Shown here piece after piece: positions 1 through 64,000 of a DNA stretch of 64,000 nucleotides; position 1 is the stretch's first letter, and each line of letters opens with the position of its first letter. The translations under genes were made by a program, and so were the position numbers. The stretch comes from Cenococcum geophilum 1.58 (Eukaryota > Ascomycota > Dothideomycetes > Gloniales > Gloniaceae), in assembly GCA_001692895.1 (NCBI GenBank), contig KV748206.1, positions 937,610-1,001,609 on the forward strand. Direction: 5' to 3'. Below the pieces are notes generated by a model that saw only the letters and a program-made list of their open reading frames with translations, was not told where the DNA came from and did no database searches.

Positions 1-95
1 TGCTGCTCCTCTTCGACTTGGTAAGTAGACAATCGCGTCTTGCCCGCTGCTCTCAAAGCGCGGAGCTCCGCTAACTTTGCTGCTCTTGAAGTCAT
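1..95 (-). CDS. POL1: DNA polymerase alpha catalytic subunit, N-terminus (partial)
   Basis: The reverse strand opens at ATG (95-93) and runs off the window edge. The visible peptide begins MTSRAAKLAELRALRAAGKT and continues RLSTYQVEEEQ. This matches the conserved N-terminal motif of the polymerase alpha catalytic subunit (the DNA_pol_alpha_N segment: a basic KLAELRALR helix followed by RL-x-Y-EVEEE). The enzyme is the replicative polymerase that extends primase-made RNA primers in the nucleus. Only about 31 codons are present, so no catalytic motif can be checked. It is divergently arranged with the oligoribonuclease gene, with about 350 bp between the two start codons. The call rests on motif recognition from a short peptide. 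Confidence 0.75.
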   Translation of the reverse strand, partial: MTSRAAKLAELRALRAAGKTRLSTYQVEEEQ

Positions 96-447
96 ATCCG
101 AGAGTTTATGAACAATTATAGAAAGTGAGGAAGTGGTCCAAAGTAAAATCTAAAATTCAAGAAGTAGGTGCTGACATAGTGTGAGGGGAAGCGTGTATGT
201 AAAGACACGATGGTTTTGGCGAAGGAACGCGTGAAATTGGCCGACGCGCGAGGCGCGATTTGACGGGAAAACCTCGGTGTCTTCGTAATTGATTGTCCTC
301 AAGTACTGCTCCTAAGCTCGCCTTGTCAGCGACGATTGATCTCTTTCCACAACTCATTAATTAGTTATATTCCTACGGAATTTACTATCGTGGTGTCCGT
401 ACATGTTGATATAGCTTGCGCACATTCCACATGTCCGTCGCTTCAAT
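96..447. promoter_or_regulatory. Shared divergent intergenic region POL1/REX2
   Basis: This 352-bp segment separates two divergent start codons (95 on minus, 448 on plus), so it must hold both promoters and 5' leaders. No clear TATA box or repeated operator is seen. A 66-codon antisense frame at 157-357 has no family resemblance and is regarded as chance. Confidence 0.5.
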
Positions 448-1069
448 ATGCCAGACACTGCCTCTCGGGACCCACTTGTATGGATTGATTGCGAGGTACT
501 CTCAAGCTTTCATGACTAGGAAACGGGATGCTGACGTGTTATAGATGACAGGGTTAGATCCAGAGACCGAAACAATCCTTCAAATTGCCTGTTTTGTGAC
601 AGATTACGATCTTAACCTCCTCGAACCCAATGGCTTTGAAGTCGTCATCCACCATGATAAAGAAACATTGGATAAAATGGGAGAATGGTGTCAAGAGCAC
701 CATGGAGCTTCCGGGCTGATACAAGCTTGTATCAGGTCCGAAACCCTGCCTGAGCAAGCCGCAGAATGTCTTTTGCAATACATTAAGAAATACGTGCGAC
801 ATCCGCAGGAAGCTTTACTTGCAGGGAATTCTGTCCATGCGGATAGGGCTTTCCTAGTCAAACCACCGTACAACACTGTGGTCAACTATCTTCATTACAG
901 GATACTGGATGTAAGCACCATAAAGGAAGCTGCGCGAAGGTGGGCTCCAGATGAGACTCTGAGGCTAAGTCCGCAAAAGCAAGGACTACACGAAGCTCGT
1001 GCAGACATTCTTGAGAGCATTGAAGAGGCCAAATTTTATCGCAAATGCTTCTTCCAAAGGCCATCATAG
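448..1069 (+). CDS. REX2: Oligoribonuclease (DEDDh 3'-5' exoribonuclease)
   Basis: Two exons, 448-495 and 545-1069, give a 190-residue protein. Exon 1 (ATG 448, 16 codons) encodes MPDTASRDPLVWIDCE, and the intron 496-544 (GTACTC..ATAG) joins it in phase 0 to MTGLDPETETILQIACF. Splicing restores the ExoI motif WIDCEMTGLD with catalytic D14 and E16. ExoII Asp is D116 in NSVHADRAF. The ExoIII His/Asp are H165 and D170 in LHEARADILESI. LDVSTIKEAARRW is a typical family segment. The enzyme degrades 2-5 nt RNA oligomers to mononucleotides; fungal Rex2 acts mainly in mitochondria, although no strong presequence is obvious here. An ATG at 431 is out of frame, so 448 was chosen. Length matches the family. 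Confidence 0.95.
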
Positions 1070-1105
1070 AGGGTTGTCAGCACGCACATTGCTCTCTTAC
1101 CCTTA

Positions 1106-1261
1106 CATGGCCGCAGTGTAATCATTCATCATTTCATCATAGAGCGTAAATGCACACTTCAATGACTTCGACAAGCCGTTTCTCATGGCCGCAGTGTAAT
1201 CATTCATCATTTCATCATAGAGCGTAAATGCACACTTCAATGACTTCGACAAGCCGTTTCT
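1106..1261. repeat. Perfect 78-bp tandem duplication
   Basis: Two adjacent copies (1106-1183 and 1184-1261), each beginning CATGGCCGCAGTG, look identical over 78 bp. They lie just downstream of the REX2 stop, probably in its 3' UTR. Because 78 is divisible by three, the antisense frame shows a duplicated 26-residue peptide, but nothing else supports coding. The identity implies a recent event. Confidence 0.9.
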
Positions 1262-1734
1262 CCAAATTACTTGTCTAACCAGCCAACAGCTACACAGTCT
1301 CGCGTACACTTTTAAACTAGTTTCAAAAAAAATTGACCCCGGAATATTTGTTGTCCAGAGCTGTATGATCTTCCTCCAACCGCAGAAATACAAAGAAATC
1401 ACAGCTCTCTGAGGACTCAGTGATATTTGCGCAGGGATAAATTTGACTTAGAGCGTGTGGCCTTGGACTAAAGATGATCGCAAAAAGTTCCCGTTTCCCC
1501 GCCCAGTAATAATTTCTTGTAATAAACTATAACTCTAAAAAGAATATCTCCCAGATCGCACGCCTACATTTTCCTTGAACATACGTAGATAGCCAGTACA
1601 AGCCTCTCTAGGTTTCCTAATACCAAGGTCATAAATTAAAACCTACTTTTATAACTGTAAAACGGCTCTTTTGTTTTCCTTTTTTGGAAAGACTATTTAT
1701 TACACCAACTCTTTCTTTTTATTACTTTTTATTC

Positions 1735-1843
1735 TATCCCTTAACCCGCTGACAACGTACTACGTTATCGATAAGACTTGATGAGAAATAATGCACAGAC
1801 CATATCGTATCGATAAGGTAGGACGCCAGCAAGTTAAGGGATA
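1735..1843. mobile_element. Miniature TA-target inverted-repeat element (mariner-like MITE)
   Basis: A ~105-bp element is flanked by TA on both sides (1735-1736 and 1842-1843). Its imperfect terminal repeats of about 35 bp begin TCCCTTAAC and include a TATCGATA core on each side. The left arm reads TCCCTTAACCCGCTGACAAC; the right arm, reversed, reads TCCCTTAACTTGCTGGCGTC. A TA duplication and short element with TIRs fit the Tc1/mariner superfamily. Related ends occur at 9.4, 9.7, 40.5, 48.6, 52.4 and 52.5-53.0 kb. The rest of 1070-2093 shows no gene. Confidence 0.75.
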
Positions 1844-2093
1844 AAATCTCTACCTAATTTTATAAAGGGTGTAAATATCTTGGCGGGAAACCGAAACTTT
1901 ATCGCCAAGCTTTAAAAGGATTTAGGTACGCATATGCCAATTGACGCTAGTACTTCTTTAGAGAAACGGACTGCGTGAGTCATGCTCCTTATCCGAAGCA
2001 CAGTACATATGAAGCATGACAAGTTCCCCACGACGTTAAAGTTGCACAATTGTTGTCTGTAGATCGCTATTCTTTCTCTGGGCGCTTGCCTTA

Positions 2094-3115
2094 ATGGCTT
2101 CAGCATACAGAGAAGAACAAATATGTCAATACCTTAATCTCATCTCTCTTCCCAAAATATATCACCCTATGCCCTCCTACTCATCTCAGAAAACTCTCGA
2201 ATTTCTGACAGCCCTGCACACTCATCAAATCTCCACAATCCCTTATGAAAATTTGTGTCTCCACTACTCTCAGAAGAAAGAGATACTCTTGGACCCACAA
2301 GCCCTGTATGAGAAATGTATGAAAAACGGACGTGGCGGGTATTGCATGGAAGCCAGCATCTTTTTCTACCACGTCTTGCGCGGTTTAGGGTTTGAGACAT
2401 ACATGACGGGTGTGAGAATCCGGCCGAGAGTAGGTGGTGTACCGCAGGGGGATTACCTCGGATGGTATATAGTTTTCCCACCAATTGGCTCTCAATTCAG
2501 ACTTTAGTGAACTTCAGCTAGGCAATAAAACGGAGGCTAACGAGACGCAGGGTCCACATAGTCAACATTGTGACCCTTGATGATGGCGCGAAGTATATGG
2601 TAGATGTTGCATTTGGTGGCGACGGCGCCACGAAGCCAATCCCGCTGGTGGACGGGCAGATAACTCCCAACATCGGCACGCAGGAGTTACGGCTTGTGTA
2701 TGACCGAATACCGCAGCAGACTTCTCAATCCCAGAGGTGGTGGATTTATCAGTACCGGAACAGTGTCGAAAAAGAGTGGAATTCGTTTTACTGCTTTTCG
2801 GAAATTGAGTTTTTGCATCAAGATTTTGAGATAATGAGTTACTTTGCCAGTACAAACAAACGAAGTCCTATGACCTCCACAGTGCTAGTGGTGAAGTTCC
2901 TACGCGGAGAAGGCGAAGATGGCCGGGTATATGGGAAGGTCATGCTTGTGGATGGGGAGGTAAAAATAAATACTGATGGAAAAACGCGTGTAGTCAAAGT
3001 GTGTAAGACTGAGGATGAAAGAGACGGCGCACTGAAACAGTACTTTGGAATTACGCTAGAGGAGGAAGAGAGGGAAGGGATAAAAGGGATGAGTACAGAA
3101 CTTAGCAGGAAATAA
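2094..3115 (+). CDS. Arylamine N-acetyltransferase
   Basis: Two exons (2094-2464 and 2551-3115) encode 311 residues. The intron 2465-2550 starts GTATAT, contains a GGCTAAC branch site and ends ACGCAG. Splicing reconstitutes GDYLGW/VHIVNIVTL, the usual NAT segment carrying the active-site His. The Cys-His-Asp triad is visible: C84 in RGGYCME, H126 in WVHIV and D142 in YMVDVAFGG. The enzyme transfers acetyl (in some fungi malonyl) groups from CoA to arylamines, hydrazines or hydroxylamines in the cytosol, usually as detoxification. Fusarium homologues inactivate plant benzoxazolinone products, but substrate cannot be read from sequence. Length is normal for fungal NATs. The start is the first ATG of the frame. 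No paralogue or cluster partner is adjacent. Confidence 0.93.
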
Positions 3116-3699
3116 GTGTTATAAGATTATGGAACCATTAATTTGAGAAATTGTAGGAGGCATTGACCCCCTCCCGTTTCATCAATTGTTCTGGCTCTGC
3201 GCCGTCTCCCTGACCTATTTAATCTACCTGGTGAGCTGCCCACATCTCCGATGCTAAAATTCTTCTCAAACTCTCTAAATATGGCCCATCTGTGACGAAG
3301 GCTTGATCTTATCGAGTACTTAACCGAATTAGCCCTGTCTATAGTATGACCCGGCCACGAATCTGTGGCTTTTTGAGGCATTTCTGGGGGGCTTCAAATG
3401 AGGGGAGAGCATTGTGGTCGTTGTGGAGGTTCTATACAATTGAAAGATAATACAGAACAGTATTTTCCCTCGTCTGGGGTAGCTCAAGTACCTTCCAACT
3501 AACATACAAGCTGAACATGTTTTTACTCAGTCTTGTCTCTACAGTTGCTTAGTGGCAGCTGTTACCTAAAACGATCCCCACAGTTTATCTGTACAAGGTC
3601 CGTCGACGAGTAGAATTACCTCCACCTCTGGCCATTGCATTTAAACTCCACGAAGAAATCCTAAAAATACGGAAGAGCCAGGTTTGCAAGAAAAGTCAC
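3116..3699. other. Intergenic, tail-to-tail
   Basis: This lies between the stop codons of the N-acetyltransferase and VPS35 genes. It contains only short unsupported frames, and no repeat or RNA gene was recognised. Confidence 0.6.
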
Positions 3700-6695
3700 C
3701 TACTTTGATGCAGTGACCACGCCTTCATATTCCCTAGATGCAATATAATCCAGCGTACGTTGGAAATGTCTTCGTGGGTTCTCGACTGATGACGCCGCTT
3801 CGTTAGACTGCAGGTTTGAATGAATCAGTTCAATGAGGCCATTGAGATATTTGGTCGTAACCTATTTATAATTAGCCTAAGCTCGACGTTTCATAACCGG
3901 AAGACATGAACAGCGAACTCAAAGGATCAAAAACAGAGAAGAGTTCTTTGCTTACCGCTTCGTTCTCTTGGTCAAAGTAGTATACATAGCGGTTCAAAAT
4001 CTCGACAAATAATTCAACAGAAACAGCAGCATCCATGCAGGCATCTGCAACGCGGAGAGCGCGCTGTAGACACTCGAGCACGCGCTTACCGTCACGATAG
4101 AGCTAAAAAAGAAACATTAGCACGATCTATTTGTAATTGTCAACTTTAAGAAAATGTTTTACTTACAGTTTTCGGATCCTCTTCACCCCTTGCTCTAATC
4201 TCAGTTGCCCACCAAAGATGGCTTGCCAAATAAACTGCTCTACACTGATCCGGTTTCTTTAGAAGCTTGCTGCCATGCAAAGCGCATTTCGTGATGAGGG
4301 TATCATAATTCTCTTTTCCAAAATTCCTCGTGGTATGCAAACCACCCGCGATCACACACACAGCCTGGAACTGCGCTCTCGAATCACTTATAGCTTCTTC
4401 ATAGATTGTAAAGGCTTGAGCGAAGAACTCGTAAGCGACTTCTTCAAATCCATTCTGGTCAGCAACTTGACCACATGCGACGAAAAGGCGTAGTGAAAGA
4501 TCTGCAGCGCCATTAACACGAGTGTAGAGAGTTGATAACGTGTTGTGCATAAATTTGTAGAGTGCTGAAGACTGGGAACTCCAATCATCCTCGAAATGTT
4601 CGCGTGCTTTGTATCGACGGGCAAGCTTCAGTGAGGAAGTAAGGAGAGCAGGGGTTGTATATTTGACGCGCTCGTTGCCTTCCATGAAGGATTTCCGGGC
4701 AGTTTGAAGGAGCTATAAAAGTATTAGCATATGACATTTTTGGAAAGAAGATACAGACCTTGAACTGGGTATCATTATTCGGCCCCTGGATGAGGTGGAT
4801 AATGCGTGCCAACCATCCTTGCTCTTCTATTGTTTCGTCCGTTTCCATGGCCTTTCTTTGTATCGGCCCACCAGGATAACTTGCTGCTTGCTGGATTCCT
4901 TCCTTAATCAGAACTTTCAGAATTTCCAAAACACTCTCCAAATTCTCCACTGAAGTAATCGGTGTTTGGTTCCTGAGGAGACTTCGGGCAACTTCTCCAG
5001 CCACCGATCTTCGTGTAGGGTAGGGCTGTGAGTGGAGGAGTGGAATAAAGCTTGGCAATGCGAGGGCGGTAAAAAGAGATAGATAAGCCTTAATTGGAGC
5101 GAGAAGGAGGCTTAGTATTTGACTTTGGGTTGCTTGGGAATGCAAATCAGCGCTGTTAGCATACTGAGCAACCTTTTCGTTGGCGAATGCTAGGACTTGA
5201 TCCACGTAGTCTAACCGGTCGGGATAGATGTTCCTAACCACGTGAATAAATATAAGGTTACGCAAGCTGTGTATCAAACAACTTACAATGCGAGATTTGT
5301 CAGAGATACTAGCAGTGCAATGGTGTCTTGTATTGGCAGTCTTTGCAATTTTACCAGGCTAGCAACTTGTTCATGGAAAATTTCGAACAGTTTCACATTA
5401 TCAGGTATTCCACGAGACTTCTTCGGTTCGCCGTCAGTCTCTAATGACTCGGTTTCAGTTGCTGGAGCTACAGCAGTTGTGGAGGAAGCTATCGACGCCT
5501 CCTCCGCACTAATATCTGCACTGTCTAGCGCATCCCCATTTTGTTGTTTCGGTTGCTCTGACTCTTTGCGCTCCTTTGATATCCGCAGTTGTTCTAGTAA
5601 TTTGGTTGTTGCTTCTTCCTCTGTTTTCCGTCTCTCTTCTGGAGATTCCGACTCCGATTCTCGTTGGGCATATGCAGATAGTCTGTCCATCAATCCAATG
5701 ACTATCCCTTTGACATTTACGTGAGGGTTAAGTCGGGCGGTCGCAGATAGGAATTGATCTAGAGTATGAAGGTGGTATTCATCAGGGAAAACTTGCGTTA
5801 CGACTATATGCACAATATTAGTGAACATTTTTGAACATTCATGGCGGAGAAGCCTGCCTTCCAGGAGGTATTCTTGTGCGAGCACATCTCTACACTGAAC
5901 GACTTGTTCTAGCAAAGGATTCAGTATCTTCTTGTAATTCTCCAAATCCACAAGTTGGCTCAGCCTAACAAGGTTGCTGCCTACGAGCAACTGGAGCTCT
6001 TGCCGCTCCTTCGTCCTTTGCTCACGCTCTCTAGAGTGGCCTTGGTGTTGTAGGCGTACCCATAACTTGTTCATCTCGACAAAATTTGTCAATATGAAAC
6101 TTATCGAATCCTGGAGGTTCCCTTCTGGTCCATCGCCATTGCCACTAGGAAGATGGTCCCGTGCTTGTCCTGCAAGATAGTATCGCAAGAATAGCCCTCG
6201 TATCGGGTGCTGGACACCCCGACTCATTTCCATCATGTCCTTCATGATTTCCTTGACCGGTGCGTCCTCGATTGCCATATAGACGGTGCCCACAGTTATC
6301 ATAAGATATAGTCGGGGTATGATATTTCCAGCATACTGAACGAGCTCGTACAAGTCGGCAAGGTGATTGACCGGGTGGTTGTCTCGAAGATATACAGAGA
6401 GGTGGCGCAGCGCATCGAAGACGGCCATGTAAAGCTCATAGTACTGCTTGGGTCCCAAACTACTTGTTCGGAGTTCAGACACCAATGTTGAGCTAAGATA
6501 CTCATCAGTACTATAAACCAAGGGATTTGCATCAAGCATTTCTCCAAGGTTATATGCTTACCTGCACTTGAGCGCATCCATTAACTTCCCCGGAGTTTCT
6601 AGGCACCGCCGCATCAGCATGGTCTGCTGGCGCACCACGGCCAACGCATCTTCGAGTAGACGAGACTGATCTTCTACCGGTGGCGGCGACGCCAT
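3700..6695 (-). CDS. VPS35: Retromer subunit Vps35
   Basis: Six minus-strand exons were resolved: 6562-6695, 5287-6492, 4759-5233, 4167-4712, 3956-4102 and 3700-3861, totalling 889 codons plus stop. Every intron has GT/AG ends, and splicing restores family sequence across the junctions (for example [16 protein letters not shown] and NDTQFK/LLQTARK). The conserved PRLYLM motif, which in Vps35 contacts Vps26, is at residues 104-109. The rest is the alpha-solenoid repeat fold ending in [10 protein letters not shown]. Vps35 is the core of the cargo-selective retromer, recycling sorting receptors from endosomes to Golgi. The low-complexity acidic/Ser segment ([13 protein letters not shown]) is the usual fungal linker. 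An in-frame ATG lies 57 codons upstream at 6866, but family similarity begins at MASPPPVED, so 6695 was chosen. Introns are 46-94 nt. Confidence 0.97.
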
Positions 6696-7234
6696 TGCTG
6701 CTACTATGAATTGTCCAGTGTTGCCTTGGCGGGTCGAGTTGGAGACGGAAGGTCTGGTTGCTGCAAGTTGACGATTGGCATCCACCGTTGCGCTCGCTTG
6801 AGAACTCGGGTGGCTCGTATTTAGGTTGTGGCGCAGCGGACGCTGCTTCTGGGACGATATACGCAAACATTGAACGAAAATGCGACAGCTTTGAATTTGT
6901 TCAGAATGATCATATTCATCTATGGCTACAAGTATAATTATCTAAATATTGTTCCCCGTCCATGCTATGCAAAACGCCTTCCCAATGCGTGACCGGTCTA
7001 ATTCCCAGTCCAGGTCCGTTGCCTCCCATTTATACATTAGCGTCAAACTTCAGTAAAGTCGTATCATTTATGTCGCATAAAAGTCCTCTAGCGATATCAA
7101 TTGCCGTCCATCAAAGTAATCATGCCCGCAGAGTAAATTAGCATTCAGCATGACAGGCCGATTAGCTTTTCCGCGTTCGGACCAGTTTTGAGCATGATCG
7201 TTGTATATTTCAATTCGGGATGAGATTATTTTCA
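6696..7234. other. Intergenic, VPS35 promoter side
   Basis: The region upstream of VPS35 and downstream of the secreted-protein gene holds only short overlapping frames without family resemblance. It must contain the VPS35 promoter. Confidence 0.5.
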
Positions 7235-8071
7235 TCAATAAGAAATTTGTGTGTGATTGTAGCCTTGGGTGGAAGTAGCTACGACGGTTGGGAGCGGTAT
7301 CGACGGTATCAAAGCACTGGCAGTGGACGGCGGGGGATAAAGAGTTTCCCACTGTCCATTACCAACGTAATGCTCAAGAACTGCGCCAATTGTTGAAGGG
7401 GCGGGAATTATGGATGATGTGCTTAAGTACGAGGCAGTTGTTTCGACATTGCTCCATACAGTTGTAAAGGTGCGAATTGGGTATCTCGTATGCCACATTC
7501 CATCATCATAGTACTCCGTGGTAACTACTGCCTGGGATGCAGTAACAACAACAGTAACTATAGATGGTTCTCCAGTTGTAATTATGGATTGAGGCGTTGT
7601 GGACGATGGAGGTGATTGTGTCGAATCAGTTGGCGACCCAGCCAAAGTGAACGATATGCTGGGCGTGGAGCAAGGTGTAGTAGACATGGAACAAGGAGTA
7701 GTAGGCATAGGGCAAGGGGTACTAGGCAATTGATGCGAGTAAGTCGGGGTGAGGGATTCGATAACGCTTGTTGGTGGTGGTTGCGTCTCGACGATAGTGA
7801 GAGTGGAGATGATTGTGTTGGTTGATGGAGGGGTAACGTCCGTAGCAACCACCGTCTCCACCTCCGTAGACACAGCACTGGCAGAAGCAGTCACTGTCTC
7901 GATAACGGCGATGGGCGAAGAAGTAGAACCCCCATCGACATTCACAACGGAGTAACTCTTCACTCGCTTAACGAGATTGGATCGCGGTTGCTGAGGTCCG
8001 TTTAGAGGAAGGGCGGCTGTGAGGAGCGAAAGTGATAGGAAGGCAACGACATCTTGCGAATTGAAACGCAT
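7235..8071 (-). CDS. Secreted Ser/Thr-rich cell-surface-type protein
   Basis: A single exon of 278 codons. The N-terminus MRFNSQDVVAFLSLSLLTAA is a convincing signal peptide, followed by a dibasic Kex2-type site (NLVKR, near residue 36). The mature part is very rich in Ser, Thr, Pro and Val, with short clustered repeats such as PCPMPTTPCSMSTTPC (near residues 116-131). Two related aromatic blocks, YYDDGMWHTRYPIRT and HYVGNGQWETLYPPP, lie in the C-terminal half. Composition predicts heavy O-mannosylation and cell-wall or extracellular location. No catalytic domain and no strong GPI-attachment signal (the end is GYNHTQISY) is seen, and I do not recognise a named family. The antisense frames at 7582-7955 are shadows of the repetitive composition. 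Confidence 0.75.
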   Translation of the reverse strand: MRFNSQDVVAFLSLSLLTAALPLNGPQQPRSNLVKRVKSYSVVNVDGGSTSSPIAVIETVTASASAVSTEVETVVATDVTPPSTNTIISTLTIVETQPPPTSVIESLTPTYSHQLPSTPCPMPTTPCSMSTTPCSTPSISFTLAGSPTDSTQSPPSSTTPQSIITTGEPSIVTVVVTASQAVVTTEYYDDGMWHTRYPIRTFTTVWSNVETTASYLSTSSIIPAPSTIGAVLEHYVGNGQWETLYPPPSTASALIPSIPLPTVVATSTQGYNHTQISY

Positions 8072-9099
8072 CTTGAATGATTCGTTAAGAAAGACGGCGG
8101 TTCGAGATTGGGTGCGGGATAGAGAGTCGTCGGTGTTTTGGCAGACAATAGTGCACAGGACGTGGAGATGAAACTGCGATCCTGGTAAGTTCAGATATCA
8201 GAAGACGCCTGTAGAAAGGATGGGGGGGAAGCAAAGGCAAGGGGGTAGATATAGGGCGATCCATGATGGCGATGCAAAAGTCGATGGCTGGTGTGGTGAA
8301 ATTGATGGAGANCATGAGGCTGGGATCGTTTCAACCACCGCGCACAGACCATACCTTAATAATTTATTTGCCAAGGCGGGAGATCAACCTACCTAACCTA
8401 AACACGGAAATGCTGGGCATTTTCCCTCTCCCCTTCCCTTGTCCGCAGTCGCACGGCGTAAGGAGGTAAACTGTTCTAAGCTCGAGCATCATATGTCTGG
8501 GACTAATGAGACCGCAATCTCAGACGAACCACAGGGCAGATCAACACCCAGATCCTCTATTTCGCGACTCGAGAACCACGATCAAGAATCGCTCGGCAGT
8601 AAAACACGAAGATCTTTCCTATCATGCCGATTTCTTGACACTTGCTTATAACTTGAGTATCGAACACATCAATCAACAAGCAATAATATCTCATACCAGA
8701 AATCGAAGACGGCCTCCTGCTTTGACTACCTTAAGGGAGGTCTCAAGGCTCCAAAGCAACGCCCCTAAGTTTCGCTCCCGATCGTTCATAGTGATTCAGC
8801 CTCGTCATTCTCTACGTTTTCTAAGCTCTACAAAAATCACACTTTTGCTTAAGAATAAATAGTATGCTATAATATTCGTTCCGTGTCTGGATTCGGACAG
8901 AATTGGTATCCTAGTGAAATTCGGAGCTCAGTATATGCCGGCTTCCGGGGCGACTCTACATCATAAAGCTGTGAAGGAATACGCACAATTAGCAGATAAT
9001 CTTATGTCCACGTGATACTTACGTTTTCCATTTCGGTTTCCTACCCTTTAGTTAACAAAATCTAAAGAGCTATCTAAGTCCATTTGTACCACAACTACC
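8072..9099. other. Intergenic region with one ambiguous base
   Basis: About 1 kb upstream of the secreted-protein gene. Position 8312 is N. Several frames of 70-118 codons (8439-8862) are open on the plus strand but have no recognisable domain or start context, so none is called. Confidence 0.5.
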
Positions 9100-9420
9100 A
9101 TGTCCAAGAAATCCTCCGCCAACCGTGTTGGGAAGTATATCCAGCCTGCCCTAGCCTCCGAGGCCATTGATATCGACCCTTCCGCAAAAGGTACGGTTAT
9201 CCGCTGGGCTCTTGGCCTTGAAGGGGTAACCAACATCGTCACCAGAGTATGGATGATGTTCTACCTACAAGTTTTATAAGCATGCCAGTGCCAAAGCCTT
9301 CAGACATCACTAGCATGCACTCAACATTTCGGGGCTATGATGTTTGCAGTCACTACACCTATGCTTCTAGCCATTCCGAATACTCGTCGTGCGATCGAGA
9401 GCCGTCAGTCTATGTCCCTG
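9100..9420 (+). pseudogene. Decayed small membrane-protein gene (family not recognised)
   Basis: A plus-strand frame from ATG 9100 reads MSKKSSANRVGKYIQPALAS, then a plausible first membrane segment (VIRWALGLEGVTNIV), and stops at 9277-9279. Coding sense continues in other frames: TSFISMPVPKPSDITSMHST in one, then GAMMFAVTTPMLLAIPNTRRAIE in another, the latter looking like a transmembrane helix with a basic cytosolic edge. At least two frameshifts are needed, with no intron signals at the shifts. The frame ends where a mariner-like end (9423 onward) begins. I read this as a broken gene truncated by or beside an insertion; sequencing error is the alternative. Confidence 0.5.
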
Positions 9421-9422
9421 AT

Positions 9423-9486
9423 GCTGGTACATTTCGTCCTACTGTTATCGATAAGAGCTGGCCAATAGGATCGAGGCTCCGTGACC
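9423..9486 (+). repeat. TTATCGATAA-family transposon end, copy A
   Basis: The sequence GCTGGTAC..TTCGTCCTACTG, then TTATCGATAAGAG, then GCCAATAGGATCGAGGCTCC matches the copy at 40478-40556 (reverse) almost base for base. It is a terminal plus subterminal piece of the TA-target element family; no partner end in inverted orientation is found nearby. Confidence 0.7.
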
Positions 9487-9736
9487 GCATACTTTTGATT
9501 CTAGTATTCACGCACGGTCTGCTCTCGTAGGACGCTACCAGCGGAAGGGATACTCAAGCGAGGTAGCCATAATATCCTTAGCTACGTATCAGGCGTACTG
9601 GCCCAACAAGTGGTTTCCTTGGTTAAGCAGATAGGCTCCGCGTTTCTCTGGCGAATATTCATCTTATTTGTCAAACTCGAATGGCTTGGAAGATACAGAG
9701 AGGGTCACAAACAAAATTAAAATCGCTAGTGAAATA
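9487..9736. other. Possible internal remnant between two transposon ends
   Basis: One plus frame reads KGYSSEVAIISLATYQAYW and continues PNKWFPWLSR before a stop. It looks like decayed coding sequence but was not assigned. It sits between two same-orientation TTATCGATAA ends. Confidence 0.3.
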
Positions 9737-9812
9737 TCCCTTAGCACGATGAAATGGGCCCTACGGTTATCGATAATAGAATCAATAGGATCAAGGCTCC
9801 ATGATGGTGTTC
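9737..9812 (+). repeat. TTATCGATAA-family transposon end, copy B
   Basis: After TA (9735-9736) the sequence TCCCTTAGCACGATGAAATG leads into CCCTACGGTTATCGATAATA and then ATAGGATCAAGGCTCC. This combines the outer TCCCTTA terminus of the 1.7-kb element with the GGATCAAGGCTCC subterminal block of copies A and at 40.5 kb. Confidence 0.7.
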
Positions 9813-10342
9813 GCGCACAGACCACCTTATCGCAGGGTTGACAGGTACGACCCAGCCACATATCCATACATTATTTCTAGAGCAGTTTTATTTCCGATAA
9901 AATGGTCAAAATCAGGGACTGTGGGCATGATTAGGTTGTTGCGCGATGGACCTTCACCGCTAGTATAGTGAAGATTCGCTACTGGAGGGCTTGAAACTAT
10001 CCTGCCTCTATGGTTGGCTATCGAACAAAAAAGGAACAGTGCGGCATGGTTGAGATGTATTCATTTAGTTTATTAGGTGGCATCTTGCCCATAGAGTCTA
10101 AAACAACTGTAATCTTTTTACATCAACGAGGTTGAAATTTAGTGCCATGATTCAGACAATTGAAAGACCTCAGCGTACTATTTTCGACATGGAAGTTTGT
10201 TCCATGAAAAATATATGTTACTAAAACACAGGTTAATGACACGGATTTTAGCTAAATTCTGTTCAATTAAGCCTGTTTGGCTACTGTTGTTTTTCTTTTC
10301 GAAAAAGGCTAATGCACCAACATCTAGACACAACGGTATAGA

Positions 10343-10728
10343 CAGGGATGCATAACTATTCTATTAGTTACATAAGTTATGATTACTATATAACATAACT
10401 AATTGCAATCAAAATTAATCTTTTGATTATGGTTACGATTGCGTAATCAATATAATCGCCCGCAGAAAGAACGTGTAGGAATAGAACGTAGTAATACAAA
10501 AACGTCCGTGTAGGCTTTCTTAGAAAAAGTTAATATATGCGCGCCAATGCGTTACGGCATATCTTATCTAGAATTACTTTTTAATCACCATCTACCTGTA
10601 TTTACACTTACTTACCTAATTAGGAAATTAGTACATAACTAAAATAATCAATGCAATCAATCAGGCCGGTTTTACAAGAATCAAAATCTATGAGCCGATT
10701 ACGGTTGCACTGACTGTGTGCATCCCTG
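10343..10728. mobile_element. hAT-type MITE with 8-bp target duplication
   Basis: A 386-bp AT-rich element bounded by CAGGGATGCA (10343-10352) and its inverse TGCATCCCTG (10719-10728). The 8-mer CGGTATAG occurs at 10334-10341 and 10729-10736, leaving one extra A at the left junction. An 8-bp duplication with a CAGGG-type terminus is diagnostic of hAT elements. No coding capacity, so it depends on a transposase elsewhere. Confidence 0.8.
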
Positions 10729-10736
10729 CGGTATAG

Positions 10737-11375
10737 ACACTAACTACACTAAACCTTATTGAGAAGGAAATATTTCAGATAATCCTTCGTATTTGCCTGA
10801 GAGAATGATAAGTATTTGGTACGTTATTTTGATTGACTGTAATGCTATACTTGTTAAACAAGAACGTTGGGAATACATACACGAGACGTGTCGACCAAGA
10901 TCGGCTTTGCTTACCCTGTTTCAGTTGCCTACCACCCTATGACTCACCACCTGTTTCATCGGTCATTCTACACACGAGTTCGTTCGAGAAGACGGCTGAC
11001 CTATCGATAAGTAGCCTTTACCTCCCACAGTTCGCATCATCCAAGCTATATCATAAACCTTCTCCCACTCGAAAAGGGCATTCTATAAGCACTTGCACTA
11101 TACGAGTTTTTCAAAAAAGTAGCCACACAAAGTCACCTTTCCATGGAAGTTTCGGGTTCCTTCATATTCAACAACGGCCTAAGCTATAGTGCTACACCCC
11201 TTCAGTAAACGGCTCATCACCGGCCTACCCTCCATTACCGTTCGTATAACCATTCTGGCATTAGAAATATTTCTTCCTCACAAGTGGAATCGTGCATAAA
11301 ATCCTGTTTTGTCAGTCAGCTCACTCTCAACTCCCCTACTTACCATTCTATTGCGCTCCAGGGCCGTCGCTACCT
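10737..11375. other. Intergenic, upstream of the F-box-like gene
   Basis: It contains an open plus frame of 118 codons (10833-11189) with no recognisable domain and Ser/Pro-rich composition, regarded as chance. Presumably it holds the promoter of the next gene. Confidence 0.45.
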
Positions 11376-12576
11376 ATGACTACATCGTGAGTCCCAATAC
11401 GCCTCCTAACCTAGCGATTCTCTAGAAAAAGGCCAGGTAAAAATCACAGCTCACTGACATTATCCCAGATGGCCGTTTCGGCAGCTTCGAGTGCCTACCC
11501 AAAATGACCTCCACTTCGAGCCTGCGCAACTGCGACGTCTTCCCGCAGAGCTTCGGTTGGTAATTTTCTGCTTCGTGTTTGATGAGAATTTCGGGAGAGA
11601 TCATCGGATCTTGCTGTGTCGGGATTCTAGCAGCTTGGAGTTTTTATACAGCGAGGCTCTGCAGAGAACATGTCCATACTTGGATTCAAGACTTGTCGGC
11701 CTAGACGTTGCAACAGAGGCCGCAGAGGCATTTTATCGAAGCGGAATTCACCTTTACTCTGGCCTAGGCCAGCTCCTGAATGTCTTGGAGCACTGTCCAC
11801 TCTCGTCAAATGCCACCCCCGGCAGGTTCGTCACATGTTTGAGGTTGTCCATTGACGAAGACGTCGAGTATACCGGTGATAATATCGGCCGTCACTCTTT
11901 GCGGAAAGCAGACTGGGTGCTGCTAGATGACCAAGACAATGAACGAATGTTGCAACCAAGAAGATCACAGCTAATGCGACGCTGCTCTAAAGTCGTGTTA
12001 AAGATGCCTAAACTAAAGATTTTCCACCTCCTTATTAAACCAGCCGATGAATGGAAGTCGGAGGACAAGCTTTCACTTTGGGAGATGAGGGATTGTGTCC
12101 CTATTATCTTTCGACTGCGGGCACGCGGCATCAATGCCTGTGCCTTCCTGAAAGTCATGCCATCGATAGGAAATCTAAACGGAAGTAAACAGAAGGTAAA
12201 CGAAACACGATACATAAACTCCACTGTTGACGTTTCGATGTGTTTCCCATTCTACAACCCCATAAACAATGGCCTATCTGACCATGGCGGCATCGTGCAT
12301 GTCGGTGAAGGAGTTTATAGCAGAAACAGCCACAGCTGGGAACAGTCTGATATTCGAAGGCGCAACGCAGAGGCACTGAGAGAATTGTTTAGCCGCCTGG
12401 CTGCCGACAAACGTAAGCATTCCCCACAAACTTCTATTTTTACTAATAATACTGTTTCAGGTCTTGACTATGTTGACGGGGACTTTAGAAGGGTAGTCAA
12501 GAAAAATGGGAAGAGAGGACCGGTTGGTTTAGGCCCATCAACAGAGCAGGCGCAAAAGAAGGCCCGAAAGTCATGA
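11376..12576 (+). CDS. F-box-like hypothetical protein
   Basis: The main frame lacks an upstream ATG, so a small first exon is proposed: 11376-11386 (ATGACTACATC), intron 11387-11468 (GTGAGT..CCCAG), exon 11469-12412, intron 12413-12460 (GTAAGC, TACTAATAAT, TTTCAG; 48 nt, so frame is kept either way) and exon 12461-12576. The product is 356 residues, starting MTTSWPFRQLRVPTQNDLHF. LRRLPAELRLVIFCFVFDE (from about residue 22) resembles the F-box-like motif common in fungal proteins of unknown function, which would recruit a substrate to an SCF ubiquitin ligase. The C-terminus is basic (KKNGKRGPVGLG..QKKARKS) and could be a nuclear localisation signal. No other domain is recognised. It lies directly beside the large transposon nest. 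Confidence 0.7.
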
Positions 12577-13089
12577 AGGTTAAATTTCATTGAGACACCA
12601 TTGCTCAGATCTGATTGTCATGGGCACGTAAATATCTTAATCTGTTGAATAGAATGATGTACTCTGACATATTTGCCTTAGTTTGATAGCCTCTATGATG
12701 TACAGCTATAACATATTCGGCTGTAAAAGAGTGCTTCGGGGCATACCTAAACTCTTTCCGAAATTTGGATCAGCAACTGAACGACTTGTGGGCAGTGATT
12801 GTATTGGACTGGGGTAATGTTGGAGCTCCATGTGGATCTAGGGGTCGCATCGGAGCTGGATCTAGTGATTTTAGATCCGGAGTAGAGTGGATCTGGTTGA
12901 ACTGGGGCTCCTGGAGCTCCAGTTCTATACCCGAATGGGAAGAGTTCTATACCCAAATCGGAAGGAGGTTAAAGGAGGAAGGACCAAAATGTGTTAATGC
13001 GGGTATTAAGGACTAGCAGAGCCAATTGTTAGCTCTAGCGGTGAGCGTCTGCCCTAGAAAACGCGTGTATTATTAGTATAGAATTAAGG

Positions 13090-14229
13090 ACAGCTTGTTA
13101 TCGTCGCGTTGTTGCTGCTACTTCTACCGTCTAACCTTATTTTCTCTTACCTACCTACTGCCGCTATGGAGCGATTTTATTTTTAACTCCGCACCTTTAT
13201 TGTATCTAACGACGTTATCCTTATACTGGAGTGGCTTAACAAAAAGGCTAAGGGCTAGGCGGAGGTTAAAGAGTTTAAGCTATAGGGTAAGCAGTATATT
13301 CGCTATAAGGCCTTAACAAAGGGACCAAAGAATACTAAGCTACGATCATCGCTAATTTGGAAGTAGGGGGAGGATATATAGGAGAAGGATGATACTACTA
13401 AGACGTAGTACTTCTATTGCTACCTATATAAGAAGGTAAAGCGTCAGTAGGAGCTTATAGTTGTATTATCTAGAAGAACTACTGCTTTAGATTACCTTAA
13501 ATTTAACTACTATATAAACTATATTTCTGGCGAGCTTTAACTAAAAGAACCTTTACCAAATTAGCTAATAATTAAGGAATATCCATAGGCAAAGTCTCTT
13601 AATCTATAACGAAACTTTAAGGCCTTTAAATACCTATTAATTTAATAGATTGTTAGCTACTATATCGCCTTTTTTTAATTTAAAAACGAGTATTTCTAAA
13701 TACTCCTATTCTATATTTATCTAGGGCTTATAAAGTTCCTACTAAAGACTAAAAAGATAATACGCGGTTAGGTTATTACAGCTTTTAAATAAAGGAAAAT
13801 AAAACTAAGGAGGGAACTCTACGCAGCTTATAGTTCTATATTAATATCCTTTAATCTTTAGACTTTACCAAATAGGTATATAATTCTGGGTATTGCTACC
13901 TATTTTATTAACCAGTATAGTAAGCGTCGGTATGTAATACTAGGCCTCCATAAGGTAGTTAGTAAATATAGTAGCGAGAATATAGCGGTTGTCCTGCTTA
14001 CTCTATTTAAGGAGTATTAAATTAGTGGCAATATTAGGTATTTTATGGCTAATAACGCTAAGTTAAACAATACCTGTATTAACGCAATCCTTTAAGTCCT
14101 CTATTTAAAGATATTAGTAAAAAAGCGGAAAGAACAACGGCTATACTGCTTTGGCTATATTACAAATCTCTACGCGCAGGCTTTTATTATTAGAAAGGAT
14201 GCTAAGAAAATCTATAAGGAGTTGGTAAC
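13090..14229 (+). pseudogene. hAT transposase, 5' part (RIP-mutated)
   Basis: Across stops the plus strand reads a BED-finger-like segment (near 13380-13450, cysteines in YFYCYLYKK), then RNFKAFKYLL, SEYSSENIAVVLL-like sequence and the hAT core segment RLYCFGYITNLYAQAFIIRK (about 14140-14200), equivalent to the RxxCxAHxxNL region of hAT transposases. It ends at KELVT, where the copia element interrupts it. Stops are mainly TAG at expected Trp or Gln positions. No intact frame survives. Confidence 0.85.
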
Positions 14230-14423
14230 TGTTGGAAATATAGGGCAAATCACTAATACTACTCGAGTAGATACAGTGATGGAATAGGTTCTTGTTCTAG
14301 ATAGGGGAGGGTAAGAAATTTAAGGTTCCTCACCACGCTAGTGCCGCAACGGCACGTGACGGCAAGTTGCCTCACGTGACGGTAATATGCCGCACGTAAG
14401 GGCAAATTGCCTTATTCCTAACA
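14230..14423 (-). repeat. copia LTR (3' LTR in element orientation)
   Basis: It begins TGTTGGAAATATAGGG and ends CTAACA. It contains the block GTGCCGCAACGGCACGTGAC, followed by repeated CACGTGACGG motifs. Same length as the other LTR. Confidence 0.93.
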
Positions 14424-17400
14424 CTAGCAACTCTTCTTTTTATAGTTGCTATCTATATATAAACAGATAGTATATAATAATACGACCATAGGCAGACTAT
14501 AGCAGAATTTAGTAGGTAATACGCCTTATTCTACCGACCCAAACTTCTACTAACTAATTACGATTTTCTATCCCCAGGATAGAAAATTGCTATTAGCTCA
14601 CTTACTACTAGCGCCTTAGCGGCCCTTACTACATCTTCTACTCCCTCTTAACCCAACCTTTAACTTATATATATAGAGTATTTATATTAATAAACGTCTC
14701 TAGTGCCTTATTTAGGTTTACCTTCATCATTACATCTGCTAGGTTATCTTAGCTATTAATCTATTAAATCTTAAAGAGTTCTTAACGCTTATAAAATTGC
14801 TATAGTACTATAATATTAATTATAAGGCGCTTCTCCTTTATAGTACTAAGCTTAACTAAATACTTATAGAGGGAATATAAGTTGGTATATATAATCATAG
14901 AGATAACGGGGAGTTTAAGTTAATCTATAATTATCTTTAAGGTAGTTCTAATTGCAATTGCTATATTAACTCCGCCAACTATTCTATATATCTCTAACGC
15001 TAGAACGCTTTAAGTAACGCATTTACTTTTAGTTAAGCTCTAATAAATAAGATTATTATAGATTGTAAAGTTACTCTCTCTAGTAGATTTATTTGCGATA
15101 ATAATCTTATATCCTAGCTAGAAGCTAAAATCTTTATTATTTATAAACGATCTATTAACAAATATAAAAAGCTTAGCGGTAGGAAGGTTAATAGGCACAT
15201 AGAGCAGTCCTTAATTAAGATAGCTTCTTTACTAGAAAAGACGCTTATTTAGGGCAAGGATATCCTCCTTAGTTAGTTCTTAGTATTAAGCGGCAACAGA
15301 GAGATTAAAGGAAGCTTTAGGTTAATAGATAGAAGCTATATAAGCTCTATAAGCGCGTTACTCTATATATCCTTACTTTAGAGAATTAACATTAATAACG
15401 TTAATCTTCTTGCCTTAACCTTTCTGGCGTAGGGCAATGGAATCCTTATTTAGGGAAATAATGCATCTATTAAAGAGTAATAGTATTATTAAATTAAGTT
15501 TTTCCTTTAGCTTTACTATAAGATTTACCTTTACTAGCTCATCTTCTTTAAGAGCTAAGAATTAGTNNTCTCCTAAGATAATTATATNNTCTATTTATAT
15601 NCNNANAATTCTAAATAGAGTTCCTATNGTTATAATAAGGAAGCAGGGATTAAATATAGAAGTAGTTATTAAAAGCTTCTCTTTATAGTGCTTGCTGTAA
15701 GTAACCCACTAATAAATTCCTACCTCTGCAATTCTATATAGTGGCTTAAGCACAACCATAATCGTATCTTTGGGATATTAGTGGCGAATTTGCTCTAAAA
15801 GGTATGCCAGTATTAAGCGCTAAAGGCGTATCTCTAATTAGGTATAGGCCTAGGTAATATCTTATAAATAAACCGCTATTCTATTCTTTATTAAGGAGGG
15901 AGCTAGCGTAATAATAACTCGCTAACTAGCTTATTAAATTATAGGGGATTATATAAGAATTACTTCCTTACCATTATTATTATAACCTTAAATAACTAGC
16001 CTTAACTTCTTAAATGGGGTATTAGTAGCTTTACCTTTAATCTTATTAACCATTCTTAACCTAAATATACAAACCCTATTAAACTTAATAGGGTTATACT
16101 TCTTAAACTTAAAGACTCCTCTTATAATAAAACCGTCGATCTCCTACTTATTAGATACTTAGAAAGGAGCTCCTAGAGTTATAATACGGCCTTCCTTTTA
16201 GAGCTATTTTGCGAGCTTAAAGTTAGCCTTCTCTTTAGCTGTTATAAAGGCTATTAATAGCTTAACTCTATTCTTAATAGCGGCAACAAGTTACTCTTTA
16301 AAATTAATAAGGTATTAGCGGTTTTGTAATCCTTTTAGGCGACCTCTACCGCGTTATAGTTGCGGCGTATCTACTATAGTTATATTAGGGTTATAGTCGC
16401 CTTCTAGGGCACGTTAATTATAGTTCTCCTCTAGGGCATCTCCTAGGGTATCTTCTAGGGTATCCTATAAAGGCTTAGAACTATTATCTTTATAGTAAGG
16501 CTTAATAATAGTTAAACGGAATTAAGTAGGTCTATAGGGTATCTAAAGAGTATAAGTCTAACCATTAATTATAATAAGTTTATATAGGCCTAACTATCCT
16601 CCCTTTTTACGCTATACGCGTACCTTAGATTAGAGTGGCAGATTAAGCGTAATTAAGGTATTTGGGCCATTTCTTATTCCTAATATATCGTTAACCTAAC
16701 GCGTGGCGTAGAGACGTCGCACCTCCTTTATTGCCTTGTAAATCGCCTCAGCTTATTATATAATAGAGGGAGATAGTAAAGAATCATTAGTTATTTAAGA
16801 GTAGGCGCTAAAGACTAGCAATATAGGTACAAGCCCATTTAGGCCAGCGGTATTGTTAATAGCCTTAATAGCTATCTATAGGATAAGCTTTTTACTAGCA
16901 CCCTTTAGTTTTAAAGAAATAATCTTATATACGCGGCGTAATAGCGTATAGTATTATTTTACCTTTCCGACACTATTATATGCCTTAATAGGGACTTCCT
17001 TAACCTTAATTATTATTACCTTTACCTATTATTAAAACTCTATAGATAAAAAGTTCTTTTCTATATCGTAAATAATTTAATTAGGGGGTCCTAGGTAGAC
17101 ATTAATCTAGTATAATTAAAGAGTATCCTATATATTCCTAGCTAATATATCTTTTAAAAAGCGTGCGGCTTAGAAGGAGGTTAAGAAGTTAATAACTTAG
17201 AGTACTGGCTTGCCGCTAAGATATATAACATCTATAATAATATAGAAGTTAAAGTTATAGTTATCTTTAAGGGTAAACTTAAATTGGCTGGGGGACTTCT
17301 AGTTTATTTAGCAGTAATAGCAGTACTTTATAAGATATTTAATTGCCTTAACCTTAACATTATAACCTGCTTATTAAAGAACCCTAAGCAGTTAGTAAAC

Positions 17401-19487
17401 GGATAGGTGGCTAAAATAACGATATAGTTAACGTAGCTCTAACTTAATTAAGTGACTCTAAGCAACGCTCCTTTTTAGCTATTAAAGGAGCAACTAAGGG
17501 TAACCCTACTTGCGTATAACGGGCACCTAATTATCTCCCTAAATAAGTATATTCTTAAGGTTATTAAGCTTAACGCCTAATTTATCTATATTTTAGATGC
17601 AGAATAGGAATAGGGTATTTATAGGAATAATATAGAAAGTAATATATCCTAACGGGGTTTAGACCTTAATTATGCTAAGAGAGATTATAGTACCCTTACC
17701 AAAGCGAATTATATATTAGCCTGCCATTAATTAGTTAATCTAAATAAAACTATTAAGCTGCTAAAGAGCTTGGACTTAAGGTTCTCCTATTATAGATACT
17801 CCTACGGCTCTAGTATCTGGCATAATACTATAAAAGACATTCGCCGAGTATCTATTGTTAAAGGAAAACGCGGAACTTTTCTTTAGCTTATTAAAGATAT
17901 CTAACCTTATAATAGAATAGAGCGTAGATTAGTTATTAAGGATAGCAACGGTTTATATGCTATTTACCTTACCATACTTAGTAAAGTATTAGTTAGGAGA
18001 GTAGTCCTTAATTTCTATATCTATAAGGAGTTGTTTAGCCTTATTAATCTTACCCTTAAGATCTTCTTCGCCTTTATATTAAACTAGAAAGCTTTAGAAG
18101 TAGGCTATAGTAACTTCTTAATTTCTAACATTTTATATGCTCTAGCGAAACTTATTATATACCTCCTTTCGTTTATTAAGGGGGTATCTAGTTAACTAGT
18201 AATTTGGCTTTATATAAACGTAGTATTTCTTCTACTAATTATTATAAAATAAACCTCTACAAGGACCTCCATAATTGCTTTATAGTTAACGTTAATTATA
18301 CCCTCTACTATATCCCCTACTACAATAACTATATATTTAATTAGTCTAGTTATAATTATATTAGTTAGCTAGGTCGATTAAAGTAGGTTAGAGTTAGGTA
18401 TTAAATTGCTATACTTTTTAAGAGCGTAGGGCGGTGCTAATAGAGGATCTTAATTAAGTATATACTCCTTTATAAGTACTTATAGGGTTAAAGAGAGTAA
18501 GGTTATATTCTTTAATACCTTAATATACGCTAATAACTTAATTATATAGGCTAAAGTCCTCTTAATATAATTTGGATAAACTACGCTAAATTATTTAGAG
18601 TTAATTAAAGAGCTTTTAAAGATAATCGAGTTAAGAGGCACCTAGGTTTATAGCAATAATTCTTAGAAAGGTAGTCTCTCTCCACTCCGACATATACTGC
18701 TGCTTATTCTCCTTTATTTTAAAGTAGCATCTTATTTTATATATTATTCGGTTAAAATTATATCCTTTTCCTACTAAATAATTATAGTAGAAGGTACTAG
18801 CTCGGCCCTTAAGTATAACTAAATAAGTAATATAGTATTAATTAGGTTCTAGTCTAACCTTTTAGTAACAGTCGTAGAAGATATATAACTTTAAATTAAG
18901 GATATTATACAGTTCTCTACTAAACTTCTTCTCCTATTCTAAATAGAGCTTTATAAGCTCTATAAGCATTTTTAAGGTGCCTCTAATTAGTATTTAGCTA
19001 TATTATATTATAGGCTGCAATAATAACGTAGATCTAGTTAGCGAAGTTTAAAGGTTATTAGACCGCGAAGTAAGGGGATCTTGTACTTATTAGGGGTTGT
19101 TAATTAAGGCTATAGGTTAAGCTAGTTAATATAGGGGAGTTAAAGATAGAGGTAGAGGTAATAGATATAGAATATTAAAACTTATGCCTAGAGTAATAGA
19201 GTTAAAACGCGTCTCTAGTAGTATATTACTTAGGTTCCATTATAATTTAAGCTTCTTTATAGTGCGTAGTTAGTGCTTAATCTCTTATAGAGTCTATTTA
19301 TACTCTTCCTTTATATTAATAACATATTCCTAAATATTGTCCCTAATACTACCCCTATCTATAGGGATAAATACTCTATACTCCTAAAGGAAGTTACGGA
19401 AGTCCTATACAATATCTTTATTTATAGGAACCTATATTTCCTTTATCTATTTAATAAAGTCCTCCTTTATATAATACTATAGCGCGG
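14424..19487 (-). pseudogene. copia polyprotein (3' part: gag-end/IN/RT/RNase H), RIP-mutated
   Basis: Read on the minus strand, 15000-15560 gives the end of reverse transcriptase and RNase H: EDELVKVNLIVKLKEKLN, then SIALRQKG, EDILALNKRL, LLYVPINLPTAKLFIFVNRS, FINNKDFSF-LGYKIIIANK and VLALEIYRIVGGVNIAIAI. This is the fungal copia RNase H (catalytic VDxSF changed to VNRSF, an Asp-to-Asn change expected from RIP). Integrase and gag should lie at higher coordinates by the order of copia elements, but I did not resolve their motifs. Stops are dense. Ns at 15567-15568, 15588-15589, 15601, 15603-15604, 15606 and 15628 mark assembly ambiguity within the repeat. Confidence 0.8.
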
Positions 19488-20295
19488 TATTATTATATTC
19501 GCTAGCCCGCGAAGCCCTACTGCACGCGTCTACGTCGCCGCAGGTGGAAACATCATCGGGAAATCATTCCTTATAATGGCTAAGTGCAGAGGCGATAGAG
19601 GAGAGCCGTCGCAGCGCGCGCAGCGCGCTGGTGTTGCGACTCTGTGGTGTTGAGCCTGCGACGCGTATATCGCCCTCAACAACACCAGGAGTCCTACTGC
19701 CCCCGCTTAGGGCTCCTGCTATACCATCTAGGGGGGCCATTAAGGGAAACTAGGATACGAAAACCGCCCGACGTATGACTACCTGGCTCGCAGCTAGGCC
19801 CGAAACTGGCCTTATTCAGCCAGTCGACGTAGACGCGCCCTAGGCGTACGACAGGACACCCTTGGGCTTGCACTAGCTCTAAAACCGAGAGGATACGGCA
19901 AAGGCGTAGGGAACCTCTTTTTATAAGAACTTGTTAAGGTTAACGCGTCGCAGATACTTTGTACGAAACTTATTAAGGCCCTAAGGCTACCACGAAGAAC
20001 TTATTAAGGCCCTACCTAGAGAACTCGTTAAGGCCCCTCTATGAGGGCCTATCTGGTATCCGGTATACCCAGGTAACTCAAAAAAGGGTCTTAATAGGCG
20101 TAGTACGCGCGACCTGGACGACGGCGACGCGCCGGCGACGTAACGGCAATATAATGGCGACCGGACGGCGACCAGACGGCTTAACGAGGTGGAAACACGG
20201 GTAAAGCTCTAGGTAGCGGAAACACAGGCCAGCTTTGACGGCCCTATGGCGTTCGACTTACAGTCAACTCATAGTTGACTTACGGTCGACTTATA

Positions 20296-20402
20296 GGCGA
20301 CTTATAGGAGGGTCTTAATAGGCGTAGTGCACGTAACCTAATGCGCATATGTATAAGGCGACTTATAGGAGGGTCTTAATAGGCGTGGTGTACGCAACCT
20401 AA
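20296..20402 (+). repeat. 61-bp tandem repeat in LINE 5' leader
   Basis: Two near-identical units begin GGCGACTTATAGGAGGGTCT at 20296 and 20357. Earlier in the leader, GAACT(T/C)(A/G)TTAAGG occurs several times between 19925 and 20040. Repeated 5' leaders are known to hold promoters in LINEs; that role is inferred. Confidence 0.7.
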
Positions 20403-20799
20403 TATATATATATGGGGGAGGCTGCAGGGGAAATATAGGCCAGTTGGACGAGGACTTAATAGTTAGAGATATAGGCCAGCTTATAAAAAGGGGGGACATA
20501 AGCTTAGTTAGTAGGAGGGGGGAGAGTAGGTCGCCTGGTGCGGGACCTAGTCTTTACGGCCCCCCTCCTATAAGACACGGTCGGCCTATTATAAGGAGAC
20601 TCTTATAGGTAACGCGAAACGGGAACTAGTAGTATATAGGGTGTTGCGCCCCTATATTACTACTAGCTTCCTATAGGGCGTAGTACGTAGTAGCTACTAC
20701 TGGCTCCAAGGACCTTATCCCTTAATTAGGCTCTGACCTTTAGTGCACCTGGTAGGCAGGTAGGATTATACCCTAGCTAGAGAGACTACTACATGGCTT

Positions 20800-22300
20800 A
20801 AGAGAACGGATGCGCGTATTAGTATATTAATAGACGGAACCGTTCGCCTCTAGGGCGGCTCGCCAATAAGATATGCTTAAGGAGCAAACAGGAGTTACTC
20901 AGGCGAAAGAGGCAGTGGCTCGGCCTCGTCCGTAGAAGGTATACCCAACTATATTACAGGATGTAGCTACGACGCCTCTATAGGATTACGTCAGTAGGCG
21001 CGAAGATAGGAGTTGCGACCCCTAGAAACGGTAGCTTATGCCCACGCCAGCGGAAATAATAAAGAAGGCGTGAAACTAGAGGCTATGGAAGGCTCCTAAG
21101 CCGTACAAAAGCGTACCAACTCTAGAAGGAAACTCTTATATAGACTACTAGGGGGTAGACTAATACTCGGGTAATACCGTTATAAGATATCCAAAAGAAC
21201 TAGTAAAATTCCCCGCAATTGGTGGTGGCAGCTAACTGCTTATAGTTTAGGACTAAAGTACTAAAAAACTGGGGTAGAGGCCTAGATAAGTAGGTATATT
21301 AAACTCTACTGTATTACTAGCTAATATATAACTACCTGCTTATACTAGGACTTAAAATCACCTAAATCTAATAGCTTTGATAGGAAAATATAAACTAAGT
21401 ATATAACGAAAACAATAAGAGGATATGAGGGTCGCTAGAGACTCGCTAGGGAGACGCTAGACGAACGCATGGCTCCCTTATTATCAGCATATATATACTA
21501 GGAATGCAAAAACTCCTTATCTAAAAAGGAATAATTATAAATGGCCTTATATATAATACAAGGCTCTATAACCACAGACTACGCCTAAAATAATGCTATC
21601 GCTATATATAATAGGGACATACCCAATCTATATACGCAGTATAGGTGTGCTGCGGCCACTATACAGGCCCCCACGATATAAGATATTACTTAAATTAAGA
21701 CCAAACAAAATGCGCAAACTGCCACCGAAGCATATATAAGGCGTAGGAGAGAGAAGACTGCATTAAATACAGGAGATGGAAGGTAAGGGCTTAACAGCTA
21801 CGGGAATAACTGTACGCTAGGTTATATAAATGGAAACAACAGGTAATAAGCTAGGGGGACATAGGCGCCTTCCTAGCGTTTCCTACCTTTAACACTAGAG
21901 GGCTAGGCCAGCCATCCTAAGCCTTAACGGGCCAGAAGCGACGCTACGCGACATCACCAGACCGATCAGGGACATAAGGGCCATAGGGGATATAAGGGAG
22001 AGGACGCCCCGTAGGAAGACCCCTATGGACAGCAATAGCAGGCTTAAGACTAGGACAATTAAGAATTAGACTTAATGCGGCAAATATAACATTCGCAGCC
22101 AACCTATAAAGGGTATATAGCTAACCAGTAAGAATAGGGGAAGAACCGGTAATAATAATAGATTTAGATATAAAAGCGCTAATAGGAACACAAGACACGG
22201 GAATAGAAAGCTCTATATAAAATAAGTAATAACTAGGGTATAGATATAAGAGATAAAAGCTCCGAATATTCTAGAGAAAGTAGAAATAAAAGAAGCGAGA
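20800..22300 (+). pseudogene. LINE ORF1 (gag-like, zinc-knuckle), RIP-mutated
   Basis: Across stops, 21600-21770 reads a CCHC-rich stretch containing CCGHYTGPHDIRYYLN, then KCANCHRSIYK and DCIKYREWKVRA, the zinc knuckles that end Tad-type ORF1 proteins, which bind the element RNA. Upstream sequence is low-complexity and boundaries are approximate. Confidence 0.7.
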
Positions 22301-22329
22301 AATAAAGGAAAGTTAAAGAACCCTCGCCA

Positions 22330-25300
22330 GGGGTCCGCCACCTATCCATTATATAGTATAACTACAGCAACACAAACCACCGCCTCGCAAGGCCCCTACT
22401 AGACAGTCTAGACCCAGAGAAACACTATATCCTTACTATACAAGAACCGTATTATAATACCTTCACATAATTAATATACTGCCCCCAAGAATTCCAGCTC
22501 CTATACGAACTAAAAGCAGCTATACGCATATACTTTATAATCAGCAAGGCTATCAGCCTGTCCTTATAGTTATAGCAAGCAGTTAACCCAGATATTGCAG
22601 TTATAATAATCTAAACATATAGGGGACCGGTATAAATTATTAATGTATATAACCCTAGGGTTAAAGGGGTCCTATAAACAGAGAATATTATATTAGTAAT
22701 AAGCTTATTAAAAACCAAAGGTATAGAGTCTATCCTACTAGGAGATATAAACCTCTACCACCCGTAGTAGGGGGGTATCCATATTGCTGCAGATCAACAG
22801 TTAGAGTGCCTACTAAGAGCTATAGATATCTAGGGCCTTAAGCTAGCCACCCCCCTAGAAGCAATTATATGGCAACGAGGCACCGCCAGAAGTATAATTA
22901 ACCTTATATTTATGGACGAAGGCCTATACTAGAGACTTAAAAGGTACAACCCTAAAAAAAAATAGGCACTTACCCTAGACTATATCCCTATCCAGATATA
23001 GCTAGACCTAGATACTAAAGCGTAACTAAATAGAAAAAGATACGTAATAAGGAAGCTTAAGATAGACAGTTTCCTTAATGCAGTTAAACAACAACTCTAA
23101 GACCTAGAAGAAATCCACCCAATACTAAACGAGCGAGGCTTATTGGCCACCCCTAAGGAAATTAACCAAAGACTAGAAAGGATCTAGGCAGCAATTAAAA
23201 ATAGGCTAAAAGAGCACTACCCGATCTTAAAACCGGGCCCCTATGCGCAATATATATGGTCCACACAATACGCAGTTCTGGTTGCCAGCTAATAATAAGC
23301 AAGAAGGAAATATATAAGTAGCCATAACCTTAAAGATAAGAGACAATACAAAGATATAAGAAACCAGCTAAAGAATACCCTAAAAAAAGAAGTAAGGAAT
23401 AACTGGAGACGGTTTATAAACAAGCATACTTCTAACCCGAGCCTCCCCCATAATAAGGGCCTTTAGGCTATAGCGAAATAGGTAAAGAAAAAGGCAGGGC
23501 GCCTAGTAGAAGACCTATACCTACCACCCCTATAAAGAGCAGGAGAATTATAGGCCACAAACGATAATAATAAAAAGGCAAAGATCCTTATAGAAAGGTT
23601 CTTCCCCTAACCGGCTCTAGCAGACCTTAGTAATATTATAGGTAAAATACTGGTGACTCGCCTATAGGTTAACAGCGACATAACAACAGAGGAAATAGCT
23701 AGAACTATTAGCCGCCTTTTAAACAATATAGCACCAGAACTAGATAGGATTCTAAATAAGGCCCTAAAAACCTATGGGCCACTTATAGCACCTTAGCTTA
23801 TAGATATAGCCAGAGCATGCTTTGCTATAGGCTACTACCCATAACTCGGAAGATCTATAACGACGGTTATCTTATAAAAAGAAGGTAAAGTAGATTACTT
23901 AATCCTAGGAAGCTACCGCCCTATTACCTTAGAAAACACCCTTAGTAAGATCTTAAAAAGGGTAATAGCGAAACGCATAGCAGACACGGTAGAGGAACAC
24001 GCCCTACTACCACAAAGCTAAATAGGGGCAAGAAAGAACCGCTTAACACTATCAGCACTTACGCTACTCGCTGCCACTATTAAATCTGCATAGGCGATGC
24101 GAAAGGACTTTGTAGTATTAATGCTTAGTCTAGACATTAGTAGTGCCTACAACAATATACCCCACGAGCGTCTTCTGCATATCCTTAGGGCAAAGGGCTT
24201 CCTAGAATGGATTATACAATTTATCTAAGGGTTTACAGGCCAGAAAGAAATATCACTAGTCTTTAGCGGATACTAGAGCCCCCCTATTATAGTTACAACA
24301 GGAATACTACAAGGATTACCCCTCTCGCCTATACTCTTCCTTTTCTTTATAAGCAACCTGCTTAACTCCTTTAAGGAAGGGGTAACCTAGGGGATAGGCT
24401 TTGTTAATGATACAAACCTAATTATATACGGGCCAACAGCTGTAAAGAATTGCAGAATACTAGAGAAAGCCTATAATACTTATATAGAATAGGCAAAACG
24501 TTATAGAGTCTAATTCTTACTAGAGAAATACCAGCTAATCTATTTTATAAGAAAACGCAACCAATCTGCAGATCTTTAGCATATAATTCATATCTAAGGC
24601 TTTAGGGGTTAACCAGTTTAGGGCCTAAGGGTATTAGGAGTATAGGTAGACAGTAAGCTTTAGTGGAGCACATATATGGTGTAAGCGGCCCGTAAAGGCT
24701 AAGTACAGTTTATCGCTTTATCTAGGATTGTTAATTCTATATAGGGTCTATGCTTCTAGAGGTCACGCCTACTATATATAGCAGTCGTCTGGCTAACCAT
24801 AACATATAGATCCAGTATTTGGGCTATTGGAGAAACTAAGAAGGGCTCCCCTAAATTACTCCTTAAACTACTTTAAAAGGTCTAAATAGCCTACCTCTAG
24901 AGTATTATAGGCGGGTACAAGCGAACGGCTATAGCACTGCTTAAGAAGGAATCCAATATTTCCCCCCTATAATTATATATTAAAGCCGCTATAATATAAA
25001 GGACACAAAATAAACGCAACTCTAATATTATAAAGTATATTAAGACACGCCTAAGTAAACTATGGAGGGACCCTAGGGTACCCTATAGGAGAACAAACCA
25101 ACAACCCTAAAGTAGGGAAGAGATATTAGAGAAATAGGTAAAGAAAGTAGAAGAAGAATGGTGCCGCTTTAGGGCCTAGGCCTATATAGAGGAGAAAGGG
25201 AGACGCATAAGAGGTTAGTAAAGATAATAGTAAGATAGAGAAAGGAGCTAAAGTAGAATATATAAGAACGCTAGGAAACCATCTACCGTAATACAATACT

Positions 25301-25750
25301 GGTTGGACCAACGCTAAAGAGGTAAATAGGAGTTAAAGGTATAGAGGCTAACTTAGGTAAGATAAACCCAAGCTATAGCATGGTTAACGCTATAGGGGGT
25401 AAATACCTAAGGGCTCTGAGAAGGCCTAATAAAGGCAGAAAATATAATAGCAACACTCTTAAGAACAGGAATAATAGGACTAAAAGATTAGCTTTACTAG
25501 GTGGGTATCCTAGTAGGTAGCCCGAGATGCAAATATAGCTAGCTAAGACAGACACCAAAACACGTAATACTGCTATGCCCCCTACGCACCAATTAAGAAA
25601 TAATACTCTTAGTAGCTAGCACAGAGAACTATAATATACTGCTCTTAATATAAAAAGGCCTTAAGGCGATTACCTAGTGGCTTATTAGTTAAAATATACT
25701 AAATCAGTTCTAGGTTGTAAGGGAAATGGTAATAAAAGGTAAGGGGGCGA
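22330..25750 (+). pseudogene. LINE ORF2 (endonuclease / reverse transcriptase), RIP-mutated
   Basis: AP-endonuclease-like part: SLDPEKHYILTIQEPYYN, INVYNPRV and ILLGDINLYHP (about 22340-22990). Reverse transcriptase (about 23700-24600): YRPITLENTLSKILKRVIAK, SLDISSAYNNIPHERLL, TGILQGLPLSPILFLFFISN and GFVNDTNLI, where the catalytic FxDDT has become FVNDT (Asp to Asn, as RIP would give). The C-terminal Cys/His segment ends with TPKHVILLCPLRTN (about 25560-25590). Trp codons appear repeatedly as TAG. Confidence 0.88.
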
Positions 25751-26055
25751 GCAGCAGGTGCCCCCTAGTAACTCTACAGTAGTAGAGTAATAGTTTATAA
25801 TACTAGCGCGTCCGTAGGCTTGTTACGGCAGTAGTGGTTCCCAAGGAGGTTAAACAGTAAGGTAGTAGAGCACTATAGGCGACTTGTAGGCGCTAAGCAG
25901 GCGAGTCCCAAAAGGCGGGGAGATGGATCATAGGGTTTTCTCATTTTTCTTAAATAGAGTTTTCTCCCCATATATAAATAAGGAGTAGTCCACGTGGGCC
26001 CAATAGGGATCCGAATCGGACGTTAAGTAATGAATTATTATTATTATATTCGCTA

Positions 26056-26584
26056 TCTTTATAGTGTTCTATACGGTATACTAAGAATCTATTTAGGTCC
26101 TATTACTTAGCGGTTACAAAGTTAGTTACGGCTCTATTCTATATCTCTAGGTTAATATCTTTCTTATACTTCTTCGGATAGGTTAACGCTATAGTAGGTA
26201 GAATTAACAAGGTGTTATATATCAAAGGTAGGTAGGATTTTTGGTTTTATAGGATCTTATAGGTTTACTGTCTAAAGGTAGGTAATTTAAGATATTGTTT
26301 AACGCGTTTCGGACATTAACTTAGGACCTTAGGTTTAGTAATACTTCTAACCTAAAGTACTTAACCAAATCTTTATAAACGTAATTATTCTGCGTAATAG
26401 ACGCAATTTAGTATCTCCTAGTACTTAGTAACACTTCTATTACTAGTTTTCCGCAAGTCTAAGGTAGCACAGTATCGCCGGGATCTATTCTATATAAGCG
26501 CATATAGCACCCCTATACAAAACTATCTCTTCTATCAATAACCTAGCTGCTCTATAGTTAACTATATATTTAACTACTAATTAG
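26056..26584 (-). pseudogene. copia 5' internal remnant (gag start, primer-site side)
   Basis: The stretch between the LINE and the 5' LTR is the upstream part of the copia element (minus strand). It should contain the primer-binding site next to 26585 and the gag start, but mutations hide both and no motif was identified. Confidence 0.55.
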
Positions 26585-26778
26585 TATTAGAAACACAGGG
26601 CAAATTACTAATACTATTTAAGTAGATATAGTAATGGAATAGGTTCTTATTCTAGATAGGGGAGGGTAAGAAATTTAAGGTTCCTTACCACGCTAGTGCC
26701 GCGATGGCACGTGACGGCAAGTTGCCTCACGTAACGGTAATATGCCGCACGTAAGGGCAAATTGCCTTATTCCCGACA
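26585..26778 (-). repeat. copia LTR (5' LTR in element orientation)
   Basis: It begins TATTAGAAACACAGGG (first dinucleotide mutated from TG) and ends CCCGACA. It aligns over its full length with 14230-14423, including the GTGCCGCRAYGGCACGTGAC block. Confidence 0.93.
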
Positions 26779-26783
26779 GTAAC

Positions 26784-28356
26784 TGCCTATTATAAATAGG
26801 ACTTTAAGAAGGTATATAAGCTTTGGAGGAAGCGCAAAGTAGTTAATCTGCTTTATAATATTATACGGTATATTTATATAACTCCCTAGCGTTATAGCTT
26901 CTTTAAAAAGATTTAAATTGGTAGTAATTTGGCAGAATTTAATAGCTTAGAGGTACGTAATAGACTTATAGTATTAAGTATTTGTGCTATTTGCTAACCG
27001 GTAGAACGCCAGAGGCGCTTCCTGATTAGCTATAGCTTCGGATTTTTATATCTACCGCTCTACGGTTATAATATTCTGCCTATAGTCGCAATATTCTGCT
27101 TATAGTTGTAATATTTAAAAGTTATACTAACGATCTACTAGCTTATTTAAAATAACTAAACGCGTTAGAACTCCCTTTTTGCAGCTATTAGCCGCTTTCT
27201 AAACTATAAAGAGCGTGTTATTAAGTTTTATAATAACTATTCGCCATCTACTAACTTAAAGGCGCTTATATATAATAACTTCCTCTAACCCCATTACTGG
27301 AAAGAACTTAAATATCTATATAACTACCTTAAGACGTTCTATAAGGCTATACTTATAGTAGAAGGCAATTATATAGGTCTTACTAACCACTTTTAGACTC
27401 TAGATTAGCTTATAATAGAGCTTAATTAAATAAAGCAGAAGTTTCTTAAGCTGGCGGCTAAAAAACGAAAGTAAGCTAAGGCTTAAAACTATAAGATCTT
27501 ATTTAGCTGCGCCAATGCAGTATAGGAGAAGTGCGAAAAGTACTATAAGTACGCCGATAATACGCTAGCTTACTACGCCACAATTGTTCTTAATCTAATA
27601 CTTAAGATATAGTGGTTTAAAGAGAAATAGAATGACTATAAGGTTAAGAAGCACTAGATTCTATAAGTAAGGAAGCTAGTAGAGGATCTTTTCCTTAAAT
27701 ATAAAGGCAGGCGCTGTCTTAATTAAGAATTATTATCTAGGTAGGTACCGCGGCGGAGGTAGTTAAAGGTCTATATATCTGCTCGGGCTTATAAACGCTT
27801 AAAGACTATTTATTAAGAAGATAATACGTTACTAATAGAAATAGATAACCTCTAGGAGTACCTTAATACGAACGTTAAGGTTATTAAAGACGACGAAGAC
27901 TTTAACGTAATTTAATACTGGTAGGACCGCTATACTAGCTAACCTAACCTTGCTTAGTTTACCCTTAATATCCTCGCGGTGCCTCCTATAAGTAATAAAT
28001 GCGAACGCCTATTTAGTAGCTATAAGATCCTCCTTAAAGACCAATAATCTTAACTTTAGATGGATATAATTAAGGTAAATAAGGTCCTTTAGCACTTATT
28101 TAGGCCTCCGCGGAAAGATATATTTAATAATAAGGATATTAGTAAGGCAGAAGGCAAACCATAGGCTTTATTAGGAATACCACTGACAGAAGCCGCGAAG
28201 GCTTATACTGCTGCGGATGTCTTTATAATTGCTGCTGCGTAGGTGGAGCTTTCTAATAATAGTATGGAGGGCTTTGAGGAGGTCCTAGCTCTAATTAAGG
28301 GCAACAATAACGATATTGCTGAGGTTAATGTAGTAGATGAGCTCAATTGGATGTAA
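26784..28356 (+). pseudogene. hAT transposase, 3' part (RIP-mutated)
   Basis: It continues the frame interrupted at 14229: DFKKVYKLWRKRKVVNLLYN, SIGSNLAEFNSLEVRNRLI-like sequence, LKTFYKAILIVEG, and the hAT C-terminal dimerisation motif PPISNKCERLFSSYKILL (about 27975-28040). The tail ends near DELNWM and a TAA at 28354-28356. Stops are mostly TAG. Confidence 0.87.
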
Positions 28357-28566
28357 TATAGGCTATTTTTGCATTAGATTTGGTACATTTGCTTACCTAC
28401 CCGTCTTAATATCAACACCAAAATCGTGCTAAGACTTACTATTTATAGTATATATTTGCATTGGATTCCTTTGGAGCTCCAGAAGCCAAATTCTAAAAGA
28501 ATTGGATGGACTGGATTTGAGCTTAAATCCAGTCCAGTCCAGTCCAATACAATCACTGCTTGTGGG

Positions 28567-28979
28567 TGCTTCCACGAACCCTATTAGCAATCTAGGGTAT
28601 GTCTGTCAATGCTTACATCTTAGCTGTAGGCTTCTGGGAGACTATTAACGTATTCATGGTATTCACGGTATTGGCTTTCTGCATGGATTCCCAATATCAC
28701 CATTAGCATAGCTGTCTCCTTGTGTGGAGGTCAGAATAATTACTAGTGGCGGAGGGCTACAAGCTGTATTTAGAAACCCCTCAAGCAATTTGACGGCGAT
28801 ATGATCCAACGTTTCGTTTTATCATCGTTCACCTGCAAAAACCATGTTTCAAGAAATAAATCATTCAGCTAACGGTCGGGGAAGAAAACAATTGGCAGGA
28901 CACGTCTGTTTACGGTATTTACTCAAACTAATATTTTAACCATGAAGTCTAATCTCGTATATGTTCCCGAATTTGCCAA
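28567..28979. other. Intergenic, right flank of the nest
   Basis: Normal-composition sequence between the hAT duplication and the WD40-protein stop codon. No gene is seen; it probably includes that gene's 3' UTR. Confidence 0.5.
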
Positions 28980-31289
28980 TTAAACCGCCACGTCTTCCAC
29001 TCTGACTAGTCCGCACCCTAACCCTGCAGCTGCCCAACCTCCAAACCTCAAATTTGGGTTCCATGCAAGTTGTGTGACTGCTGTACCCTCTTCGTAAATA
29101 GTAGCAAAGCGGGTGCCTTCCTGCACATTTGGGCCTTGCGCTCTTTGGAGTTGGGTAGTCTCGGGTTTGTGGCCATCTGTGATGCGACTCAGAGGTTCGC
29201 GGAGAGCTGAGAGGGGTGGACGAGCTCTGGAGGTTGTGGCTGTGGATGATGATGGAATTTGAGGGCCAAGAGCGTTGGGTGTGCTTGGTTCCGCGGGTTG
29301 TGTCACTGGCGTTGCGGCTGATACTCCATCTTCAGCTCCAGCTGTGCTCGCATCATTTTCCGGGGTCTCCTTCGCATTCATTCCTCTCCTCCATTCATGC
29401 CCAAACCAAACCTGTTGCCAAGGCTCCGTCTTCATATCTAGGACCCTCCTAATTGGGTTGCTTGCTAAAATGAACCCATCGGCGGTTCCAATTAGTACAC
29501 TCGGGTGTACTTGACTACTCGCGATCGCTAGAATTTGTGCTTCGGCTCGCATGCTCGCCATGTGCATGTAGAACCTTCGTATTGGCTGATTTCTTAAACA
29601 GTAGTTCTCGTCAGATGTGAGAAATGACTGTGTCCATTCATGCCAGGCTATCGCAACACCGAAGACGCGGCTGCGGGCTGAGAGTACGGAGTCGAGATGT
29701 GGGGAGCGGATATCAGTAAGGCGGACGAAGCCATCTGCGCTGCCGGTAGCGAGAAAGTGTGGGCGCGAAGGGTAAGCGGAAGTAATGTTAACTATGTAAG
29801 AAGCGTTTAGGGTGTGGTATAGCCAAGGGCGGGGGTTTGAGGTTGTGTTGGATAAAAGCTCGGGCGTGAGAGTCCAGATGGCAATACTACCGTTAGCGGT
29901 GCCTACAGCGATGGTAGTGCCGGAGAGCCAGGTCAGACAAGTACAAAGGGTGTTTGGGGGTTGACATTCGAAGGTGGCTTGTTTGATGTTCAGATAAAAT
30001 GGAGATGATGTTGTAGGTTTTGGGTATTGGATATCAAGGACCCTGACTTTTCCATCGCCCCAAATGCCAGCCAGAAGTCCCATATGAATAATGCCATCAT
30101 CGTTCGCCTTAATCACATCCATCATTCCGACTGGACACCATTTGAAATTCTTAACAGATCCCCAATCTGTGCAGATAACCAGCTCAAGATTGGGAGGCGT
30201 TTCTGGGTCTAGTCTATGATTTTCTGAGGATTTGAATCCCCAGATCTGTATCGAAGCAGGAAATGGGCGTTGAGGTGTAAAAGAAGGGGCCTTGGGATTT
30301 TGGAAAGGTTTATATGATCGGCCAGTGGTATTCTTTTGTAGAACGGATATAGACAGATATTGCGTAGCTCCTGTTTCATTTGGAAGCCATTCAAGGATTT
30401 GAATTTTATTTCCAAGATTCAATATCCAGCCTCGTCTTTGTAGTTTGCCTGAGTACTGAGAATCGTTTCGATTAGAAGGATCTGTCCACGGTTCATTAAG
30501 GCTTAGTCTCTCTCCTGTCCTGAGAGTATAGAGCTTTTGATTGCCGTACGGCCCCATGAGAAAATTGTGATGATTCAATGTAGGTTTAGGCATATAGGAG
30601 ACAGCGTCTTCAGCAGTGAGGCTTATTGTTTCTTGTCGGAGCGTGAAAGCATCCTTTGCTCCTTGCTCATGGTACCATTTTCTACTATTACATACTTCGC
30701 GTTCTGTGGCTCCTTTAGCGCAGTAGAAGCTGGGAGCCATGCCTCCAACTCCATATGCGTCTGCCTTCAGGGACGGTAGAGTCGGATCTGGTTGCCATTT
30801 ATCCCTGGTTTTTAGTATCGGGGCTATATCTTCCTTACTGGGTCCGAAAGTGTAGATGAGTCTTGTCTCTTTGGCGCCTTTGATACGAAATTCTGAGATG
30901 CCACGAGTATGGACCAGTGGTGGGTCAGGCCGATAATCTCGGGTGTCCTTTTGACGCTTTTTTGCAGTGGTAGGTCTATCTTGCTCTGATTCAGATCCAA
31001 CTATAAAGGTGTCTTCATTTACAACCTCCGGGCCTGGGTCTGTGATACTACCTTCTCTGGAAGAATTGCCTTCGGAAACAACACTGCCCGGGGGTAAATT
31101 CTCATCTTCAGGGAGATCAGGGACGTCATTTGCAGAGAACTCCTCCTCGCTGTCCGATGATACTGAGGTACTATCACTGGACCCCGAATCATCGGATGCG
31201 TACAGTACATTTTCCAGGCCAGTAAATGGGTCGACGTTATATTTCTTGTTGACCTGACGAGATCGGCCTGATCTGCGTAATTCAACCAT
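28980..31289 (-). CDS. WD40-repeat protein, probable TFIIIC subunit (Tfc6/Sfc6-like)
   Basis: An intronless frame of 769 codons. The N-terminus MVELRRSGRSRQVNKKYNVD carries a basic AT-hook-like patch and the PFTGLEN segment, followed by a long acidic/Ser linker (SDDSGSSDSTSVSSDSEEEF). The C-terminal two thirds reads as WD40 blades, for example LCTCLTWLSGTTIAVGTANG, SIAIWTLTPE, FLATGSADGFVRLTDIRSPH and a final VTQLAWNPNLRFGGWAAAGL. This layout matches fungal homologues of yeast tau-91 (Tfc6), which with its partner binds the B box of tRNA genes for RNA polymerase III. The assignment rests on architecture and remembered family resemblance; a different nuclear WD40 protein is possible. It is divergent from the E3-ligase gene. 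Confidence 0.7.
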   Translation of the reverse strand: MVELRRSGRSRQVNKKYNVDPFTGLENVLYASDDSGSSDSTSVSSDSEEEFSANDVPDLPEDENLPPGSVVSEGNSSREGSITDPGPEVVNEDTFIVGSESEQDRPTTAKKRQKDTRDYRPDPPLVHTRGISEFRIKGAKETRLIYTFGPSKEDIAPILKTRDKWQPDPTLPSLKADAYGVGGMAPSFYCAKGATEREVCNSRKWYHEQGAKDAFTLRQETISLTAEDAVSYMPKPTLNHHNFLMGPYGNQKLYTLRTGERLSLNEPWTDPSNRNDSQYSGKLQRRGWILNLGNKIQILEWLPNETGATQYLSISVLQKNTTGRSYKPFQNPKAPSFTPQRPFPASIQIWGFKSSENHRLDPETPPNLELVICTDWGSVKNFKWCPVGMMDVIKANDDGIIHMGLLAGIWGDGKVRVLDIQYPKPTTSSPFYLNIKQATFECQPPNTLCTCLTWLSGTTIAVGTANGSIAIWTLTPELLSNTTSNPRPWLYHTLNASYIVNITSAYPSRPHFLATGSADGFVRLTDIRSPHLDSVLSARSRVFGVAIAWHEWTQSFLTSDENYCLRNQPIRRFYMHMASMRAEAQILAIASSQVHPSVLIGTADGFILASNPIRRVLDMKTEPWQQVWFGHEWRRGMNAKETPENDASTAGAEDGVSAATPVTQPAEPSTPNALGPQIPSSSTATTSRARPPLSALREPLSRITDGHKPETTQLQRAQGPNVQEGTRFATIYEEGTAVTQLAWNPNLRFGGWAAAGLGCGLVRVEDVAV

Positions 31290-31568
31290 CAGTGCAGATC
31301 AAGAATTAGCAGACTACCAAGACAATAACGTGATGTTTAGCATCGCTGCTTGTGTAAGTCGGTCATGTAGGATTCACGCAGTTGATGAAAGCTTTTTGAG
31401 TTGAGGTGCTTGGCACCTGCTAGAGACCGAACCCATCAAAGTTTACCATCATTGCCCTCGCTCTCCTTCATCACACTATGGACCTTACAAACCTACACAC
31501 ATTTACTTAGACCTCACATAAAACCATATACTGTCTAAAGGGTCTTCGCTTTGCCATTTGTTTCCGAC
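31290..31568. promoter_or_regulatory. Divergent promoter region, WD40 gene / RING-CH gene
   Basis: 279 bp separate the two start codons, so both core promoters must lie here. No specific motif was recognised. Confidence 0.5.
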
Positions 31569-33146
31569 ATGGCTTCTCTTCCTCCCCGACCAGCCTCCCA
31601 GTGGAGGCCCTCTCCCCGCGAGCAGGACCCATCCTCGTCTGACTCCCATCAGGCCCAACTTCCTCGTACCGACAGTGAGGCCTTCTCTACCACATCAGAA
31701 GACTCCCAAACTCTTCTCTTAAATCGACGTCGGTCCACCCAGCCTTTCAGTAATACTACTCCACAGAACAGGCAAACTTCGTCTGTCCCCGAAGCAGATG
31801 CCGAACCCCGCAAATGCTGGATATGTTTCAATGATGAAACTGAAGACACGCCTGTATCATCAGAATGGCGGAGTCCATGTCCTTGCGTACTTGTCGCACA
31901 CGAGAAATGCATTTTAGATTGGATAGCAGATATGGAAGCACCGAACTCACGACGCAGAGCCGGCGGCTCAGGAAAAGTGCTCTGCCCGCAGTGCAGGTCT
32001 GAAATACACCTCTTGCGGCCACGTAGTGTGGTTGTGGATACGGTTAGGGCTTTGGAGCGATTGACTGGACTCATGCTGGTACCCGGTGTCTTCGTTGTCT
32101 TAGGCTCCGCAGCCTACTCCACCGCTACGATGCTCGGAACACACGCTATGTACGAAATATTCGGGATGGAGGATGGCCTACAGATTCTGCAACCGCTCTA
32201 CAATCCCCCTGATGTCACCGAGGCATCGCCAGTGATCCGCCTTCTCAACCATTTGCGCCAGCATTGGCGCCTCGACATAGGGCTTCCCCTTATCCCTAGC
32301 ATTCTTATTGCGTCTAGGATAACAATTGCCGACAGTTTCCTCCCAATTATCCCCATGATCTTCTTCGCCAGCTCCTCTAGTCCAGACGAAATGCTCAACG
32401 TGGGCCATTGGCCTCCTAGCGCCGCCCTTACTGTCGCGCTGCTCCCGTACATCCGCGCAGGCTACAACGCATATTACGAGCGATTCTGGTTACCACGTGA
32501 GCAGCGATGGCTGAAAGAAATCCAACCACGAGCCGGCGACACTCCCGAGGAAGGCCAAGGAGCTAATGAAGATAATAACCCCAACCACATCCATGAGATA
32601 TTCGAAGACGAGAACGGCGTCATGGACATTGAAGTCGACCTGGACTTCGAAGTCTTCCGCGACTGGAATAACGGCGGGCCTGCTGACAACCACAATGCTG
32701 CCGAGCCCCCTCCGGTCCCAATTGCCAGGGGTCCCGCGCCGCCTCTCAATGCGCCGCCTCTCGACGCGGACGATGCGGCGCCCGCTCCGAACGTCCCGGC
32801 CCAGCCTCGAAACAGGAATAACCGTAGGATAGAGCGGGGTCTTAATTTCAACACCACGTCTCTAGCCGACACGGTTCTCGGCGCGCTGCTCTTCCCCTCC
32901 ATCGCGGCTGCCGTAGGTGAGGCGTTGCGGCTTGCGCTCCCGCGCTCCTGGGTCACGCCACCGGTATCTGGGAAGCCGACTGGGTTGCTGCAGGCGAGGT
33001 GGGGGAGGAGTATTGTCGGTGGATGCTTGTTTGTGGGCGTCAAGGATGCTGTGATGTTATATGTGCGGTGGAAGATGGCGCAGAACCATCAGAAACGAAG
33101 GGTGCTGGATTACGACAAGGTGAAGAAGAGGGTCATAAGGCCATGA
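31569..33146 (+). CDS. RING-CH (MARCH-type) membrane E3 ubiquitin ligase
   Basis: Single exon; the first ATG is at 31569 (six upstream codons are open but lack ATG), giving 525 residues. A RINGv domain spans about residues 83-145: CWIC, then CPCVLVAHEKC and LCPQCRSEI, i.e. C4HC3 with the CPC and WI signature of MARCH proteins. Hydrophobic segments follow: LMLVPGVFVVLGSAAYSTAT, PLIPSILIASRITIADSFLP, a later ADTVLGALLFPSIAAAV and SIVGGCLFVGVKDAVMLYV. The family transfers ubiquitin from E2 to membrane substrates; the N-terminal RINGv with four helices is like mitochondrial/ER MARCHF5 relatives. A proline/asparagine-rich loop (about 375-425) separates the last helices. Substrates cannot be inferred. 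Confidence 0.88.
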   Translation: MASLPPRPASQWRPSPREQDPSSSDSHQAQLPRTDSEAFSTTSEDSQTLLLNRRRSTQPFSNTTPQNRQTSSVPEADAEPRKCWICFNDETEDTPVSSEWRSPCPCVLVAHEKCILDWIADMEAPNSRRRAGGSGKVLCPQCRSEIHLLRPRSVVVDTVRALERLTGLMLVPGVFVVLGSAAYSTATMLGTHAMYEIFGMEDGLQILQPLYNPPDVTEASPVIRLLNHLRQHWRLDIGLPLIPSILIASRITIADSFLPIIPMIFFASSSSPDEMLNVGHWPPSAALTVALLPYIRAGYNAYYERFWLPREQRWLKEIQPRAGDTPEEGQGANEDNNPNHIHEIFEDENGVMDIEVDLDFEVFRDWNNGGPADNHNAAEPPPVPIARGPAPPLNAPPLDADDAAPAPNVPAQPRNRNNRRIERGLNFNTTSLADTVLGALLFPSIAAAVGEALRLALPRSWVTPPVSGKPTGLLQARWGRSIVGGCLFVGVKDAVMLYVRWKMAQNHQKRRVLDYDKVKKRVIRP

Positions 33147-34120
33147 ACATATCTTATGAAGCATCGAAAGAAAGTTTTTGGGTGGATACCCATCTTATTA
33201 TTTTGGTCGGAGAGATGGGTTGAATTGGGACACCACTGAACTGAGGACTGCACAGCTCGGCGTTGATGGATCGGCTCATGGCTTGTGAATGTATGGAGGA
33301 TAGATTCCGATCTTAACATGAGTTCTCCGCTTTTATGTCAGATATAAGGCCATTTTAGGTATCTCCGCCGTTGGTAAGAGTATTGGCAAGAAGGAAACGG
33401 CATTCATCGTATGCGCATACTGTTACGCTCTTGGAAATGCAATATGATACCGCCTAACCAAAAACTTATTTTTTGGAGTCTACTATCCGTGAGCCTTTTC
33501 CGCCAAACGCCCACCATGCATCTATCTTCCATCGTCCCTTATTAATCCAGAATCAGACTGGAACCAACAAGCATGCTAGTTTCTAGTTGGTCTGCCAGTA
33601 CTGTAAAATCCTCAACGAATGAGGAACGTGCCAACCCATGTCTTGTGCCAGAAACGGAGGGATAAATTTACAAGCAGCTTTAGCAGAGTTTGGTTCGAGA
33701 GGCAATAGCCTACAAGAAAGAGAAAAGGGAAACAGAGCTGTAGTTACGTCCTCGCTAGGACTTTTGGAAACTAAACTAAACAGAAATAGAAGGGAGAGGG
33801 GAAATCGGGCAAAATATAGAGTCGTTATTATACCTTCAATAGGAGGCAGGGGAAAAAGAAATCCTCGGAGAGAGAAGCAAAAACCGAGAGCAACACAGCA
33901 TAATAAAACATCCTACAGCCACGAAAGATCCTTCCAAAAACCAAAAACCACCAGAAAACAAAGTACAACCCACAGACTCAATAGTTTACTCATCAATACG
34001 ACCAAAGGGATCTAGTCAAAGTCTTTCTAAGACTCGACGCATAACCAAAACAAACCAGCTAAGTATAGCCTACCAAAACCCAAGAAAAAACAAGAAAGAG
34101 AACAAGCAAGTGCTAGTCCA
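33147..34120. other. Intergenic, tail-to-tail
   Basis: About 1 kb between two converging genes. A 125-codon frame (33638-34015) of Lys/Arg/Asn-rich composition has no domain and is not called. Probable 3' UTRs only. Confidence 0.5.
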
Positions 34121-36830
34121 TCACACTGGCGCAGCGTTCCCAGGGCCTTGCACCATCCGACGCTTATAAAAATCATTGAACGAGAGCTGCTGGAATAGCT
34201 TCTCGGCAAACTGTTGCACAGTCATAGTAGCTTGGTTAAGAAACGGGAAGCCTGCCAGGCAGCTCGAAATCTGCTCCTGAGTGTGTCCCGCGATGAGCCG
34301 CTCGATGACCGTGTCGCTGATATGCAAGATTTCCGGTGGGCTGCTCACCCACTCGTGCGACTGGATCATCATGCGGATCCAGGGCGTCGCGCGAGCTGCG
34401 GCCTCGTGCGCGTCATTCTGTCCAGGCTGCGTTTTCTGTGCAAAGGGCGGTGGGCCCATTGGGTGCGGGAGGGTGTCTGGGTGCTGGCGGGAATGCACAT
34501 CGGCCGGGTGGTATGTACCGTATGGTGGTGTACCATTTGGGCGCGGTACTGCAACGGGGTGCGGCATTGGAACTGGTTGTGGTGTCATTGTTTCTTGGAT
34601 GCGAATGATGTGGATTTGCTCAAATAGCCAGTTCGTAAAACTGCGGGCGCTGGGGTCGTGCGGCATAATGTGTAGGATTTCGTTCAGCTTCAACACAATA
34701 TCATCCTGCGTTTTCCCATCTGCTAGCATGCCAATCACGCATGAGGCTAATGCGTCATTCATTTCGCTGGCATTACCGGCTTCGACCAGCCTCATGTGGG
34801 CCTGTCTTTGGAGGTACTGCGCAAAGGGTGTACCACGCACGATTTTGATAGGCAAAGGGGGTTCAGGTTGTAGAGGCTGTGGATGCGTTTGTGGCTCGCA
34901 TGTAGTATGTATCTGTGGTACCTCAGGTTCAGTCTCTCCATGGCAATCCCCACTAGCAGCACCGTTGATGCTTGAGTCTTTATCAGGGAGAACAACACGG
35001 TTGTCATCTCCATTTTCCAGAGGCTGTTGGGCTCTAATGAGATGTCCGAAACGCTTCTCGAGCTTTGGAACAACGTTCTCGCGGAAGAGCGCTTGGCTGG
35101 TATTGTGCTTGTGTTTTGGAGTGGTGGACCGTGAAGAGCGTGCCGCGCGGCGCGAATGAAATTGCGAATGAGTCGGAACGTTATATGAGCTATGTGATTG
35201 CACGTGAACGGAAATGGCCGCAGGCACCAAGTTAGGCCATGGAACTTGCTTCCCGAATGGGCCGTCGTGGATATACAGCAACCCAGGATCGTTTAAGGCA
35301 TGATGGGGTGGTCGGGGAGGATGCGGTTGATATGGCTGATACGGTTGGTATGGTTGATATGGCTGATACGGCTGGTATGGTTGATAAGGCTGGTATGGCT
35401 GATACGGATGATATTGAGGATAAAGAGGATAAGGAAACTGGAGGGGCTGACACTGGACATTCTGATTAACCGAGGGCGAATTTCGGTTATGCTGGGCTTG
35501 CTGCTGGGCTCGCTGAGTCTGTATTGCAAATAACTGTTTGCCAGGGGTATCACAGAATGGACCCGGGTAACGCTGGACCACGTGAACAGGGTATGGAAAG
35601 TTATTTTCGGTAGGTGTTGACACCTGAACTGGGTTATTTGATGCAGAAATCTGCTCCAGCTTGACTTTGGGGACGATAACCTCCTGCATATGTTGAAAAT
35701 TAAGTTCTCCATGATGTTCCGGTGTCCGGCCTGGAGGACTTATATGGCTGGCCTGTGGTGTAGAGGGTATCGGGCGCACGGGCGAAGCGTGTGAGCCCTG
35801 AAGGTGATTTGTATGTGTTTCCTCTGTCACATGTGATATATCCGCATTGACATCTTCCTGGAGAAACTTCTTATTTCGAATAATATCAAACACCTCATCA
35901 ACGAGCATGGCCGTGTCTGTATAACAGTTAGAATCCGTAGGGCCTTAGCTATGAGAGGGATGGAATTTTTACGGTTTCGGAGGAAGGTACTTAGGTTAGA
36001 AATACAACTCTTTCTTACATACCCTTCAGGGCCGCCAGACTTGACGAGAGCAAGGACGTAATCAGCGAGCGCATCGGTATCAGGAGATTTGAGCTTTGGA
36101 CTCCAAGTTCTATAAATATCTATAAGTATCTTGAAGAGGAAGAGTCGAAGGGCCAGCGGAAACTTGAGGCTTACAAGGTACTTAATCTATTAACAATGCA
36201 TTTCTTCAGCTTTAGCACGTCCACTTCATCGACGTAAATATATCCGGGGATAAGGCCTGGATCGAATACACTCAAATCGGGGGAGGGCACTGAATGAGCG
36301 CCCGAACACGGGCGTTGAAGCGGAGATCCAGTTGAGACATCTGAGAACCGGATTGATTCGCAATCATCCTCGTAACGGGACTTCTTGTCAGTGCGACTGT
36401 GTGGGAGCGGCTTGTTGACTGGATGTAGGTCCACTGACGGAACGCATTCTCGGGCCTCAAGCCCAAGCGCAGACAGAGTTATAGATGAGACACTGTTTGA
36501 ATCAGAAGCCCCCGATAGGCTAGCATCTGAAGAGGTGCGCCTGCGACTTCCTATGTAGTCTCCGGAAGAATCGCTCGATCCGATCTTGCTCGACCGCGTC
36601 CCGCTTGTTTCCGTCTGAGCGTCCAAAGAATCTTGCCGCTTACCTGTGAAAGTGCACGGATTCTTACACAGTGTGCATGGGTAGCCAGGATCCCCAAGAT
36701 TATCTGTGGTGTAAGTATGTGATGTTGACGTACCGCAGCCCTGAGTTCCTATGGCTTCTTGATGACCACAAGCGTCAAAGGTGTATATTATGTACCGACA
36801 CATGCCAACAAAGAGGGAGAAGAGCACCAA
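34121..36830 (-). CDS. PWI-like/proline-rich protein with Cys-rich N-terminus (5' model uncertain)
   Basis: Exons 36175-36830, 35973-36109 and 34121-35916 join in frame to 862 codons. Intron 36110-36174 (GTAAGC..TATAG) and intron 35917-35972 (GTAAAA, CTAAC branch, TACAG) rebuild VLKLKKCIVNRLSTLTWSPK, then DTDALADYVLALVKSGGPEG, then SNLSTFLRNHTAMLVDEVFD. This resembles the N-terminal PWI-like domain of the RBM26/27 (fungal Rmn1-like) mRNA-processing proteins, but no CCCH finger or RRM follows. Instead come a YQP repeat tract, a Pro/His-rich region and two helical segments (NDALASCVIGMLADG.. and DTVIERLIAGHTQEQ..). Upstream, MCRYIIYTFDACGHQEAIGT with further cysteines (CTLCKNPC) looks like a separate small fungal family, so two genes may be merged; no better ATG for the PWI part was found. 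Confidence 0.55.
35324..35416. repeat. Coding 9/18-bp minisatellite (YQP tract)
   Basis: Units such as TATGGCTGA and TACGGCTGG alternate about ten times, encoding a run of Tyr-Gln-Pro on the minus strand. Synonymous differences between units show purifying constraint on the peptide or slow turnover. Length is likely to vary between strains. Confidence 0.85.
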
Positions 36831-37488
36831 AAAACCTGCCGCAAGAGAGAAGAGGCAAAACTTGGGCCTGGCACAGAGAGTGAACGAGGCGTGGAGTGCT
36901 GAAGGAAGGTGTTGTTTTCAGAGACGATAAAAATCGGCGAAATATTTTGAATGGCAGTGAAAGGTCTTACCACTCAGGTGAATCTCCCAGGAGGCCACAA
37001 GATCACAAAGTGATTTTGATGACTCAAAGCTTCAATACTTCGTAGTGTCTCTCGATTGAACGCGTGGATAGCATTCACTTCTGACCCATGAAGTGAACGC
37101 CGTCGTGACACCTAACGCCTGACGGTGGTCAACGCCAAGAGCTGTCGGTGAGTTTCTGGAAATTCCTATATGTTAAAATCTTTCATCAATTTGTGGAGGT
37201 TTGGAGCCTTGCTGAACATGTCTGGATCACGAGTTCTGGCAATGCAGTCCCTCTCTGGTCGAAGGCCAGTCCACCGTAGAACCATCGAAAATACGTATGA
37301 GGTTGTGTCAGGCCTGAGTTGAGGAAGTTACGACAGCAATGGCTCTCTAGATGAGAAAGAAACTGTTCCAAAAAGGATTGGGATATAAGAATGGCTTTGG
37401 AAAGTCAAATTGAAAATAAAAGCCCTGCGCCAAAACTCCGCCGCCCAGGTCTATACCGAACTTTCTATGTCTTAACCCACCGTCATTG
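36831..37488. other. Intergenic
   Basis: Between the start of the PWI-like gene and the stop of the TANGO2 gene. No gene or repeat was recognised; it presumably carries the PWI-like gene's promoter. Confidence 0.5.
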
Positions 37489-38525
37489 TTACCAGCCCTC
37501 AATCTGAAATTGGAAAGTCCTGTCACCCTTGCCTCTCTCGACGGGATCTCCTTTACCGTCATATATCGTTCTCTCGATAAACGTTAGTTTTCCTTTCCGG
37601 TCAACTAATATTATTGACTCTTTCTGCGTCCCATAAACCCCGCTTGTGGCATCGGCTATTTCAGCTACCCCGTTGGTATGCGCAGCAGCAACTTCACCCG
37701 CAAGCTTTTCCGATAATTCATCTTCTCCACCAACCGCAGGAATAACCGCAGGAACAAAAATACTGTTTCGGAGTTGCCTCAAATAAATATCCCACTCTTC
37801 TCCATTGCGCTGCCTTGGCAGGGTGTCAATGCTTAGCACCTGAAACAATCTTTCGAGCAATTCTTCTTTGCTTTCGCCCTTCGCCACACTCTCAGTAACG
37901 GCCGCTTTGACAGCCTCTTCACCCTGAACGATCTTCGGCCAGCTTCTATCGCCGTAGAATGAATTGCTGAGAGCATGCGTTTCGTTGGGCTCCCGTGCGA
38001 CCCATATTAAGCCATCCATGTCCGGAGTTCGATTGGAGATGATAGCGAGGCCCTTTTTCCCGTGGTCGACGACATCCCGGATTTGCCCGAAGAGGAGGCT
38101 AAAGCCCCCAACGCCTCTGACCCCGTCCTCGTCAACAAGGCGCTGCGCAAACTGCTCGGTCGTCTCCGCCGAGTGCGGGTCCGTCATCAGGAACGAGTTC
38201 ACGATGCCGCCCCTACTTTTCGCGCCCTGGACGATGGCGTTGTCTTCTTCGCGGTAATTGGTCAGGACGGCCAGCCGGCCTTGGCGTGTCACGCCCAACC
38301 AGGTGCCGTGGACGTCTCGGTGGAGATCGTATCCGCCGAGCACGTGAGAATTTGGGGGATCCCACCAGGTCGCATCTGCCGTCGGACGAAGGAGATATTC
38401 CTGTTTCTTGATGGTTAGGGAGTGCCCTTGATTTCCTGAAAACATTGAGGAGTACTGACATCTCTGTTGTTGAGGAGAATGAACGGGTATTGAGGATGTT
38501 CTGTCGTGATAATAGCGATGCACAT
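37489..38525 (-). CDS. TANGO2/NRDE-family protein
   Basis: Two exons: 38460-38525 (22 codons, MCIAIITTEHPQYPFILLNN then RD) and 37489-38400, joined across the intron 38401-38459 (GTCAGT, CTAACC branch, AACAG) to EYLLRPTADATWW. The product is 325 residues. Splicing creates the family hallmark NRDE at residues 20-23, and TNYREEDN, GIVNSFL and LSNRTPD-like segments follow, with an N-terminal-nucleophile-type Cys2. The family (Transport and Golgi organisation 2) is implicated in haem and acyl-CoA handling and Golgi organisation; its biochemical activity is unsettled. A longer open frame without the splice (start 38796) lacks the NRDE motif and was rejected. Confidence 0.92.
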
Positions 38526-39535
38526 TTTGAGAGACACCCAAAATTACGTCTTTCGATTCGCTTGACGAGTCAGTAAGGTGCCTAAGCTCGATGCCGATAA
38601 TCTTGAAAGATGCTGAGGTAAAAAAAGGAAGTATTCTGTATACTAGGCCGACAGTGATCTCGAAGTGTTTGCTACAATCTCCGCGGAATGCGCTAGGGTT
38701 GTGTCTGCTTGGTTTGGCAAGTACAGACGCTGGCGGTGAAGGAGACAACTCCTGGTTATACGTGGTTCCAACGCGGTGGCTAAACATTCGTGCCATGAGC
38801 TGTCACGATGGGGTGAGCGGTTTGAAATGGTCATCTTCTCCTTGACTGGTACACTTCGGGACAAGTGGTGGTTACGGCATGAAAATTCGAGTCCAGCCTT
38901 CGCCTTCCTTGTGCACCTGACCCGGGACACTCGGGCTGACAAAGTCACTTTACCATTCTACAACCCACGAAACGAATTCGAATAGAAACGGCTAGAGTAT
39001 AGAACGTGCAGGAGAACTAGAACCATCCATTTTTATCCAGGTGCAAAATTGCTTTTATTTTCAGACTTTGGTTTATTGCAGTACTTATTAGTAAATATGA
39101 AAGTTACAACTTTTAACTCGCATTAAGTTACAAGCTAGTCCGTGTTCAACCCTAGACCCCTCGGAAGTCTTACGTCTGGGTGATCAGCTTCCAGCCGCAT
39201 CTATGACAGCATACTTCTCGACGTTCAGTACCCACAGTGGCTTGTGCCTTAGGATCGGCTTAATAGGCTTGGCGTTCGAATATGTAGGCGTGGTACCTGG
39301 GATGGACGCCAAGGACATACTCATCGAAATAGGCACATATCTCAAAGCATAAGTGTATTGCAAAGATTGCTAGGTGCCCGCAAAGTAGCTCTCTGGTTTT
39401 CACGTGCTTCGTGTGCATCAAACTGCTCTATGCTCCTTCATAGCTTTTCCGCACAAAGAAACATTAAAATATATCAATAACTATTTTGACTAAAATTTTC
39501 TTACGTTGTTAGGTTAGGTGTATACCACAGCCCTC

Positions 39536-39537
<2 letters not shown>
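38526..39537. other. Intergenic
   Basis: Upstream of the TANGO2 gene. Short frames (38591-38985) are antisense or chance. No repeat is seen until the dinucleotide tract. Confidence 0.5.

Positions 39538-39566
<29 letters not shown>
39538..39566. repeat. (TC)n microsatellite
   Basis: About 14 uninterrupted TC dinucleotides, immediately downstream of the stop codon of the small minus-strand gene. Confidence 0.95.
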
Positions 39567-39572
<6 letters not shown>

Positions 39573-40023
39573 CCGGATTACCAAAGGGAGTTGACATGTC
39601 GCTTTCGGTATTCATACTATCATCTTCCACTCCGGTCATAATCCTTCTCCATCCGCGCATGTACACCTGGAGCGGCGGTACCAGCCCCAGCGTAAGAATC
39701 GGACTGTCGTCCTCAATCTCAAACCCCGAGCCCAGTCCTAGCTTCTCGCAAATATCCTCCAAACACTCCGCGACCTGACCAGCTTTCCTTGCCAGAAACC
39801 GGTAGCGGAACCCGCACAAATACACCTTGACGCCCACTTTCCGTAGCCGCGGTGGCTGCGGCCCGCATTCGTGTTCCACCATAGGAGGGCAGATAGCTTC
39901 TCCGTCCCAGCTAGGCGTCGCATTGGTCAGAAGAACTACTGGGATGTGGGTGAAGCAAATAGATTGGAGCGTGTCGGGTAGGAAGCTGGGTAGACGGGGG
40001 ATACGATCCACATTAAAGCGCAT
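39565..40023 (-). CDS. Hypothetical 152-residue protein
   Basis: A single frame beginning MRFNVDRIPRLPSFLPDTLQ. It has a balanced amino-acid composition with a middle stretch GVKVYLCGFRYRFLARKAGQ then VAECLEDICEKLGLGSGFEI that could form alpha/beta structure, and an acidic end (GVEDDSMNTESDM). No family is recognised. There is no signal peptide or membrane helix. It abuts transposon remnants on its 5' side, so it may be a truncated gene. Composition is gene-like, unlike the AT-rich sequence next to it. Confidence 0.5.
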
Positions 40024-40149
40024 ACCGAAGAGGAGATTCGATGAAAACGGAGAATTAGAGTAACTACTGATTTACGAATTATAGGGTCATAATAGACTTG
40101 GAGTTAGGAACTAGTCTAAAGTTCTTTCCGACCTATAAGCTTACAAGCG

Positions 40150-40445
40150 ACGAGTTAATATAATACGATTTAAGAAAGGGATATATCTAACTATTATAAT
40201 TATTAGCAAGGTATCCTATGCTCTTTACACTAAAGGAAAATAGAAAATTTAGGTTATATATTAACTACCGATAATTAAATAGTATTACTAAAAAAAAGTT
40301 AGATATTCTTTACCCTTAAGGATAGGGTAGGAAACGTATAGATCTTTACGAAGATTAACTTAAAGAATATATACGACTAGATTAGGATTAAGGAAGGAGT
40401 TAAATAGAAGTAGCGTTTAGATCTAAGGTAGGTAGGAAGACTCGG
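40150..40445 (+). pseudogene. Ty3/gypsy reverse transcriptase fragment (RIP-mutated)
   Basis: One plus frame across stops reads LFTLKENRKFRLYINYR-LN, then SITKKKLDIL, and later RKRIDLYED and KEYIRLD-D, ending IEVAFRS. This follows the gypsy RT order (KKDGKLRLCVDYRxLN, YPLP, KxDLxxAY, WKTAFRT). Most stops replace expected Gln/Trp/Arg. It is about 300 bp, with no LTR nearby. Confidence 0.75.
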
Positions 40446-40477
40446 GTGCAGTATAAGGACGTAGGAAGGCTCTTTCA

Positions 40478-40556
40478 CGGAGCCTTGATCCTATTGATCC
40501 TATTGGCTAACTCTTATCGATAACGGTAGGACGAATTGTACCAGCCCAAGGGAGAG
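40478..40556 (-). repeat. TTATCGATAA-family transposon end, copy C
   Basis: On the minus strand it reads TCCCTTGGGCTGGTAC, AATTCGTCCTACCG, TTATCGATAAGAG, TTAGCCAATAGGATC and AAGGCTCCGTGA. This is the best-preserved copy of the terminal plus subterminal sequence shared with 9.4 kb, 9.7 kb and 52.4 kb. Confidence 0.75.
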
Positions 40557-40857
40557 TGCTAAAATACTAAAGTACCGTGTAGAAATGGGGGATGTGTGAC
40601 ATCAACAAATTAACAAGTGCTGATATCACAAGTGGGCGTCTTTGTGCTTGAGTATTAAAGACAAAGCGCCGGCTCCTCGCGAGGAAGAAGGGCCGATATC
40701 GATAAACCCGTACTGTATGCTCATCGTGACCTCTTCTCCCATTGTTCGCTGCCTTCCATCTCTAACTTAGCCTCCGCTGCCTTCCTACGCTTTCCTCAAA
40801 GCTATTTTCTTCCAAATTTCTCCTTGGAGCCGATACTGAAATAGAATAATACTAGTC

Positions 40858-41978
40858 ATGTTCGGAATCATAGCAGATGCCATTAAGTAAGTGCTGGCAG
40901 CCCCCGCTACTGTCCCGCGCTTCGAGCTCCGTAAGCTCGGCTCCAGCTCCAGCACCAGGAGCTCCGTCACCACTGCCAGAGCCCTAAATCTCACTTGGAA
41001 TACTCTTAAATGCCTCTTGGTATCATCTACAACATTTAGCTGACTTATAGCAGTATTATAGCCGCTGTCCTCTTCCCCATCTTCGCCTCTTACAAAGCTT
41101 TACGGACCTCCGACCCCGCGCTGCTCTCACCATGGCTCATGTACTTCGTGACGCTATCACTCCTCCACCTTTTTGAAACCACCTTCGATTTCATCCTCTC
41201 CTGGATTCCTTTCTATGCCTGGCTCCGCCTCTTCATACACCTCTACCTCGTCATGCCTGGGTCGCAAGGCGCCGCGTTTCTCTACCGCGAGCACATTGAT
41301 CCCTTCCTCGAACAGCACGAAGCTGAAATCGATACCTTCATCACAAACGCGCACGACCGCGCCAGAGCTGCTGGACTGAGCTACCTGAAGCAGGGAATCG
41401 AGTGGGCCAAGGTGAACGTCCTGGGCATGGCGCCGCATCCGCCGTCGCCGCCGCCAAGTCGGCACGCGAGCTATGCGCAGACACTCCTGTCACGCTTCAA
41501 CATGCCATCCGCGCGAGGCGACACTGATTTTTATGGTCTCGTGGCCCAGGCGCTGTCGGGTGCCACTGGTTCGTACGGTACCCGTGAGGCTCAGGTGGAG
41601 GAGCTTAGTGCTAGCGGCACGTTGATCCCATCAGGGATCGAGGGCAACGAGGAGCGACTGTCATACTTGGCGACTCAGAGGCAGCGATTGATGGTGCTGT
41701 TGCAGGCCTTTGACAGGGAGCAGGTGAATCTGATGGATGAGAGGGAAGGGGAGAGCAGAGGCGGAGGATTGGCGAAAAGTAGGAGTGAGGCTGAGTTTGA
41801 TCGTATTGAGAGGGAAGAAGTGGAGAGGGAGAGGGGAATGGGTTCAAGGACGCATTCACAACAATCACCAGGCTGGATGCCCTGGAACTGGAGTGGGAAG
41901 CCTAAGCCTTCAGAGCCAGAGGATTTGGCTTATGGAGAGACGCATGGACGATCTACCGGATTTGACCTTGGGTCTTAG
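40858..41978 (+). CDS. TB2/DP1/HVA22 (REEP-like) ER membrane-shaping protein
   Basis: Two exons, 40858-40886 and 41051-41978 (318 residues), joined by a 164-nt intron (GTAAGT..TTATAG; an alternative acceptor 3 nt later would drop one residue). Splicing gives MFGIIADAINSIIAAVLFPI then FASYKALRTSDPALLSPWLM, the TB2/DP1/HVA22 domain with its hydrophobic hairpins (FVTLSLLHLFETTFDFILSW, IPFYAWLRLFIHLYLVMPGS). The family bends ER membrane into tubules (Yop1/REEP). This version is longer than Yop1 (about 170-180 residues), with a charged C-terminal half (EFDRIEREEVERERGMGSR), so it is a larger paralogue rather than Yop1. It converges on MGM101. Confidence 0.92.
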
Positions 41979-42305
41979 CGATTGTATCCTCAAAAGCTTC
42001 TTGGGACGCAATAAATGCTGGAGTCATGAGACATTGGGTTATGAGCTGGATGTGCTGGTTAGATAGTTAACGGCCTCACTGGCGCTTACAGTAATTGGAT
42101 TTTTCGGGTTGAGTTGATTTAGAGAAGAGAAATGAACGCTCTGCGCAATATTATACACTCTATAATTGTACACCCCGAGTGTAAACAAACCTCCGAGATA
42201 TGCAAACCCAATGCTTCTCATGTCATGCAATTCCTATCTCTGGAAAACCGTCACTCCAGACCCGTCGTATACCTCTTCCTAATACTCAAAACCACCTACC
42301 CCCTC
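41979..42305. other. Intergenic, tail-to-tail
   Basis: 327 bp between the HVA22-family and MGM101 stop codons. Nothing is seen beyond probable 3' UTRs. Confidence 0.5.
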
Positions 42306-43344
42306 TTACATCTTAACCTCTTTAAACGGATATTTCACAACATCATCCTTCCTTACCACCAACTTTCTCTTCTTCTTGGTAGTCGCGTGCTCCACCCAGA
42401 CCTCCTTTGTTTTCTCCGAAAGGAACTTTCTAATAAACCGGGGATCCCAGAGTTCTGATGCAATACCGATATCCTTACAGCACCGCATCAGTGCGTTCGA
42501 TTTGCAGCCCTCAGTGGCTGTGGGAATGCCGTTTGGGTCGAAATATTGCATCTCGCCACGCGCTATTGAGACCAGCCTACCGGCAACACACGTCAGCTCA
42601 ATACTCTCCTCTAATTCTGCGCGGTCCGTGCAAGGCCATAGAAACAAGCCAAGTGAGAAAGAGAAAAAAGATCCCATACCGTCCCTGCACCACAAGTCCA
42701 TACTCCCTCGTGATCAGCTTCCCCGTCACAATGCTCTCGCCACGCGGCGCCAAACCCCACCCACCGGGTCCAAACGCCTTATTTAGAATCCGCCTGTACT
42801 TGATCTCGGGCAGATACACAATCCCATCCGGCTTGACCTCGACATCGTCCGGTTCTATCGGCGCCAGCAGAATCTCAGAGGTCTCGGGGGGGAAGGCCGC
42901 ATTGCCGAGCCCGTGATATGACCGTGTCCAGTCGATATGCTTTGCGTTTCCGTTGAGCTCAAGCGGAGTGTCGTCTAGGCCGTCGGTCAGGGAGCGCAGG
43001 TTGCGGGACGATTCTTCGAGGGAGAAGGTACGGGCTGTTGGGGGCGGGGGTTCAGTGGGGGTAGGTGTAGTTATCGGTTTAATTGGCGTTGAGGCTGGTC
43101 GGCTTGGAGCAGGTGTAGTTTTCGGTTTAATTGGCGTTGAGGCTGGTTGACTTGAAGTAGGGGCTGTGGAGGTAGTAGATCTGTTGTTGGAGTTTACATA
43201 GGCGGAGGGGATGGGAGTGGTGGAGAACGGGCGGACGGCATTGGGACTCTGGAACGGTGCCCGGTAGGCAGTACTAGTTAAACTAGCAGATGGTAGTGAG
43301 GAACGAAGGAGCGAGTACACCCGTCGCGCGGATATGCTGCTCAT
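42306..43344 (-). CDS. MGM101: Mitochondrial genome maintenance protein Mgm101
   Basis: Two exons, 42680-43344 and 42306-42576, spliced across 42577-42679 (GTATGG..GGTAG) to 311 residues. The junction restores [16 protein letters not shown], the conserved family core. The N-terminus [20 protein letters not shown], rich in Arg and Ser, is a mitochondrial presequence. A low-complexity TPIKPxTTPxP linker (about 70-100) follows, in two similar repeats. The C-terminal two thirds ([18 protein letters not shown].., [20 protein letters not shown]) is the Rad52-like single-strand-annealing domain. Mgm101 binds mtDNA nucleoids and acts in mtDNA recombination and repair. High confidence. Confidence 0.96.
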
Positions 43345-43979
43345 GGTGGAATGGTGTTGTGTAATGATGAGGTACGGCGCGAAGTCACGAATTTCTTTAG
43401 CAAGGGCGCTCAGCCACAGCTGACTTCGCCACAGAATTTAGCGAAGGTTTTACTCGGAGACTTTTACCTTTACCTCCGACAGCTGAACTTTAGGGGTAAC
43501 CACTAAATGGCGTTATCTAGGTTCCGGTAATCTAATCTGCTTGGCCCAGAGTTAGGTAGAATGTGGTGTTTATTAGATAACCTTTCTTTTTTAATATAGA
43601 GATATATAGATATATCCATTATATTATACTATATACAATACTTGTTACGGCTCGTACAAATGCCTCTAAACCGAAGCTTGTAGAATGCTGTATTACGAAG
43701 ATACTAAGCTAAGGAGCAGAAGGAGGTCGAGGAAAGGACACGTCTATATACAGGAGCCAAGTCTCCAAGCGAGCCCCTAACTAGGCTGCATGTAGACGTC
43801 GTAGGGGCGGTGCCCCAGCGCCGTCACAATACTACGCATACAGCCTCTAGGCTATAGCGCTATAGCTCTATAGCTCTATATATACAAATCCTTCCTAGGC
43901 AGCTTAATATAAACTAGCAGCTATATTCTAGTGGTTTATAAACCCTTACGCTAAGGGTTTATAATATAACGAGACTAGC
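43345..43979. other. MGM101 upstream region grading into RIP-mutated repeat
   Basis: Composition drops sharply to AT-rich after about 43,500. It includes short low-complexity tracts (GCTATAGCTCTATAGCTCTA near 43860). No frame is supported. Confidence 0.5.
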
Positions 43980-44178
43980 TGTCACGGGAGTCACCCGCGC
44001 ACGTTCGTCCCGTGACACCTACGCACGTACCACTACTACCCCTATATCTTCGACCACGTTTCCTGACCTGTTCCTGTTCTGTATCGAACGTCTTGAACCA
44101 TCACGCGTCAATGTACTTAGCACGGTCAATAGCTAGCAATCAAGCTTATTTGTAAACTGCTTTGTTGACTCCGTGACA
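43980..44178. mobile_element. Solo LTR 1 (199 bp)
   Basis: It starts TGTCACGGGAG and ends CTCCGTGACA, with the 5-bp duplication CTAGC at 43975-43979 and 44179-44183. TG..CA ends with a 5-bp duplication identify a solo LTR left by recombination between the two LTRs of a retrotransposon. It contains an inner palindrome (GTCACGGGA..TCCCGTGAC). Confidence 0.85.
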
Positions 44179-44183
44179 CTAGC

Positions 44184-44749
44184 CTAGTTACAGTAAGAAC
44201 GTCTTAGTAATATTACGGACCTTATATTAGCAGTAATACGACTACTAAGAAGAGATATAAACGAGTTGGTTAAGACAGTACGGGAGGCGCTAGAACTAGT
44301 CAAGCTATGGGTAGCCCGAGTTATATAATGTTATAGGACCAGTTTAAAATATAGGAATGTGGGAATGCAGATGTGAGGCATATTTGCCCAGGTGTACGGT
44401 AGGGAGCAGGCAAGCCGAGTATGAGTCACAAGGAGAGTCGATGGAAGAGGACGATATGGTAATGAGGGTAGGCAATAGCCTCGTACAGAGACGAACCGAT
44501 GAGGGAGGAAGGGTTGCAAGCCCGAGGAGCTTATAAGGAGGTGCCAAGGGCTAGCCGAAGGCTAGCCTTGGCAGCCCCTAAGAGCTCCCAGGTATGCACC
44601 CGAGTAAGGGATAAAATATCCCTTACAGCAGAAATGTAGGACGTACTAACGTACTAATATACTAACGTACTTAGTATTTTTTTAGACGCAGTATTATATA
44701 TTTAAAGGACTATAGTCCCTACCTAGATAGTTCTCTTCTTTATAGTAAA
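44184..44749. other. RIP-mutated sequence with a near-palindrome
   Basis: A short coding-like run (DINELVKTVREALELVKLWV, near 44260-44320) suggests decayed gag, but it is not assigned. At about 44546-44576 lies a hairpin-forming GCTAGCCGAAGGCTAGC with flanking CCAAGG/CCTTGG. At about 44605-44627, GTAAGGGATA and TATCCCTTAC form a 10-bp perfect stem with a 3-nt loop. Confidence 0.5.
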
Positions 44750-44942
44750 TGTCACAGTACGTGCCGACTGTCAAGGTACGAGGTACGAGGTGACTGTATA
44801 TCATTGACAAACGATGTCGTGTGAGGATCTATGTAGGAGGTAAGGTGGTATATATACACGTCGCTCAGGGGTCAGGTCCGTGCTCATGCATACGCGTACA
44901 CTCAGCCGAGCCACAACAACGCGTGAGGTCAGTGCCGTGACA
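44750..44942. mobile_element. Solo LTR 2 (193 bp)
   Basis: It starts TGTCACAGTACG and ends GCCGTGACA, with duplication GTAAA at 44745-44749 and 44943-44947. Its sequence differs from solo LTR 1 apart from the terminal TGTCAC/GTGACA, so it belongs to another family or subfamily. Confidence 0.85.
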
Positions 44943-46918
44943 GTAAATCTTAAAATATAATTAAAGTTAATCTATTAGACAACTACTCCACTAGTTATAT
45001 TTACGTTGTTAACTTCTTATTTACCTATATAACTGGCCTATTAATAAGTCTACCGTAGTACTTACTATAAAGCTTCGTTATAATATATATATATATATAT
45101 ATATTTAAGTTAAATATTACTACTAATGCATATTCTATATAGGCAAAAGTATAGTACTACCAACCTTTTCCTAATAATTTTATTAGTGACTACGCTTAGT
45201 TTCTAGTAAGCCCTATCGGTGACCACGTTTAACGCCTCTGAGACCACGTGTAACGAAGCCTTGTAGGAAATACTACGGTGGACTTGTTAATGGGCTGGGT
45301 ATGTAGGTATAGAATAGTCAACAACGTAAACACAACTGGTGGAGTGGTTGCCCAACAGATTAACTCCAATTGTATTCTGAGATTCACTACGAAGGAGAGA
45401 ACTATCTAGGTAGGGACTGTGGTCCTTTAAATACACAACCGTACTCCTAAGAAATCTCCTTTGTACGTGATATACGCATTGTACGTATTGTACGTACGTT
45501 CCCCTCGTACACCGCGTACACTGCGTACAACGTCATGTGACCTCGGCTACCATTCCTCGTCACATGGTTCTAACGGATCCATTCTGGACCGTGCCTGTAT
45601 CAACCAACTAGCTTCTTCCGACTCTTCTCTAAGTAGTCGTAACATTGTACTTAAAGCGTCCGTAACACCACGACCAGCTATACCCCCTAATCTATTTAAC
45701 CTCTTCGTCTTGTTAAACGCCAAATATGGCCTAGTTTAGGGTGTTTACAGGGGGTCTCCCCCTTTACATAAATAGCATAGATTCTCATCAATTTGATCCT
45801 TACACGAGTTCTGACACATCTTGAGGCCTCCCTTCGTCACTACTTCGTCACCACCTCCGCCAATATCCGCCACCTCATCGTCTCTGTCTCTGCCCCTGTC
45901 TCTACTATACCGCTCTCTACTTATCACCCGTTAAATATTAGAAGACGGTAGTTATTTAGTTATATAACTACCGTAGAGCTACTTATCCACAGGGCTCCCA
46001 ACGATAACCTTATTCCTTCATTTATCGTTATAAAGTGATATGGATACGATATTGAATCTTATGAATGAATGAATATTCATAAGCTTATGGATATATATGT
46101 GTGTGATTTGGAGCGTTGGTGCTAGTCAGTGGCGTTCGCAAAGGATTGTGAATACGCCTATCGTTCTAAAATATACGCATAAGTAACTAACAAACACGCA
46201 AATGCCAGCCTTCCTAACCACCCCCAATCTACCACCTACAACCAAGTCCTATGGTTTTCCCTACTTCAGAATCTCTTTTTGTCGAATCCGACAGCAGTTC
46301 CGATGATTCATCTAAAAGACGTAAGCCTTATTGGTTCGAGAGGCAGAAAGGGGGCGACGATTTGGGAGGACTTTGAGGACGATCACCTCTCTTAACACCT
46401 TGCTAAGCCTGGTGATATTTTTTATTAAGTCAATATCGCGATATTATCGCAATAATGAATATCTGGAGGCCTTAATGATATGAATACGATACGTGGTACG
46501 AATATACATTCATTCATTACTGGGAGCCATGCTTATCCATTTCGATAGCAGCCTGCCAAGTTGCCTGCTCGTTAATTTATGTTTCTTGGGCTGAATCTAG
46601 AAATCGTGTCAAATAGGAAGATCAAGTATGAGAACTCCGTTTATTAAATGTAGCTCTAGAGCCTCACTATATACACCAGATAGGTGGCAAATAGGCTGAC
46701 GACGACGTCGTCATTCAGTCAGTAATTAGTAATAGAAATAGGTAATGAGACATTCGATGAGACATACGAGTCAAGAAAGAGGGTTATTAGTCATAAGTTA
46801 CGAGGCAACTGAGACAAAGTACGTAAATACGATCTGGGTCGACAAATCGCAATGAAAAAGATAGCCAAGAGATTTGCAGACAAAATTCCATCCATGAGAT
46901 ATAGGAAGCATCCGAGCG
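44943..46918. other. AT-rich repeat remnants without a supported gene
   Basis: It contains an (AT)n tract at 45081-45105 and a GGGGGTCTCCCCC palindrome near 45750, also seen in the satellite region at 50.4, 51.1, 51.8 and 55.5 kb. ATGAATGAATGAATATTC near 46060 recurs inverted near 46505. A 41-codon frame at 46251-46376 (MVFPTSESLFVESDSSSDDS then SKRRKPYWFERQKG) looks coding-like but is unassigned. Most of this stretch appears to be decayed transposon. Confidence 0.45.
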
Positions 46919-48270
46919 TTATATCTTCCCCAGAATACCTTGAGGGGTTGCGGCCTTGCTCGCAAGCGCAGTACAACCACCGACCAAACACATGACGCCG
47001 CTGAATACGAATGCTTCAAAAAATCCTCCATATCTGTTGACAAGCATCCCATTAACCGGAGGGCCTATCAGAGCTCCAAAAGAGCTTACGGCCAACCCTA
47101 TTCCTATGTAGGTCCCGATGTCTCGGGGGTCTTTAGGACAGACGGCAAAGGCTGCGGAACTTCCAGAGACTATCGCCCCCCAAGAAAACCCAAAGACAAC
47201 CGAATATAGCACCAACGTTGCAGTGGTTTCCGCCTTGTTCAAACAGCAGATGGCAATACCGGTGATTACGCCCGCAAGTGCTAGTATGTTCAATCGCCCA
47301 AATTTGTCCGCTAGTACACCTTGGATGATACGGCCAAACGTGGCCGCCGCGTTGAGAATCGTAAGCAAATACGAGGCAAGTGCTGCGTCCATGCCTCTTG
47401 TGACCGCATATGCTGGGATGAAGAACAGTGGAGTTAATATGCCGAGGAATATGAAGAACACCGAGACTATTAGGAGGATGAAATTTGCTTCTTTGAAGGC
47501 CGCTCCGATGAAGAAAGTGGTTTTTCTTGGCGGCAGGCGAGACTTGACGGTCGCACATGAGAAAGCCAAAAGGGGCAACATGACAAGTCCAATGGCTCGC
47601 ACTGTCCATCCAAACCCCAGAGAAGAGCTGTTCAGCATCTTTGACAATGCAATAGGAATAACGACGCCGCCGATGGATGATCCGGATAAGGCCAGGCCCA
47701 AGGCAGTTGCTCGTTTCTTGTCGAAGTATTGGGACACTGCTGCCATTGCTGGGAACATTAGAAGGCCTATGGCTATGCCCATCAGAACACCTTGCGTGAG
47801 CATGAATTGCCAATACTCGTGGCATAGGCTCGTCATCATTATGGAAAAGACGTAGAGGACCGCCGCCGGCCGGATAACCTAATGCCATGTTAGTGGACTG
47901 GCTTAAACGTCAATGGGGCCAGAAGACATACCCATGCGCCAAAACGATCAAACAATGGTCCTCCGATGGCGCCTGCTGCGAACTGGAGGAAAAGCGACAG
48001 GGATCCAATCCAGGCGATGTTATCTGGCGACTCCTCGCGGACCTGGTGTGTCATATAGTACTCCTGAAAAACGCCGAATGAGTACGCGTAGCCTACAGTT
48101 GAGAAGAAGATGAAAGCCGACCCAGTCACAACAAGCCACGCTCGAGGGCCGCCATCCGGCGCTTCCCCAAAATTGGGAGGTGTATTCTCTTCATCGAGTT
48201 CGGCGGCGATGATTGGCTTCTGTTCTTCGCCTTCGCACGAAACTTCATACTCTGTTCCTGTAGTCGCCAT
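46919..48270 (-). CDS. MFS transporter, monocarboxylate-type (MCT family)
   Basis: Two exons, 47932-48270 and 46919-47878, spliced across 47879-47931 (GTATGT, CACTAAC branch, CATTAG) to 432 residues. After a short acidic cytosolic N-terminus, PDGGPRAWLVVTGSAFIFFS is the family signature preceding helix 1. FGVFQEYY, DRFGAWVIRPAAVLY, ALGLALSGSSIGGVVIPIAL and ADKFGRLNILALAGVITGIA follow, ending in helix 12 (FSGVMCLVGGCTALASK). This is a 12-helix plasma-membrane carrier of the fungal MCT-like group (riboflavin, monocarboxylate or related organic acids). Substrate cannot be read. It is the only intact gene between 43.4 and 64 kb, isolated among repeats, and its composition is normal. Confidence 0.9.
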
Positions 48271-48435
48271 GTTGCAATAAGAGGTATGCAGTAGCTTATT
48301 CTTGAAATGATAGGGGAGGCGGGCGGACTGCAGGACGCTGCCAGGCTGTACTGTGATGTGGTGGAACGTAATACATTATGAGTGAAAACAAGCGGGATGT
48401 CGAAACTCATTATATATGATAAGGTCAATGATGGT

Positions 48436-48476
48436 CATACGACCCCTAAATGATATGCACACCTCCTACCCAAACA
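48436..48476 (+). repeat. Degenerate fragment of the TACACCCCC inverted-repeat arm
   Basis: CGACCCCTAAATGATATGCA then CACCTCCTACCC aligns with the terminal arm at 53108-53160 (TACACCCCCTAAACGATACGC). It is short and diverged. Confidence 0.45.
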
Positions 48477-48639
48477 GGCTTGGATTATTCCCGTTCAGTT
48501 TAGAAAGTCACCATTCTCACTACCATTCTTACTACCTATAATACCATCTACCTACTTTTAAGCTAATTGATTAGATTACGTAGGGGCCCAAAAGGCGTTG
48601 CATGAGCTAATTTAGGTGCCGCTACCTTTGCCCAGCGCC

Positions 48640-48810
48640 TATCCCTTAACCCGTCGACGTCCATCGAATATGTGGTGCGTGCGGAACACCAGAACCAGAA
48701 GTACGCGTATAGCTTATATAGATTTAATCAATACAATACCATCAACCATACCTTCCAATCGTACTTCCAATGATATAGACCTTGTTCAGCAGACTTAATA
48801 TAATGTTTAA
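48640..48810 (+). mobile_element. Remnant of a TTATCGATAA-family element
   Basis: It opens TATCCCTTAACCCGTCGACG and then parallels, in reverse orientation, the right half of the element at 52502-52996. Both contain AACACCAG, AGTAC and a shared stretch reading (in one frame) NRxxNDxDxVQxTxYxV. It lacks the palindrome found in the 52.8-kb copy, and its other end was not found. Confidence 0.6.
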
Positions 48811-49696
48811 CCAAATTAGGTCGCTAAAAACTCACTACTAGAGCTATAGCTGCTGCCTGATTCTACACCTTTTTAAGTTAATGATTTTAGTAACTATAGT
48901 ACACTAAATAAACTTTCTGATCTTAATCGACATGATCTGTTTACTACATTCAATTAATTCTTTATAGATGAGATTATGGATAAGCTGGTAAAATATACCT
49001 ATTAAATAATATAGGTAAAAAGTTATAGGCCTTATACAAGAATTATCCATTAAGGATTACTGGGGTTTACATTGTTTTATATGATATTTAGTGGATATTA
49101 GGGACCTTTCGCACAAGAATATGACCCAATATTGACGCTATTTTGGCGCGCATAGCCACGTACTACCCCTAATTAAGTAGCAATCACCGAGAATCTATAT
49201 ATTGACGAGTTCAATATGGGTTTTAACGGCCGCTTATAGTTAGACCTTAATAACTAAGCACGTTATTTCTACTACCTCTACCCCTTTTTAACGAGTAATA
49301 CTATATCAAGGTATATTTCTTCTTATAACTTTAAATTTATAACTCCTACAAAAAATCTTTATATTATAAAGATATAGGAATTATAAAGACAAATCTAATA
49401 GTATAAAAATTATAATTTTTAAACATGTAGTTGTTAAAATATAAGGATTATAAGTTCTACCGGTCGCATTAGTTTAATTCGCGATTAAAAGTTGTATTCT
49501 ACCTCTCCCTTTCTACCACCAACTTTGCAATGCTATAGATCTACCTCTGCTATGTGCATCGCCCATAGAATCTCTATAGAATATCTCATTTTGATGGGGT
49601 GGATATTGCTGGGTAACCCTGCGCGGGCCAACTGCACGGCCGTGTGGCTCGTCAACCCCTAACGTGGGTCACCAGGTTATGATGGACCACCTAGTT

Positions 49697-52030
49697 AACA
49701 TGCGGATCGTTGGTACCCCCCAACGAAAATTTTGACCCGAGTTTATGATTAATAAGCCGATTAATTAACCNAAAGCTTTAATTTAGAGCCTTATTATATA
49801 GAGCTTAATTAACATATACTAGTAGGTATGGATTTGTTTCGTAAATCCTATACCTCTGTCGTGCTTTGCAGTAGGGGGTAAGCTTTGGGCAGAGCCTTAT
49901 ATAGAGCTTTAATAGAGCCTTATATAGAGCTTTGGTAGAGCCTCATACGGAGCTTCGTGTAGAGCCTTGCGCAGAGCCACATACAGACGTGCAGACGTGC
50001 AGCTATTTGTTCTAGCGATTAATTGCAGAGACATTTGTAGAGACGATTATATAGGCAATTGTATAGGCGTTTAATTGATCGTTCGTACGGGCGTTTGTGT
50101 AGGAAATTGATTAATTAATTAATTGTATGGACGTTTGTAGAGCCGTGTGTAAAGCTATACATAGAGCCATTTATAGAGTTATTTGTAGAGACGTTCGTAT
50201 GGGCGTTTAGTTAATTAATTAATTAATCGTATAGGCGTTTATATAGGCAATTAATCAATTAATTAACTAATTATATAGGCGTTTATATAGGCGATTATGC
50301 AGACGTTCGTAGAGCCGTTTATAGAGCCTTCCTAGTATATCAGTTCTGTATGTTAGTAAAGCTTTAGAGCTCCGTATTAAGCTTTAAGTAGAGTTTCAAG
50401 TAGAGCTTTAAGCTTAAGGGGGAGACCCCCTTAGACCCCCCTGCGCACTGTGTGCTCTATTTACTACGTAGGCAGAGCTCTTATAGAGGCTTTAGTAGAG
50501 CGTTTAGTAGAGCTTTTACAGAGCTTTATATGGAGGTTTGTATAGAGCTTTTGTAGAGCTTTTGCAGAGCTCTATATAGAGCTTCGGTAGAGCTTCGTGC
50601 AGAGCTTTAGTGGAGCTTCGTGCAGAGCTTCGGTAGAGCTTCGTGTAGAGCTTTGGTAGAGCTCCGTGTAGAGCTTCGGTAGAGCTTCGTGTAGAGCTTC
50701 GGTAGAGCTTCGTGTAGAGCTTCGGTAGAGCTTCGTGCAGAGCTTCGTGCAGAGCCTTGTGCAGAGCCACATGCAGGCGTTCGCACGGGCGATTAACTGC
50801 AGAGACGTTTGTAGAGACGATTGTATAGGCAATTGCATGGACGTTTGATTGATCGATTGTATGGGCGTTTAATTGATTAATTGATTGATTGTATGGGCGT
50901 TCGTATGGGCGATTGTGTAGACGTTCGCAGAGCCGTTTATAGAGCCGTTCGTGTAGACGATTATAGAGCCTTCCTAGTATATCAGTGCTGCGTGTTAGTA
51001 GAGCTTTAGAGCTCCGTATTAAGCTTTAAGTAGAGCTTTAAGTAGAGCTTTAAGTAGAGCTTCGAGTAGAGTTTTAAGCTTAAGGGGGAGACCCCCTTGG
51101 ACCCCCCCTGCGCACTGCGTGCTCTATTTACTGCGTGGGCAGAGCTCTTGCAGAGGCTTTGGTAGAGGCTTTGGTAGAGCTTTTAGTAGAGCTTTTGCAG
51201 AGCTTCGTACGGAGGTTTAAGCAGAGCTTTTGTAGAGCTTTAGTAGAGCTCCATGCAGAGCTTTGATAGAGCCTTATGTAGAGCTTTAATAGAGCTTATA
51301 TTTAGGCTTGTTTTTAAAAGCCTTATAAACGACTTTGTATAGAGCTTTGAGCAGAGCTTTGTATAGGCGTTCGTGCAGGCGTTCGTGCAGGCGTTCGTGC
51401 AGGCGTTCGTGCAGGCGTTCGTGTAGACGTTCGTGTAGGCGTTCGTACGGACGTTCGTACGGACGATTGTATAGGCGATTGTAGACCTTCGTAGAGACGT
51501 TTATACGGGCGTCTGATTAATTGTATAGGTGTCTGATCGATTGATCGTATGGACGTTTGATTGATTGATCGTATGGGTATTCGTACGGGCGATCGTGTAG
51601 ACGTTTGTAGAGCCGTTTGTAGAGCCGTTTATAGAGCCGTTTGTACGGACGATTGTACAGGCAATTATAGAGCCGTCGTAGAGGTGTTTGTAGAGACGTT
51701 CGTCGAGACGATTGTGAGACTTCCTAGTATATTAGTGCTGCGTGTTAGTAGAGCTTTGGAGCTCCGTATAGGGCTTTGAGTAAAGCTTCGAGCAGAGCTT
51801 CGAGCAGAGCTTCAAGGGGGAGACCCCCTTAGACCCCCCTGCGCACTGCGTGCTCCATTCACTATGTGGCCAGTACACTGAGTGGGCAGAGGTGCTACAA
51901 AGTCTTTGGTAGAGCTTTTGGTAGAGCTTTTGGTAGAGCTTTTGCAGAGCTTCGTACGGAGCTTCGTGCAGAGCTTTTGCAGGGCTTTGGTAGAGCTCGA
52001 TGCAGAGCTTTTGCAGAGCTTTAGTTAAAC
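49697..52030 (-). mobile_element. Non-autonomous Helitron-related insertion inside the TIR element
   Basis: From TAACATGCGGATCGTTGGTA onward the sequence matches 55394-55500, the 3' end of the autonomous Helitron. Reversed, a hairpin with CGTTGG/CCAACG stem lies about 10 nt before the terminus, as at Helitron 3' ends. The body is the tandem-repeat array (next entry). The right boundary near 52030 is inferred from where the repeats stop and is uncertain. Position 49771 is N. Confidence 0.55.
49880..52025. repeat. Three higher-order repeats built of TAGAGCTTYGNG units
   Basis: Short units such as TAGAGCTTCGTG, CAGAGCTTCGG and, at 51370-51450, TTCGTGCAGGCG are arrayed over 2.1 kb. A longer order is visible: the block CCTAGTATAT..GCTTTAGAGCTCCGTAT recurs near 50332, 50971 and 51723, and GGGGGAGACCCCCTT..CTGCGCACTG recurs near 50408, 51085 and 51808, giving units of roughly 640-750 bp. 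Low-complexity frames (KLYTKLYRSSTRSSTEALHE) arise from the repeat and are not genes. Confidence 0.85.
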
Positions 52031-52339
52031 TCAAATGTTTTGAAGTTCGTCACGTGTATTTTGCAGGTAGATACCGCCCGCAACTTTTTTTCTAACCAAT
52101 TAGAAGCTAGCTTGGCGAAGTTTGAAATCCAGGACCCGAAAGTAATAGACCCTCGTACCTCGGGTCAATGACGGAAATCTGACCGCCTTTCTAATTAGGA
52201 AAAGCGGTCTCCACTGCAAATCGGCATTTGGCAGTATTTTGGTGTTCCCGTCATAACTAGGTGGTCTGTCATAACCCGGTGACCCACGTTAGCGTCAATC
52301 TCGTGCGAAAGGTCCCTATTACCAGTTTCATATTCCTGA

Positions 52340-52425
52340 GCACGGCGATTTGATTCTATTGATCTGATTGGCTAAATCCTTATCGATAACAGATGGACGC
52401 AAGTACAGCCCAGGCCCAGGCCCAG
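52340..52425 (-). repeat. TTATCGATAA-family transposon end, copy D
   Basis: On the minus strand: GGGCTGTACTTGCGTCC, ATCTG, TTATCGATAAGGA, TTTAGCCAATCAGATCAATA, GAATCAAATCGCCGTG. It is a diverged match to copy C. A CCCAGG microsatellite adjoins it. Confidence 0.65.
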
Positions 52426-52501
52426 GCCCGCATCTAGTGTATGCGGTATTTTACTTAAATGCCGACAGCTTACGACAAGTTGAGGTATTAATGCGATTTA
52501 C

Positions 52502-52996
52502 CCTTTAACCCGTTGAAATTCGCCCAACAGTATCGATAAGGATCCAGCTCGTCAGAGTAACTAGATCGTCGACAGTGCTCAGATATAAGATGATGATAAT
52601 CGTCTATGAGGAAGGGTTTGAACTTTGGTAACTCCCAAGACTGGGGAGGAGGTTTCTTCGCAATCCAATGGGGGGAACCTTGTATTGGGTGGGCTGAACA
52701 ATATCCAGGTCATTATAAGCACGATTAGGCGGCATGGTGGTGGTGTAATCGATTAATGAAATATACACCATCTCGTCAATTCCGGTGGTTAGCGCAGCCA
52801 CGTCTGCACGGCCTTACTTTCCCTTAAACAGCAAAAATACCAAAACTTCCCCTACAAAAAGGCCGTGCAGACGTGGCTGCGCTAACCACCGGAATTGACG
52901 AGATGGTATCGGGTACTTTCAGAACTGGTGTTCGAAAGGGCGCGCACGGGCTATATTTCCTTATCGATAACGTTAGACGCCAACGGGCTAAGGATA
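52502..52996. mobile_element. TTATCGATAA-family TIR element, two ends present
   Basis: The left end TA/CCCTTTAACCCGTTG..CAGTATCGATAAGGA (from about 52502) and the right end, reversed, TA/TCCTTAGCCCGTTGGCGTCT then AACGTTATCGATAAGGA (to about 52996) form imperfect terminal repeats of about 40 bp at TA sites. The interior (52604-52800, minus) has a 65-codon frame whose middle matches the 48.6-kb remnant. No transposase is recognised. It is disrupted by a palindrome. Confidence 0.65.
52767..52907. repeat. 49-bp perfect palindrome with 43-bp loop
   Basis: Arms 52767-52815 and 52859-52907 are exact inverse complements (ACCATCTCGTCAATTCCGGT at the outer end, GGCCTT at the inner end). The loop is AT-rich. 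The same element at 48.6 kb goes straight through this position without it. Confidence 0.92.
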
Positions 52997-53085
52997 TTTT
53001 GTAGAACTGGCTGTAAGGCTAAATCACACAATTTTTAAATCTAAAGCGGAAGGGTCTAGGCCTATTTTAGGGAGATACATGCATA

Positions 53086-53784
53086 TTAATTAGGGCCACC
53101 GCTAGTTATACACCCCCTAAACGATACGCATACACCCCCCAATTGATACACATACACCCCCTACTTCATTTATCCTTATTAAGTTAGATGCTTCCTCATT
53201 AAGTTAGAATATCACGTGCGTTTGACTTGTTTGCGCCTGCATCGCGAAAATCAAAGTATTTCGCTCAAATGCTGAGGGCTCTCTACAAGTAGATCTGTCG
53301 ACGCGATTGGTAATGATAGAACCGGTTGTGGGGTTGATTGACCGACCATCGCGACGCTCTATAATTGCAGGCCCTTGGATGCGAAGCAGAGGTGTTGATT
53401 TGGGTCCCACCGGGCGCGCGTGGGCGCGTGGGCGCGAAGCAGATAGCAGTACCTGAATCAGTTTGCGCGACGCCTCACAAAATACTGCGCAATCTAATTA
53501 ATCGACTCAGTCGCGATCCAAATTTAGACTCTACTACTTATACTATAACTAAAATCAAGACTTGATCGTGATGTTGCAGTTATAAAACCTACGTGGCGCG
53601 TACTTTGATTTTCGCGATGCAGGCGCAAACAAGTCAAACGCACGTGATATTCTAACTTAATGAGGAAGCATCTAACTTAATGAGGAAGCGTCTAAACTAA
53701 ATGAGGTAGGGGGTGTATGTGTATCAATTGGGGGGTGTATGCGTATCGTTTAGGGGGTGTATAACTAGCGGTGGCCTTAATTAG
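53086..53784. mobile_element. 0.7-kb element with ~175-bp inverted terminal repeats
   Basis: Arms 53086-53258 and 53601-53784 are nearly identical in inverse orientation, starting (T)TAATTA(G)GGCCACCGCTAG and running to the TTTGATTTTCGCGATGCAGG block. Each arm carries three or four spaced TACACCCCC motifs, and the right arm has an extra copy of a ~20-bp TCTAACTTAATGAGGAAGC unit. The interior (53259-53600) is non-coding with GGGCGCGCGTGGGCGCGTGG. Target duplication could not be fixed because the outer edge is blurred. Confidence 0.75.
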
Positions 53785-53820
53785 GGGGTATATGATTATC
53801 ATCGACCTATAAAAATTGCT

Positions 53821-53990
53821 GGAGAAGTCACTTTTGGACTGTTTCCGCATATTTCGCCGTACTCTTGGAGATGAGATCTCTCGGAGATAATACCACGGCC
53901 GCGGACACAGACTCGGTGTATTCTGCCAATTGCATGCTAAGAACGTTCGGCAAATGGCGAGCGATACGGACCAAAAGCGTAGATGCCGAC
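53821..53990 (-). pseudogene. Coding-like fragment, unassigned
   Basis: The minus strand reads KSASTLLVRIARHLPNVLSM then QLAEYTESVSAAVVLSPRDL and ISKSTAKYAETVQK, with gene-like composition. A separate frame at 54009-54245 (MSAQTPTGDSNLHNRPSAPT..) lies upstream, but no convincing intron joins them. I read this as a fragment of a lost gene; family unknown. Confidence 0.35.
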
Positions 53991-54009
53991 TTCGACTAAT
54001 CAACAACAT

Positions 54010-55393
54010 TATCTGACTTCCCGCAACTTATCGATTTTCTTATTTTTCAGGTCAGACAAGAGAAAAGTCGGCCCGAGATATGACATAGTCTGAGGTATTG
54101 TACGACTACTTATACTTGACAATTTTGAACGGCCCAAGTGCGAATCAAGGGTGGTCATAAGGAAATAGCCATGACCGAGCCCGAACGTCGGCGCAGAAGG
54201 CCGATTGTGTAGGTTGGAATCACCTGTCGGTGTTTGCGCTGACAACAGGAGGAATACAGTTCACGCTCTCTCTGCAGGAGACGTAAGATTTGATTGCAAT
54301 CGAGAAACTCCCTCCAGCAACTGCATGCGGTCCAGAAACGAGACTTGCGGCTATGAGAATCACGCTTCTCAACCTCCGCGGCAACATCTTGGCCATGGCC
54401 AAACCAGTGAACCTGGCCTGGCCCAAGAGTCCCGAGAGCCCCACTACCCAATACCTATTGACCGAGCTTCCAGCATAAGCAGAGGGTCGACAGCCCCAAG
54501 CCATCCGTCAATGTCGTTAGTGCCTAGTTCAACAAGTGCATCGACTCGTGCCAGTCAACTGTTTGCTCGGGGTGTCGAGTCCATGAAGAGAAGCTGTCTA
54601 AAGCGACTCAGAAGTCTACCCAATCTCCTGTTCTAACTTCAAATTCTAACATAGAGACAACGTCATGTATAGCTGGAACTTTCTACGTCCATTATGAAAG
54701 TCGCTTGTTCGGCCAAGCTTAGGTCATCAGCCGTAGCGTTATGATAAGAACCGCCTGTTTGGCCAAAGCCGTTAGATTAATGGACTTACACTGGTAAGTT
54801 CTTGTGCCATCCATCGGACTTCATTGGACAAGTAGCTTAACAACCATTAGTTCCGGGATATTTTTGAGATAATTGAGCCGCATGTACGAGAAAAGACATC
54901 GAAGGCTTCCTTTGGTATACAAAGGTGTAAATATTTGGCAAAGGCCATCAAATCGCGGCGGGCACCTCCGTGGCCATCGCCACCAAGGCCGATTTACCCC
55001 GAAAGATGTTGCTGACAAGCTCGTCGACTGTTACCTTCGCACGACTGAAACCGTCTATCGAGGTTAATATGTTAGAGAAAGAGCTAGTTTTCTTCTGCAC
55101 AGTCCTGCAATTCTCCTTAAATCGTGTTGGAGGATGAGGGAGAGGGTCCCAAGTGGTTGCCATTCGCTTTGATTGGCTGAATTCATGTGACGGACTCCTT
55201 ATCTCATCCCTTCGTGTGGCAAGTTTTCTTGCACTTTTCGTATATGCACGCCTCATAAGCCAATCTAGAGGCTCTATACCGTATAGAGCTTGGTGTTAAA
55301 GCCGCTGGTCAGTGCGGTTGCTCGGCTAGCGCCTCATTGACGTTTTTGACGCTTGGATATTGCAGTAAACAGCAGCGACGTGGCCGGGAAACC
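54010..55393. other. Normal-composition sequence without a supported gene
   Basis: Overlapping frames on both strands (for example 54205-54636 plus, 143 codons; 54155-54451 minus) lack domains and consistent exon structure. It could be the decayed single-copy remainder of the genic region between two transposon blocks. Confidence 0.45.
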
Positions 55394-55405
55394 TAACATG
55401 CGGAA

Positions 55406-55423
55406 CGTTGATCCCCCAACGTA
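55406..55423. terminator. Helitron 3' terminal hairpin
   Basis: ACGTTG..CAACGT forms a 6-bp stem with a short C-rich loop, 10-12 nt from the inferred end. The related copy at 49.7 kb has compensating changes in loop and stem edge (CGTTGG/CCAACG). In Helitrons this hairpin signals termination of rolling-circle transfer; that function is inferred. Confidence 0.6.
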
Positions 55424-55509
55424 AATTTTGACCCGAGTTTATAAGTAATAAGCCAATCAATTTTAGAGCTTTATTATATCGACTTTAATTAATATATATA
55501 GAGATAAGG

Positions 55510-56294
55510 TTTTCCAGGGGGAGACCCCCTGGAACCCCCCTATATAGAGCTTTTACTTAATTTAGAAGTAGTAGTAAGATTAAGGCGCCTTAGTTACTGC
55601 TAGGTAAGGATCTACTACAGTAACCGAGGCGCCCTACTTAAGCTGGGCTTAAGGATTATATTGGTTACGAATCTAGTATATATTTAGACTGCAGAGCTTT
55701 AATACAGAGCCCTCTACGTAGGATTTAATATAGTAGATTATAATTCCAATTTAAAGCTTTATATACTAAATATTTTTAATACCTAATAACTAAATCGCCG
55801 CATAGCTGGAATTAAAGTAAGTCTACTACTCTAACTTAATTAAATACGCGTGTAGGAAGAGATATAACTATATACAGAGACGTTTAATATAATTAAGTAA
55901 CTACGTTATTGCCTACCCAGTTCGGACGTATAACAACGTAATGGCTTGGCGATAATGTAATAGCTTAGCGCCGAGTAATGGGAGGGGGGAGGAGGGGGAG
56001 GAGATTAGGGGTGGCTCGGCCACTATAAGAAGGTCGTAATATTAGTATAGTGTTAAACTTTAAAAATCGTATCCCGGGAGCTTAATTAACAACCCCTATA
56101 TAAAATATTAATAACGTTTAATTATAGAGCTTTAAACCGGTAGATCTCCTAGGAATACCTATTATAAGTAACTCCGAGTATAAAATTTAGAATATTTAGT
56201 AGTGGTATAAGTATGGGATAGGGGTACATATTTACGTTCCCAAATGTCGTTATATAATGCAATTTTTAGGTAACAAAAACCGCCGTTAATTTTG
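55510..56294. other. Helitron 3' region, non-coding
   Basis: AT-rich, with a GGGGGAGACCCCC palindrome near 55520 shared with the 50-52 kb array and scattered TAGAGCTTTA units. No frame is supported. Confidence 0.5.
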
Positions 56295-57530
56295 CTTGAC
56301 TAATACCTACTAGAGGTTCCTCCGTCCTTCCTATCTCCTCTCTTACCTATCTCCTTGTCTAATACTGCCTATATTGCTATATTAACTAATAGATCCCTTA
56401 GTAGAGACTAGGGAGGGGTATTAGAGCGCCTCTAGCTCTTATAAGGAAGAAGAAAGAAGAAAAAAAAGGTATAAAGGAGGGAGTATTTATAGACGGAAGG
56501 AGGCCTATAAACGGGAGATTAGGCAGCTATAATATAAATATTAATATTGCTTAACTAACACCTACCGGACGCCCCTCCGTCCTTCCTATCTCCTCTCTTA
56601 CCCGTCTCCTTGTTAGATGCTATCTATATTACTATATTAACCAATAAATCCCTTAGTAGGGACTGGGGAGGGGTATTAGAGCACCTCTAGCTCTTATAAG
56701 GAAGAAGAAAGAAGAAGAGAGAAAGGTATAAAAAAGGGAGTATTTATAGATAGGAGGAGGCCTGCGAATGGGAGATTAGGCAGCTATAATATAGACATTA
56801 ATATTACTTAACTAATACTTACCGGACACCCCTCCATTCTTCCTATCTCCTCTCTTACCCGTTTCCTTATTAGATGCTATCTATATTACCACGTCAACTA
56901 ATAGATCCCTTAGTAGGGACTAGGGAGCACCTCTAGCTCTTATAAGGAAGAAAAAAAGAAGAAAAAAAAGTATAGAGAAGGGAGTATTTATAAATGGGAG
57001 GAGGCCTATAAATAGGAGATTAGGCAGCTATAATATAGACGTTAACGTTACTCGGCTAACACCTACTAGAGACTCCTCTATCCTTTCTATCTTCTCTCTT
57101 ACCCGTCTTCTCGTCTAATACTATCTATATTACTATATTAACTAATAGATCCCTTAATAGGGACTAAGGAGGAGTATTAGAGAACCACTAGCTCTTATAA
57201 GGAAGAAGAAAAGAAGAAAGGAAGGTATAGAGGAGGGAGTATTTATAGATGGGAGGAGGCCTATAAGTATAGGAGATTAGGCAGCTATAATATAGCCGTT
57301 AAAGTTGCTTAACTAACACCTACTAGAGGCTCCTCCATCCTTTTTATCTTCTCTCTCGCCCGTCTTCTTATTTAATGCTGTTTATATTACTATATTAACT
57401 AATAGATCCCTTAGTGGAGACTAAGGAGTATTAAAGTACCTCTAGCTCTTATAAGGAAGAAGAAAAGAAAAAAAGGAAGGTATAAAGAAGGGAGTATTTA
57501 TAGATGGGAGGAGGCCCTATAAGTATGTAA
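56295..57530. repeat. Five tandem copies of a ~255-bp unit
   Basis: Copies begin near 56295, 56550, 56807, 57051 and 57308, each with CTTAACTAA(T/C)ACCTAC at the start, CCTTCCTATCTCCTCTCTTA in the first third, AATAGATCCCTTAGTAGGGA in the middle and GGAGATTAGGCAGCTATAAT at the end. Units differ by transitions and short indels (244-257 bp). Located between the helicase pseudogene and the 3' hairpin. Confidence 0.9.
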
Positions 57531-57597
57531 TTTGGTAAGTACTAATAAGTATAAGATTCTCGTATAAGATGGGCTTGATTACTTACCAAAATACAAA
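57529..57597. repeat. Short inverted repeat ATTTGGTAAGTA
   Basis: ATTTGGTAAGTACTAATAAG at one side and GATTACTTACCAAAAT at the other frame a ~70-bp segment at the junction of the 255-bp array and the next region. It may be a tiny insertion. Confidence 0.5.
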
Positions 57598-58559
57598 ATA
57601 TCTCTGTTACTGCAGTGGTAGAGACGCCTTAAATATTTAATATAACCGACTACTAAGGCTGTTAATAAGTGAAAGGTAGGCTACCGATATAGTGCGAACG
57701 ATGTAGTTATTAATATCGTTTATAGCCTATTTTTGCTTTTAGTGTACGCGTAGATTATCCTTATATTTGGCGTAGAGCTAGTTATAGGTAGTAAGCTAAT
57801 TTAGGTCTAGCTTTGCTATTAATATAGCCGTAGGTAGTATGTCCCTTAGTATAGGCCGACTTAGTAGTTCTAGCTTTAGAAGATTGTTTTTCTTCTTAAA
57901 TAGTGCTATGCCTCGTTAGTTTTAGCTATATCTTAGATAATAAAGAACCATTAAATCCAATCGGATAGCTTATTAAGGATAAGGTTAATTTTTAATTCGG
58001 TAGAGGTTATTATTTTTAGAATTTAATAGGTTAGGAAGGGTCTAGGTTAGGGTCCAGCTAGCGTCTTAGCAGAACCTTATTTAGACATTCCGAACTTTTA
58101 ATTTAATTTATTAGTTTGTTTATTAGTCGGATTTTATTATAGGGAGCGCGATTAATAACCCCTACTAATAGCTCTAACTATGTCTAATTTTTAATTTATA
58201 AATTGGTAGATCTATAGGTAATAGTTATTTTTAAGTAGCTCTAGGTGCGGTATATATAAAATCTTAACTATAGCGTAGAGAAGTTGTGGCTGCTAATATG
58301 CGGTCTTAAGTAGCATATATTCTCAAAGGTCACGTAACTCCTTATATAAGTAACATTTCCGCCCTTTAAAAAAAATTTAAAAAATTCTAAAAACCAATTA
58401 ACGCTATAGACAGCAGTAATATTAATCCGGCAATACTGCCAATTCTCCTTATATACTATTGTATGTATATCTAACAGCTCTAGAAGTGGTAAGAAGGTAG
58501 GATAGATAGGGGGGTTAAAATTTAGAAAATTGGATTTCGCGGTTAAGATGTTTAAAAGT
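57598..58559. other. Helitron sequence downstream of helicase, unassigned
   Basis: AT-rich and stop-riddled. It may include the C-terminal end of the Rep-helicase or a further domain, but no motif was recognised. Confidence 0.4.
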
Positions 58560-61500
58560 TAGGAAACTAAGATAAATGCCGTATTCTCCGCTTACCTTTA
58601 AGCTAGTATATAATTTCCTAATTAGGAAAAGTCGTTTATAAGTAATTGCTACTGCCTCTGTGTAAAATCTTCTTATTATACCTCTTTAGTCTTACTTATA
58701 GATAACTAAAATCGTTTTATATTAAACCTACGTTTAAATATAAGCCCTAAAAGCTTCTTAACTTATGAGATTACTATATAGGTTAGCCCGGCTATTTTAT
58801 CCTTTTCCTTAATATCTAGAACTACCTAGTTAAGTATTAGGCCCTAGCTTTTATATACGGTAAGAGCAAAAGCTAGAGTAATTAGAAATTAACGCCATAA
58901 GTAAGAGCCTTTTATACCCTCTTACTTATAAAGCACGGAAAATATAGGGATAACTTTCTTACTATCCTGCCGAGTAAATAGGGCAGGTCCGTTATACCTA
59001 TCTACTGTAATTAGTAGTGACTAAGGCTGATCCTTTTTAATATCCGCGTGTCCCTTCTATATAATATCTTTAACTATACTAGTAGTACCATTTACTAAGC
59101 CTAGTTTAACCCAGATATTTTATATTAGCATTACTTTCGCGCTAATATATAGGGCTAGATTCTCTATAGTATTGCACTAATTAGAAGTAACTTTCCGTAT
59201 ACCTACACTAGTGTTAACTAATTTAATAGCCACTACTGGCTGTAAAAGGTCGCGAAGCCGAATAGCGTTATACTTACCTATAGCAGCGCGTGTGCTATAT
59301 AGCCGAATTACGTTATTAAAGCCCGTAACCTTATTAGTAGATAGGCCCTACTTATACCTAGTTAAAAAAAGCTTCTAGGTTAAATTACTTACAGAATCAC
59401 TACGTAGCTTTATAAAGGCGGTCCTAAATATAGAGCTCTTAGCGTTATTACCGCCCTACTGTATAACTTGATCTAGGACAGCTGTTTAGTTAATTACCTT
59501 ATAGGCTCCCTTTCTGTGGCTAGCGAGCTCTAACGGCCTAGTAAGTAGATTGCTGTATAAGGCCGCCTAACCTACAGGGGGAAGCTAATAGAAATTGCCT
59601 ACTAGCAAGATGTTTAAGCCTCTAAAGTAGTTATTATTACGCGTAGGGTAAATCTAACGGAGGCGGTGATTAATCTAGGCCAGATGTACTTGCCCAATTA
59701 TAGATTTCTTATTAAGGATAAGATAGTAAATATCCTTAAAAGCTTATTGTAGAGGCATAAAACTAGCAGTAGGTAATTTCTTAAACGGATGATTTACTGG
59801 CAACCTTAATAGATTATATATAGTTCTGCCGTTAATACTAAAGGCAGCTACCCCAATAGGGGTAGCTTAAGCTAATGGTAACGGCTTGCTATTAGCCCTT
59901 GCTATATTACAGAGCGTAATAAAAAAGACAGTAATAAAATATAATTTACCGGTTCCTACCTCTCTATTAACGTTAATCCGTAGTGGGGGGAGGGCTAAGG
60001 CCCGCTTGGATCTGCCTATAGTAATTAACTATAATATTATAGATATAACGCTAACCTAGTTATAAGGAGGACGGAGTTGCTATTTAGGATAGGCGGCTTT
60101 ACGGTAGAGGCTGTAGCCGTGCTTTCTACTAATAAGTCCTTTTATTACGCTGCGGGTACGTACCCTAATACGTACTTTAGTCGTAGTTGTAATTAAGCTC
60201 CCTATTACTAAGCCTGTTAGGATCCTTAATTTTAACTCTATTAGTATTTTAAACGCGGGCATACAGAGCCTTAAAGGACTGGTATAGCTCCAAGTCGTCT
60301 ACAAAATCGCCCTTAAACTTATTAATATTATTAGCAGTTTTATAACCTTCCTCTAGTTTCTAATTATAGAAGTAGTTAGGTAGGTGCTAATAAGAGTTAA
60401 TATAAGCCTAATAGGAAGCTATATAATTAGGGGCCCTAAATCTATTAGTATAAGCAGCTACTTCCTTATACTCCCTCTACGGGTAATAAAGAATAAGCTT
60501 TACACGGTAGAACTTAAAATACTACGGATAGGAACGATTGCCGTTATATTGCGGAAAGTATAATATAACTTAAGGCCTTACTCTTAGCCAACTCTTATAA
60601 GTAGAGTAATTAAAATAGAGTAGAAAATTAAGGAAAGTAACGTCCTATACCCTATCTGGGCGGCGCTTATATTTTTTATAGTTAGACAGTCCGCACCCAC
60701 TTAGTTGCCCATTATTAAGCTTATATATAGCGCTTTAATTGTCCTCCTAGTGGTAGTCTAAAGTTACTATATTTCTAGAGCCTTTATAAAGGGGAATATT
60801 AAGAAGCAAATGGCATACTTTCTAAGCTAACTAATTACGTTTAGCAATAAGCTTGTTTATAAACCTAGCCACAACCAAACTAAAGGCATAAAGGCTATTA
60901 GCGTACGGCTATACTAATTAGAGTAACTCCTAGTAGGAAGTCAACCTTTTCTCTTTCTTGCTGTAATACTTACCTATATAGTTAACTATTACTAATACGC
61001 TTATAGCGGGTAATATATTAATATTTGATATCCACGCTAATATTATAGCTGCATTATAACTATTAAGAAGCTTATCATTATGCTGTGGACAGAACGTCTA
61101 GTAATATAGATTTTAATCCTTTAATACAGCGGCCTTATTATAAAGAGATTGTGAAAAATAGAAGCGGCATTCCTTTGCTCTAGTAGAGCCTTTCTTTAAC
61201 CTTAAGCAGTAAGATTCGGTGCAATTGCGGTGCCGTTAAAATCGATTAAGGTAGGCAGTAAGAAGCTTACTAGTATTAAGCTGTTCTTTATAGCTAAGAG
61301 CAGAAGGATATTAGAGATCGGGAGGTCTAGATCGATTAGGATTAATTATAGATATAAAAGTAGCCTAGTACTTAGTAAAAGCCGCCCTTGATTTAATAGC
61401 TAACGGATTTAGCTTTGGGGCTATTAAACTCCATAAGAAGCTATATATATAGCCGCTACCTTATACCTACCACTTATATCAAGACCAAAAGTTAGTACTA

Positions 61501-63458
61501 TTAAATAGGCCTATAAGCACGTGCTTCCTAAACAGATCGAAGCGGCGATGCAGCCAGTAAGCAGTAATATGTAGATTATCGTTAAGATTCTAAGAAGCAA
61601 TCTGGTAGCGTTAAGCCTTATTAGCAGCCTTATATTCGTTAAATAGAGGTATATAAGAGTATAGATTATGCTAATATAGATTAGCAGCGCAAAGTATAAA
61701 GAATAGAGACCCGCTCTTAATATTCTTAGTATAAGCCGTAAGCTTATTTCTCTTATGCCTCTAATAAGGTCTAGTGCCCTTAAGGTTCTATATATACCGT
61801 ATAATCTTATTTAGTAACTAGCTACCCCTATTGCTATTTATAAGATTACTAAGCTTATTTAAAAATAAACTATTCTTATCTAATCGGCTATAGAGAAAGT
61901 AGGTGGCGTTAAGGGCTTGCTCTCTTATAATTTAATTAAACACATAGTAGCGAAATAAAGGGTAGCGGCCAAACCGACCGTCCTAATACTTAAGCATATG
62001 CTTGGCGTACGCAGCTAGGGTAACCATACGGCTTTGTGGTATGTTAAAATCGGCTTTACTATAAGGAAATAGAGTAGGAAAGGCGCTACGCATAATAAAA
62101 CTAGTTAATCGCTTAAAGAGAGGTGTCTATTATATAGTAGGAACCTTTAGGCCCGCTTATAAGTCTTATTAGTATTAAACCTTATAACCCAAAAGCTCTA
62201 ATTTATTAAGGTTAGGTACTAGATTAGGAACTAAAGTATCTAGTATATTGTTATTAAATTCGCCATTTAGTATATTACTGCTAAGCTTGGCAAGTAGAGG
62301 ATTAACAGCAGGACGTTATATAGGAGCAGTAGGGTAAGCCGTTGGGCCACTAGAATTAGACTTTAACTTATTAATATAAGGTAGCTAATCTAATATAGAG
62401 CCATTTTCGGGTAAGCTAGTAAGCTAGGTGCTATATATTTTAACGTTACGATAATTAGAATAATTGACCTTTAGAAAGTAAAGCCACTATGCTATAGTAA
62501 AGCGCCTTATAGTATACCGCTTAGTAAACCGCCGACTTAGGTATTTACTACCCTCTACTACTATAGGCCTTACGACCAGTATATTGAGTTTAGTAGGTAG
62601 CCGTGGCAGCTGCCTTTAGGTCTTTAGTATATTTTAGCCAAAGTAGTAAATATAGCCAGTATAGCGATATTACTGGCCGCGTATATGCACGACTTGTAGA
62701 TAAACGTATACGCGCGTAATTAGAAGCTCCTCTACCACGGTAAGTATAGGTAAGAAGCCAGGAACAGGCCCCGGATTAAGCCCGTTGCTATTACTAAATA
62801 GGGGAAAAAGGGTTGGATCCTTAAGGCTATCGGCGTCCTTAATATAGGCTTTATATACACCTATATTATTACCCTCCGTAGCTAGGCCTATTTGGAACTA
62901 CCGCTCCTTATAATAACTGCACGTCTTTATATATTTAGCCTATAATATACTCCTAAACTTCTTAATTCGCTCCCAATTAATAGCCGAAATAGGTAGTGGT
63001 ATAGCCGTAGCTAGAGCTTACTATAAGGGAGCTTACCGCAAGGGAGCTTACCGCGAGGAAGCTTACTATAAAGGAGCTTGCTATAAGGGAGCTTGCCGCA
63101 AAGAAGGTAATATTAGTAGTAGAGTAGGTATAGGAGCTAGTTCCGGCAAGGATGCATTTAGGCCATTTAGAGTGCCTCTTCTACTGTATAGAGCTTTATC
63201 TATGGTATATAGCAGAGGAGTAGGCGAGTAAGCTTTACCCCGCCAATTAAAAATGCAGTGTTCCCGCTATATTGCCCTAATTGTCTTCCGCCGTTAAGCC
63301 ATTTCGGGGGTATCTTAGCTATTCTAGCCGCGAGGTAGAAAGGCGTTCTTAGTATCGTTTTTAGGTAGAGCAAGTTACTAGCGCCTTATAGGACGATTCT
63401 TAGCAATAAAACCTAACTCTATAAGAGCTCTCCACTTATTTAAATTATATTTAGACAT
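58560..63458 (-). pseudogene. Helitron Rep-PIF1 helicase, RIP-mutated
   Basis: Minus strand, start near ATG 63458 (MSKYNLNKWRALIELGFIAK). The Rep half (about 61-62 kb) reads SLFFALRC, RRFDLFRKHVLIGLFNSTNF, EEQ-type QLNTSKLLTAYLNRFQRHRN, AKECRFYFSQ and NYIGKYYSKKEK. The HUH motif region reads GSGYI-SFLWSL where GSAHIHGFLW is expected, so both catalytic His are lost. The helicase half (about 58.6-60.0 kb) reads PLRINVNREVGTGKLYFIT (Walker A), YLILNKKSIIGQVHLA (Walker B, DE changed to NK), LNILLVGNFY-LPPVG, GLVNGTTSIVKDI and FALTVYKS-GLILN..VLDI. Many stops are TAG for Trp or Gln. No intact product is possible. Confidence 0.85.
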
Positions 63459-63518
63459 CGGGAAAATATTCGCAGGATGAGATTCAAGTAGACTTTGGTT
63501 TTCGCGTTTCGCGTAATT

Positions 63519-63665
63519 GACATGCAATTTAACCAACTTAACACGTAATTGACCAACTTGACACGCAGTTGACCTACTTAACATGCAATTTAACTAACTC
63601 AACACGCAGTTGACCTACTTAACATGCAATTTAACTAACTTGATATGCAGTTAACCTACTTAATA
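63519..63665. repeat. ~20-bp tandem repeat next to Rep start
   Basis: Alternating units AACTTGACACGCAGTTGACC and TACTTAACATGCAATTTAAC recur about seven times with single-base changes. They lie just upstream (element orientation) of the Rep ATG and could be promoter or Rep-binding repeats; function is inferred. Confidence 0.75.
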
Positions 63666-63784
63666 ACTTTAAAAGCTAACTATATATTTCTTAACGTGCG
63701 ATTAAGGTAAAGTTATATACTATATATTTAACTATTATATATAATCTTATACAATCTTATACAATCTCATACAATATTATAGTC

Positions 63785-64000
63785 TTATTACTTGGAGGCT
63801 CTGCACGAGGCTCTATATAAAGCTCTGCGTACAGAGGCTCTGCACAAAGCTCTGCGCATAGAGGCTCTACACGAAGCTCTACACGAAGCTCTGCGCATAG
63901 AGGCTCTGCACAAAGCTCTGCACGAAGCTTCGCATAAGGCTCTACACGAGGCTCTACACGAAGCTCTGCGTACAGAGGCTCTGCACGAAGCTCTGCACGA
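63785..64000. repeat. GCTCTGCACGAA tandem array at window edge
   Basis: Units GAGGCTCTGCACGAAGCTCT and CACAAAGCTCTGCGCATAGA are the inverse complement of the AGAGCTTCGTGC units at 49.9-52.0 kb. The array runs off the window. Confidence 0.85.

What the first reader, a model, noticed from the sequence alone, without database searches (positions are those of the whole stretch)
12785..28566. Three-layer transposon nest with every junction readable
A hAT element (duplication CTTGTGGG) contains a copia element (duplication GTAAC), which contains a Tad-like LINE (duplication TATTATTATATTCGCTA). All three duplications and both LTRs are intact although all coding regions are wrecked. This gives a firm relative order (hAT, then copia, then LINE) and lets each layer be excised in silico to recover ancestral elements. 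The motifs read across each junction (hAT transposase continues from 14229 to 26784) confirm it.
Basis: partly seen in the sequence, partly recalled or inferred. Interest (0 to 1): 0.75.

Follow-up and report, generated by a model that had tools for sequence, protein, structure and literature searches.

The report
Three nested dead transposons in fungus
A dead hAT DNA transposon holds a dead copia-type retrotransposon, which holds a dead LINE, and all three insertion scars can still be read; this is a clean example of an ordinary pattern in repeat-rich fungal genomes.

Summary
A hAT element (12793-28558; perfect 20-bp inverted repeats; 8-bp duplication) contains an LTR element (14230-26778; minus strand; two 194-bp LTRs; GTAAC duplication), which contains a LINE (19505-26038; RVT_1 domain; 17-bp duplication).

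Other copies in the same genome show the uninterrupted sites: 8 of 8 close hAT copies that reach the site run from 14229 to 26784, and 28 of 29 fetched copia copies run from 19504 to 26056. Codon periodicity shows one hAT frame on both sides of the copia.

The interiors of all three layers carry the signature of RIP, the fungal mutation of repeats, and the two LTRs differ by 17 transitions only. Both copies of the LINE's duplication share RIP-type bases, so the copia was probably mutated before the LINE landed (one site, modest evidence).

Such nests are common: two of eight other close hAT copies are also interrupted, and published tables list similar ones.

The parts
12785..12792 (.). hAT target-site duplication, left copy CTTGTGGG
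28559..28566 (.). hAT target-site duplication, right copy
12793..14229 (+). hAT element, left part (20-bp TIR at 12793-12812; N-terminal part of the transposase pseudogene)
14225..14229 (.). copia duplication GTAAC, left copy
14230..14423 (-). LTR, 194 bp (3' LTR in the element's own sense)
14424..19504 (-). copia (GalEa-type) internal region, larger part, 145 stops in 1693 codons of the long minus frame
19488..19504 (.). LINE duplication, left copy, 17 bp
19505..26038 (+). LINE, 6534 bp, full length by both ends; RVT_1 domain at about 23884-24639
26039..26055 (.). LINE duplication, right copy
26056..26584 (-). copia internal region, 5' part; CHSeq1 CTAATTAGT at 26576-26584 directly after the LTR
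26585..26778 (-). LTR, 194 bp (5' LTR in the element's own sense)
26779..26783 (.). copia duplication GTAAC, right copy
26784..28558 (+). hAT element, right part; hAT dimerisation region (PF05699) at about 27853-28041; 20-bp TIR at 28539-28558

Best explanation
Three successive, independent transposition events, each followed or overlapped by RIP. A 3.2-kb hAT element cut-and-pasted into a single-copy stretch between two convergent ORFs (8-bp duplication). A 6.0-kb GalEa-type copia element, oriented on the minus strand, then integrated into the hAT transposase gene (5-bp duplication). A 6.5-kb LINE, oriented on the plus strand, then inserted into the copia by target-primed reverse transcription (17-bp duplication). 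RIP mutated all three layers to nonfunction. The copia copy probably already carried RIP-type mutations when the LINE arrived. Shown: boundaries, duplications, uninterrupted homologous sites, one hAT codon frame on both sides of the copia, RIP signature. Inferred: integration enzymology (from the families), and RIP between the second and third insertions.
For: TIR and duplications. 8 of 8 close hAT copies that reach the site continue 14229 to 26784 with one duplication copy; 28 of 29 fetched copia copies continue 19504 to 26056. LINE ends: 40 of 40 listed rows reach its last base and 38 of 41 rows start at base 1 or 2; self is included in both and both lists are capped. PF05699 E=1.5e-7 right of the copia; RVT_1 E=1.3e-20. 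Third-codon-position excess of transversions in one continuous frame on both sides of the copia; left half matches own-genome loci that hold a PF05699 match, best E=3e-15. RIP indices 0.97 to 1.56 in the interiors and 0.50 to 0.76 in the LTRs, against -0.32 and -0.07 in the flanks. LINE duplication: both copies are identical and share RIP-type bases; two random copia copies share the same 17-mer in 23 of 378 pairs, and 6 of 28 copies carry this particular 17-mer.
Against: Copia reverse transcriptase was not found by Pfam in the nest copy or in nine other copies. An own-genome RVT_2 profile gives only weak matches on one diagonal: nest E=0.93, best copy E=0.002, and only 4 of 17 pieces beat the best of 100 shuffles. 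The CHS stretch of the nest copy folds no better than shuffles (z=0.54). In the hAT comparison only 112 of 644 alignment gaps are multiples of three, so the relatives are decayed too, and the last 30 bases before the junction do not show the third-position excess (17, 0, 5). The nest lies in an assembly with N letters in the copia. The RIP-before-LINE step rests on one 17-bp site whose sequence is also the commonest among the copies.
Confidence: 0.95

Rival explanations
1. The nest is an assembly artefact: repeat copies from elsewhere were joined wrongly.
For: All three families are repeated (first-look candidates, unconfirmed: 83 for the hAT piece, 1214 for the copia piece, 461 and 1546 for the two LINE ends), and nine N letters sit at 15567-15628.
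Against: Every insertion carries a matching duplication of a length usual for its family (8, 5, 17 bp), and at the two inner junctions the host sequence resumes at the exact base. A misjoin would not produce this three times.
Confidence: 0.02
2. Order differs: the copia already carried the LINE when it moved into the hAT (LINE inserted first, then the composite transposed).
For: Duplications alone do not exclude a passenger LINE.
Against: 28 of 29 copia copies examined lack the LINE at this site; the other one, L059, stops 26 bases earlier and was not followed. RIP-type bases in both LINE duplication copies suggest an already mutated, so probably immobile, copia. A LINE breaking the coding region would require helper proteins for the move.
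Confidence: 0.04
3. RIP acted only once, after all three insertions, on the whole nest.
For: All three layers show high RIP indices. The nest's 17-mer is the commonest among copia copies, 6 of 28, so a chance match of two independently mutated copies is not rare.
Against: Two random copia copies share the same 17-mer in 23 of 378 pairs (6%); even given the first copy, the second would match in about 6 of 28 (21%); here they match fully and share TA at 19494-19495 and A at 19504.
Confidence: 0.25

Closest known systems
Nested transposon clusters of Mycosphaerella graminicola (PMC4522978; section 8 and passages read)
   Same: RIP-affected ascomycete nests with verified duplications, up to several levels deep; 78 clusters; Tad1-like and hAT elements in the catalogue; eight clusters there have a DNA transposon or unclassified element as base with a verified LTR-element insertion
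   Different: The tabulated base elements there are LTR retrotransposons; here the base is a hAT with its own TIR and duplication, and all three duplications are read
Fungal GalEa copia elements of Cenococcum geophilum (PMC5445492; abstract and passages read)
   Same: CTAATTAGT directly after the 5' LTR, palindromic with the last LTR base; the paper reports a 177.57-Mb genome with 10.4% GalEa and RIP 'probably'; genome here is 177.19 Mb with 1214 first-look candidates for the copia piece
   Different: Clade placement by RT phylogeny was not possible with this degraded copy
TinT (transposition-in-transposition) chronology (PMC3014933; search listing only)
   Same: Uses nesting to order element activity
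   Different: As listed, that is a tool applied to primate Alu elements; here a single nest plus RIP states frozen in a duplication

Membership tests
hAT superfamily | 8-bp target-site duplication | tested here: met
   this copy only, right flanks of other copies could not be fetched
hAT superfamily | short terminal inverted repeats | tested here: met
   20 of 20 bp; the left 20 bp is identical in 7 of the 8 copies printed, nest included, with different flanks
hAT superfamily | hAT transposase with C-terminal dimerisation region | tested here: met
   PF05699 E=1.5e-7, above curated cut-off; left half has no Pfam match but is similar to own-genome hAT loci
Copia LTR retrotransposon | LTRs TG..CA with 5-bp duplication | tested here: met
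   (right LTR begins TA, a RIP-type change); shared with other LTR superfamilies
Copia LTR retrotransposon | RVT_2 reverse transcriptase downstream of integrase | tested here: inconclusive
   no Pfam match; weak profile matches on one diagonal, best copy E=0.002, nest E=0.93, 4 of 17 pieces above the best of 100 shuffles; domain order read by eye from recalled motifs
Fungal GalEa clade | CHSeq1 directly after the 5' LTR, no PBS | tested here: met
   CTAATTAGT in the nest; in 31 other copy ends from 29 loci: CTAATTAGT 19, CTGATTAGT 8, CTAATCAGT 2, CTGATCAGT 1, CTAATTAAT 1; definition from PMC5445492. For the PBS only two published PBS strings were looked for and were absent
Fungal GalEa clade | CHSeq2, inverse complement with A/A mismatch, 12-41 bp on | tested here: inconclusive
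   By eye ATAGAGCAG 20 bp on, with the expected A at position 3; the script score in the RIPed copy was 5 of 9, tied with others; RNA fold not better than shuffles
Fungal GalEa clade | RT phylogeny | not tested
   no reference set held; nest copy too degraded
Tad-clade LINE | non-LTR reverse transcriptase | tested here: met
   RVT_1 E=1.3e-20; no repeat of 60 bp or more between its ends in the window self-comparison; 17-bp duplication
Tad-clade LINE | clade membership by RT phylogeny | not tested
   no reference sequences available; label rests on recall that fungal LINEs are mostly Tad
RIP | C-to-T changes, preferably at CpA, in repeated DNA | tested here: met
   CpA and TpG at 0.23-0.65 of expected inside the element interiors against 0.94-1.07 in the flanks; the LTRs are less depleted (0.58-1.05); LTR pair 17 of 17 transitions, 10 in strict CpA/TpG context

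The most novel reading that the evidence does not exclude
Target-site duplications of nested insertions preserve the RIP state of the host element at the moment of insertion, so a nest like this records alternating rounds of insertion and RIP (copia, RIP, LINE, RIP). With more than a thousand first-look candidates for the copia and for the LINE in this genome, the order of transposition bursts and RIP rounds could be read genome-wide without a molecular clock.
Probability: 0.55. Interest if true: 0.4.

Novelty: new member of a known kind. Interest (0 to 1): 0.27.

Why it matters
It is a fully resolved reference nest for a transposon-rich fungal genome: it fixes the exact ends of a hAT, a GalEa-type copia and a LINE family, and shows that LTR divergence is no clock for this copy because every LTR difference is a transition. 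The LINE duplication offers a way to ask whether RIP keeps acting between transposition bursts, which matters for a genome of about 177 Mb with so many decayed copies.

Tried and rejected
Pfam on X-at-stop frames of the copia found nothing in six frames. In the RT region, 10 of the 17 available pieces (nest and nine copies) were scanned: no reverse transcriptase, only sub-threshold DacZ_T matches in four copies. An RVT_2 profile made from 18 own-genome pieces gave no usable hit on whole frames (most of the other copies given there do not reach the RT region) and weak matches on one diagonal in the RT pieces (16 of 17 pieces appear in the printed rows, 4 of them above the best shuffle). The longest open stretches of four own-genome RVT_2 loci (L070-L073) did not match the nest copia by BLASTP at 1e-3. 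PDB sequence searches with both hAT halves found nothing. The CHS stretch of the nest copy does not fold better than shuffles. The GTAAC duplication is uninformative on whether the hAT was RIPed before the copia arrived, since 7 of 8 close copies carry the same T. Dating by LTR divergence was rejected: 17 of 17 differences are transitions. Published use of duplications to time RIP: none seen in the listings or in the passages of PMC10787394; those papers were not all read, so this is not a claim of absence.

Full report
What is there. One search confirms each junction letter by letter. The hAT element runs 12793-28558 with a perfect 20-bp inverted repeat and an 8-bp duplication. The LTR element runs 14230-26778 with two 194-bp LTRs and a 5-bp duplication. 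The LINE runs 19505-26038 with a 17-bp duplication, identical in 17 of 17 positions. By these coordinates the hAT itself is 3212 bp, the LTR element 5998 bp and the LINE 6534 bp. No ORF of 100 aa or more lies in 12785-28566. In the transposase frame the hAT interior has 25 stops in 411 codons on the left and 36 in 522 on the right; the copia minus frame has 145 in 1693; the LINE frame that holds the RT has 125 in 1679 from 21000 on.

Empty sites. The strongest test is whether other copies of each host element lack the insert at exactly this point. Eight of eight close hAT copies that reach the site (L010-L016, L022) read straight through from 14229 to 26784 with a single GTAAC, in one of them GCAAC. 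L017 and L035 do not reach the site. For the LINE site, 28 of 29 copia copies (L040-L068; 39 others were listed, 29 of them fetched) read straight from 19504 to 26056 with a single copy of the 17 bp; the exception, L059, stops matching 26 bases earlier. Both LINE ends are family ends: 40 of 40 rows reach the last base and 38 of 41 start at base 1 or 2. The stretch left of the hAT, 12184-12784, matched nowhere else in the genome.

hAT identity and frame. PF05699, the hAT dimerisation region, matches right of the copia (E=1.5e-7); the left half has no Pfam match. Instead, mismatches to 19 more distant hAT loci (alignments of 150 columns or more, about 65-82% identical) were counted by codon position on each side separately. 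Transversions per aligned base peak at the third position of the frame that would continue across the copia: left 0.101, 0.087, 0.189 and right 0.118, 0.077, 0.185. Against this: only 112 of 644 gaps are multiples of three, so these relatives are decayed too, and the last 30 bases before the junction do not show the pattern. The left half also matches own-genome hAT loci L090, L092 and L093 (best E=3e-15), and the right half matches further along those loci and L091.

The copia. The coding strand is minus. Directly after the LTR in element sense stands CTAATTAGT, which with the last LTR base is a palindrome. This is the CHSeq1 signature that PMC5445492 (abstract and passages read) gives for fungal GalEa elements, which lack a primer binding site. 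Among 31 other copy ends in 29 loci (hits not reaching base 228 of the 230-bp query were dropped) the same nine bases appear as CTAATTAGT 19, CTGATTAGT 8, CTAATCAGT 2, CTGATCAGT 1 and CTAATTAAT 1. The partner sequence CHSeq2 is only suggestive and the stretch does not fold better than shuffles. Reverse-transcriptase evidence is weak because the copies are heavily mutated. The paper lists Cenococcum geophilum at 177.57 Mb with 10.4% GalEa; this genome has 177.19 Mb. That the host is C. geophilum is my inference from these facts.

RIP. Composite RIP indices are 0.97 to 1.56 in the interiors of the three layers and 0.50 to 0.76 in the LTRs, against -0.32 and -0.07 in the flanks. The hAT ends themselves, about 200 bp each, show no RIP (-0.48 and -0.62). 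The two LTRs differ at 17 of 194 positions, all transitions, 10 in strict CpA/TpG context. So LTR divergence here measures RIP, not time.

Order of RIP and insertion. The 17-bp LINE duplication is copia sequence. In 28 other copia copies it varies at seven positions, all C/T or G/A. At 19494-19495 the copies carry TA 15, CG 6, TG 6, CA 1. Both duplication copies in the nest carry TA there, A at 19504, and CG at 19500-19501. Two random copia copies share the same 17-mer in 23 of 378 pairs; given the nest's own sequence, the commonest one, a second independent copy would match in about 6 of 28. Independent RIP of the two duplication copies after insertion is therefore possible but roughly 5 to 16 times less expected than a single pre-existing state. 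Inheritance of these bases from the source copia is not excluded; either way they would predate the LINE.

How ordinary is it. Of nine close hAT copies (the nest; L010-L015; the C2 copy L035+L016; the C87 copy L017+L022), two others besides the nest are interrupted with readable duplications: the C2 copy by about 43 kb with LTR-like ends and duplication AAAAC, the C87 copy by a roughly 2.2-kb element with ends CCCTTGCACAGATA and a 2-bp duplication. L012 is incomplete at both ends and was not followed. PMC4522978 (section 8 read) lists 78 nested clusters in Mycosphaerella graminicola, many with verified duplications and several levels. This nest is a clean new instance of a known kind.

Noticed in passing
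12793-12892; same in L010, L011, L013, L014, L015, L035: The terminal 100 bp of the hAT left end escape RIP: CA+TG counts 13-16 per 100 bp in all seven copies counted (nest included), as in the flank (9-19), against 0-12 further in. RIP seems to fade at the element ends; L017 was not counted and has RIP-type changes in its TIR.
   Followed up: partly
L035 position about 1688 and L016 position about 1500 (G000 contig C2): A second hAT copy is split by about 43 kb, bounded by an LTR-like start (TGTTAGG...) and end (...CCAACA) with duplication AAAAC: a bigger nest.
   Followed up: partly
L017 and L022 (G000 contig C87): Third interrupted hAT copy: a roughly 2.2-kb element with inverted ends CCCTTGCACAGATA and a TA (or AT) duplication.
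   Followed up: partly
59072-62804, minus strand: Degraded Helitron-like element: DUF6570 (E=3e-19), Helitron_like_N (E=3.5e-12), PIF1 and Pif1_2B remnants below their cut-offs (E=7e-5, 3e-4) in X-at-stop frames; 56000-64000 has RIP index 1.20.
   Followed up: no
56286-57526 and 49885-52025: Local direct repeats, about 80-84% alike at offsets near 255, 512 and 754 bp in the first and about 66-82% alike in the second.
   Followed up: no
15567-15628: Nine of the window's eleven N letters cluster inside the copia, perhaps unresolved repeat consensus in the assembly.
   Followed up: no
11491-12576 (+) and 28980-31289 (-): The hAT lies between the 3' ends of two convergent ORFs, about 0.6 kb apart before insertion by these coordinates; the right one resembles a WD40 protein, CDC20-like (E=2.5e-7, below the curated cut-off), the left one has no Pfam match.
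   Followed up: partly
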